The notes beneath the pieces were generated by a model. That model saw only the letters and a program-made list of their open reading frames with translations, searched no databases and was not told where the DNA came from. Shown one piece after another: positions 1 through 34,580 of a stretch of DNA of 34,580 bases; within the stretch, counting starts at the first letter, position 1, and each line of letters opens with the position of its first letter. Origin of the DNA: a virus; IMG/VR virus record IMGVR_UViG_3300042465_003411, positions 1 to 34,580 of that record. The stretch is one strand, 5' to 3'. The position numbers and the translations under genes are program-made.

Positions 1-370
1 TGATTCCTGAATTAATTAATGCATTCAGGATATTACCGGATGGTGTTGGGAGGATTTCAATTTTACCCATGATATGATCACCATTCCACCAAATGTCTTT
101 GATGTTATGACATACATTCTTAAGGTTGATAATTGTAGAATCTGGGTGATCTAATTCACCAACGGCTCTATTCTCTTTAACTGACTCCATGTACTTATTC
201 ATTTCTCTATCCCAGATTTTTCTGCTATAATATCTTCCATTGCCGTTCTTTACTTCAGCAGTAGCTAAGATACCCTCTACTAAAGGTAGTCCACTAGCAC
301 CTTTTCCTTCAGATAAACTTAAAGGTTTTGGTGTGAATGAGATAGTTTCAATAAGTAGGTTTTTAGTCAT
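1..370 (-). CDS. 21: Prohead core protease, gp21-like (partial, 3' end outside window)
   Basis: This open frame starts with ATG at 370 and runs off the low-coordinate edge, giving 123 codons. The translation contains NGNGRYYSRKIW, then NRAVGELDHPDS, then IWWNGDHIMGKIEILPTPSG. This order is characteristic of the T4 gp21 prohead protease family (serine protease, Ser/His/Glu triad). The His in GELDHPD is the likely catalytic histidine; the catalytic serine would lie beyond the edge. The enzyme cleaves core and capsid proteins after Glu in (L/I)xE|(A/G/S). A self-processing-like site, L19-S20-E21|G22, is present near its own N-terminus, as expected for a zymogen. It lies 2 nt after the 330-residue protein gene. 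In T4 order the scaffold gp22 and major capsid gp23 would follow, outside this window. Identity is confident from motif order; only the N-terminal part is seen. Confidence 0.9.
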   Translation of the reverse strand, partial: MTKNLLIETISFTPKPLSLSEGKGASGLPLVEGILATAEVKNGNGRYYSRKIWDREMNKYMESVKENRAVGELDHPDSTIINLKNVCHNIKDIWWNGDHIMGKIEILPTPSGNILNALINSGI

Positions 371-372
371 TA

Positions 373-1365
373 TTAATACCCTCTTTGTTTCAATACACTC
401 TTCATTGCTTCTTGCCAAACAGGAGCTGTACCCACAGCTTCATCAATGATCTCTTCACCGCCTGCTGCTTTTGGTCTTACAGTATCGCCAGAAATTCTTT
501 TTGCTGCTTTAGCTTTTTGAGCTTCATACATTTTTTTTCTTTTTTCTAAAAGAGCAATATCTTTTTTGATTTCACTAATTGCTTTTTTATCAACTACATC
601 CTTCATATCGTCACTTTCGGTCATAGTTAATCTATTTTTTAATTCTTCGATTTTCTCTTGAATTTTACTAGCCTTATATTCGTATGCAGCAACTTCACCT
701 AGTTTTTCAATTTCTTTTAGGTGCTTTTCAATTGCTCTCTTTTTAGCTTCTGAAAGTGTTTCTTTATTTGTCATGTTGTCTTTTGCTTCGTTTAATTTAA
801 CAGGTTCCATTCCTGAGGATTTGTACTTACCTGTTACTTCTTTTGTTGGACCTAAACCGGGAGCATCCTGAGTATATCCGATGCCTTTAATGCCAAATGC
901 TCCATCTTTAATGTAGTATAATGGATCTTTTTCAAGGTTCTTAAATACGATCTTCTTAAGTTCGTCTTCTGTTTTATCTGCATTTTTAGGATCTTTCATC
1001 TCAACATAATACCCTGATAAGAGTTCATTGGTAGAGATGTTATTATTATTCTTTTTATCTTCGTAATCGTATCCAGTGGTTTCTTTCTCTACTACCGACT
1101 TATCCGTATCTTTTAAAGCAGCTTTAACTGCTTCTGTATTTTCACTAAAGATTTTGAACCAGTTTGGTTCTCCTTCTTTTTGAATTAATACTCCGGTCAT
1201 GCTTTCTGATATAATTCCTCTTTCAGTAAGGTTGTGTATTGATTGATCAAATGTAAGTGCGCCTGTCACTACATTAGGGAATAGGGTTCTAGCTTCCTTT
1301 ATAAAAAGTTCTCTGTTACCTTTACCTTCTTTAATTAAATTATATTTGTCTTGTAGGCTTTTCAT
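373..1365 (-). CDS. Putative prohead core/scaffold-type protein, 330 aa
   Basis: I recognise this as a conserved unnamed phage head-module protein, not by a catalytic domain. It is Lys/Glu-rich with long predicted helices (about residues 185-290, probably coiled coil), typical of assembly-core proteins. It carries candidate gp21 sites at I11-K-E13|G, I22-K-E24|A, I52-S-E54|S, L191-N-E193|A, L204-S-E206|A and I307-D-E309|A. These would shred it to peptides as happens to T4 core proteins. It lies immediately upstream of the protease gene and downstream of the portal, the slot occupied by the core proteins gp67 and gp68 in T4. The core role is inferred from position, composition and sites. The start is ATG at 1365, preceded by a TATTTATA element. 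Confidence 0.65.
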   Translation of the reverse strand: MKSLQDKYNLIKEGKGNRELFIKEARTLFPNVVTGALTFDQSIHNLTERGIISESMTGVLIQKEGEPNWFKIFSENTEAVKAALKDTDKSVVEKETTGYDYEDKKNNNNISTNELLSGYYVEMKDPKNADKTEDELKKIVFKNLEKDPLYYIKDGAFGIKGIGYTQDAPGLGPTKEVTGKYKSSGMEPVKLNEAKDNMTNKETLSEAKKRAIEKHLKEIEKLGEVAAYEYKASKIQEKIEELKNRLTMTESDDMKDVVDKKAISEIKKDIALLEKRKKMYEAQKAKAAKRISGDTVRPKAAGGEEIIDEAVGTAPVWQEAMKSVLKQRGY

Positions 1366-1369
1366 ATGT

Positions 1370-1377
1370 TATAAATA
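1370..1377 (-). promoter_or_regulatory. Intergenic TATTTATA element before the 330-aa core-like gene
   Basis: The coding strand reads TATTTATA, ending 4 nt before the ATG at 1365, in the 20-nt gap after the 73-residue gene. It is one of eight such elements. It may be a promoter -10-like box or a translation-initiation element. The reverse complement is the T4 late-promoter octamer, but that would point against the genes. Confidence 0.4.
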
Positions 1378-1385
1378 GGGGTTGT

Positions 1386-1607
1386 TTATTTCCAAAGATC
1401 TTTATACACCATGCCTTTTGCTGCCTTACGGGTCTTAGCTTTATCTACAAGCTTCCATCCCATCTTTAGGTAGTAGTTTCGGGAAGTACCTTTTGCATTT
1501 TTGTTTGGATTAAAAGCATAAGGAGTGTTATAAGCACCTGCTGCACCGGAGGTTGATTCCTCTTCTAGCAATTCTCTAAGTTGGTGCTTAAATTGATTCC
1601 GGGTCAT
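1386..1607 (-). CDS. Small conserved head-module protein, 73 aa
   Basis: This is a small basic protein between portal-proximal genes and the core/protease genes. The N-terminal 17 residues form a Leu/Glu helix (LRELLEEE) resembling a capsid-targeting sequence. They are followed by a Gly/Ala linker, a GAYNTPYAF patch and a Lys/Arg-rich C-terminus. I know no named function. Its position matches the small core proteins between genes 20 and 21 of T4, so a prohead-core or head-internal role is inferred. It starts with ATG two bases after the stop of the 277-residue gene, so translation is probably coupled. A clean site of the type LxE|A/G is not present: the nearest is L14-E-E16|E or E17|S18. Confidence 0.6.
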   Translation of the reverse strand: MTRNQFKHQLRELLEEESTSGAAGAYNTPYAFNPNKNAKGTSRNYYLKMGWKLVDKAKTRKAAKGMVYKDLWK

Positions 1608-1609
1608 GG

Positions 1610-2443
1610 TTATAGTTCATTTACCAATTCATAATACTGTAGTAAATCAATGATAGAGTCATTAGATACTTTCTCAGTTTTAGTTATTGGTTTAATATAT
1701 TTTAAGACTTCTACAAGTTTGATTTGCATTACTTTGTCTGATGTCCTTTTAATTTTTGTTTTTAAAGTATCTCGTACTTCTGTAATTTTTGTATTATAAT
1801 ACTCTTTTAATTTGTCTGTATTATCAATCGAATTTATAACCTCTCTCAGGACTTCCTTCTGCTGGGTGCTTAAGTGATCGTACTTATCGTTAAATTTATC
1901 TAAAAGTAATCTATAGGTTAAGACTCTTAAGTCTTTACTATACCCTCTATATTCTTCTAGTAACGTATCAACTGGTGCTATAACTGGTAACTTAGTTAAA
2001 TGCTCAAGGATTGTAATTTTATTACTGATTGTTATTTCTGGTGTTACTTTTTCTGATGTTTGATTTTCAATCAAGTTATTTAATGCTGCAAAAATCTTAT
2101 AATTAGTTACTTGAACTCTGAAGAATTTTTCAACACTGTAATTATCGCGAATTTCTTTTACTAGATTGTACTTTTGCTTTCTGATTTCAGATCTTTTTAA
2201 CTTAGAAGAGGTTTCAACTAGTGTGTTAATTACCATCTCAGCTTTAGATTCTGTAAGGTTCTTATAGGCAGTTAATTGCTCATATAATTTATACTCTTTT
2301 CCTAGTTCTGTGTTAACAAAGTACTTTTTAAGAATATTGATAGCAACAGAATTTTTACCTTCTAACGTATCAGAGGTGATCTGTCTTACTAGAAGTTCAA
2401 AAAGAAGTCCTGTATTTCTAAATTTCGAGTGCTTGATTTGCAT
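1610..2443 (-). CDS. Conserved head-module protein after portal, 277 aa
   Basis: This is a mainly helical, charged protein beginning MQIKHSKFRNTGLLFELLVR, an N-terminus I recognise as common to the gene after the portal in many T4-like and uncultured marine phages. No catalytic motif or membrane segment is visible. The ATG at 2443 is preferred over the in-frame TTG one codon upstream at 2446. Gene position, just downstream of the gp20 portal and upstream of gp21, suggests an assembly-core or portal-associated role; that is inference. The composition (Lys, Glu, Leu, Ile, Thr) fits an elongated helical protein. An upstream 34-nt gap carries one of the TATTTATA elements. Confidence 0.65.
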   Translation of the reverse strand: MQIKHSKFRNTGLLFELLVRQITSDTLEGKNSVAINILKKYFVNTELGKEYKLYEQLTAYKNLTESKAEMVINTLVETSSKLKRSEIRKQKYNLVKEIRDNYSVEKFFRVQVTNYKIFAALNNLIENQTSEKVTPEITISNKITILEHLTKLPVIAPVDTLLEEYRGYSKDLRVLTYRLLLDKFNDKYDHLSTQQKEVLREVINSIDNTDKLKEYYNTKITEVRDTLKTKIKRTSDKVMQIKLVEVLKYIKPITKTEKVSNDSIIDLLQYYELVNEL

Positions 2444-2458
2444 CAATGTATAATTTTT

Positions 2459-2466
2459 TATAAATA
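2459..2466 (-). promoter_or_regulatory. Intergenic TATTTATA element before the 277-aa gene
   Basis: TATTTATA on the coding strand lies 15 nt before the ATG at 2443 and about 11 nt after the portal stop codon. It is continued by an A-rich tract. It belongs to the same recurrent set as the elements at 1370, 4387, 9754, 14161, 19062, 23897 and 33166. Confidence 0.4.
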
Positions 2467-2477
2467 TGTGTTAAATG

Positions 2478-4367
2478 TTATTCCCTAATTTGATTTTCGT
2501 CTAGTAAACTGTTTGCTTTTCTTTCTGATTCAAAGATCATCTTTTTCTTAGAAGGAATTTCCTCTAATACTTTTGTATATTTTGAGAATTGTCTCTTAGT
2601 TGCTTCCATTGCATACGGTGAAGTTTTATCTCTACCGTATCCTTCTTGATCATCTACTTTGTTAGCTTGTCTACCTAGTCTATCCATTCCTAAAGGATCT
2701 TCAGTACCGTTAATGAACGAGGCTTTCTCTTGAGGACGGCCCATTTCTGGTTCATCTTCGTTGTATCCATCAGGTACGCTACCTGGTCTTGTGTAGACTC
2801 TTCCTTTTCCATATGCTGTTGCGATATCGTGAGGAGTTCCATAAGTCTCTCCAGATTCTAAAGGATCGTTTCCTTCGTTTTCAATTTGAGATAATCTAAA
2901 TTTACGTTTAGCATCTTCTCTGATGAGGTCTCTCATTTCCTCGTATTGGTCTTGACTTAAGTGGAAGATATTATCATAAATCCAGTCAGTGGAAATCAAT
3001 TGTGAATCTACCATTTGAGCTGCAAGATCCATTTTCTCCTTCAATAACGCTACTCTTTCCTGATCATAGATGATTGAAGGAGTGGTTAATGATAATTCAA
3101 AGTTAGTTAATTCCTCGTCTCTGTATCCCTGGATGTATAAATGCACAAATGCTATTTTATATAACTCAGAAACCATGATTCTTTGTATTTTTTCTACAGT
3201 TCTACCAAAGCGAATATCTTCTGCAGCTAATGTAGCCTTACCTTGTAGTTTTTCATCGTACCCAAGAAATGCTTTAGGTACTCTTAATGCTGCAAATAAC
3301 TTGTCTCTTAAGTAATTTACGTCAGTAATACCATCATACTGTAATCCTCCTAGGGTTTCAATCTTAGTTGAGGTATCATTTCCTCTCATAGGGATATAAA
3401 AATCCTCCATAAGGTTCTGCATGTTGTATTTTAGGTTATATTCACCTGTTTGTTGGTCAATGTAAGGAGTTCTCTTCATTTTAGAGATTGCTTTTTGCAT
3501 AAATCCTTCAACTTCATTAGGTGGAATACCTCCAACGTTCATATAAAAAATTCTCTTCTCAGGAGCTCTTACAATTCTATGAACTAACATTGCATCTTCC
3601 ATTAAAGTATACTGCTTAAATAATTTTCTAGCAGGTTCTATATAAGAACGACCATAGGGTAGGAAGTTTACATCTGTTAATAAACGGAAATGTGCTACTT
3701 CGTAGTTGTCGAAGTAAATAGATTTGGCATCGTGCTGATTAGGAGTTTTAAAGTATCCATAAGTATCAGCGGCCAACCCGTCAGGGTCATAACGGAATCT
3801 AACAGCAGTTGGATTTTCTGTATCATAGTGTTCTTGTCTCTCTATATTAAATGCAGCGAATGGAATTACGTTATAAACACCGTATTTCTCTGAAGCTTCT
3901 AGTTTCAAAAAGAAATCACCGTATTTACACATATTTCTAATCCACCAACTCAAATTAAATTCGATATTTAATACATCATAGTATAGATTATATAGTATCT
4001 TCTGTATATTCTCGTCGTTTGACCTGATGTGAAGTACTTCTCCCATATCATTCTTAAGAGTTGATTCTTCTGATAAGATATCTAGGGCTGAAGCAATGAT
4101 TGCATCGGTGTCCATAGCGTCATATTCAGAATATAACTGGGTTCTTAAGGTTTGATAGTTAAAAGAAGATTGATAACCGTATAAGGAAGTAGGTGAAGTT
4201 GTGTAAATTCTATTATATCTTGCTACTAAAGAGTTATTCTCTAGTTCTCCAGACATTTGAATTTGATTTGTATCGGCAACTTTTAGTTGATCACCTCCAA
4301 CATTCCTTATTATTACGTCTGTTGAGAATAATCTACGTAGTCTCGAAAATACACTAGTGTCTGCCAT
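2478..4367 (-). CDS. 20: Portal vertex protein, gp20-like, 629 aa
   Basis: The dodecameric portal forms the DNA channel at the head-tail vertex, nucleates prohead assembly and docks the terminase. Family hallmarks are seen in order: the CKYGDFFLKLE region near residue 147, RAPEKRIFYMNVGGIPPNEV near 268, EDFYIPMRGNDTSTKIETLG near 321, and RDKLFAALRVPKAFLGYDE near 354. These correspond to conserved blocks of T4 gp20. The length of 629 residues exceeds T4 gp20 (524) mainly because of a polar, Gly/Pro/Asp-rich C-terminal tail after about residue 490. It lies directly downstream of the large terminase, the order seen in T4. The ATG at 4367 is preceded by a 28-nt gap with a TATTTATA element. Confidence 0.95.
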   Translation of the reverse strand: MADTSVFSRLRRLFSTDVIIRNVGGDQLKVADTNQIQMSGELENNSLVARYNRIYTTSPTSLYGYQSSFNYQTLRTQLYSEYDAMDTDAIIASALDILSEESTLKNDMGEVLHIRSNDENIQKILYNLYYDVLNIEFNLSWWIRNMCKYGDFFLKLEASEKYGVYNVIPFAAFNIERQEHYDTENPTAVRFRYDPDGLAADTYGYFKTPNQHDAKSIYFDNYEVAHFRLLTDVNFLPYGRSYIEPARKLFKQYTLMEDAMLVHRIVRAPEKRIFYMNVGGIPPNEVEGFMQKAISKMKRTPYIDQQTGEYNLKYNMQNLMEDFYIPMRGNDTSTKIETLGGLQYDGITDVNYLRDKLFAALRVPKAFLGYDEKLQGKATLAAEDIRFGRTVEKIQRIMVSELYKIAFVHLYIQGYRDEELTNFELSLTTPSIIYDQERVALLKEKMDLAAQMVDSQLISTDWIYDNIFHLSQDQYEEMRDLIREDAKRKFRLSQIENEGNDPLESGETYGTPHDIATAYGKGRVYTRPGSVPDGYNEDEPEMGRPQEKASFINGTEDPLGMDRLGRQANKVDDQEGYGRDKTSPYAMEATKRQFSKYTKVLEEIPSKKKMIFESERKANSLLDENQIRE

Positions 4368-4386
4368 TGTTAGTAATCAATATAAG

Positions 4387-4394
4387 TATAAATA
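4387..4394 (-). promoter_or_regulatory. Intergenic TATTTATA element before portal gene
   Basis: The coding-strand octamer starts 1 nt after the terminase stop codon and ends 19 nt before the portal ATG. It is followed by further TA-rich sequence. Function is inferred only from recurrence at eight gene junctions. Confidence 0.4.
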
Positions 4395-4395
4395 G

Positions 4396-5970
4396 TTAAT
4401 AAATCCAGCTTATATCTTCTTTTCCTCCTTTTCCATTATCTATCTCATAAGGATTTTTAACGTTTGATGGAAGATAAGCAGCTTGATAAGTTGGTTTTGA
4501 TGTTGTAATGTTGTTTAGGATATTGCGAGTCAGGTCCATTCCCTGTTGTCTAAATTTCAAAGCAGTGTCTCTGATGTACATTCCTATACCGAAAGACATT
4601 ACTAAGTCATCATTATAGCCATGTTGTGCTTCTGCTCTACCATTCTTCCATATAAACACTTTCATCTCTTCAAGTAATCGTTTTGATTGAATGGTTACTG
4701 CTTTTTCATTAACATATTCTTGGAATTTACCTACTATAATAGGTCTTGTTCTTTGGTTTGTTGAAAATCCAGCTACTAGACTTGAGTTTGGATCGTATTG
4801 ATCGAAGTATGTTTCTGCGGTTATATTACCATTTCTTGGTGAATAGTACAAATTAGCATATCCTCTATCGATGACAGTCTGAATGGTTGACCATCCTATA
4901 GATGCATTCTCTATTACTAGTAAAGCGTCGTTATATTCACTTGCAATTCCTACAAGTAGATGTCCAAATTCCTTAGTTCCGAGCTGTCCTTTGTATTCCC
5001 CTACCTGTACATTGTTCTCGATATCCAGAATATGGAAGGCTGAGTGATCTTTTCCATCACCCCTTGCTACGTCTGCTACTACCATATAGGATCTTGAATA
5101 GTCAACCGGTTCCCAGATCCATAAATTCTGATCTGCACCGCGTCTTTCCATAGGTTCCCTAATGTAGGTCTGTTGGTAGAACTCTAAATACTCTCCGTAA
5201 AAGACTGTATCTCCAGAAGTAGAAAAATCAGTATCACATTCCTGTGCTGCAAGTCTTGGATCTCCTAAAAGTTCGTCTTGTCTATCTCTCCAGACTTGAT
5301 CTCTTTCCGGATGTACAAACCAAGGTAGTTTAATTGGTAAGAAATCATTCTCTCTAGCCTCAGCTCTTACCCAGGTTTGATGAAACCAGTTACCAGTTCC
5401 GTTTGGAGTTGATAGAACAATTGCACCACCCCCGGTTGCTAACGTTTGCTGTGCTGCTCCCCACGTCTCTGCAATGTTATCAATGAATGCAGCCTCGTCA
5501 ACCAACAGTAATGATACAGCTTCTGAACGAGCAGAGTCTGAATTTGATGATTTAGCTTGTATTTTTGACCCATTTGTTAGTCTTAGAGATAATTTATTAT
5601 GTTCTACCGACGGTACTGTTAACCAAGAAGGTAGATTTTCGTACATAAACTGTACTTTTGTTACTAGATTTCGTGCAGTTGCTTGGGTTGTTGCAAGAGT
5701 TAGTATGTTTTTATCTTTGTGAAAAAGCATTAACCATAGTGCGTATCCTGCTCCTAAGGTGGAAATACCTAACTGTCTTGACTTTAAAATGATGGAATAA
5801 GGGTTATCTTGGAAATGTTTTAGTACTTTTTCCTGGAAAGGGTATAAATGGAATAGGATTCTGCCTCTTTGTGGGTGCTGAATGTAGCAATATTTTTTCA
5901 TAAAATGTATCGGATCAACGACACACTTCACATACTCCTGCCTTATTATTGCTTTTAAATCTTGACTCAT
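4396..5970 (-). CDS. 17: Terminase large subunit, gp17-like, 524 aa
   Basis: This is the ATP-driven DNA packaging motor with a C-terminal headful nuclease. The ATPase domain shows a Walker A-type loop SRQLGIST at residues 64-71, a Walker B LLLVDEA at 154-160 with catalytic E159, and a coupling motif STPNG at 187-191. The RNase H-like nuclease domain shows D300 (VVADVARG), E354 (LLVIENASIG) and D454/D455 (GYNDDL). The Walker A loop lacks the usual lysine before S/T; Lys63 or Arg65 probably substitutes, as in other terminases with displaced basic residues, so I do not regard it as broken. It is shorter than T4 gp17 (610). It starts 2 nt after the stop of the membrane protein upstream and precedes the portal gene. 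Confidence 0.95.
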   Translation of the reverse strand: MSQDLKAIIRQEYVKCVVDPIHFMKKYCYIQHPQRGRILFHLYPFQEKVLKHFQDNPYSIILKSRQLGISTLGAGYALWLMLFHKDKNILTLATTQATARNLVTKVQFMYENLPSWLTVPSVEHNKLSLRLTNGSKIQAKSSNSDSARSEAVSLLLVDEAAFIDNIAETWGAAQQTLATGGGAIVLSTPNGTGNWFHQTWVRAEARENDFLPIKLPWFVHPERDQVWRDRQDELLGDPRLAAQECDTDFSTSGDTVFYGEYLEFYQQTYIREPMERRGADQNLWIWEPVDYSRSYMVVADVARGDGKDHSAFHILDIENNVQVGEYKGQLGTKEFGHLLVGIASEYNDALLVIENASIGWSTIQTVIDRGYANLYYSPRNGNITAETYFDQYDPNSSLVAGFSTNQRTRPIIVGKFQEYVNEKAVTIQSKRLLEEMKVFIWKNGRAEAQHGYNDDLVMSFGIGMYIRDTALKFRQQGMDLTRNILNNITTSKPTYQAAYLPSNVKNPYEIDNGKGGKEDISWIY

Positions 5971-5972
5971 AA

Positions 5973-6371
5973 TTAATACAAAATGCCTGCTAAAAGGATA
6001 ATACTAGAAACTCCATATGCAATGTATTTCTGTATTTTCTGAGATAGGTATGCTTTTTTGTATTCTTTAATAATAGAGTCTTTATTGGTTATAATACCCT
6101 TATAGTTATTTTCATTTTTAACATAAGTTGCTATCGTACTATCTTTAAAAGATATAATAGTATCTTTATGTAGAATAACCTGCTGTAGGACTGTTATTGA
6201 ATCTCTAGCAAAACCTAACTGCTTTCCGCAGTATGTTCTTTCTTCTTTAATGATTAATGCTTTCCTTAGTGTAGTACAAGGTACACAGCAAGTATCAATC
6301 GAAGCTTTCTGTGAATAGGCCGGTGACGTCATTATTAGACATAGCACCAATACGCTTAATATCTTCTTCAT
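5973..6371 (-). CDS. Secreted, C-terminally anchored protein; putative spanin/lysis partner, 132 aa
   Basis: A signal peptide is clear at residues 1-20 (MKKILSVLVLCLIMTSPAYS, cleaved before Gln). The mature region has a Cys cluster (TCCVPC) and a long heptad-like helix with repeated K/D-S-I-I patterns. It ends in a hydrophobic segment (about residues 115-132) that could span a membrane. The gene overlaps the preceding membrane protein gene by 77 nt in another frame, an arrangement typical of phage spanin (Rz/Rz1) pairs that fuse inner and outer membranes at lysis. No lipobox is seen, so it is not a classical Rz1 outer-membrane lipoprotein. The C-terminal anchor is also unlike Rz1. A lysis accessory role is therefore a reasoned guess; a holin-like or envelope-modifying role is possible. 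Confidence 0.6.
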   Translation of the reverse strand: MKKILSVLVLCLIMTSPAYSQKASIDTCCVPCTTLRKALIIKEERTYCGKQLGFARDSITVLQQVILHKDTIISFKDSTIATYVKNENNYKGIITNKDSIIKEYKKAYLSQKIQKYIAYGVSSIILLAGILY

Positions 6372-6642
6372 GTTGTTTGTGTTCTTTAGCAGCTAAAGCT
6401 GCAGTGTTTCCTAATTTTGCTGTTAATACTTTAATTTTGTTTTGCTGAATAGTGTTCAGGGAATCGAATTTTGCAATCTCCTTATTGTTAATAAGAATAG
6501 CATTGTTTAGCGAATCGATTGTTCTTTGGTATCCTTCAACGTTTGGTAATTCTGTTATATCCTTAACATGTAAGGAATATACTACAGCACCACCTAGAAT
6601 AACCAACAAAACTACGATTACATTCTTTATGTTGTCTTTCAT
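6295..6642 (-). CDS. N-anchored coiled-coil membrane protein; putative i-spanin, 115 aa
   Basis: One N-terminal transmembrane helix is visible (about residues 8-24, NVIVVLLVILGGAVVYSL). After it comes a predicted periplasmic coiled coil (about residues 40-95) rich in Asn, Gln, Lys and Leu. This topology matches inner-membrane spanins of the Rz type, which link to an outer-membrane partner. The start codon overlaps the stop of the cupin gene (ATGA). The 3' end overlaps the start of the signal-peptide protein gene by 77 nt in a different frame. Placement next to terminase is compatible with a late lysis module, but no endolysin is in the window. The assignment rests on topology and overlap only. 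Confidence 0.6.
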   Translation of the reverse strand: MKDNIKNVIVVLLVILGGAVVYSLHVKDITELPNVEGYQRTIDSLNNAILINNKEIAKFDSLNTIQQNKIKVLTAKLGNTAALAAKEHKQHEEDIKRIGAMSNNDVTGLFTESFD

Positions 6643-6911
6643 GATTTATGTATCTTTAATAATAAAACTCCTTCACCTTTTACAACCCGGTGCCAGTCGT
6701 GTCTTAATATAAATATAGATGTGTTTGGTTCTAAATCAAAAGGAAGTCCGTCATCAAATTGAAAACCCCATCCTTTGCCGCATTCTAGAACTTCTACCAT
6801 CCGGTCTTCATTATCTCTATGCCACATTAAGTGTATCGGATCTATATTGGATCCAAATTCTCTTATGGTATATTCATCAGTAATTTCTAAATCTTTGTAT
6901 GGTTTCTCCAT
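6639..6911 (-). CDS. Cupin-fold protein, 90 aa
   Basis: This is a single small beta-barrel (cupin) domain. The pattern IHLMWHRDNEDRMVEVLECG, then GWGFQFDD, then LRHDWHRVVKGEG follows the two cupin motifs. Candidate metal ligands are His in MWHRD, Glu in VEVLE and His in DWHRV. Similar short cupins occur in T4-like marine phages. Their substrate is unknown, and the glycan or small-molecule role often suggested for cupins is not shown here. I chose the ATG at 6911; an in-frame TTG at 6944 would overlap the upstream gene by 58 nt instead of 25 and adds nothing domain-like. The stop codon is coupled to the next start by ATGA. Confidence 0.75.
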   Translation of the reverse strand: MEKPYKDLEITDEYTIREFGSNIDPIHLMWHRDNEDRMVEVLECGKGWGFQFDDGLPFDLEPNTSIFILRHDWHRVVKGEGVLLLKIHKS

Positions 6912-7369
6912 GTTACAACTTCGTCTAATTGCTGCTTTGTCCAATAACTATAGTAATCTGTTAATTTAAGACTATTTGACTTAGAAGTCAAGTCTGCTAG
7001 GTCTTGAACTATCCATAAATAACAGTCCGGGAATGTAGTTGTTACTCCGTTAATTGTAAAAGGATTCCTTGGGTCATTATCTAAAACTACTTTATTATGT
7101 GATATGAAAATTTCATTAAGACTTTTACTTTTAATTTCTAGAGTTTCAATATCATAATTTTCATAAGTCGGTAAATAATAAATACAGACTTTATAAGTTA
7201 CTATATCTGCATTAGTTACTTCATTTTCTATACTATCGAGGTTTGTTTCCTGAATAGTGTATTCTTTATTATTAATAGCTGCTCTAGCAAAAGGGCAGAT
7301 AGGTTTATTATTTAATTCTTGTTTTGGTGTAGTTAGATGGTTAAACCATTTATCGAGATTTGCCAGCAT
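6887..7369 (-). CDS. Conserved hypothetical protein, 160 aa
   Basis: I recognise the N-terminal pattern LDKWFNHLTTPKQELNNKPICPFA as recurring in uncultured marine phages, but no function is attached to it. The CPFA element plus a later single Cys may suggest a redox or metal site, though only three or so cysteines are present. The C-terminal half contains DPRNPFTINGVTTTFPDCY and an aromatic-rich end. There is no signal peptide or membrane helix. Its start overlaps the end of the Cys-rich 144-residue gene by 20 nt and its end overlaps the cupin gene by 25 nt, so it sits in a tightly coupled group of small late genes. Confidence 0.6.
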   Translation of the reverse strand: MLANLDKWFNHLTTPKQELNNKPICPFARAAINNKEYTIQETNLDSIENEVTNADIVTYKVCIYYLPTYENYDIETLEIKSKSLNEIFISHNKVVLDNDPRNPFTINGVTTTFPDCYLWIVQDLADLTSKSNSLKLTDYYSYWTKQQLDEVVTWRNHTKI

Positions 7370-7784
7370 TCTTCTTATCTGTTATCGGACCTCCAACAAC
7401 CCAAGCATCACAAGTTCTAGCAGCTGCACATTTAAACTTAAGAAACCTGCAGTAACCTAAATCTCCTGCTTCAATAACATCAAAAGGATCTTCAGAACCT
7501 TCATCATCCCCTATTCCTTTGGCAATACAATCTAAAGTCTTTTTAGTTATATCAAATGCTGCACAATTACCGCAGAGTGATTTCTTAGCTTCTTCTGCAG
7601 AATCTAATTTCCACATATCTACCTTGGCTTGCCAGAATTTCTCATTAGGTTCGTTTGGATTTAATGGACCATAACCATATTCATTAATTGCCTTCTGTCT
7701 GTTCTGAAGGTTTAGTTCAATGTTCTGTGTTGGTGCAGGGCATTTTCCAATCTCTACTTCACTAAGTATATCTATTAGTTTCAT
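7350..7784 (-). CDS. Cys-rich conserved phage protein with head-targeting-like N-terminus, 144 aa
   Basis: The protein starts MKLIDILSEVEIG, a short Leu/Ile helix ending in ILSE, like capsid-targeting sequences of T4 internal proteins; residue 10 is Val rather than Ala or Gly, so cleavage is uncertain. Residues 13-50 (GKCPAPTQNIELN and YGPLNPNEPNEKFW) are followed by a Cys-rich domain with C71-x2-C74, C86, C112, C119 and C125. The pattern CGNCAAF...DLGYC...KCAAARTCDAW is one I recall from many T4-like cyanophage and marine phage genomes. Six conserved-looking cysteines suggest zinc or iron-sulfur binding. The gene is coupled by ATGA to the upstream 106-residue gene. Metal type and role are not determinable here. 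Confidence 0.7.
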   Translation of the reverse strand: MKLIDILSEVEIGKCPAPTQNIELNLQNRQKAINEYGYGPLNPNEPNEKFWQAKVDMWKLDSAEEAKKSLCGNCAAFDITKKTLDCIAKGIGDDEGSEDPFDVIEAGDLGYCRFLKFKCAAARTCDAWVVGGPITDKKNAGKSR

Positions 7785-8101
7785 TTTTTACTTTTTATTA
7801 TTAACTCCCCTAAGACTTCTAATTTACCTACTTCTTTTTGAAACTCTGTTGCAGACATATTTAAGGAAATACTACTCTTAACTGATGCAAATTCATTTAT
7901 AGCTTGCTTTCTATCAAATTTACCTTCGGCTGCTTTCTTATAATAAGGAAGTTTAACCTTAAAGTGATGCCAGGTTAGCATTGAAGCTCCACCTTTTTCT
8001 TGTGCAGTATTTGCTATTTTTTCAGCACCGTTCATTCGAGTTGTTGCAAACTCCTGAAAAGCGTCTTTAGCTTCTGTTAATAAGTTTAAAAGTTTTATCA
8101 T
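7781..8101 (-). CDS. Small internal-head-protein candidate with T4-like targeting peptide, 106 aa
   Basis: With the ATG at 8101, which overlaps the previous stop as ATGA, the protein begins MIKLLNLLTE|AK. Ten residues followed by E|A is the same length and cleavage type as T4 internal protein I (MKTYQEFIAE|A), which is targeted into the prohead and trimmed by gp21. The remainder is a small basic helical protein with a WHHFKVKLPYYKKAAEGKFD patch at about residues 44-63, also seen in other phage proteins of unknown role. An alternative TTG at 8116 adds five residues and was rejected because it weakens both the overlap and the peptide match. A packaged, injected protein is inferred. Confidence 0.65.
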   Translation of the reverse strand: MIKLLNLLTEAKDAFQEFATTRMNGAEKIANTAQEKGGASMLTWHHFKVKLPYYKKAAEGKFDRKQAINEFASVKSSISLNMSATEFQKEVGKLEVLGELIIKSKK

Positions 8102-9189
8102 TTTGTTTTTCCCCAAGTTTTTCCTTTTCCAGGTGTTTTACATTGTGCTGCTGTTGGTCTACAGGCAGGATATTTAGAGCGTTTCTCTCCTTCTTTTCTT
8201 CCGCAGGATTTATACCCTCCGTCTCCGTCTGGTGCATTACAGTCTACCCATCCTTTCCCTTTTCCTTTTGCTCCTTGACGGTTAAACCATTTATGAAGTG
8301 ATTCAGCTTCATTTATAAATTCTATATCTGTTGGATATTCTTTATTTTTATTATAAAATTTAACCATCCACGGTAATTCTTTCCAAGAAGTTACGCCGTT
8401 TGGTGTTTCTGCATCAAAATAATTCCCTTTATATTCGATCCAGGCATGTCCGAAAGTAGTACTTCTACTGTCTTCTGTGCTCATTATTTTTGAACCTGGG
8501 AGATGTTTTGCTAGGTTTTTAGCAAAGATATCACAAAAGCCATTATTACATTCCTCACCTCCAAATACATCCCAGTTCTTATCTACTAGTTCTAAGGCTT
8601 CTTTTTCGGTTTGAGCTAAAGCAGTCTTGTATGTATTATTTAAATTATTTTCTTTTAAATTCTTAACTTGAACTAGGTTTGTTTTAATTTTTTCATTTCC
8701 TAGAGCCCAGTTAGCTACAAGTCTATGATGTCCGTCGTAAATCACTTTTTCACCGTCTGGGAATTCAACAACATTTATAGCTGGTATTTCCTTTGAGTTT
8801 GTAATTATGTGTTTTACCTTATTACTTTGGATGTTAGGTTGTGTAATATGAATATCTTCTATATTCACATACTCTTCCTTGCTTTTATTTTTTTCAAATA
8901 ATTCTATTACTTCACTCCAGCTATGTTTACTTCTATTAAAGATGCTTTCTATATTTTTTGCATCATCGAATAGTTTACCTTTAGGTAACTCATCAATTTT
9001 TTGTTCTGCTGAGGGTACTGTATCTTCTTTTAATTTTTTCCAAATATCCCCTTGACGGCATCTCACTACTGCTCCTGATTTGTATGCCGAAGGTTTACCG
9101 TATTTACGATCAGCAATACGAAGACACCTATCACGCTTCTCTTTTTCTTCTAAAAGAATCTGCTGTAGTATGTCTGTGAGCTTGGTCAT
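8098..9189 (-). CDS. Multidomain cargo candidate: ParB-like and Cys-His-Asp protease-like regions, basic Cys-rich tail, 363 aa
   Basis: The N-terminus (MTKLTDILQQILLEE) resembles a head-targeting helix. Residues 21-55 hold a CLRIADRKYGKPSAYKSGAV...CRQGDIW module known from phage proteins of unknown role. Residues 105-175 contain VIYDGHHRLVANWALG, the signature of the ParB/sulfiredoxin fold. Residues 200-265 contain NGFCDIFAKNL (C219), FGHAWIEY (H248) and YFDAETP (D259), spaced like the Cys-His-Asp triad of transglutaminase or papain-like enzymes. A candidate gp21 site I292-N-E294|A precedes a basic tail (WFNRQGAKGKGKGWVDC...CGR...PACRPT) resembling the DUF5872-type domain. Functions are inferred from motifs; catalytic activity of either domain is unproven. 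Confidence 0.6.
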   Translation of the reverse strand: MTKLTDILQQILLEEKEKRDRCLRIADRKYGKPSAYKSGAVVRCRQGDIWKKLKEDTVPSAEQKIDELPKGKLFDDAKNIESIFNRSKHSWSEVIELFEKNKSKEEYVNIEDIHITQPNIQSNKVKHIITNSKEIPAINVVEFPDGEKVIYDGHHRLVANWALGNEKIKTNLVQVKNLKENNLNNTYKTALAQTEKEALELVDKNWDVFGGEECNNGFCDIFAKNLAKHLPGSKIMSTEDSRSTTFGHAWIEYKGNYFDAETPNGVTSWKELPWMVKFYNKNKEYPTDIEFINEAESLHKWFNRQGAKGKGKGWVDCNAPDGDGGYKSCGRKEGEKRSKYPACRPTAAQCKTPGKGKTWGKTK

Positions 9190-9197
9190 AGACTATT

Positions 9198-9743
9198 TTA
9201 AAAGAAAGTTTGTTCGTAGTAAAGTATTTCGAAAGAATTAGCAACGTTTACAAGCTGTGCTGCATTTAATAAGTCAGCATACTCTGCTACTGATTCTACT
9301 TGTCCGGTTCTTAATGTTTGTAAGAAATCGAATGTAGATAAGTCGGAAGAGAATATAGTTGTTGATACGTTATTGTATGCTAATAGTAAATCAAGTTCTA
9401 ATTTATATGCTTTATTAACAATATCAATAAGATTTGTGAAGTCTGGTATTAATTTGATTGGTGCAATTACCGGAAGTACATTCCAGTCAACCATGTACTT
9501 CTGTAGCATTTCTGCATGAGTTAATTCATTAGCAGCTTCTAATGCAAAGAATGCAGCTGCTTTATTATATGCTTTATCCTTACACCAGTTTGATGCATTT
9601 CTATAAAAGTAATGAGCAGTATACTCATCTTTTAATCTTTCAGAGAGCATCAAAACTACTTGAGGGTCTAAAGTAACCGGTATCATAACATCAGCAGGAT
9701 TTGCTGATTGTAATTCATTTAAAGTTTTTAATTTGGTTTTCAT
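9198..9743 (-). CDS. Ferritin-like diiron protein, 181 aa
   Basis: A four-helix ferritin fold is indicated. Helix A has DEYTAHYFYRNAS (Glu39 plus a downstream Tyr), helix B has LEAANELTHAEML (the ExxH pair), helix C has KAYKLELDLLLAYN, and helix D has QVESVAEYADLL. These match the ferroxidase-centre ligands of bacterial ferritin. The family oxidises Fe(II) and stores the product in a 24-subunit shell. The length is normal for ferritin plus an N-terminal extension of about 20 residues (MKTKLKTLNELQSANPADV). The extension starts like head-targeting peptides, but LNE is followed by Leu, a poor gp21 site. It sits among head-cargo candidates. Whether it acts in the infected cell or in the particle cannot be read from sequence. 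Confidence 0.85.
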   Translation of the reverse strand: MKTKLKTLNELQSANPADVMIPVTLDPQVVLMLSERLKDEYTAHYFYRNASNWCKDKAYNKAAAFFALEAANELTHAEMLQKYMVDWNVLPVIAPIKLIPDFTNLIDIVNKAYKLELDLLLAYNNVSTTIFSSDLSTFDFLQTLRTGQVESVAEYADLLNAAQLVNVANSFEILYYEQTFF

Positions 9744-9753
9744 ATAATGTTAT

Positions 9754-9761
9754 TATAAATA
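9754..9761 (-). promoter_or_regulatory. Intergenic TATTTATA element before ferritin gene
   Basis: The coding strand reads GCTATTTATAATAACATTAT before the ATG. The octamer begins 2 nt after the stop codon of the 202-residue gene and ends 10 nt before the ferritin start. It is one of the recurrent junction elements. Confidence 0.4.
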
Positions 9762-9763
9762 GC

Positions 9764-10372
9764 TTACCAGTATCCTGAGTAAGATCCTTTTAGTCCTAAA
9801 AGTTTAGCAAACCTTGGCAATCGACACGCCCAGTATCCCGGTTTAGTTTTATCTTTCTTACCTGCGCAGTTGTGTCTTTTTGCAAAGTTTACTCTTGCCT
9901 CAGAATCATTTATTTTAGCTTTTAAGCCAGTTGTTCCACCAAAAGAAACTTTCTTAATGCGTTTGGTTTTTGGATCTTTTACATAAACGTAAAATTTCTT
10001 AGAACCACCACGCTTTGGTTTACCTAACGGTACTTCTTTTCCTTGGTATTTAGCTTCTGTTAATTCTTCAGCCATTGGTAAGTCCAAAGGAACTAAATCA
10101 CCTTCATATAAGCCATATTCACCTAAGTGAGTTTCAGTTAAGATCTGCTTATCATCTGCTCCTACATCAATAATGTTTCTAGAGTATAAGGTTCTAGCTT
10201 CTTTCCATAGGTTTATAAAAGCAGGTGAACCGTATCTGAAAGTATTTTCTGTAAGTGGTTTCTTGTTTCTAATATGGTAAAGCAAGTTCTCTGAAAGAGG
10301 TTGTTGGAAGGTTATTCCTTCTTTTAATAACGGAGCCTTTGTTCCGCAAGTATTACATCCACAGCTACACAT
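9764..10372 (-). CDS. Head-cargo candidate with cleavable N-region and basic conserved C-domain, 202 aa
   Basis: The N-terminus has a compact Cys cluster (MCSCGCNTCG) and a candidate gp21 site L16-K-E18|G. A second site, L104-T-E106|A-K, separates residues 1-106 from a very basic C-terminal domain. That domain (about 115-190) contains KKFYVYVKDPKTKRIKKVSFG and ends in RHNCAGKKDKTKPGYWACR. I recognise it as a conserved module in T4-like cyanophage and pelagiphage head-region proteins; its function is unknown, and DNA contact inside the head is plausible from its charge. The ferritin gene follows after 20 nt. The start is the ATG at 10372. Processing at the two sites is inferred. Confidence 0.65.
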   Translation of the reverse strand: MCSCGCNTCGTKAPLLKEGITFQQPLSENLLYHIRNKKPLTENTFRYGSPAFINLWKEARTLYSRNIIDVGADDKQILTETHLGEYGLYEGDLVPLDLPMAEELTEAKYQGKEVPLGKPKRGGSKKFYVYVKDPKTKRIKKVSFGGTTGLKAKINDSEARVNFAKRHNCAGKKDKTKPGYWACRLPRFAKLLGLKGSYSGYW

Positions 10373-10381
10373 ATATTATAA

Positions 10382-11353
10382 TTATGATGGGAATAAGGTA
10401 TTAGTTATTATATTTAAAGCACCTTGGTTAGTAGATACGCCTTTGAGTAGTTGTTCGTCTGAAAGACTATCTATAAGTTCTTGGGTTATCTGCGTATATT
10501 TAATACTACCTTTTTGACTTACGTTAACTAAATATCCTCCGATACCCGGTTTCTTTGTTAGTTTAGTTGCTATTAAACGTCTCAGCATTTCCGCTGTTCC
10601 GTGTTCCGGGGTTATTTTACCTTCAATATTAAGTGCTTCTTTTACTGAGTCTATATTATTGTAGATGTTTTGTATTAATGCATAATCCCCTGCTATAGTT
10701 CTTAAATCACTCTGATCGAAGTCAGAGAGTCTTTTGAATGCTTCTAATAACTCTGGAGTGTTGAAGGTCATTGTTCCTGCGGTTCTTTTTCCTCCTTGGA
10801 AAGTCCCTACTAGAGTTGATACTCCAAATACTACTCCTAGGATTGCTATATTATCTTTATCAGATCCATAACGACCTAGAGTCATTGTAGTAGTTTCGTA
10901 AGCTTTGACTTCTAACCCGATATCTCCATCTACTATTAAATCAGGATTATCACTCCCTCTGCTATCTACAACAGTATGTCCTCTAGATAAAAGCCAGTGC
11001 ATAGCAATTTCTCCGTTTCCAGATCCTTTACTTCCTGCAGTATCAAGTTCTTTTCCTGATTTCGGAGGTGCAATTGGGTATAGTTTTGAGAAAATACGTT
11101 CATCTTCTCCTGAAAGGTTTATATTTTTACCTACAGAATATACACGGGAAGGTTGTGGTATTTCACCATTTTCATCTCCGGTTAGAACTTTAGCAGCAAT
11201 TTTATCGTAAATACTCCTGTCTTTAGGAGCTGCTGCTGCTTCTGCTTCAAATAATTCGAATAGAAGTTTTCTATCAGCTTCATTACTCAGGTCTGGATAG
11301 CCTTTAGGAAACTTGTATGAAACCTGTCTTATAAATTGTTCTACAATATCCAT
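10382..11353 (-). CDS. PD-(D/E)XK-like putative nuclease, 323 aa
   Basis: Residues 110-152 read GSGNGEIAMHWLLSRGH, then SDNPDLIVDG, then IGLEVKAYE. A Glu (E115), an Asp in PDL (D138) and an E148-V-K150 pair are spaced as in the restriction-endonuclease (PD-(D/E)XK) core. The N-terminal segment (KFPKGYPDLSNEADRKLLFELFEAEA) carries a candidate gp21 site L34-F-E36|A before the nuclease-like domain, so the mature form might be a packaged nuclease. The C-terminal third is helical with no motif I know. It overlaps the previous gene by 1 nt (TAATG). The nuclease call rests on motif spacing only; a structural DNA-binding protein with a decayed fold is an alternative. Confidence 0.6.
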   Translation of the reverse strand: MDIVEQFIRQVSYKFPKGYPDLSNEADRKLLFELFEAEAAAAPKDRSIYDKIAAKVLTGDENGEIPQPSRVYSVGKNINLSGEDERIFSKLYPIAPPKSGKELDTAGSKGSGNGEIAMHWLLSRGHTVVDSRGSDNPDLIVDGDIGLEVKAYETTTMTLGRYGSDKDNIAILGVVFGVSTLVGTFQGGKRTAGTMTFNTPELLEAFKRLSDFDQSDLRTIAGDYALIQNIYNNIDSVKEALNIEGKITPEHGTAEMLRRLIATKLTKKPGIGGYLVNVSQKGSIKYTQITQELIDSLSDEQLLKGVSTNQGALNIITNTLFPS

Positions 11354-11847
11354 TAAGCTTCCTCCGGTGTTTCTTCTGCTCCAACTTCCGGTGTTTCTTC
11401 TCCTGCGAGTGGTTCATCTAAAGCAGATTCCATATTACCGCCACCGCCTGTACTTCCTCCTCCTGTATCTGCTTCATTGTCTGGATTGACTGCTTTACCG
11501 TATCTAAGTAATCTAGCGATAGAACCTACTGCTTGATCTTCTTCTCCTAAATTGAGTAAGTAGTATCTTTTACCTTCAACTTCAGCCATCCAAGATCTCC
11601 CTAGATCCGATAGGTAAAAAGAAAAGTTATTTTCTAGGACTACTCTAAAGGTAGGTGGTTTTGGAGCAACCCACTGTATGTCTTTAACAAACAAATTAAA
11701 CTGTGGAGACATTAAGTCTGTGAGGATAGAGATCATATCCGGTACTTGATTTAGTATCTTATATTCTTGGTACTTATTGATACCTTGACTTTTCATCTTT
11801 TTAATGATAGTCTTTTTAATTATTGATCTTAATTCCTGTTTATTCAT
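11353..11847 (-). CDS. Hypothetical acidic-tailed protein, 164 aa
   Basis: The N-terminal 25 residues are a Lys/Ile-rich helix (MNKQELRSIIKKTIIKKMKS). A compact alpha/beta domain follows (about 30-125) containing FRVVLENNFSFYLSDLGRSW and KRYYLLNLGEEDQA. The last 40 residues are a low-complexity Gly/Glu/Pro tail (GGGSTGGGG, then repeated EETPE). I do not recognise a family. The tail looks disordered and acidic, as in some scaffold or head-internal proteins. The stop overlaps the next gene's ATG by 1 nt, suggesting it is made together with the nuclease-like protein. Confidence 0.55.
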   Translation of the reverse strand: MNKQELRSIIKKTIIKKMKSQGINKYQEYKILNQVPDMISILTDLMSPQFNLFVKDIQWVAPKPPTFRVVLENNFSFYLSDLGRSWMAEVEGKRYYLLNLGEEDQAVGSIARLLRYGKAVNPDNEADTGGGSTGGGGNMESALDEPLAGEETPEVGAEETPEEA

Positions 11848-11870
11848 CTGTTTGCTAAAGATACGGTTTA

Positions 11871-13688
11871 TTATTTTGTAAAGCCACCTTTTGTTTCAGT
11901 ATGTCTCATTACTCTGTGCACTACGTCGGTTAGTGGCATTTCATTTTCGGATACTTCATCAAAATAATGTCTTTGACTTAAGTTTGTAGTTTTTCTTTTC
12001 TTTAAATCAAAAGGAGTGATAAAGGCTCTACCTTCTGAATAGGAATGAATTACCTGGTAGAATTTACCATCTGCTCCCCTTACTACATCTCCGATATTTA
12101 AAGCAGTTCCTTCAGCGTCTCTTTTAGGTTCGTTATTTACCATTAAAGGAGCAGTGTTAGAAATTGATTCACCGTCAAGGTAACTTCTAACTGCATTAAG
12201 GTAATCTTCTGCCTTTGTTAATTTAGATTGAACCCACCCTTGTAATTGTGTCTTCTCTCCAATAGAATCAAAAAGTGATTTAGCATTTTTAACAATTGAG
12301 ATTAATTGTGTTCTAGCCATTTGACCTTCGTAGTCATATTCTTTTGCTTCAAGTATTGGATGCTTTGCTTCAGTAACTGGTGCACGGTGTGGTGTACTTA
12401 AATCAGGACTCCAATCTTTAATCATATTAATCCAGTAAGTCTTAATTGCTCTTAAAGCTTCTTCTCTAGATTCTTCCGGTATTCCTTTAAGACGTTCTTC
12501 GAAGTCTACAAGTACTTCTTCCATAGTCATTTCTACAGATGGACCAGATACATCAACGTAGTCATCATCATCGTAGGTTCTTTCAAAGAAATCGTATAAT
12601 CCTTCTGTAACAGCATCTCCTTTTTGTAGGTTTGAGATTCTATGTTGAGCTGCTGCAATTTTAGCTTTTTGAGCTTGAATTTCAAGATCGTTAGCTTTTT
12701 TATCTTCCGGGCTCATCGGCCCTGCTTCTTTCAATTTACCTAATACGCTACTAATAACCTCTTTTTTCAATTTAAGGTCTTTAGCTGCTTTTTTCATAGG
12801 CTCAGTCTTGTTACCATCTTTATCTAAATCTAGATAGTCTGGTTTAGCTCCTTCGCTTAATTCCTCAAAGTTGGATATACGTTTTAAGTGACTTAATACA
12901 ACTGATGCTCTAGGAGTGCCTCTATCTAATGAAATTTTAATTTTAGGTCCTATTTTTGTAAATTTAATACTGTTAGAAGTTAAAAAATCAGTAATCTTAT
13001 CAGAATCAGAAGCTGATTCAGTATCTATTGTAAATGATTTTGCTTCTGTTAAACCTACCCCTTCTTTAAAAGGTCTTGGGCAAGGTGTGCCTTTAACGTG
13101 AACGTGTCCACATCTTCCGCATAATGTACCTTTAGCTTCGTTCTGAAGTTTAATTGCTTTTTTAAGCATATCTTTTATTTCATCATTACCGTGGTGTTTG
13201 TCCCAAAGTTCTCTATACTCTCTCATATCTTGATCATCCCAAGTTTCAATATCCTTGGTTGCAAGTCTGTGAGTAGGATCTATCTTAGCTACGAAATCAT
13301 TCTCTCTAGCCTCGGTAACTTCTTTTTTGCTTTTTCTTTTAGTAAGTTCTGCTTTAGCATCTTCTAAATCCTGCTTAGTAAGTTTAACACCTTTCTCATT
13401 TTTTTTCTGAGTATAGTGCTGTAATTCATTATTTAGGTTTACAATATGTTGAGCTAATTCATTAGCAGTTAGATCCTTAAGAGACTCTGTCATGGTTTCT
13501 GTCATTCCCTGTATTAGTTTATCTGTAATATCAAATCTATCATCTATAAAAGCTTGTAGGATTGCATCGTAAACCCTCTTTCCTCCTTTTAGTTTCAAAG
13601 GATTAATTTCTAATGTTTTACCGTTGTTTAAGTAAACTTTAATTTTGCTTGGTTTTTCAAATTGATCCCAATCTTTATATAGTGACAT
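11871..13688 (-). CDS. Putative cleavable head polyprotein with repeated VTEAK/LTEAK sites, 605 aa
   Basis: I do not recognise a single family for the whole protein; it reads as a string of small modules joined by candidate gp21 sites. Sites are V124-T-E126|A, L213-T-E215|A-K, L277-S-E279|G, L319-K-E321|A, V360-T-E362|G, V438-T-E440|A-K and I445-L-E447|A-K. Between them lie a Cys-rich piece (CGRCGHVHVKGTPC, residues 190-203), a piece with an EF-hand-like loop (YLDLDKDGNKTEPM, 285-298) known from many phage proteins, an acidic helical piece (363-440), and a C-terminal module (525-580) resembling an SH3/KOW-type barrel. The gene neighbours other candidate cargo genes. Processing and packaging are inferred from motif placement. 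Confidence 0.6.
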   Translation of the reverse strand: MSLYKDWDQFEKPSKIKVYLNNGKTLEINPLKLKGGKRVYDAILQAFIDDRFDITDKLIQGMTETMTESLKDLTANELAQHIVNLNNELQHYTQKKNEKGVKLTKQDLEDAKAELTKRKSKKEVTEARENDFVAKIDPTHRLATKDIETWDDQDMREYRELWDKHHGNDEIKDMLKKAIKLQNEAKGTLCGRCGHVHVKGTPCPRPFKEGVGLTEAKSFTIDTESASDSDKITDFLTSNSIKFTKIGPKIKISLDRGTPRASVVLSHLKRISNFEELSEGAKPDYLDLDKDGNKTEPMKKAAKDLKLKKEVISSVLGKLKEAGPMSPEDKKANDLEIQAQKAKIAAAQHRISNLQKGDAVTEGLYDFFERTYDDDDYVDVSGPSVEMTMEEVLVDFEERLKGIPEESREEALRAIKTYWINMIKDWSPDLSTPHRAPVTEAKHPILEAKEYDYEGQMARTQLISIVKNAKSLFDSIGEKTQLQGWVQSKLTKAEDYLNAVRSYLDGESISNTAPLMVNNEPKRDAEGTALNIGDVVRGADGKFYQVIHSYSEGRAFITPFDLKKRKTTNLSQRHYFDEVSENEMPLTDVVHRVMRHTETKGGFTK

Positions 13689-13692
13689 AGTG

Positions 13693-14157
13693 TTAATATT
13701 TTTCTTGTAAAAAGTGTTTGATCTGATCTACTATTTCTGTCTTAGTAGGTTTTTTAACAGGCTCCCCCTCTTTTACTTCATAAAGACTTAGTTGTGCACG
13801 AAGGCTTTTTTTACCTTCATCGTTTAAGTATTCAGAGAAGTATGCTTCAAAGTATTTAATAGCTGCAATTCTGTAATCTTCCATAGTTTCAAAAGGAAGC
13901 TCTTCTTCATCTGCCCATTCTTCTAATTTAACAAAAGGAAGATGTATCTCTTTTGCATTTTCAAGATCTTTTTCAGCACCGACTGTCATAGTAACATCAA
14001 AAGGCTCATCTTCTGGTTCGAAGTATGAATCTTCATAGGATGTAATTTTACCGTGTATTTCCGGAACGTATTCTGTGGTGTTCTTAGAATCGTTATCGTT
14101 TTCTGCCATTAAGACGTACTTGCGTCTCCAATTTGACATATTGAAAGCTTCATTCAT
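13693..14157 (-). CDS. Hypothetical acidic protein, 154 aa
   Basis: This is a strongly acidic protein. Beyond a basic N-terminal patch (WRRKYVLMAEND) it has runs such as EPEDEPFDVTM and EEWADEEELPFETMEDY. The C-terminus (KKPTKTEIVDQIKHFLQEKY) is a predicted helix. I know no family and see no catalytic motif. Acidity next to packaged basic proteins could suggest a scaffold or chaperone partner, but that is speculation. It starts with ATG at 14157 after a short gap bearing the variant TATTTATT element and ends 4 nt before the 605-residue gene. Confidence 0.55.
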   Translation of the reverse strand: MNEAFNMSNWRRKYVLMAENDNDSKNTTEYVPEIHGKITSYEDSYFEPEDEPFDVTMTVGAEKDLENAKEIHLPFVKLEEWADEEELPFETMEDYRIAAIKYFEAYFSEYLNDEGKKSLRAQLSLYEVKEGEPVKKPTKTEIVDQIKHFLQEKY

Positions 14158-14160
14158 ATT

Positions 14161-14168
14161 AATAAATA
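14161..14168 (-). promoter_or_regulatory. Variant intergenic TATTTATT element before 154-aa gene
   Basis: The coding strand reads CCTATTTATTAATATGAATG, so this copy differs from the other seven in the last base. It ends 3 nt before the chosen ATG and follows the previous stop codon by 3 nt. Confidence 0.35.
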
Positions 14169-14171
14169 GGT

Positions 14172-14741
14172 TTATTTCTTTAACTTTTCAAGATACTCGA
14201 TAGCTTCTTGTTTTTGCTTTATTATCTTTTCTTTATTGATTTTTGACCAATTCTCTAATTCTCCGCTTTCTGAGATAAATCCATCATTGCTTTCATTGAT
14301 TAGATCATCTGTCCAGATTTCAAAGTTATTAATCATAGCGTCAATTTCAGAGTTGTGTATTCTTTCTTGGTACTCTTCCCACTTCCCGGTTCTTTTCAAT
14401 TCTGTCTCAAATTTAATCTGACAGTCAAAACAGTGGTGGTGTATATTATAAAACTGAGCATCGTAACGCCCCTTCATTAAAGTTTTACATTTCGGGCAGA
14501 ACAAGGGCATCTTGCCTAGGTCTCTTGCTTTCTGTAACTTAGAGATAGTCTGCTTTATTCCCCCTTTAATAGTCCATTGTCGACCATCCTCTTCCCAGAG
14601 TTCCCCTTCCTGTCTATCAACATCGTTTTTAATATACCCGGAAGAGACGCTGGTTTTTTCTCCAGTCTTTCCCTGTACCAGGTTTCGCATCCTCTGTAAG
14701 TCTGCTTCTCTAAATTCTTTTTTTAAAACTGATTGTGTCAT
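14172..14741 (-). CDS. Zinc-ribbon conserved phage protein, 189 aa
   Basis: A four-cysteine zinc-binding pair is visible at mid-protein: FCPKCKTLM, then HHHCFDCQIKFE, spaced by about 22 residues. Upstream lies READLQRMRNLVQGKTGEKT and WEEDGRQWTIKGGIKQT, a combination I recall from T4-like cyanophage genomes as a conserved protein of unknown role. The C-terminal 60 residues are a charged helix. A nucleic-acid or protein-binding adaptor is plausible for a zinc ribbon, but no partner is evident. It follows the 1112-residue gene by 12 nt and has no candidate gp21 site near its N-terminus, so it may not be packaged. Confidence 0.7.
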   Translation of the reverse strand: MTQSVLKKEFREADLQRMRNLVQGKTGEKTSVSSGYIKNDVDRQEGELWEEDGRQWTIKGGIKQTISKLQKARDLGKMPLFCPKCKTLMKGRYDAQFYNIHHHCFDCQIKFETELKRTGKWEEYQERIHNSEIDAMINNFEIWTDDLINESNDGFISESGELENWSKINKEKIIKQKQEAIEYLEKLKK

Positions 14742-14753
14742 TTGCTTTATAAA

Positions 14754-17700
14754 TTAAAATTGCGGTAAAGATAATGCTTTTAATCTCTTTCTCCAAAGTC
14801 CTAGAATATTTTCTTTATCTTCAGGAGTAATCTCCTGCATATCTAAGTAATCATTTAAAACATCCTTAAATGGTGTACGGGTCTTTTTAGCTTTCAAATA
14901 CATGCCCTGAAGCATCGGATCTAATTCTGATTGAAGTCTGAAGTAGTCTGCTTTAGGTAAAAGTTCCCAGTCAATCATCTGTCTCAGCATTTCATCATCT
15001 GGGGTCTCTTTTGCAGGTACTAAATTAACACCCATCTGTGTTAGATGTTCAATTTCATGTCTAACTACATCGATTAGGTCTTGATAAATTCTAGACCAGA
15101 ATTGAGGTAGTGATCTAGGATCAACTTGGAATCTAATTTCAAGATAGGCGAGATCTGAATCGTCTTCATCGTTTTTATCTTGTGCTTCAGCATCCGCTCC
15201 TCCGTCAACCTTGTAAGTACCTTCCTTGGTTTCTTTAACTAGAAGATCAGCACTTAAAATAAAATCTAATGGTCGTCCTTTTGCATCTTGAGTTTCGTAT
15301 TCCTCATCGTAACTTAGAGTATCTTCTTGTCCGTTATATTCTTCCTTCCAGGCAGCCATGATATCCTTAACTACTCTTCTAGTAATTGAGTCGTAAGCTC
15401 CCTCATTAATAGGCTGCATATCGTATGAACCAGGTGCGAATCCAGTCATGTTTCTGATGCTATTGTTTCCTTCTCTGTCGTTCTCCCAGGCTCTAAAAAG
15501 CATATTACCGTTATTATAGGCTTCGCTTTCAATGTCTGCTAGGTAATCATCCTCATTTACGTTTGTAGTCCCGCTCATATTCTCCAGCCTACCTTCGAGG
15601 TTTTGCATGTGATGGATCATCTCATGAGCAAATGATCTTAAAACATCCTTAGGGTGACGTCTGGTAATATAAAGAGTAATTACTTTGTTATTAGGATCGT
15701 AGTATGCGGTTCTCCCTAATGTAACTTTAGCGTTTTCTTCATCCTCTACGAACTCAATTCTAGGTGCAGGAGTAACGTTTAAACCTTGTTTAACCATAAA
15801 ATCAACTAGTTCTACAATATATGGTTCTAATTCCTGCTCTACTTCCTTATAACTCGGTGTAGTCTGTATAGGACTGTCTGCCGGTTCTCCGGTTGAGTAC
15901 AATCCTTCATTTAGATCCTCTTTCACAGGTCTGTATCCTGAACCGTAAGGTATGGCAGATCCTGCTTCTGGATCGGATGCTTCCTCTAGGTCGGGATTAT
16001 TATCGTGTGCACATACATCACCTGATGGTAGTGTATTATGGCATATGTATAAATCATCTCCGCCATCTGCTATTTTCCATGTCCAGCCGCAGTTATCACA
16101 AATAACTTCTGTGTCTGTTACTATTTCATTTAATTCTTCAAAAGTCATCTTAGGACTACTAGTCATGAAATTTGGTTTTCTCATGATAGTCTTAGCAATG
16201 GCTTTATTTGTCATATTTAAGAAGGGAATATTTAAATTTGTTGTTTTGTCGTTTGCAACAATTTCATCATACTCCTTAAAGAATTCAAAAAATTCCTTTT
16301 TATTTCTTCCAAGTCTTTTAAAGAATCCAATTAATTGTGCAAAAGAGATATCGGATTCTCTTCCGGTTAGTCTATCAAAGACGTGTTTGGAAGTTAAATC
16401 TACATCAATAGGAGCTAGTTGTGCATCAGCAAAAGCATCTGCTTGTTTTAATTCTGCAGGAGTTATTGATTCGTTGTTAGAATGAAAATTAATAAACCAG
16501 TTAGCTTGCTGTTTATCTAATGCAGTTGCATTCTCTCTATTTTTAAATCTTTTAGCTTTTTCAATAGTAACATCACCGCCGTATGCTTTCGTGATCTTTG
16601 CTTTGAAAGTTCCAGGTGCTCCGTTGTTAGTTCTTTTTCCTTTATATGCTTCTGTAAGGTCTTCTTTTTTTCCTTTAGAAAGAGCCTGAATGTATTCTTT
16701 AGCGGTTACTCCTTTAGGTAAAAAAGTTTCAATAGCTTGTAAGTCTTTATTTTTAATAGCAGTTCTTAATCCGCTGGCAGATAATCCTTTTAGGTTGCCA
16801 ATATTAACCGGAGTTACATTACTGTATTTCTCTCTGTTCTTCTCAACACTTCTCCAACGATCCTCTTCGTCTTTTCCAAAAACGGCAAGGTATTTATTTT
16901 CCGGATGTGCTTCAAATTCTTGATATGCATCTAAAACCGGAGTTGCATTTTGTGCTAATTTAATCTCAACGTTGCTTGGAATTAAGCCTTTTTGTTTATA
17001 AAGATCCCAAACTGCCATTGCCTGACTTGCATCAACAGGTACTTGACCTTCTTTTACTCTTGGTTGTTTTGAAACATAAACATAAACCTTGTTAACCTTT
17101 GGTGCAATTACTTGAATTGCTTTTAGATGACTGGCATGAGGTGGTTTGAATGCTCCAGGAAATACTGCAATAGTTTGTTTTCCTATTTCAGCCTCTAAGA
17201 TTGGTCTTATGAGATCTGTAATAAATGAACCGTACTTTTCTTCTAAAGTTGCAACCGTATCTAAAGCCATCTGCTTATTATCTCCTTTAGGAGTATTAAC
17301 TTCTCCGGACTTAATTGATACCATTGATTTAAAAATACCTTTAATTCTATTCTTAGATCTAGGATTTTTTAATTTTTTAAGGTCAGAAACTAAATCTTTA
17401 AATGATTGGTCAATATTATAATCTGAAAGTAGTTTTTTTACATCTGCCCAGTTGCTTGATTTCCAAACTTCTGTTCTATCAAGTTGTTTATAGTCCTGAT
17501 CTAAGGTTACAATTCTAAGAGTTAAACCTGCTGAAGATAAATTAAATTCATATTCTTGATTCGGTTCTAATGTAGGGATATTCTTAATACCCATCTTAGC
17601 AATTACTTTATTAGGATCTTCTTCCAAAGTAACTACTTTAACTAAACCTAAAATTAAACCTTGAATTTCTGCTGGATAATCTAAGAAAGTCTTTTTGAAG

Positions 17701-18092
17701 TCGCCTTCTTCCTCTGATAGAGCAATTATATTATCAACTTGAACGAATTCACCAGGCATTCCTACAATCGGATATAGGATTGTTACAATCTCCCCGGTAT
17801 TCATGGTTTTTTTGCCTTTGTACTTCTCACTCTTAAAAGGAACGATTATGTCGTCCGGAAGTGATTCTAAATACTTAGCAAGCTGCTTTTTAAATTCTTT
17901 CTTGTCTTCCCCTTCGAAAGAAGTAATCAGATCAATATCACCGAAGTCTTCCTTAGCAGAAGTATTGTATGAACCGGAAACTTTAGCTGATTTAAAGCTA
18001 GGTACTTTACTTAATACCTTATCAATATATTCTTGAACCGTCTTCTCGACAGCTGATCTTGGTATGCGATTACCTCCTGCTGAACCTGACAT
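14754..18092 (-). CDS. Giant putative cleavable polyprotein: nucleotidyltransferase, NMNAT-like, zinc module, two HExxH domains, 1112 aa
   Basis: Five candidate gp21 sites split this protein at domain borders: I298-L-E300|A, L479-T-E481|A, L702-E-E704|A, L727-N-E729|G and I895-N-E897|G. Segment 1-300 is a Pol-beta-type nucleotidyltransferase (GSYN at 40-43, D52-I-D54, third Asp D120). Segment 301-481 matches a nucleotide adenylyltransferase (HxxH in FPGAFKPPHASH, H319 and H322; SASGLR at 438-443), the size of a stand-alone NMN or pantetheine-phosphate adenylyltransferase. Segment 482-704 has a conserved phage module and a four-Cys zinc site (C665, C668, C684, C694). Segment 730-897 has H823-E-x-x-H827, and segment 898-1112 has H1012-E-x-x-H1016. 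The gene overlaps the upstream nucleotidyltransferase gene by 1 nt. Domain calls are good; cleavage and packaging are inferred. Confidence 0.7.
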   Translation of the reverse strand: MSGSAGGNRIPRSAVEKTVQEYIDKVLSKVPSFKSAKVSGSYNTSAKEDFGDIDLITSFEGEDKKEFKKQLAKYLESLPDDIIVPFKSEKYKGKKTMNTGEIVTILYPIVGMPGEFVQVDNIIALSEEEGDFKKTFLDYPAEIQGLILGLVKVVTLEEDPNKVIAKMGIKNIPTLEPNQEYEFNLSSAGLTLRIVTLDQDYKQLDRTEVWKSSNWADVKKLLSDYNIDQSFKDLVSDLKKLKNPRSKNRIKGIFKSMVSIKSGEVNTPKGDNKQMALDTVATLEEKYGSFITDLIRPILEAEIGKQTIAVFPGAFKPPHASHLKAIQVIAPKVNKVYVYVSKQPRVKEGQVPVDASQAMAVWDLYKQKGLIPSNVEIKLAQNATPVLDAYQEFEAHPENKYLAVFGKDEEDRWRSVEKNREKYSNVTPVNIGNLKGLSASGLRTAIKNKDLQAIETFLPKGVTAKEYIQALSKGKKEDLTEAYKGKRTNNGAPGTFKAKITKAYGGDVTIEKAKRFKNRENATALDKQQANWFINFHSNNESITPAELKQADAFADAQLAPIDVDLTSKHVFDRLTGRESDISFAQLIGFFKRLGRNKKEFFEFFKEYDEIVANDKTTNLNIPFLNMTNKAIAKTIMRKPNFMTSSPKMTFEELNEIVTDTEVICDNCGWTWKIADGGDDLYICHNTLPSGDVCAHDNNPDLEEASDPEAGSAIPYGSGYRPVKEDLNEGLYSTGEPADSPIQTTPSYKEVEQELEPYIVELVDFMVKQGLNVTPAPRIEFVEDEENAKVTLGRTAYYDPNNKVITLYITRRHPKDVLRSFAHEMIHHMQNLEGRLENMSGTTNVNEDDYLADIESEAYNNGNMLFRAWENDREGNNSIRNMTGFAPGSYDMQPINEGAYDSITRRVVKDIMAAWKEEYNGQEDTLSYDEEYETQDAKGRPLDFILSADLLVKETKEGTYKVDGGADAEAQDKNDEDDSDLAYLEIRFQVDPRSLPQFWSRIYQDLIDVVRHEIEHLTQMGVNLVPAKETPDDEMLRQMIDWELLPKADYFRLQSELDPMLQGMYLKAKKTRTPFKDVLNDYLDMQEITPEDKENILGLWRKRLKALSLPQF

Positions 18093-19057
18093 TATGCTGT
18101 TTTATATTTTATTAAGTTAGAATCATCTGGTAAGAATTTACCTTTTAAACCTAAACGCTCCTGGTTTTTAATCCAATAGTCTTGTAAGTCTTCAGGAATA
18201 TCTGCTCTAGTTGAATCTAGGATTTTTAAGAACGTATCATAAATACTATTTAAATCCTGTTCTGATATATTAGATTTTAAATAATCTATTAATTCAAAAT
18301 AATCATTAAGAACATCTTGAGTAATATTAGTTCCGTAAAGCTTGTTCATTAACTCTAAAGTCTGTTTAGGAGTTTCTGCTTCTACTTCCCTAGTTTCTTT
18401 ATCTAGGATTCCTTGTCCGTGTTTGAAGATTTTACCTTTATTTGTAAATAAGGCTACAAGTAGTTGAGTTCTATGTAAACCCTTAACGTTGCCTTTATAG
18501 AGATTTGAATAGTAGCTGAATCTTAACCATTCAGGATTTCCTACATTTATATCGATTTGAACGCTTTCTGGAAGCTCTTCTCCTGCTTCATTATACTGTG
18601 GGTAAGCAAAGAATAAAGAACCGTTAGCTGCTGATTTAGGATCCGATTCAATAGTTGCAGTTGCTTCATTGACTCTATTTGATATAAGTTCCAACATTGC
18701 TCTTAATGCAACTTGGGCCGGAGTAGCTGTTCTTACTCTCTTAGCAATCTTTTCAGATAACGCGTTAAATTCTGTAGGATCGATATTCCAGCCTTCAAAG
18801 TCTGGTTTATCACCATTCATGAAGTTTTTTACATCGTAAGATAAATCAATGTCTCCAGAGATATCTTTTTTCCCAGCAGACCCTAATTTCTCAAAGGATT
18901 TAAATGTAGAGGCTTTCTTAGGAAAAATATTCCCAAGCACCTCCACAAATTTTTCCATTGTAGATTCTATGTTTTCTTTTTTGATTGATGCGGTTGTTCC
19001 AAAAACATTACCGCCCTCGTTTAAGATTTGTTTTAAAAGAGAGGTAAGCTTGATCAT
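18092..19057 (-). CDS. Nucleotidyltransferase with head-targeting-like peptide, 321 aa
   Basis: A Pol-beta-superfamily nucleotidyltransferase core is visible: LGS at 58-60, GDID with D69 and D71, and a third acidic residue D169 in VQIDIN. This triad binds Mg-NTP. Such enzymes add nucleotides to RNA, proteins or small molecules; the acceptor is unknown here. The N-terminus MIKLTSLLKQILNE|GG is a short amphipathic Leu/Ile helix ending in an ideal gp21 site (L12-N-E14|G), very like capsid-targeting sequences. The next gene starts with a second, different nucleotidyltransferase, so the two may act as a pair. The ATG at 19057 is supported by the targeting-like peptide and by the TATTTATA element 4 nt upstream. 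Confidence 0.75.
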   Translation of the reverse strand: MIKLTSLLKQILNEGGNVFGTTASIKKENIESTMEKFVEVLGNIFPKKASTFKSFEKLGSAGKKDISGDIDLSYDVKNFMNGDKPDFEGWNIDPTEFNALSEKIAKRVRTATPAQVALRAMLELISNRVNEATATIESDPKSAANGSLFFAYPQYNEAGEELPESVQIDINVGNPEWLRFSYYSNLYKGNVKGLHRTQLLVALFTNKGKIFKHGQGILDKETREVEAETPKQTLELMNKLYGTNITQDVLNDYFELIDYLKSNISEQDLNSIYDTFLKILDSTRADIPEDLQDYWIKNQERLGLKGKFLPDDSNLIKYKTA

Positions 19058-19061
19058 ATGT

Positions 19062-19069
19062 TATAAATA
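19062..19069 (-). promoter_or_regulatory. Intergenic TATTTATA element before the nucleotidyltransferase cargo gene
   Basis: The coding strand reads GATATTTATAACATATG. The octamer directly follows the stop codon of the nuclease gene and ends 4 nt before the ATG. It would mark the start of the head-cargo gene block if it is a promoter. Confidence 0.4.
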
Positions 19070-19861
19070 TCACCCTTTCAGTTTGATGCTGGTAGGTAAT
19101 ATTTCTGTTGATGGTTTAAGTTCGGGATGTTTTATTTTAAAGATCTCATATAAGTGCTTGAAGATTCTTTTGTTTTCTTCTAGAGGTTCTGTTGTCTCTC
19201 TAACTTCCCATCCTTTACCTTGCATCTTGTCTGCTTTCTTGCTTTCACCTCTAGTCATTGCTTTTAACCATAAAATGCCCATACGGTCAATTGGTCTATC
19301 AAAGCATTCGTTCCAACCGCTTGCATAACAGGCAAGTTGTAAATCAAAAGTATCATGAATAGCGTTTGAAGTTTTAATATCAAGTAGCCAAAGTTCACCT
19401 TCAATCTCAACAATTAAATCAGCAGTACCTGCAATCATTAATTCATCAGAGAAAATATGAACCTCAGATTCTACTAAAGTTGGTTTATAAGTCTCCCAGA
19501 ATTCAACAAATTTTAAAATCATCTGCCAAACTTTAAGACTGTACTTAGTAGTTCCCCATTCATTTAACCAATGAACTTCCTCACCTTTTAAATAAGATTC
19601 GATAGCACTATGAACCTGTGTACCTTCTTCCCCGGCACGTCTCATAATGATATCAGCGTTTGTTCCCACTTCTTTTAACCAGGTTTCAAAGAATTTATCT
19701 TTAGGGAAATAAGATAATACAGTAGTTACGGAGGGATAAAAAATTCCTTCCTTTCTCTGATAGTATCTAGAGTCTTGTAGAGTGATTTGGCGAGCGGTTG
19801 AATCTGGATGGATTAACCTTTGAACTCTTTTGTCTTTTACGTTTTCGTTTTTTTCAATCAT
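19070..19861 (-). CDS. RecB/Cas4-fold PD-(D/E)XK exonuclease-like protein, 263 aa
   Basis: Motifs of the RecB-like nuclease family are in order: FYPSVTTVL near 41, GTQVHSAIESYL with H84, IAGTADLIVE with D148, LLDIKTS with D161 and K163, and LQLACYASGW with Q175 and Y179. These build a two-metal DNA exonuclease site. The iron-sulfur cysteine cluster of typical Cas4 is absent, so it is better called a phage RecB-like exonuclease. A role in phage recombination or replication is likely. The start overlaps the primase stop (ATGA), so the two are co-translated. There is no head-targeting peptide or clear gp21 site at the N-terminus. Confidence 0.85.
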   Translation of the reverse strand: MIEKNENVKDKRVQRLIHPDSTARQITLQDSRYYQRKEGIFYPSVTTVLSYFPKDKFFETWLKEVGTNADIIMRRAGEEGTQVHSAIESYLKGEEVHWLNEWGTTKYSLKVWQMILKFVEFWETYKPTLVESEVHIFSDELMIAGTADLIVEIEGELWLLDIKTSNAIHDTFDLQLACYASGWNECFDRPIDRMGILWLKAMTRGESKKADKMQGKGWEVRETTEPLEENKRIFKHLYEIFKIKHPELKPSTEILPTSIKLKG

Positions 19862-20784
19862 AATTGAAACTTTTTTTCCATCAATACCCTAAAGGTAAGC
19901 GGTAGGCTTTTATGTAATAATTTAGTGAATTCAGTGAAACCAAGCTCGGAAGGATCTTTTTGATTAAGATCGACTAGAAACACTTCTTTGCCGTGGTTTA
20001 ATAAGGTTTGACAATACTCTAAGGCTTGTTTTAGTGCATCATTATCTAATGCAATAAAAACTTGTTTAACACTAGAAGATACTATTTTTTTCATTAGCTT
20101 TTCGGGTAATGTTTTACCTAGGAGCGGTATTGCATTTCGCTTGATCGCCATTGCATCAAAGGTTCCTTCACATAATACAATTGGACTATCCCAGTTAATT
20201 AGTAAATCAAACCCGATAATATTTTTAGATGCTTGAGGGTTTTTATATTTAATGTCTGTGGGTCCAAAGTTACGGCCTACGAAGTAATTTAAAGATCCAT
20301 GTTCATCGTAACTAGGAATGATAATCATATCCTTGTATCGACCTGATTCGCAGTATCCTAAATTATAACGCTTAATATCAGTCGGTGTTATGTTTCTCTC
20401 CTTTAGGTAACGTAGAGCCTGTCTGACAGTAACATCCTTAGTATCAGCATCATATAATGCTTTATATTCTTTAGGTAATGCTAATGCTTCAGTCTTAACT
20501 CCATGCTCTTCCTGGAAAGAAATCTTAACGTACGACTTAAGTTCTTGAATTTTGTGATCAGGAGCAGAAACAGCTTTAAATAAACTAACTAATTTTTTAC
20601 CCTTCTTATTGCAGACCCAGCAATGCCAGTGGTTAATGCCTTCCTCATTCTCCTTAAAGTTAACTTCTAACTTCGGTTTGTAATGATTACAGAAAGGACA
20701 TGGATAAGAATAATTATCCCCCGATGTAGCTTTTCCTGCTCCTAAAACACTATTTACTAGATTTACTAGTAGATGATTGATCAT
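19858..20784 (-). CDS. DNA primase, gp61/DnaG-like with zinc finger and TOPRIM, 308 aa
   Basis: The protein has an N-terminal zinc-binding domain (CPFC at 29-32 and HCWVC at 54-58) and a TOPRIM catalytic core with E206 in VLCEGTFDAM and DND at 247-249 in FIALDNDA. This arrangement matches T4 gp61 and DnaG-type primases, which make RNA primers for lagging-strand synthesis. The length of 308 residues is near T4 gp61 (342), and no helicase domain is fused, so the helicase should be encoded elsewhere. Residues 120-160 (RYLKERNITPTDIKRYNLGY) are typical of the linker before the TOPRIM domain. It is coupled to the downstream nuclease gene. Its placement inside a late structural region is unusual compared with T4. 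Confidence 0.9.
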   Translation of the reverse strand: MINHLLVNLVNSVLGAGKATSGDNYSYPCPFCNHYKPKLEVNFKENEEGINHWHCWVCNKKGKKLVSLFKAVSAPDHKIQELKSYVKISFQEEHGVKTEALALPKEYKALYDADTKDVTVRQALRYLKERNITPTDIKRYNLGYCESGRYKDMIIIPSYDEHGSLNYFVGRNFGPTDIKYKNPQASKNIIGFDLLINWDSPIVLCEGTFDAMAIKRNAIPLLGKTLPEKLMKKIVSSSVKQVFIALDNDALKQALEYCQTLLNHGKEVFLVDLNQKDPSELGFTEFTKLLHKSLPLTFRVLMEKKFQL

Positions 20785-20801
20785 TAATTAAATATACGAA
20801 C

Positions 20802-21251
20802 TTAACTGGGTAAGAGCAAGTCTTTTCGGAAAATTCTGGATATGATGTTGTCGTTGTATGAATTTGTTTCAAGTACGTCATATTTACATTGGTAAGCAAT
20901 TTCATAATAAGTTAATTGTTTTTTGGTAAAACACAACTTTAAAATTTCTCTTTTAAATTTATCTTCTCCAATCTCCTTAACTTCTGTAAGTAAAGGTTTA
21001 CAGGAACCCCAGTATTCTCTCCAGTTAGATTCTTTGCTAACTTTTTTCTTGGTTGGTTTTCTTCCTGGGCCGGATTGTTCAGAGATTTCTTTCTTTGTTA
21101 ATTTTTTAGTGAGTGTGTTGGTGAATACTTTTCTACCGATATAGAATTTACCAGTCTCAATATTTGTTATCATATAAACAAACCCGACTGCTTTCTCATC
21201 GAATTGATATTCTTCTACAACCTCTTTATCTTCGTAAAACCAATTAGGCAT
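20802..21251 (-). CDS. SegE-like GIY-YIG endonuclease, 149 aa
   Basis: The GIY-YIG core is evident: GFVYMITN at 23-30, FYIGRK at 36-41 with catalytic R40, E117 in TYYEIAYQ, and N133/N135 in SYNDNI. A Lys-rich insertion (about 47-75) sits between the strand motifs and the SNWREYWGS block, which is conserved in the T4 SegE-type subfamily. These enzymes are usually free-standing homing endonucleases, although fixed roles in phage DNA metabolism are possible. It sits between tail genes and the primase, separated by 4 nt and 17 nt, a typical point for such an insertion. No inverted repeats or intron are seen around it. Confidence 0.8.
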   Translation of the reverse strand: MPNWFYEDKEVVEEYQFDEKAVGFVYMITNIETGKFYIGRKVFTNTLTKKLTKKEISEQSGPGRKPTKKKVSKESNWREYWGSCKPLLTEVKEIGEDKFKREILKLCFTKKQLTYYEIAYQCKYDVLETNSYNDNIISRIFRKDLLLPS

Positions 21252-21255
21252 ATTT

Positions 21256-22224
21256 TTATCTATCGATGTTAATTATTATATTTGTATCTGTTACATTGTT
21301 CAGTGGAAGAGGTTTTGCGAGTTTAGCTACTGCAATTAGATCCTGAGCTTGATTATAAAGCCCTACTGTTGTTACGTAAGGGTTAAAATAAGAGCTTGTA
21401 ACGAAATCATATAATACTCCTTCGGTTGATCCTGATATTAAACTTGGGTTTAAACTAAAATTGTATTCAGAAGCATCTGCTGTACATTTATACTGTGTTT
21501 CGAATATGGTATATGAACTAGAGAAAGAGCAAGTAATGTTAGGTGCAGATATAAAACTGGTTACAAAATTAGTATCATTACCCCCGTAGGTATCAACTCC
21601 GTAATTTGCGAATCCGTATAGGGATCCTGAGGATGCATCTGAGGTTATAACTGCTAAACCGTGTTGGTATGTAATTATTCCGCAAATTTCATTTCCAATT
21701 GTTAATAGGTTTCCATTTCCGTCATCAGCAATACTGCCTGATGGTCCTTGCATTTTAAAAGAGCCTGGTTGTATTTTTTCTCCAAATAATTTACTCGGTA
21801 TTGAAATAACACCGATAATTGCATTAGAGGCTGTTGGGAAATATCTTTCATAAGTTAATGTAGTCTGTAGATAATTTTCATACCTTCCTGCGCTTGAGGT
21901 TGGTCCTACTAAAACATCTCCTGCTGCATCATTGCCCGGTATAGTGAAGGGTATGGAGACTGGATCTCCATAACTTGAACTTAAATAATTTGAGTAATAT
22001 AATTCCTTTATAGAGTTATAAATTAATCTTTTATACTCTACGGTTATTTCTCCGGTTGTACTTTCATTTAATGAAAATAAACCTTGTATGTTCTCTCCTA
22101 AAAATCTATCAATACCAACATCTGACCCTGTAAATGCAGCAGCACCCCTAAAAGTAAAAGCTTTGTTTACCTCAAAGGGAGTTACTATAATGTCGGAAGC
22201 TAGTAGTTGTTTGTATGCACTCAT
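21256..22224 (-). CDS. Tail/baseplate-periphery protein, paralogue B, 322 aa
   Basis: This Ser/Thr/Gly-rich beta protein is paralogous to its upstream neighbour. Both start with a KxLxxxDxxV segment (YKQLLASDIIVTPFEVN here) and end with a matching block: NPSLISGSTEGVLYDF, then VTTVGLYNQAQDLIAVAKL, then AKPLPL. Genes of this type recur next to large tail proteins in uncultured phages with a T4-like body plan, so a virion surface or baseplate role is inferred. No enzymatic motif or receptor-binding domain is identifiable. Spacing to the paralogue is 5 nt, consistent with a tandem duplication followed by divergence. Confidence 0.7.
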   Translation of the reverse strand: MSAYKQLLASDIIVTPFEVNKAFTFRGAAAFTGSDVGIDRFLGENIQGLFSLNESTTGEITVEYKRLIYNSIKELYYSNYLSSSYGDPVSIPFTIPGNDAAGDVLVGPTSSAGRYENYLQTTLTYERYFPTASNAIIGVISIPSKLFGEKIQPGSFKMQGPSGSIADDGNGNLLTIGNEICGIITYQHGLAVITSDASSGSLYGFANYGVDTYGGNDTNFVTSFISAPNITCSFSSSYTIFETQYKCTADASEYNFSLNPSLISGSTEGVLYDFVTSSYFNPYVTTVGLYNQAQDLIAVAKLAKPLPLNNVTDTNIIINIDR

Positions 22225-22229
22225 TCATT

Positions 22230-23222
22230 TTAGAAATCAAGCTTAACTCTAACTAAAGATTCTTTTGTAAAGTCTTTAAGAAGAGGTTTAGACAATTTTG
22301 CTACTGCTAGTAAGTCGTTAGTATCGTTGTAGAATCCTACAGTTGTGATATAGGTCTGAGGTGAGTTAATAAATGCACTGTAAAGAACGTCTCCAGTTGA
22401 TCCTGAAATAAAAGATGGATTTTCTGAGTAGTTAAATTCTGCATTTCTTGATCTTACAAACACATAATCAGATGTTACTGTTTCTTCACTATTTAACTGG
22501 AAGGAAGCTGCTCCTGATCCTGAAATAGCTCTAAATAATCTACCAATGTTGTCTTCATTAATATCTGAAGATCTTGTAGGTTCCAAATTAATTGATTGTG
22601 ATAATGCTAATGGGTTTAAAATAATAGTTGCGATATCTGGTAGGAATAATCCATAAGATCCTGATGAAGCTGAATAACCTGTTCCTGAAAATGCTACTCC
22701 GTTTGAACCGGAAATAATTTGGTATACTCTACCACAGTCTAAATAAGTATCTGTTGATACCATTCCGGAGTTATCAGTTAACTGTAGGTTGTAAGAACCT
22801 GATAGTTTTATATTAAAAGTACCTTTTAAAAGGTGCTCTTTGTATCTTGCTCTATCAATATTAATTGCCCAGAAATCAGATGCTGTTACTGTTCCAAAAA
22901 TAAAGTTTGCATTCTCGTCTCCATAAACTAGGTTGCGGTACTGTCCGTAAACCGTTCTAGTTGGCGATACTCCCGGTACTAAATCATTGAAGTTTGTACT
23001 TCCTGATCCTTGTTTGTTTCCATAAGCAATTGCAAATTGAACTGCTGATCCTGATGCTGTTGATCCTGTCTGGTATACATTCTTATAATAAACATCATTT
23101 GTTGATGTTAGAGAAGATGTAAAGAAAGTGGTTAATGTCGGTGAATTAGTTGACCATGCGGTTGCGGTTACCGAATCTATACTTACTAAAAAGTCTTCTG
23201 CGTCGAGTCTTTTATATGACAT
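22230..23222 (-). CDS. Tail/baseplate-periphery protein, paralogue A, 330 aa
   Basis: This protein starts MSYKRLDAEDFLVSIDSVT and ends with the same C-terminal block as the next gene: NPSFISGSTGDVLYSA, then ITTVGFYNDTNDLLAVAKLS, then KPLLKDF. The middle is a low-charge Ser/Gly-rich beta region with several Y/F-x-S-G-S repeats (YSASSGSYG, LSGSYNLQ). It is likely a virion component. The variable middle with conserved ends would suit a surface or receptor-facing element, but this is inference. It lies 10 nt after the 218-residue gene in the tail block. Confidence 0.7.
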   Translation of the reverse strand: MSYKRLDAEDFLVSIDSVTATAWSTNSPTLTTFFTSSLTSTNDVYYKNVYQTGSTASGSAVQFAIAYGNKQGSGSTNFNDLVPGVSPTRTVYGQYRNLVYGDENANFIFGTVTASDFWAINIDRARYKEHLLKGTFNIKLSGSYNLQLTDNSGMVSTDTYLDCGRVYQIISGSNGVAFSGTGYSASSGSYGLFLPDIATIILNPLALSQSINLEPTRSSDINEDNIGRLFRAISGSGAASFQLNSEETVTSDYVFVRSRNAEFNYSENPSFISGSTGDVLYSAFINSPQTYITTVGFYNDTNDLLAVAKLSKPLLKDFTKESLVRVKLDF

Positions 23223-23232
23223 GCTTTATATC

Positions 23233-23889
23233 TTAGTTTGTTTTAACAATTATTACCGGGATTTGTAATCTTGCTCCAGAATCTCTACCGGTTACTTGTA
23301 AGGTTGCAGACAATGAAGTATTGGATCCAAATAATGTATTTACTGTTGTTGCACTTATATTCAAGGTAGTTCCAATCACTGTCTTGGATACGTTAGTACC
23401 AACTGTAGTTGTAGAATTTGCAGCTACAACGTCTGGTGTGTTAATACCTACCCCTGTGAAGCTATTAAATAACCTTACATCAGAGATTGTGAATGTATAC
23501 CCCGAAGATTCATACAGTGAAGTTTGTGAAAGGTAATTTAAAGTCTGTGGAGTAATTGCAAGACTTGCTCCTTGTTTCAAAGTAATTGAAGAATAACCAA
23601 TATTTAAAACTGGCATTCTTGCAGTTCCTCTAGGTAAGGTTACAAGTTTGTATTTCATTATTTGGGTCTCATCTGGAAATGCTTCTAAAAGAGGCATATT
23701 TTCGATTGCTTCTCCGTAGAATGCAGAACCTGATGGTTGTGATGGATTATAGAGTGTATAATCGATTTCATCATCTGATAATGCAAATTGAGTTATTCTA
23801 AAAGAACCATCGCCTCTGGCAAGAAGTTCTCTTCCTTTCTTTGTTAAGATTGCATCGACTGTGACTGCAGTATTATTTAGGTATGCCAT
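23233..23889 (-). CDS. Conserved tail-region structural protein, 218 aa
   Basis: The N-terminus (VDAILTKKGRELLARGDGSFRITQFALSDDEIDYTLY is a conserved stretch, residues 11 to 47) is one I recall from many uncultured phage structural proteins. An acidic motif (ENMPLLEAFPDE) follows, and then a Ser/Thr-rich beta C-terminal half that ends in RLQIPVIIVK. There is no enzymatic motif. It sits between the giant LamG-domain protein and the paralogous pair, so it is probably part of the baseplate or tail periphery. The ATG at 23889 is preceded by a 32-nt gap with a TATTTATA element, which may mark the start of a sub-operon of tail genes. Confidence 0.65.
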   Translation of the reverse strand: MAYLNNTAVTVDAILTKKGRELLARGDGSFRITQFALSDDEIDYTLYNPSQPSGSAFYGEAIENMPLLEAFPDETQIMKYKLVTLPRGTARMPVLNIGYSSITLKQGASLAITPQTLNYLSQTSLYESSGYTFTISDVRLFNSFTGVGINTPDVVAANSTTTVGTNVSKTVIGTTLNISATTVNTLFGSNTSLSATLQVTGRDSGARLQIPVIIVKTN

Positions 23890-23896
23890 AATATAT

Positions 23897-23904
23897 TATA
23901 AATA
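23897..23904 (-). promoter_or_regulatory. Intergenic TATTTATA element before the 218-aa tail gene
   Basis: The coding strand reads CATATTTATAATATATT followed by the ATG, with the octamer ending 7 nt before the start codon, in the 32-nt gap after the 1700-residue gene. It is one of the eight junction elements. Confidence 0.4.
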
Positions 23905-23921
23905 TGTGAATGTATGAACTT

Positions 23922-26900
23922 TTATGAAATAAGGCCAGCTGCTTTTGCTATCCCTATAGGATCGTAGTTTGGATTAAAATTTGAAGGTATTAATAAGCCG
24001 ACTTCTCCCGAGGTTACATTGATCTGTGGGTTGGTTGTAACGACTACTGAAGTTTCATCTGAGATGCGTCTAAAGATTCTAAAGTTTTGGTTATAGTTAA
24101 TGGATCCTCCGAAACTGTTGTATATTGGATCAAAACTTGAAGTAATTGTAGGGATTACACTTAATGAACTTGTTGCGGAAGCTGTTGTAAAGGTTGGAGT
24201 ATTTATTATGTTAAATAGTAGTAATCCAGTAAATGTATTATCTAGGGATCCGCTATCTGAAGAAGAACCTGTAGTTCCGAATCTGATATAATCGTATTTC
24301 TGAATAGGGAATAAAGTGTCTTTATATAAGGTTATTCCTTTATTTTCATCATTGCTTGTAGGGTATGTGTTTGTTTTTTTATTGTAGAAGAAAAAGTTCT
24401 GATCTATAGAATCTGGTTTAAAATATTGTATACTACCTAAACTATTATCTACGTCAGTTAGAAAAGGGTAGAGCCAGTATTGATTATTGTCAGTAAATTG
24501 TAAAGAACTTGCAGTTGTAAAGAAAACAGGTGTCTTTACCGTATTTAAAGCGTTGGTCCATTTTACACTGTATTGTGGTGTATTCGAGCCTGAGTTGTAA
24601 ATTATAGTTTGGTACTTTGCTCCACCCTCCACTACTACTAAATTGTTAAAAGTATTTTGATTACTTACGTCTTTTGAATAAGCAGTAGCAGTAGTTCCGC
24701 TTTTAAAGATATTAGATACAAAACTCAAATACTGATTATCTCCTGCGAGCGGATATACTTGTCCAGTTATGTCAACAATACTGATTAATTTAAAATTACT
24801 CCCTCCTGGGTATTCAGGGTCTGCGGAAGTATTATTAGAGAACACTGCGAAGTAATCCGAATGGTTATCAATCACTGCTTCCTGCCCGTATGAAATATCT
24901 CCTGGAGTATAGGAGTTGTAAGTAGCACTTGTCAATTTAGTTCCTGAATATCTAGCGCCTACCCATGCACTCCCAGATACATAATTTGAATCTTGAACCT
25001 GTGCATATAGGGCAGACTCACTTATAATTGTTCCAAAATTTACAGGGTTTGCAGCGTCTTGAGAATAATCAACGTCGTAGTATAAATTTGACACTCTATT
25101 TGAGTATACATTATTTAATAAACTATTATAATCAGAATACTGGTTGATATTTCCTGGGAAGTTCTGCTGAGTGAAGACTGTAGGGTCTAGGTAGTAGGTT
25201 GATTGTGCAGATAGGTTATTTATTGTGATGTTCCACTCTGTATTTATATTATCTAAGAAATCTATAGAAGTTGTATCTCCTACTGCATCTGCGGATGCTG
25301 AGAAGGTTACTTTATAGTTGATTCCAGGTTGTAGATACACGTTACTTAATGTGTAGTAGTTATTAAAATATACATCTGTAGTGATTGTTCCACCAGGGTT
25401 ATAGGAGTGATTAAATGTATTAACTATAGTATTATTTATAGTATCTACTAAGTAGTAGTCTATATTAAAGTAGCTTGGATCTTCTCCATTAGGGTAAAAG
25501 GTTCCAGATATATTTAAAGTTAAATCACTTACGGTGTTGTAGATTGGAGAGTATGTGTATGTACCGGTATTGTAGGTAGGTTTAATACTGTTAACGTCTG
25601 AAAATGCTATAGTACCTGTAGATCTATATGCTCCACCTGCATTCGTTGCCAATACTGTTGTCTGGGTTCCAGAAAGCCCTACATTTAGGTTTTGTAAATC
25701 TGGTATACCTACTCTAAAAGCTGCTCCAAGAAGTGGATTGTCTTGTAGTTTATTTCTAATTGCATCAATAGTTGATCCAGAATATTCTCCATTAAAGAAT
25801 TCGTACTCAGAAGAATTGATTTGATTTACAATACCTGCTTTAGTGTTTAAAGAAGATGACCATGATTGTGATATATTCACCCAGTTGTTAACTGATCCTG
25901 CTGGACCTCCTGTGAATACCTCGATAGACCCTGTTTGATAGTTTCTAGGGAGAGAAGTAACAGAACCCGTGTATTCTGGTTGAGTGTAATCAACTTGTGC
26001 TGGTCTTAATCTGTTTCTTTCAAGCAAATGTTGTTTAATAACCACACCCGCTGATACTCCAGCTCTTGCTGGAATAAAATCCTTAACCATTCTAAAGACT
26101 GCGTTATCAAAATATTTTACAAGTCTCATATAGTCATTCCAATTATAGGAGTCTGAATATTTTTGAAAGTAATTATTTGATAATGCTTCTAAGTTTAGGT
26201 AGGTAGGTAAATCTGAGTTTATATCTCTAGGATCTCCGATGTATTCTCCAATATTAAAATAACCTAAAGAAGAATTTATGTCTTCATTTATTTCGTTCTG
26301 TGGTGATAGAGCAATCTCAACATAGTTTACATCCCTTGTAAAACTATTATCGGAGGAAGGAGTTTGTTGTATTGATCTTAAAGGAGATAGTACTGTATTT
26401 TCCGGAAGGTTAGTAGATCCTGTTGTGGGTAGTGTTATGCTTGCTAAGTGAATCTTATCTGATATTGCATTTTGAATTCCTGCGGAAACTTGATCGTAAA
26501 ATACTGTCTCTACATTTGTTTGGAAAGTAGGGTTATTCTTATAATAGAATGCACTTGTTCCTATAAAAGAAGAAGTAGTTACCCAGGTACCAGATACTTT
26601 TGGATGTACTGAGAAAGATGCTGTATAAAGTTCTCCTCCTAATGTAGCTCTAAAGGTTAACTCTTCTGCTGAACTGTTTATGTTATTGCCTTCGATAGAA
26701 TTAGGATTCATTACGTAGTCATCAAATACGCTTTCACTTAATGCGTTTTTATAATATCTGATTTCTTGTAATGAGCCTGAGAATATTTTAGCAGAGAAAG
26801 AGGAACTAGCGAAATAAGATTCTGTTGCTATGCTCCAGCCGTTAGATGCACTTATACTTGCTTCTCCTTGAAATCCTAAAGTATTTCCGTCTACTCCGTT

Positions 26901-29024
26901 GTAGATTTTATTCTTAGCGTAGATTGTAAAGTTAGAACTTCCTTCATTATTAATTAATACAGACCACCATCCACTATCAAAGAACGGTAGGTAAATACTT
27001 GCAGTAGTGTTTAGATCTGAGCTTGAAGGATAAAATTCTAGGGTTCCATATTGGTATTCTGGATTTACTGTAGATCCTGAATAGGAACCTGTTAGTGTTC
27101 CGGAGCCTGTGTATCTTAGTAATAAACCTACTCCGGTATTAGTAGACCATAAACTTTGTGAGTAATATGTTGAAGCAGGTAAACCTGGTGTTTTAAACCT
27201 AAACTCAACTGCATTGGGTTTATTATCGGCTGCACCCCAGCTAGTGTTTAAACTGAAAGATGAAGAAACATAATTTGTTCCTAGGGTTGAAAAAACGTAA
27301 CTAAATTCTGACTGCCAGTTATCCCAGGTATTACTATTCTGATCTTTACCTCCAAATTCATTAATTCTTAAAATTGTATCTGGTATACCAAAACAATTTA
27401 ACAGTACCTTAAGACCTGCTATTGTCCCTTTTTTCTTAAGTAGGAAAGGTAGGTTATGATAAAGTCTTTTATATACTAGTTTCTGTGCATCATTAAATGG
27501 TGTTGTATCCGCAGAAGCTGTTACGTAGTTTGTAATTAATTCACTTCCGGTTGGTGGTAGAGTTGATCCACCTGGGGATATTCCTAAGTAAGATGTGTAT
27601 AAATCTCCATTTGAGAAATTACTCTCATATAAAGTTACTCCGTAGGATCTTAATGCATCTGCAACTAAATCCACAGAAATTCCTCCCCCTAAACTATTAT
27701 CACTATCCTGTCTATTCTCAATAGCTTTTGTATATAACCAGATTTGATCAAACATCTGACCTACTTCTTCATTGAAAAGTTTAAATTGGTCATTATCAGA
27801 ATCTTCTATTATATAATTTGGGTAAATATTGTAAATGTAATTCTGATTGAATTCATCATATAGAGAGCCAGAATCTAATTGAGCTGTATACCAGCTTAAA
27901 ACTTGTGCGGATCCTGTCGAGAATAAAGTATACGGCTTTGTTGAAGTTGATTTCGGCCATGCTGTTGAGCTTGATTCATAATACAAATAATAATCATACC
28001 CATCAAAATTAGTTATTAGTTTATTAATTTCTCCTTGGTAGATTGCTTTACTTGCTGATACTTCTATGGTATTTGTTAAGGTACTTAATGTTGCGATTTG
28101 ACTATTATAATTCTCAATTTGAGAAGCTTTATAATAGAAATTTATTAATCTCTGTTCAGCAGAACTAAAGAATATAAAATTTTCAAAGTTTGAATAATCA
28201 GTATTAAGTTCTGCTCTTCTTTCAACTAAAATGCTTCTTAACTGGTCTGTTAGACTAGCAGAAGGTGCGTTTAGTAATGTAGAGAAATTTTGAAACTCAG
28301 TTGAGTTGTTGGTTACTTGTTGTAATTTAATATTTAAATTAGGCCCTTGTAAGAAGATTCTATCGTCAAAGAAGATTTCCTCTTGTGGGTATTCAACACT
28401 GTAAGCTACAGGTTCGGATATTTTTTCTACAAAGGTAAGATTGGACTTAGTCCCTAAGTCTGAGGGGAGTGGTTCGTATAGTTTTATTAAGATTGTACCG
28501 TTATCATACCCTACATTAACTGCGAGAAGTAAAGTATCGGATCCAAAATCTAAATAAATGCCCTTAAATAAATCTCCAGTATTTAAAGCAGCTTTTAGAG
28601 TCTCAGAGGTTGTTTGTGTTTGTGTTTCTGTGAAAGAGGAGTTAGTAATTCTTAACTCTGTTCTATCAGAGGATATTGCAGAAATATAAAATAAAGGATT
28701 ACCTGTTATACTTGGTTTTAGAAAATTATAATTTAACTGGTAGTTTCCTTGTAAGTATCCATTTTGTGTTAGGTCCAGAATAGGATCTAAATTTAATTGT
28801 GTTATGTTATTCCCTACAACTCTTCCGCTTGTAACGGAATAATTTGTTGTTAACTGCCTGAGTAATGTTCCAGAACTATCGTAGATATAAGCCTGTATAA
28901 TATCAGTATCTACATTGAAAATATTCTGTAATGTAATATTGGAAATATTAGAACTATCAACCGGGGTAATTTCTTGTCCGGTAGCGTTAGGCGGTGTTAT
29001 AGGAAGTAGTACTGGTGTAGCCAT
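23922..29024 (-). CDS. Giant tail/baseplate protein with LamG-like domain, 1700 aa
   Basis: This is the longest gene in the window. Residues 1-230 look like beta-rich N-terminal domains. Residues 430-560 form a helical conserved region with KRLYHNLPFLLKKKGTIAG near 519 and FGIPDTILRINEFGG near 545, a block found in large baseplate-associated proteins of uncultured phages and reminiscent of P2 gpI-type tail proteins. Residues about 603-775 are a concanavalin/LamG-like lectin domain (VEFRFKTPGL, GWWSVLINNEG, FSGSLQEIRYYKNALSE). The remaining 900 residues are Ser/Thr/Asn-rich beta repeats. A glycan-binding arm or wedge-periphery role is inferred. The start overlaps the preceding stop by 1 nt. 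No peptidase or lyase motif is seen. Confidence 0.75.
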   Translation of the reverse strand: MATPVLLPITPPNATGQEITPVDSSNISNITLQNIFNVDTDIIQAYIYDSSGTLLRQLTTNYSVTSGRVVGNNITQLNLDPILDLTQNGYLQGNYQLNYNFLKPSITGNPLFYISAISSDRTELRITNSSFTETQTQTTSETLKAALNTGDLFKGIYLDFGSDTLLLAVNVGYDNGTILIKLYEPLPSDLGTKSNLTFVEKISEPVAYSVEYPQEEIFFDDRIFLQGPNLNIKLQQVTNNSTEFQNFSTLLNAPSASLTDQLRSILVERRAELNTDYSNFENFIFFSSAEQRLINFYYKASQIENYNSQIATLSTLTNTIEVSASKAIYQGEINKLITNFDGYDYYLYYESSSTAWPKSTSTKPYTLFSTGSAQVLSWYTAQLDSGSLYDEFNQNYIYNIYPNYIIEDSDNDQFKLFNEEVGQMFDQIWLYTKAIENRQDSDNSLGGGISVDLVADALRSYGVTLYESNFSNGDLYTSYLGISPGGSTLPPTGSELITNYVTASADTTPFNDAQKLVYKRLYHNLPFLLKKKGTIAGLKVLLNCFGIPDTILRINEFGGKDQNSNTWDNWQSEFSYVFSTLGTNYVSSSFSLNTSWGAADNKPNAVEFRFKTPGLPASTYYSQSLWSTNTGVGLLLRYTGSGTLTGSYSGSTVNPEYQYGTLEFYPSSSDLNTTASIYLPFFDSGWWSVLINNEGSSNFTIYAKNKIYNGVDGNTLGFQGEASISASNGWSIATESYFASSSFSAKIFSGSLQEIRYYKNALSESVFDDYVMNPNSIEGNNINSSAEELTFRATLGGELYTASFSVHPKVSGTWVTTSSFIGTSAFYYKNNPTFQTNVETVFYDQVSAGIQNAISDKIHLASITLPTTGSTNLPENTVLSPLRSIQQTPSSDNSFTRDVNYVEIALSPQNEINEDINSSLGYFNIGEYIGDPRDINSDLPTYLNLEALSNNYFQKYSDSYNWNDYMRLVKYFDNAVFRMVKDFIPARAGVSAGVVIKQHLLERNRLRPAQVDYTQPEYTGSVTSLPRNYQTGSIEVFTGGPAGSVNNWVNISQSWSSSLNTKAGIVNQINSSEYEFFNGEYSGSTIDAIRNKLQDNPLLGAAFRVGIPDLQNLNVGLSGTQTTVLATNAGGAYRSTGTIAFSDVNSIKPTYNTGTYTYSPIYNTVSDLTLNISGTFYPNGEDPSYFNIDYYLVDTINNTIVNTFNHSYNPGGTITTDVYFNNYYTLSNVYLQPGINYKVTFSASADAVGDTTSIDFLDNINTEWNITINNLSAQSTYYLDPTVFTQQNFPGNINQYSDYNSLLNNVYSNRVSNLYYDVDYSQDAANPVNFGTIISESALYAQVQDSNYVSGSAWVGARYSGTKLTSATYNSYTPGDISYGQEAVIDNHSDYFAVFSNNTSADPEYPGGSNFKLISIVDITGQVYPLAGDNQYLSFVSNIFKSGTTATAYSKDVSNQNTFNNLVVVEGGAKYQTIIYNSGSNTPQYSVKWTNALNTVKTPVFFTTASSLQFTDNNQYWLYPFLTDVDNSLGSIQYFKPDSIDQNFFFYNKKTNTYPTSNDENKGITLYKDTLFPIQKYDYIRFGTTGSSSDSGSLDNTFTGLLLFNIINTPTFTTASATSSLSVIPTITSSFDPIYNSFGGSINYNQNFRIFRRISDETSVVVTTNPQINVTSGEVGLLIPSNFNPNYDPIGIAKAAGLIS

Positions 29025-29374
29025 TATTGTGCTGGGGTTAATGTAAGTATTGCTTGTTGTAATTGCAAGTTCTCCTGTCTTAGATTAGTTATTTCTGCTT
29101 GTAGTGCTTCGATTTCTAAATTAGTAGAAGCTCCTCCAATATACTCTGAGCTTTGTTTAACTAGGTATTCGTGTGAATTGGTTTCCCCTGTTTTTGGTAT
29201 TTGGTAGAAAAGTGTGTTGTAGGCATCGAAGAATTCAGGTATTGTTATAGTGTTAACAACTGCTGATGCTGTGGTGGTTGCTTGTGTACCAAATTCGGTA
29301 AAAGTAGTGTTAACTGTGTTGTTTAATTCTACTCTGTTATACCCTACTACTTCTATATTGATTGTTTCTGCCAT
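29024..29374 (-). CDS. Coiled-coil tail-region protein, 116 aa
   Basis: The first 75 residues are a beta-rich domain (INIEVVGYNRVELNNTVNTT). The last 35 are a clear leucine-zipper-like coiled coil (LEIEALQAEITNLRQENLQL). Such a layout suits a small trimeric or dimeric connector in a baseplate or fibre. It overlaps its neighbours by 1 nt at both ends, so it is translated with the DNRLRE-like and giant tail proteins, probably in matched amounts. I recognise no family. Confidence 0.65.
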   Translation of the reverse strand: MAETINIEVVGYNRVELNNTVNTTFTEFGTQATTTASAVVNTITIPEFFDAYNTLFYQIPKTGETNSHEYLVKQSSEYIGGASTNLEIEALQAEITNLRQENLQLQQAILTLTPAQ

Positions 29375-30501
29375 TACCCGTTTACAACTTTAAATACATT
29401 TTCTTCATCAAATACAATTGTAGAATTTCCTATAGTACTTTGTATTAATATTTTATAATACCTTTCTGGTTCTAACCCGTTCATATACAGGATGAAGTAA
29501 TTTCCTGTAGAGTCACAGCTTAACTTAGTATACGTAGTATCATAATCAATTACATATTCATCAGTATCTAAGTCTTTAATAGCATAAAAAGATGCTGTAG
29601 GCAGTGCATAATTATCTGTATAAACAGATGCTGTTTGCCATACTCTTACTGGGTAGGTCGGTCTTGCATTTACTCTAAATACGTTTATACTACTTGAGTA
29701 AAAAGTACCGGGGTTATTAGCGATTAAAACAGTTGCCGGTAGTGTTGTTAATGTACTTAAACTACCTACATTATAAGAGAAGTCATTCCATTTAATTTCT
29801 AACTGCGGTGGGTAGATTGTATGAGTATCTCTAGAGAAGAATTGTAAAGTTACGCTTCCTAGAATATTATCAATAAATTCCTGAGAACTGCTCTGTCTAA
29901 TAATCACTCCATAGTTCTGAAAAGCGCTTGAAGACCAATTAGTAACTATCGATGTAATGTTTGTGTTTACGTCTAAATCAGAATAGTAAGTAAAGCTTTG
30001 ACTTGCTTGAGACGCTGTATACCAGACTCCTCCTCCTGATGAATCTGGGTTTTTAACTAAATTAAATGATGCTGTAGTTCCTGATGCAAATCCAGAAGTT
30101 GTCCATGGGTTACTTCCAGAATAAGATTTATAAACCCAAGAGACACCGTTTGCTGTTTCAGGTGAATCTAAAAACTTACCTGTACCCATTGCCCAGTCTT
30201 CTGCTAAGGCATTGATGTTTAGGGTAGTTGTATTGGATAACCCTGTTGAATTTGCTACAAAGCATCTAAGGTTAGCTTGCCATGATGCAGCTTTAATATT
30301 AGAACTAAATAGAGATTGTATCTCTGCTTGATTGAACTTGATTAAGAATCTAGAAGCTTGTGGGTTTGTTCCGTTAACTTGTAGTTGGGAGGTTTTATAG
30401 TTGCTAGATGCTTCTAAGATTTCATCCAATCCGGTATTCATTGTAGAGTATCCGGAATAGATAGTTGCGTCTGCGGTTGGGAATAGTTTATATACGGCCA
30501 T
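29374..30501 (-). CDS. DNRLRE-like beta-sandwich virion protein, 375 aa
   Basis: The N-terminal 240 residues follow the DNRLRE/carbohydrate-binding-type beta-sandwich pattern: FPTADATIYSGYSTMNTG, then RFLIKFNQAEIQSL, ALAEDWAMGTGKFLD, and near 225 a closing strand block with PPQLEIKWND. A second beta domain (about 250-375, with TLPATVLIANNPG and FRVNARPTYPVRVW) completes it. Proteins of this sort near gp6-like genes are likely baseplate wedge or fibre-attachment parts. The start follows the gp6-like gene by 11 nt. Exact partner and ligand are not seen. Confidence 0.65.
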   Translation of the reverse strand: MAVYKLFPTADATIYSGYSTMNTGLDEILEASSNYKTSQLQVNGTNPQASRFLIKFNQAEIQSLFSSNIKAASWQANLRCFVANSTGLSNTTTLNINALAEDWAMGTGKFLDSPETANGVSWVYKSYSGSNPWTTSGFASGTTASFNLVKNPDSSGGGVWYTASQASQSFTYYSDLDVNTNITSIVTNWSSSAFQNYGVIIRQSSSQEFIDNILGSVTLQFFSRDTHTIYPPQLEIKWNDFSYNVGSLSTLTTLPATVLIANNPGTFYSSSINVFRVNARPTYPVRVWQTASVYTDNYALPTASFYAIKDLDTDEYVIDYDTTYTKLSCDSTGNYFILYMNGLEPERYYKILIQSTIGNSTIVFDEENVFKVVNG

Positions 30502-30512
30502 TTTCTTCTATA

Positions 30513-32372
30513 TTATAAAGGTACTACTCTTCCTTTAATATCTGTATCTGGATATTTAACTTCAAAAATACTTGGATCTAAAGAAGGATATACAACATTG
30601 TTTTGTGTTGCTGTGGAGAGATCATAAGAGTATTTTGAATACCCTAAAGCTTCTCCCGATTTGTTTGTTAGATTTACTGATTTAACAGTTTGTACTCCTG
30701 GTATTTTATCTAGTAAAATATTTAAATCTTTTATTAAGATTGGTTGGTTAAATTGCCAATTTTCAATATTAAAATAACCTCTAAGTTCTGTCAAACAATT
30801 TATTAAAACTTCGTTATTATTGAAGCTAGGTCTAACTACTATTTCAAAATCTACGCCAATGTTAATTGCAAAGCCGTCTTTTATAGTCACTCTATCCCCT
30901 ACTATTCTATATTCAGATAGGTAGGTTGATAAGTTTTGTTTAACTGCACTAGATACTGTCCTTAAGTGTTTATTTGAATTATACCCTAACACATAGAGTG
31001 TTAAAGTACTTGGTATCTCTCCCGGCATTAGAACTTGGTTCGCTTTAGTCGGTTCAACAAATGCTTTAGCAATTGAGCCATAATTTGAAGGCATTGATAA
31101 TGATCTAATCAAATAATCATTTGGTGTAACGTTCCTTAATTGTGATTGATATGCAACTAAAGTATTTTGTCTAATCTCTTCTAAAGTATCACCGCCTGCT
31201 CCTCCATCTGCTGCCTTATTGTTACTAACGGCGATTGTAGCGAAGATATAATTTGCAGTTGCAGAATTTAAATTATTACCTATAAATGAAATCCCTGTTG
31301 CAGAATTTAGAGTATTCACGGTATTAGCTTCTACGTTTGCAGTTACTCCTCCTCCGGTTAAATACCGAATAGTAAGGGTTGTATTAGCAGGTGCTATACC
31401 GTAAGTATCAGTGAAAAGGAAGTTTGTAGGATCGAATGCGGTTGTAAGTTTAGATTGTTCATATGGTAATCCAATACCTACATTGTTTGCATTCGGGGTT
31501 ATAGCTTCATCCACATCCCCTGTTGTTCCTGCTCCAAATTGTATATCTAAATTAGTATTAGATCTAAAACGTGTTACAAAGCGTCTAGATTTTTTATCTA
31601 ATTGTAGAATATAAGGTGCATCAGTGTCTTGGTATGAATTAGGATCATTAGGGTTAGTATTCTTTATACTGTTGAATACCATCTCTTGTCCTAAGTATGG
31701 GACTTCATACCAGGTATTACCTTCTGAATCAGTTATATCTAATACTTGAATTATATCAGGGGTTGTTAGAGTAACGGTTGAAAATGATTGAGGTGCTCCG
31801 AAGGTGAAAGTTTGTGTCTGTATTTCAGCGGAGATTGCTTTTCTTGTTTTCTTTAGTAAGTAGTACTGCGGGTTACCGGCAGAGATTTGGTATACAGAGA
31901 TTTCTGTTGGATCTAGAGAACTAGAAACTGTAAAGTCTACGTTACCTTGTACTAGGAAATTTGAGGAGCCACCTGCACTTCTTACTTGTGTATTCTCAGG
32001 GAAGTATAAAGCATAATCGAAATCCGGTATGTAGGTAGAACCTGAAAGTTTAGCTGGTAGTTGCTGATAGAAATCAATATCAACTGTGGCAGCTTTTGTA
32101 ACTTTTGGTTTATACCCTAGCATGTAAGCTAGGTTGTAGAGACTCTCTTCCTGTTTTGCATATTGTAGGAATGTTTCCTGTATTTGGTTATCTAAATAAA
32201 AAGATAGTACGTCTCCAACATACGCAGATGTTTCCATGAACATCATACCAGGGGATGTAGCACTAAAATCATTGTACGTATTTGGAAAATACGTCTTAGT
32301 AAAATCTACTAAGAGGTTTTTTAATCCTACAAAGTCCCTATTAAAATATTTTATGTCTTTATTTTCAGCCAT
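30513..32372 (-). CDS. 6: Baseplate wedge protein, gp6-like (Baseplate J family), 619 aa
   Basis: The N-terminus (DIKYFNRDFVGLKNLLVDF, then TYNDFSATSPGMMFMETSAY with VGDVLSFYLDNQIQE) is the hallmark of T4 gp6-type wedge proteins. A central region near 385-430 contains LEEIRQNTLVAYQSQLRNVT and NDYLIRSLSMPSNYGSIAKA, the Baseplate J-like signature. The C-terminus includes GVDFEIVVRPSFNNN and LDKIPGVQTVKSVNL. gp6 dimers form the ring of the contractile-tail baseplate that is rearranged on contraction. The length is close to T4 gp6 (660). It overlaps the gp25-like gene by 8 nt. This strongly supports a myovirus-type contractile tail. Confidence 0.9.
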   Translation of the reverse strand: MAENKDIKYFNRDFVGLKNLLVDFTKTYFPNTYNDFSATSPGMMFMETSAYVGDVLSFYLDNQIQETFLQYAKQEESLYNLAYMLGYKPKVTKAATVDIDFYQQLPAKLSGSTYIPDFDYALYFPENTQVRSAGGSSNFLVQGNVDFTVSSSLDPTEISVYQISAGNPQYYLLKKTRKAISAEIQTQTFTFGAPQSFSTVTLTTPDIIQVLDITDSEGNTWYEVPYLGQEMVFNSIKNTNPNDPNSYQDTDAPYILQLDKKSRRFVTRFRSNTNLDIQFGAGTTGDVDEAITPNANNVGIGLPYEQSKLTTAFDPTNFLFTDTYGIAPANTTLTIRYLTGGGVTANVEANTVNTLNSATGISFIGNNLNSATANYIFATIAVSNNKAADGGAGGDTLEEIRQNTLVAYQSQLRNVTPNDYLIRSLSMPSNYGSIAKAFVEPTKANQVLMPGEIPSTLTLYVLGYNSNKHLRTVSSAVKQNLSTYLSEYRIVGDRVTIKDGFAINIGVDFEIVVRPSFNNNEVLINCLTELRGYFNIENWQFNQPILIKDLNILLDKIPGVQTVKSVNLTNKSGEALGYSKYSYDLSTATQNNVVYPSLDPSIFEVKYPDTDIKGRVVPL

Positions 32373-32775
32373 TATTTAAATTTATTTCTAAAGTATCTGT
32401 CATCCCAGTATTTACTATACTGTAATTAACTTTTATAAATATAGTGTTATAATCTTGTGAAGTTTGTATTGTAACTATTCCCTGTATATTTGGAAAGTAT
32501 TTCTCTATAATACTTCCAATGTAATTTTCTATTTCCGCAACCCCTAAAGTTGTTATTTGTTCAAATACAAATTTACGTAACCCTGCCCCAAAAGTAGGGT
32601 TAAAGATTTTTTCCTGAGGTCCAGTCAATAGAAAATTTATTAGGTTATTCCTTATAGCATCTTTAGTTGTAAATGTTGGCTTAAATACAGAATTGGATTT
32701 AAAAGGCAAAGATACCCCAACCGCTTTACTCGGATTCTGATCTATAGGGGCGATCTTTACTAATCCAAATGCCAT
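32365..32775 (-). CDS. 25: Baseplate wedge protein, gp25-like, 136 aa
   Basis: The GPW/gp25 family pattern is clear: TTKDAIRNNLINFLLTGPQE, then NPTFGAGLRKFVFEQ, then IENYIGSIIEKYFPNI. In T4, gp25 sits at the inner baseplate and helps nucleate sheath assembly. The length matches T4 gp25 (132). It lies between a small helical protein and the gp6-like wedge gene, with a 1-nt overlap upstream and 8 nt downstream, so inner wedge proteins are co-translated. An octamer TATTTATA also occurs inside this gene at 32434-32441, about 60 nt before the gp6-like start, but coding constraint could explain it. Confidence 0.92.
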   Translation of the reverse strand: MAFGLVKIAPIDQNPSKAVGVSLPFKSNSVFKPTFTTKDAIRNNLINFLLTGPQEKIFNPTFGAGLRKFVFEQITTLGVAEIENYIGSIIEKYFPNIQGIVTIQTSQDYNTIFIKVNYSIVNTGMTDTLEINLNNG

Positions 32776-33161
32776 TACTTCTTAGACATTAAGCCCATTA
32801 TTTGATTTAAGTTTACTTCTCCGGGAGGCAGTGATGAACCTTCTCCTGCTGTGTTTACTGGGCGTGGTACGAATTCTTGACCTCCACCGAATGTCATTGC
32901 ATCGTTTGAAGTCATGTTTAGATTTCCATTCCTACCATCCATCATACCGCTAAGTAGAGATGCATATTTTTCTCTGGTGTTTACAGCAGGTGCTGTTGGG
33001 ATTGGCTGTACTAAAGTTTCTGTTACTTGCCCATAACCGCCTACACCTACAGGAACTGCCTTAGGAGCTTTTAAAGCCTCTAATAAAACGTCTTTCAATT
33101 CCTCTTGAATCGCTTCTTTTACAGTTTCTTTGATAAGTCTTTTTAATGTCTTGATGTCCAT
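32775..33161 (-). CDS. Small helical-headed virion protein, 128 aa
   Basis: The first 33 residues form an amphipathic helix (LKRLIKETVKEAIQEELKD...LLEAL). Pro/Gly-rich disordered sequence follows, ending in VNLNQIMGLMSKK. Candidate gp21-type sites L26-L-E28|A and V14-K-E16|A occur in the helix, but this gene sits in the baseplate block, so they may be chance. I know no family. A 1-nt overlap with the gp25-like gene suggests a baseplate or tail-assembly role. The start is ATG at 33161, preceded by a TATTTATA element. Confidence 0.55.
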   Translation of the reverse strand: MDIKTLKRLIKETVKEAIQEELKDVLLEALKAPKAVPVGVGGYGQVTETLVQPIPTAPAVNTREKYASLLSGMMDGRNGNLNMTSNDAMTFGGGQEFVPRPVNTAGEGSSLPPGEVNLNQIMGLMSKK

Positions 33162-33165
33162 TTTT

Positions 33166-33173
33166 TATAAATA
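33166..33173 (-). promoter_or_regulatory. Intergenic TATTTATA element before the 128-aa gene
   Basis: The coding strand reads AATATTTATAAAAAATG, with the octamer ending 4 nt before the start codon and beginning 4 nt after the preceding stop. It precedes the gp25/gp6-like gene group. Confidence 0.4.
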
Positions 33174-33177
33174 TTTC

Positions 33178-34128
33178 TTAATTAGCTTTTAGATTATCTC
33201 TGTTTATTATTAATTTCAGTTCTTCAATAAGTACTTGAGGGTTTTGTGTAAAAGAAGGTTCTGTTTGTAGCAGTACGATCCCTTGAGAATTTTTAGCTTG
33301 TGCTATTTTCCGGTTTACTGTTGGTGAGAATGGTTTCTCTATGATTTCAAATGTAAATCCTTGGTAGGTTGATTGTATATTAGAGGTCTCAGCGAGTTTA
33401 ACTGTACTAAGTAGTGTATCTACATCAGCCCCTAGTTTGTTTGGTTGTTTACCGCATTTCTCAAGCACCGAATCTATAATTTTAAGGAATGTAAGTATTG
33501 ATTGTAGTATCAAAGCTGCTCCAGAAACATACTGTGATCCGAGCTGTATTCCTCTTTTTAACTCAGGTAGCTTTGGAGTTCCATCTGTCTTAAAGGTAAG
33601 TCTCATTTTTAAATCTTCCAAATCACTTAGTAGGGCAACTGCAGCTCCTGGTATGATAGGTACGAATTTGCTTGCTAGTGATGTAGCAGTCTTTAATAGA
33701 CTTATAGTGTCTATAGTTCCTTCGGTTGCACTAATGATTGGTGATAGAATCTGAAGTGAAGAGTCTACTATGTTGATATACTTTGCTGTATTTTCAATAT
33801 CAGTACCTAATGCATTCCTAACTGTTAGCACTTGATCTAAGATTGCTTGAGATGGACAAAGGTCTGGTAGCTGTGGGTTCCCGGTCTCAAGTCCTGTTAT
33901 TCCTAACTTAGTTGCTTGACTTGATAGAGTAGAAATCGCTTTTGATTTTAAATCTTGAATCTTTGTATTGATTGTTTGGTTTATTCTATCAAGAGGAGGG
34001 ATAGCAGCTGCAGTGGTGATTGTTGTTAATCCTATAGCAAAAGCATTCCGTAAAGCTGCTTCACGTTTCTCTGCTGCTCTTACCTCAGCTTCCTGCTGCC
34101 TTTGTTGTTCTAATTCTTGAGGTGTCAT
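33178..34128 (-). CDS. Hypothetical tail/baseplate-region protein, 316 aa
   Basis: The N-terminal 30 residues are a charged Glu/Gln/Arg helix (QELEQQRQQEAEVRAAEKRE). Long helical stretches with Ala/Ile/Leu-rich segments follow (about 30-65 and 125-220), and the C-terminal 70 residues are beta-rich (STYQGFTFEIIEKPFSPT). It has moderately hydrophobic helices but no clear single membrane anchor. I do not recognise a family. It overlaps the spike-type gene upstream by 1 nt and precedes the gp25/gp6-like wedge genes, so a baseplate hub or tail role is likely by context only. Confidence 0.6.
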   Translation of the reverse strand: MTPQELEQQRQQEAEVRAAEKREAALRNAFAIGLTTITTAAAIPPLDRINQTINTKIQDLKSKAISTLSSQATKLGITGLETGNPQLPDLCPSQAILDQVLTVRNALGTDIENTAKYINIVDSSLQILSPIISATEGTIDTISLLKTATSLASKFVPIIPGAAVALLSDLEDLKMRLTFKTDGTPKLPELKRGIQLGSQYVSGAALILQSILTFLKIIDSVLEKCGKQPNKLGADVDTLLSTVKLAETSNIQSTYQGFTFEIIEKPFSPTVNRKIAQAKNSQGIVLLQTEPSFTQNPQVLIEELKLIINRDNLKAN

Positions 34129-34580
34129 TAAGCTGTGAAGTTATATTTTGATTTAATAAGCGGTATACTTGTGCTCTTTAGCTTTGTTAAAGTATTAATC
34201 CAACCTGTTGCATTTTTATTTAAGGAAGATATCGGGCCTCCTGTGTTTCCTGCTAATAGTGATTGTTTTGAAATATCTAATAATACGTTTATGATCTCTG
34301 TAAGTAATGTTTCTAACGCATTTCCAAGCACTAGAGGTTCTGTCGCTGATTTTGTACCTAAGTAAATGTTCTGAGTTTGAAAGATCACCTGATTTGTATC
34401 AATATTCAATCCTGAATTTGAGCTTAAACTAATAGTTTTTGTAGAGCTTAACATTAAATGGTCTTCTGAAGAATTAAGGATTAATCTTCCAGAATTAATT
34501 AAGATCTGTTTTCCTGTGTAAAGGTTGGGCAGGGTTGGTTTGTTTTCTTTGTAAGAGTAGTAATTTGTACTTGCAGCTTG
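34128..34580 (-). CDS. Probable baseplate spike/hub protein, C-terminal part (partial, 5' end outside window)
   Basis: The frame is open to the high-coordinate edge of the window with no stop, so the ATG at 34454 is internal and the true start lies outside. The visible 150 residues contain LYTGKQILINSGRLILN, then LSSTKTISLSSNSGLNID and IYLGTKSATEPLVLG. These repeated short strands are typical of the C-terminal beta-prism of phage baseplate spike and gp5/VgrG-like or phage assembly protein V-like proteins. A helical C-terminus follows (LETLLTEIINVLLDISK). Only the end is seen, so any OB-fold or lysozyme domain cannot be assessed. It is 1-nt overlapped with the next gene. Confidence 0.65.
   Translation of the reverse strand, partial: QAASTNYYSYKENKPTLPNLYTGKQILINSGRLILNSSEDHLMLSSTKTISLSSNSGLNIDTNQVIFQTQNIYLGTKSATEPLVLGNALETLLTEIINVLLDISKQSLLAGNTGGPISSLNKNATGWINTLTKLKSTSIPLIKSKYNFTA

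Follow-up and report, generated by a model that had tools for sequence, protein, structure and literature searches.

A phage polyprotein of exchangeable modules joined at candidate prohead-protease sites

Is the protein encoded at positions 11871-13688 of this viral DNA one folded enzyme, or a chain of small pieces to be parted in the phage head? The window, by which we mean the whole analyzed stretch of 34.6 kb, is a virus record of a T4-like phage in which all major genes lie on the minus strand (Table 1). The initial annotation had described a 605-residue protein at this locus and proposed a string of packaged peptides with seven candidate prohead-protease sites. The open reading frame was borne out. 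It is read on the minus strand, and the plus strand of the interval is full of stop codons. The seven quoted sites (E126, E215, E279, E321, E362, E440, and E447) are all present at their positions in the protein, here called P0001. Two further matches to the same pattern were found, E68↓S and E209↓G, where the arrow marks the proposed cut. The site E184↓A (QNE↓A) is weaker since its P3 residue is not hydrophobic, yet it acts as a junction.

The pattern [LIVMF]xE↓[AGS] occurs nine times in P0001, compared with 2.3 times in residue shuffles (p=0.0004), and the strict form [LIVMF][TNS]E↓[AG] five times, compared with 0.25 (p=0.0002). The replication and tail proteins of the window (5,088 aa) contain no strict match and no excess of the loose form, and the portal and terminase contain no strict match. 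Nine strict matches (1.6 expected) fall in the remaining genes of the interval 7350-19057, which separates the terminase from the replication genes, and three (0.4 expected) in the genes adjoining the protease. The site excess is limited to P0001 and other head-cluster genes. These counts indicate that the sites are concentrated where a prohead protease would meet its substrates.

A gp21-type protease gene is present at the window end, and its product carries its own LSE↓G near the N-terminus. A search of the record for the HK97-type protease PF04586 gave no match. The 330-aa protein encoded next to the protease is a probable prohead core protein, and gp199 of Flavobacterium phage immuto, the closest cultured relative found, is its positional counterpart. 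The gene order of immuto is that of the window: primase, exonuclease, NMNAT polyprotein, module proteins, terminase, portal, protease, scaffold, and major capsid protein (MCP). The immuto MCP has a VSE↓A in the region that corresponds to the propeptide of gp23. When the sequences were read by eye, the fused homologue of the 164-aa protein downstream of P0001 was found at the polyprotein C-terminus in contig L006 and in immuto gp191.

Two neighboring genes are recorded here as separate observations. A ferritin-like gene (9198-9743, minus strand; PF00210, E=1.6e-19; NCBIfam non-heme ferritin) lies inside the head/cargo cluster, with the terminase gene on one side and P0001 on the other. The 363-aa protein at 8098-9189 (minus strand) differs from the 156-aa immuto gp186 (L081 15565-16035) by a ParB-like/YunG-like insert with an LKE near its start and an INE↓A near its end, joints of the P0001 type.

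Table 1. Features of the window and modules of P0001
Feature	Coordinates	Strand	Remarks
gp21-type prohead (head maturation) protease	2..418	minus	phrog_207, E=6.9e-38; truncated by the window end
330-aa protein adjoining the protease	373..1365	minus	8 sites vs 1.7 expected
Portal	2478-4367	minus	phrog_213
Large terminase	4396-5970	minus	
164-aa protein downstream of P0001	11353..11847	minus	Homologue fused to the C-terminus of relative polyproteins
Modular polyprotein P0001	11871..13688	minus	Open ORF, 605 aa
Module A, residues 1-68	13485..13688	minus	Ends MTE68↓S
Module B, residues 69-126	13311..13484	minus	Ends VTE126↓A
Module C, residues 127-184	13137..13310	minus	Ends QNE184↓A
Module D, residues 185-209	13062..13136	minus	Cys/His zinc-ribbon-like peptide; ends FKE209↓G
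6-aa piece, residues 210-215			Ends LTE215↓A; precedes module F
Module F, residues 216-279	12852..13043	minus	Ends LSE279↓G
Module G, residues 280-321	12726..12851	minus	DxDxDG loop; ends LKE321↓A
Module H, residues 322-362	12603..12725	minus	Ends VTE362↓G
Module I, residues 363-440	12369..12602	minus	Acidic; ends VTE440↓A
7-aa piece, residues 441-447			Ends ILE447↓A; precedes module J
Module J, residues 448-605	11874..12347	minus	Helical hairpin J1 (450-504) and beta-rich tail
Second polyprotein, 1112 aa	14754..18092	minus	Pol-beta-type NTase, NMNAT, two HExxH-type pieces
Exonuclease	19070-19861	minus	
Primase	19858-20784	minus	
gp6-type baseplate protein	30513-32372	minus	
gp25-type baseplate protein	32365-32775	minus	

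The pieces of P0001 span 25-158 aa, mostly 40-78. Several descriptions in the initial annotation agree with what we found: the Cys-rich piece has the arrangement C-x2-C..H-x-H..C, the loop piece has its DxDxDG loop at 280-305, and the acidic piece has a net charge of -12. The C-terminus is beta-rich, but its likeness to SH3 was not confirmed, because the fold search with the P0001 model gave no PDB match at E≤0.001. The model includes a predicted alpha/beta domain. P0001 has no match in Pfam, NCBIfam, PADLOC, PDB sequences, or the named PHROG families, and with no confident fold match either, we propose no enzyme activity for it.

Relatives of P0001 on viral contigs do not align with it end to end and contain common pieces in differing orders. 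The junctions were read directly from the sequences; automatic tabulation per site misaligned several sites. Contig L002 has the order A-D-G-B-(other)-I-J, and L082 starts with the residue after E68, that is, with module B, which is joined straight to D (GVTE↓AKGTLCGRC) and D to G, with modules C and F absent. Module B stands between SLNE↓A and SMNE↓A in L148, and module F between LNE↓A and LNE↓ inside a different polyprotein in L132. Module A is found alone or in mid-chain in other polyproteins (L002, L004, L005, and L007), ending NLSE↓A or NLSE↓T. Module H is retained in L003 and L084, and in L001 and L082 an unrelated piece takes its place exactly between E321 and position 362. Module I is deleted in L003, where LTE↓ runs into the start of module J. 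Modules J1 and D both occur in L006 and in immuto gp191.

The surroundings of single modules give the same picture across more sequences. A [LIVMFYA]xE lies at most 10 residues upstream of module D in 23/23 cases (23 distinct contexts; 31% at random), of module G in 47/53 (57 distinct contexts; 39%), and of module J1 in 66/70 (72 distinct contexts; 39%). Since modules are permuted, deleted, and replaced at glutamates in the relatives, the sites are the joints of a shuffled chain. Module swapping itself is seen directly in these relatives. Judged from the sequences, E68, E126, and E362 are true module junctions in the relatives, and the evidence strongly supports P0001 being a string of modules exchanged at these glutamates.

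J1 behaves as a hub module, and the polyproteins that contain it reach about 1260 aa; in two of them, L089 and L118, an NMNAT domain stands first (phrog_3041, E down to 2e-56). The polyproteins L004 (7473), L005 (7437), and L007 (7209) have in common a conserved short stretch, MKD(I/L)QKIKEFFSK.L(N/K)E↓. It is N-terminal in L004 and L007 and resembles a T4 capsid targeting sequence.

We then related homology breakpoints to the sites. In P0001 alone, a breakpoint lies within 3 aa of 7 of the 9 sites, compared with 2.8 expected after rotation (p=0.003). The main set consisted of 792 non-redundant proteins from the loci; breakpoints were counted if seen in at least two pairs, and the ends were trimmed and low complexity was filtered in the final scan. 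Breakpoints occurred at [LIVMF]xE↓[AGS] at 2.8 times the expectation (z=15.8) and at the strict form at 3.45 times; sequence relatedness inflates such z values and the counts are not phylogenetically independent, and the flat controls from the same data are the safeguard. In these controls, replacing E by D, K, Q, N, or R gave no excess (0.6-1.1x), and Glu without a hydrophobic P3 residue gave 1.15x. The untrimmed and unfiltered scan was noisier (2.0-2.5x), and other charged dipeptides were enriched too.

A ranking of all 400 P3.P1 pairs that used no prior pattern placed L.E and V.E first and K.E third in the main set, and I.E and M.E were likewise among the five highest. The protease gp21 of T4 cuts by an L/I-x-E rule (PMC9026906), and the ranking recovers this specificity. 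The second set, 414 non-redundant proteins fetched with the NMNAT polyprotein and having a few contigs in common with the first, gave 2.35x for the loose and 2.9x for the strict form, with L.E and I.E on top; its Q control reached 1.5x and an unrelated P.P pair was also high. Two common breakpoints have no canonical site in P0001, the end of the G core near 306 and the end of J1 near 504, and near the latter the relatives do have a site. A recombination motif at the DNA level was also considered for the junctions. It was ruled out, because the Ala/Gly codons right after the junction match background usage, indicating selection on the peptide and not on a DNA site.

The AlphaFold model of P0001 has a pTM of 0.29 and low-confidence joints at 181-187, 206-216, 274-299, 322-331, and 427-451. 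E209, E215, E279, E440, and E447 are inside low-confidence stretches and E321 is at the edge of 322-331, but E68, E126, and E362 are placed in helices, which are predicted with middling confidence. The contrary outcome, with most sites inside ordered cores, was looked for in the model and was not found.

The sister polyprotein of 1112 aa is predicted as separate domains, with matches to Pol-beta-family and NMNAT structures and low-confidence joints at 285-304, 475-493, 700-714, 718-744, and 875-897. Five of its sites, E300, E481, E704, E729, and E897, are in linkers predicted to be disordered. The prediction places E348 within the NMNAT domain, and this site is probably not used for cutting. 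For the two proteins together, 10/15 sites are in linkers of pLDDT<50, compared with 19% of residues, 19% of the other Glu (Fisher p=2e-4), and 12% of a hydrophobic-x-(D,K,Q,N,R,S,T)-(A,G,S) control, although low pLDDT may partly stem from shallow alignments. Near-identical strains of the 1112-aa polyprotein (L139, L140, L145, and L147) have module swaps right after LNE/LTE joints. L139, with 96.5% DNA identity over 8 kb, diverges right after ELNE657. L147 (90.6%) departs at NLNE541 and rejoins at TLNE655 with a foreign module between, and L145 (89%) diverges three residues past DLTE481.

Module-bearing proteins have been detected in virions of cultured cyanophages. In Synechococcus phage S-SCSM1, ORF89-93 are labeled virion proteins from mass spectrometry (PMC9602691). 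ORF92 starts with a copy of module G. ORF91 is an NMNAT, and its N-terminal sequence, MKSFLQFLKE↓A, resembles a T4 targeting peptide. ORF111 of S-CREM2, with 8 unique peptides in the virion proteome (PMC10665884), carries VKE↓AAKPDFLDMDGDG, which is module G. Because module G is the sole module that these proteins have in common with P0001, the data support the class rather than P0001 itself. A second module with a DxNxDG loop (PVGKED.D.DNDGK...DKYL.NRR) is common to immuto gp191 and S-SCSM1 ORF92, and it starts E↓ALD in both (L081 18387-20912; L136 11956-13518).

We therefore favor, with a probability of about 0.72, the reading that P0001 is a modular head-cargo polyprotein that is cut in the prohead by a gp21-type protease. 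Small modules, either independently folding or short and flexible, would be strung on L/I/V/M-x-E↓A/G/S junctions. The full chain would most likely enter the prohead core by the affinity of at least one module, and the protease from the same cluster would cut the junctions in trans, as the site specificity suggests. One P0001 polypeptide would thereby become about ten small pieces, and at least some of these may be retained in the head and reach the host along with the DNA, like T4 IPI and Alt. Because every module has its own cut site, recombination could add, remove, or exchange modules and leave packaging and release intact. A single gene seems to let the phage fill its head with many small cargo proteins and set them free. 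IPI of T4 is believed to cross the portal in its folded state (PMC9026906), and cutting a long chain into pieces of IPI size is a plausible reason for the joints. Of the original proposal of a packaged-peptide string in place of one folded enzyme, the string is upheld by the module shuffling, and the packaging of the pieces is putative.

The same cuts could serve disposal. P0001 could be a core or scaffold protein that helps to build the prohead core and is then chopped to exit and make room for DNA, with its pieces as waste. The scaffold proteins gp22 and gp67 of T4 are cut into several fragments which mostly leave the head (PMC9026906), the scaffold-like gp203 of immuto is also rich in xxE↓A/G sites, and the common J1 module could be a core-binding part. 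However, the Cys/His ribbon, the predicted alpha/beta domain, and the NMNAT and Pol-beta folds of the sister gene would be needless in a disposable scaffold, and rapid module exchange suits a payload more than a scaffold. The P0001 gene is also outside the portal-protease-MCP block, beyond the terminase and about 7.5 kb from the portal gene, and module-sharing relatives and NMNAT proteins were detected in purified virions. Module identity and the virion data favor cargo over a discarded core, though not decisively, and we regard the disposable scaffold as unlikely.

It is less probable still that P0001 is an ordinary multidomain protein of the polyvalent type, packaged or expressed whole, with its E-rich joints serving as uncut flexible linkers. 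Polyvalent proteins are long phage proteins of shuffled domains, some of which are delivered uncut, such as the N4 vRNAP (PMC5512222), and joints of the P0001 type are charged and disordered. A generic linker, however, would not pair a hydrophobic P3 with a Glu P1 while being indifferent to Asp, Lys, Gln, and Asn, and the joints have the specificity of gp21, which the cluster encodes. That the sites are meaningless chance matches is very improbable. The motif has just four residues, and the sister E348 within a folded domain indicates that single matches can arise by chance, but the shuffle tests, the controls within the window, and the breakpoint coincidence repeated in the second set contradict chance as a general explanation.

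Beyond this locus, we lean slightly toward a cargo-loading system that is general among aquatic T4-like phages, in which head polyproteins would be cassette chains with prohead-protease sites as joints, and new modules would be automatically packaged, freed, and delivered. Such a system would parallel, in trans, the polyproteins of RNA viruses, and large module pools would be common to Bacteroidota phages and cyanophages. If the cargo reading is true, it would account for many virion proteins labeled 'hypothetical' in T4-like phages of marine and fresh waters and would show a route for fast change of the injected phage payload. It would also give a simple rule to find and delimit injected mini-proteins, namely to cut at L/I/V/M-x-E. 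The role and number of internal head proteins per phage become testable by proteomics on cultured phages. We found no paper on modular joints at prohead-protease sites in the literature searched, which excludes subscription journals and preprints.

Among known systems, giant phages of the SPN3US/phiKZ type (PMC10052503) resemble our proposal in that the prohead protease cuts several sites per protein after x-x-E. There, however, the cuts shred an N-terminal propeptide before one mature protein, the motif is A-x-E, and module shuffling is not described. T4 gp22 and gp67 are likewise cut into many fragments by gp21, but they have scaffold roles, their genes are near the portal and MCP genes, and so far as tested they show no modularity from phage to phage.

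The internal proteins IPI, IPII, IPIII, and Alt of T4 are closer to P0001, with junctions that fit the gp21 L/I-x-E rule, the same protease family, and T4-like phages as carriers. P0001 has two features of a gp21 substrate, namely the L/I-x-E motif and a cognate protease gene in the same genome, and IPI, at about 8 kDa, has the size of its modules. A T4 internal protein is one cargo with one N-terminal cut, whereas P0001 has about ten cargo-sized modules with a site at every joint. No sequence homology to IPI-III or Alt was found in Pfam, NCBIfam, or the named PHROG families. P0001 also has no recognizable N-terminal capsid targeting peptide of 10-20 residues, its first site being E68; short N-terminal peptides ending xxE↓ do occur in L004, L005, and L007.

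Polyvalent proteins (Iyer et al., 2017; PMC5512222) are, like P0001, long shuffled chains of many modules with predicted delivery together with the DNA. P0001 shares with them several unrelated domains per chain that are shuffled between elements, and the Pol-beta NTase and HExxH pieces of the sister protein are typical of that class. None of the polyvalent hub domains (MPTase, ART, ArdC-N, Pol-beta NTase, and so on) was found in P0001, and its modules are smaller and mostly of unknown kind. For polyvalent proteins, the proposed processing is mostly in cis, through metallopeptidases embedded in the chain or assemblin-like domains at the C-terminus, whereas the joints of P0001 fit a separate, trans-acting prohead protease. 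Lacking the targeting peptide and sequence relation of the T4 proteins and the hub domains of the polyvalent proteins, P0001 is a variant rather than a member of either class. In its proposed working it resembles a multiplied set of T4 internal proteins, and also a polyvalent protein whose protease acts in trans.

Follow-up and report, generated by a model that had tools for sequence, protein, structure and literature searches.

Candidate prohead-protease sites between the shuffled enzyme modules of a polyprotein from a T4-like phage

The described system closest to the locus considered here is that of the polyvalent proteins, multidomain injected cargo in which a single polypeptide combines between 2 and 15 domains that differ in activity (Iyer et al. 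2017, PMC5512222). Their processing has been ascribed to the zincin domains or, for a handful of them, to a fused assemblin-like peptidase; in the available excerpts of that account no connectors for a separate T4-type prohead protease are found. Polyvalent proteins pose the question of how a single long chain gives rise to several active effectors, and in the present case the sequence itself may hold the answer. In T4, gp21 cuts after L/I-X-E (PMC9026906); IPI-III and Alt carry a short N-terminal CTS that ends in L/I-x-E and is cut by gp21, the mature protein being packed and injected, and the scaffold gp22 and other core proteins hold several such gp21-cut sites per chain. Similarly, the gp21-type proteases of phiKZ (gp175) and SPN3US (gp245) process many packaged proteins; in the available portions of PMC10052503 and PMC9026906 this maturation is described as propeptide removal, with no mention of multi-enzyme release from one chain, and the SPN3US motif is AXE, unlike that of the polyprotein described below. 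Finally, cyanophage NMNAT/cytidylyltransferases (T4-GC190) have been detected in virions (PMC3037559, PMC9146016, PMC10665884).

The window analysed here, 34,580 nucleotides of the IMG/VR virus record IMGVR_UViG_3300042465_003411, comes from a T4-like phage that probably infects Bacteroidota. The 1112-residue protein that a first-pass annotation had reported is encoded by a real open reading frame, which runs on the minus strand from an ATG at 18092 to a stop at 14754-14756 (Table 1). On the strength of sequence comparison, it is likely to be a modular capsid-cargo polyprotein that a gp21-type protease cuts between modules in the prohead, with the products packed and injected. Like the polyvalent proteins, it joins several unrelated enzyme domains in one chain, has Pol-beta NTase, putative zincin and predicted BECR-type RNase domains, types also present in them, and has the shuffled architectures, late gene position and proposed packaging and injection given for that group (PMC5512222); its eight modules include an NTase, an NMNAT, a predicted RegB-fold domain and two putative zincins. 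Like a gp21 substrate, it has L/I-x-E at the predicted cut positions, and the same phage encodes a gp21-type protease. IPI-III and Alt give one mature protein per gene, whereas this polyprotein would yield five or six products; they also have an N-terminal CTS, whereas its own start, MSGSAGGNRI, has no L/I-x-E site nearby, on which ground an N-terminal CTS was rejected, and its sites lie between enzymes. The pieces of gp22 and other core proteins are peptides that mostly leave the head, whereas the sites here spare folded domains. T4-GC190 proteins have a CTS-like start and belong to the same adenylyltransferase superfamily as module B; the Syn9 relative (382 aa, start MKKFSAFLSE|A) has one recognised enzyme domain, and the NMNAT version in Methylophilales phage Melnitz is a fusion with internal sites. 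The first-pass annotation knew of no description of gp21-processed multi-enzyme cargo; because multidomain injected cargo has been described in the polyvalent proteins (PMC5512222), what would be new is the use of prohead-protease sites as connectors and not multi-enzyme cargo as such.

Table 1. Features of the window; a vertical bar marks the predicted cut.
Feature	Positions	Strand	Evidence
gp21-type prohead protease, partial, runs off window edge	2..370	minus	phrog_207 head maturation protease E 7e-38
Probable head/core protein, five [LI]xE[AG] sites	373..1365	minus	position as immuto gp200
Two small proteins, CTS-like starts (MKLIDILSE|V; ...MIKLLNLLTE|A)	7350..8116	minus	
Candidate cargo neighbour, 3 sites; C-terminal domain begins near LTE|A	9764..10372	minus	
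Candidate cargo neighbour	11871..13688	minus	4 sites vs 0.85 expected
Polyprotein ORF, 1112 aa, modules A-B-C-D-E-F-G-H	14754..18092	minus	
Module H, residues 898-1112, zincin-like metallopeptidase 2 (HEIEHL at 1012)	14757..15401	minus	
Predicted cut site after E897 (INE|G), strongest of five	15402..15404	minus	
Module G, residues 730-897, zincin metallopeptidase 1 (HEMIHH at 823)	15402..15905	minus	
Predicted cut site after E729 (LNE|G), weakest of five	15906..15908	minus	poorly kept in homologues
Module F, residues 705-729, short 'AIPYGSGY' connector	15906..15980	minus	
Predicted cut site after E704 (LEE|A)	15981..15983	minus	inside pLDDT<50 segment
Module E, residues 655-699, zinc-ribbon-like CxxC module	15996..16130	minus	profile
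Module D, residues 546-652, RegB/RelE-fold (BECR-type) predicted endoribonuclease	16137..16457	minus	
Module C, residues 482-541 (YKGKRTN...)	16470..16649	minus	profile matches in 5 representatives
Predicted cut site after E481 (LTE|A)	16650..16652	minus	pLDDT<50 at 476-491
Module B, residues 301-481, NadD/NMNAT-type adenylyltransferase	16650..17192	minus	structure, Foldseek, PHROG profiles
Predicted cut site after E300 (ILE|A)	17193..17195	minus	pLDDT<50 at 286-303
Module A, residues 1-300, Pol-beta-type nucleotidyltransferase (GSY at 40, DID at 52)	17193..18092	minus	Foldseek, motifs
Upstream 321-aa protein, GS...DID nucleotidyltransferase-like motif, CTS-like start MIKLTSLLKQILNE|GGN	18092..19057	minus	from sequence

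A gp21-type protease had likewise been claimed for this phage, and the profile match bears the claim out for a gene that is only partial within the window. A complete gp21 homologue, gp201, is encoded in the Flavobacterium phage immuto and itself contains a motif matching the cut signal, as do the immuto scaffold and major capsid protein (VSE|A at 59). The polyprotein counterpart in immuto is gp183 (QQO91862.1), and gp184, gp191 and gp192 of this phage each have an N-terminal xxE. The polyprotein gene sits in a late or virion neighbourhood, between tail genes and those for terminase, portal and protease; nearby, the probable head/core protein has five motifs where 0.8 are expected (P=0.003), a small protein with a CTS-like start has an immuto homologue that begins MRLLELLRE|A, and the C-terminal domain of the 9764..10372 product is fused to a CTS-NMNAT in Melnitz. 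Such proteins bear on the suggestion that the zincins G and/or H cut the polyprotein themselves, with the LxE motif either incidental or a zincin recognition site. Zincins are the commonest polyvalent domains and have been proposed to autoprocess those proteins (PMC5512222), and both zincins here keep HExxH with a downstream E. Self-processing is nonetheless improbable: the motif equals that of T4 gp21 (PMC9026906), also marks proteins that have no zincin (scaffold, major capsid protein, gp21 itself and the CTS-bearing neighbours), and is present in the Melnitz fusion, which has neither of the two zincins.

Within the polyprotein, the pattern [LI].E[AG] has exactly five matches, their E residues lying at 300, 481, 704, 729 and 897 as first reported, and all five sites fall inside low-confidence linkers of the AlphaFold model (pLDDT<50; such segments make up 207 of the 1112 residues). 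Five matches are only mildly above the 1.7±1.3 expected from composition shuffles (P=0.028), and the count alone is weak evidence. Per-gene counts were rejected as proof, given this value and given that primase relatives also seem enriched, probably because a conserved motif matches by accident (VLCEGTFDA in the window protein). Consequently, the case for cut sites rests on relatives, here 79 viral contigs and immuto, among which modules are reordered, inserted, lost or standalone in about 30 architectures across about 50 representatives. Between modules, whose boundaries were derived from the window polyprotein and whose homologues are not statistically independent, the motif occurs 49 times where 9.3 are expected (5,333 junction residues; z 13.5, 5.3x); inside modules it is depleted (14 in 21,437 residues), the densities per 1000 aa being 9.2 and 0.65. 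Enrichment at junctions is seen only with both L/I/M at P3, M included, and E at P1. Replacing the P1 residue by D/Q/N/S/T, shifting the spacing or reversing the order gives ratios near or below 1x, and [LI]xK[AG] reaches 2.2x. When automatic homology breakpoints replace the modules defined here, 36 of 232 starts have the motif (8.5 expected) and most controls are near 1x. A scan of genome contigs returned mostly MAG contigs with phage-like neighbours, with no clean gp21-less control among them.

The five sites, listed in the first-pass annotation without ranking, are unequal when homologues are compared: those at 897, 300 and 481 are best supported, 704 moderately and 729 weakly. Directly before the start of module H, 22 of 22 alignable homologues have [LIM]xE|G after unconserved sequence, and the site is kept in 25/25 representatives (GH 19/19, EH 5/5 and FH 1/1 junctions), the L/I/M and E positions being retained while all other linker residues vary. 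An [LIM]xE lies within 24 residues upstream of 34 of 35 B modules, some A-B junctions having Q, N or E rather than A/G at P1'. Before module C, xxE is kept in 5/5 representatives (VQE|T in L011), and before module F it is found in several contexts, including standalone proteins (DLKE|ADD, LLQE|ADN); C-D, D-E and B-D junctions have no motif. The expectation that sites would be kept while linkers vary is borne out by the junction enrichment and at module H, less so at 704 and poorly at 729. Poor conservation of those two, together with the resemblance of the A-B site to a standalone CTS (N-terminal MNSLVKALIQPILE|A of standalone B, internal GSFITDLIRPILE|A), would fit the view that the motifs are relics, leftover N-terminal capsid-targeting peptides of fused genes, in a protein that remains intact or is processed at no more than one or two places. 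The retention of L/I/M and E amid otherwise varying linkers and the depletion of interior motifs make this unlikely, as does a fusion in L005. There the upstream gene, whose stop in the window overlaps the polyprotein start (TAATG), is fused onto the polyprotein with TLTE| exactly at the seam ('...KYQTLTE|SGSIGANRI'), although in other phages the downstream gene has no CTS; in the separate-gene counterparts the upstream protein ends '...KYKTA*' and the polyprotein starts 'MSGSAGGNRI'. At the start of the upstream protein itself, CTS-bearing 'xxE|GGNVF' contrasts with CTS-less relatives starting 'MGGNVF'. An ordinary, unpackaged intracellular multidomain protein, with motifs arising from chance or linker composition, would suit the single-protein count (P=0.03) but is very improbable in light of linker shuffles that keep composition and give five-fold fewer motifs, spacing and residue controls that are mostly flat, and neighbours that are late head/tail or CTS-bearing genes. 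The first-pass proposal of a head polyprotein cut by gp21 between enzyme domains passes the comparison of homologues suggested with it and further tests (junction motifs, shuffling, seams), with the reservation that the sites differ in strength.

Under the preferred reading, capsid cargo cut by the prohead protease, the polyprotein would enter the prohead core, and the gp21-type protease would cut after E in L/I/M-x-E|A/G between modules, just as it would process scaffold, major capsid protein and those internal proteins that are targeted to the capsid. This would free the Pol-beta-type nucleotidyltransferase, the NMNAT-type adenylyltransferase, the two zincin metallopeptidases and a C-D-E piece containing the predicted RegB-fold RNase, all of which would share the head with the DNA and then be injected; their activities might include boosting NAD, cutting RNA and cutting host proteins. 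What the sequences themselves establish is the modules, how these are shuffled, a motif specific to junctions and a protease encoded alongside. More broadly, we lean somewhat toward the view that across a broad T4-like clade the capsid-maturation protease has a second role in processing polyproteins and its three-residue recognition motif serves as universal connector, such that enzymes joined via L-x-E would be packaged, separated and injected, which would let phages shuffle injected effectors rapidly. If true, L-x-E junctions would be a reading key with which scans of T4-like genomes predict capsid-borne proteins among unknowns, the start of each mature enzyme and the activities delivered in earliest infection (NAD synthesis, RNA cleavage and proteolysis), and would suggest how a single gene could be used to load a capsid with several separate enzymes. 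The cultured phage immuto 2-6A, grown on Flavobacterium sp. LMO8, makes the idea directly testable.

As to the modules themselves, neither phmmer with the whole polyprotein nor profiles of modules D, G and H run against PDB sequences gave a significant match, and the assignments draw on structure and motifs; the nucleotidyltransferase, adenylyltransferase-like, zinc and two HExxH domains named earlier are all recovered. Module A matches Pol lambda/beta in Foldseek (E 2e-7), its Pfam NTP_transf_2 match being sub-threshold. Module B has the HxxH / SxxxxR pattern of NMNAT/NadD (GAFKPPHASH at 313, SASGLR at 438), a VIA Z of 14.8 to 3h05, Foldseek matches to NadD/PPAT/NMNAT, and profile matches to phrog_3041 (1.1e-7), phrog_395 (1.8e-6) and, as an isolated domain, Pfam CTP_transf_like (2.1e-4); its modelled fold is of the NMNAT/NadD type, and PPAT scores equally, hence no single substrate is implied. 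The CxxC stretch of module E is at 665, and the profile of this module recurs at other positions in relatives and in standalone ORFs, while module F reads AAPYGSGY in most relatives and is also found inside immuto gp187. In module G, HExxH and the downstream E are invariant in 27/27 sequences; its Pfam matches are weak (M76, M91, DUF6782, MPTase-PolyVal), with MPTase-PolyVal matched by 7/27 members at a best E of 0.024 and outscored by M76 and DUF6782. Module H matches no Pfam zincin family, and its assignment as a zincin therefore rests on the RHExEH...E pattern, invariant in 27 sequences. Module D matches Pfam REGB_T4 in 7/15 homologues (best 2.5e-4, below the Pfam cut-off where a member's cut-off is shown) and DUF4258 in 3 of 15; Foldseek E-values for its AF2 model (pLDDT 92.9) are not significant, and in VIA T4 RegB (2hx6) is clearly first, with a Z of 7.8 that is below 8 over 99/107 residues, followed by the RelE family. 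This predicted RegB-fold domain had been missed in the earlier reading of the sequence.

The polyprotein, a single ORF of 1112 codons in a 34,580-base viral window with terminase, portal and tail genes, contains exactly five strict [LI]xE[AG] motifs, at residues 300, 481, 704, 729 and 897, as the first-pass annotation had listed. Given that its shuffles hold a mean of 1.7 motifs and 2.8% of them reach at least five, one protein alone is unable to decide the question. Architectures were read with one profile per module in 79 viral contigs and Flavobacterium phage vB_FspM_immuto_2-6A (immuto), the closest cultured relative found, whose 907-aa homologue gp183 has a matching genomic setting. The claim that motifs fall between domains is borne out by 126 junctions of representative proteins, which hold 49 strict motifs where shuffled linkers would give 9.4; module interiors hold 14 where 31 would be expected. 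Replacing the P1 glutamate by D, Q, N, S or T brings the motif to chance level or below, as do a one-residue shift in spacing and a reversed order, and K at P1 gives 2.2-fold; at P3, enrichment is seen with L/I and M and, at about two-fold, with V, but not with A, K/R, D/N or S/T. Because module boundaries had been drawn from the polyprotein itself, the test was repeated with automatic BLAST homology breakpoints: 36 of 232 starts, against 8.5 expected, have a motif no more than five residues away, as do 31 of 282 ends, against 9.4 expected, with control motifs mostly near 1, figures that, as homologues are not independent, are evidence of position and specificity rather than exact probabilities.

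The modules themselves are extensively shuffled, with some 30 architectures in about 50 representatives. Modules C-F are missing from many, B occurs twice in two, new modules are inserted, and the zinc ribbon stands ahead of G or between G and H; immuto has D and F on separate genes, and one relative (L085) encodes G separately, with a start region that closes with LIQE|G (| marks the predicted cut). That sites are kept while linkers vary was found directly ahead of H: [LIM]xE|G stands there in 22 of 22 alignable modules though the preceding module differs, positions farther upstream are unconserved, and LKE|G or LEE|G is likewise found upstream of the three divergent H modules. [LIM]xE lies at most 24 residues upstream of B in 34 of 35 cases, the exception starting directly with B, and standalone B proteins start MNSLVKALIQPILE|A, resembling the internal GSFITDLIRPILE|A. 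The gene immediately upstream (overlap TAATG) encodes a 321-aa protein starting MIKLTSLLKQILNE|GGNVF; its immuto-type relatives start MGGNVF, exactly the predicted mature end. In L005, a contig in which both genes are fused (1535 aa), KYQTLTE|SGSIGANRI replaces KYKTA-stop / MSGSAGGNRI, a cut site at the seam; cleavage there would recreate the N-terminus of the unfused protein.

A full-length AlphaFold model (47 sequences, mean pLDDT 76.5) comprises ordered blocks between very low-confidence stretches totalling 207 of 1112 residues, and all five sites lie in such stretches; the low confidence of D-F stems partly from a thin alignment, since D (546-652) modelled alone reaches pLDDT 92.9. Fold and family searches identify a Pol-beta-type nucleotidyltransferase in A (1-300) and a NadD/PPAT/NMNAT-type adenylyltransferase in B (301-481; Z 14.8). 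Module D has a probable RegB/RelE fold (in the VIA search T4 RegB, 2hx6, came first, Z 7.8 over 99 residues, then RelE-family toxins; Pfam REGB_T4 matches 7 of 15 homologues), E is zinc-ribbon-like, and G, with an invariant HExxH...E and weak Pfam matches to M76, M91, DUF6782 and MPTase-PolyVal, is a zincin. The domains first proposed (nucleotidyltransferase, adenylyltransferase-like, zinc module, two HExxH) fit these folds and motifs, with D an addition and H, whose RHExEH...E is invariant, drawing no family match in the profile search. Substrates and activities are putative for all modules.

T4 gp21 cleaves after L/I-X-E (PMC9026906). That the same phage encodes such a protease holds by family match, with the window copy running off the edge and a complete gp21 in immuto. 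The immuto scaffold is full of motifs of this kind; one, VSE|A at 59, lies in the N-terminal region of the immuto MCP, and immuto gp21 has them near both ends. In the most likely mechanism, the polyprotein becomes part of the prohead core, where gp21 cuts the enzymes apart ahead of DNA packaging; cuts at all five sites would give computed products of 33.6, 20.1, 25.2, 2.6, 19.2 and 25.1 kDa. After injection, the released enzymes could cleave RNA and proteins and increase NAD. The polyprotein N-terminus has no capsid targeting sequence (CTS) of its own; CTS-like starts occur on many neighbours, in the window and immuto. Possible routes of entry are a CTS-like stretch inside the chain, ahead of site 300, and association with the CTS-bearing upstream protein.

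Module B falls in the phage cytidylyltransferase/NMNAT families phrog_3041 and phrog_395, putative members of which were detected in virions of the T4-like cyanophages S-SM1, S-SZBM1 and S-CREM2 (PMC3037559, PMC9146016, PMC10665884); for S-CREM2, the authors mention carry-over as a possibility (PMC10665884). A comparable virion detection of the present polyprotein was not found. The Syn9 relative starts MKKFSAFLSE|A, and in Methylophilales phage Melnitz a CTS-NMNAT fusion carries internal sites. Polyvalent proteins (PMC5512222) already cover multi-enzyme, shuffled, injected cargo, and T4 internal proteins the CTS aspect. The novelty first claimed for gp21-processed multi-enzyme cargo therefore narrows to the combination of a polyvalent-type enzyme chain with connectors cut by a separate prohead protease, which was not found in literature searches covering open-licence PMC papers.

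Positions of the polyprotein gene and candidate associated genes (window, unless a compared phage sequence is named)
Feature	Position	Strand	Remarks
Polyprotein	18092 to 14754	-	
gp21-type protease	start of gene in window, rest beyond edge		phrog_207, E 7e-38
YunG/ParB-like region fused to C-terminal 'KWF..GWVDCN' domain	8098-9189	-	
Ferritin/Dps-like protein	9198-9743	-	Pfam Ferritin 1.6e-19; within candidate cargo region
Protein with shared C-terminal domain	9764-10372	-	RGGSKKFYVYVKD...GYWACRLPRFAK
Protein reminiscent of PD-(D/E)xK nuclease core	10382-11353	-	DLIVDGDIGLEVKAY; no match in Pfam and PHROG searches
Protein with start resembling GIY-YIG endonuclease	20802-21251	-	GFVYMITNIETGKFYIG
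Tail-region protein, CTS-like start	32775-33161	-	MDIKTLKRLIKETVKEAIQEELKDVLLE|A
5'-nucleotidase/HAD-type enzyme	L081 22726-23325		
5'-nucleotidase/HAD-type enzyme	L040 C-terminus		

Among the neighbours, the shared C-terminal domain also closes the Melnitz fusion, again directly after an xxE|A/S motif, and in one relative (L055) A and B are separated by an insertion of the CDIFA module of the YunG/ParB-like protein. A protein similar-looking to the Ferritin/Dps-like one lies near the G-module gene of L085. The 5'-nucleotidase/HAD-type enzyme has its own gene in immuto, where its start is CTS-like (NT5C 4.7e-5); by eye, it also forms the C-terminal part of fusion proteins in L040, L084 and L087. 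The start of the tail-region protein implies that CTS-like starts may extend beyond the head region.
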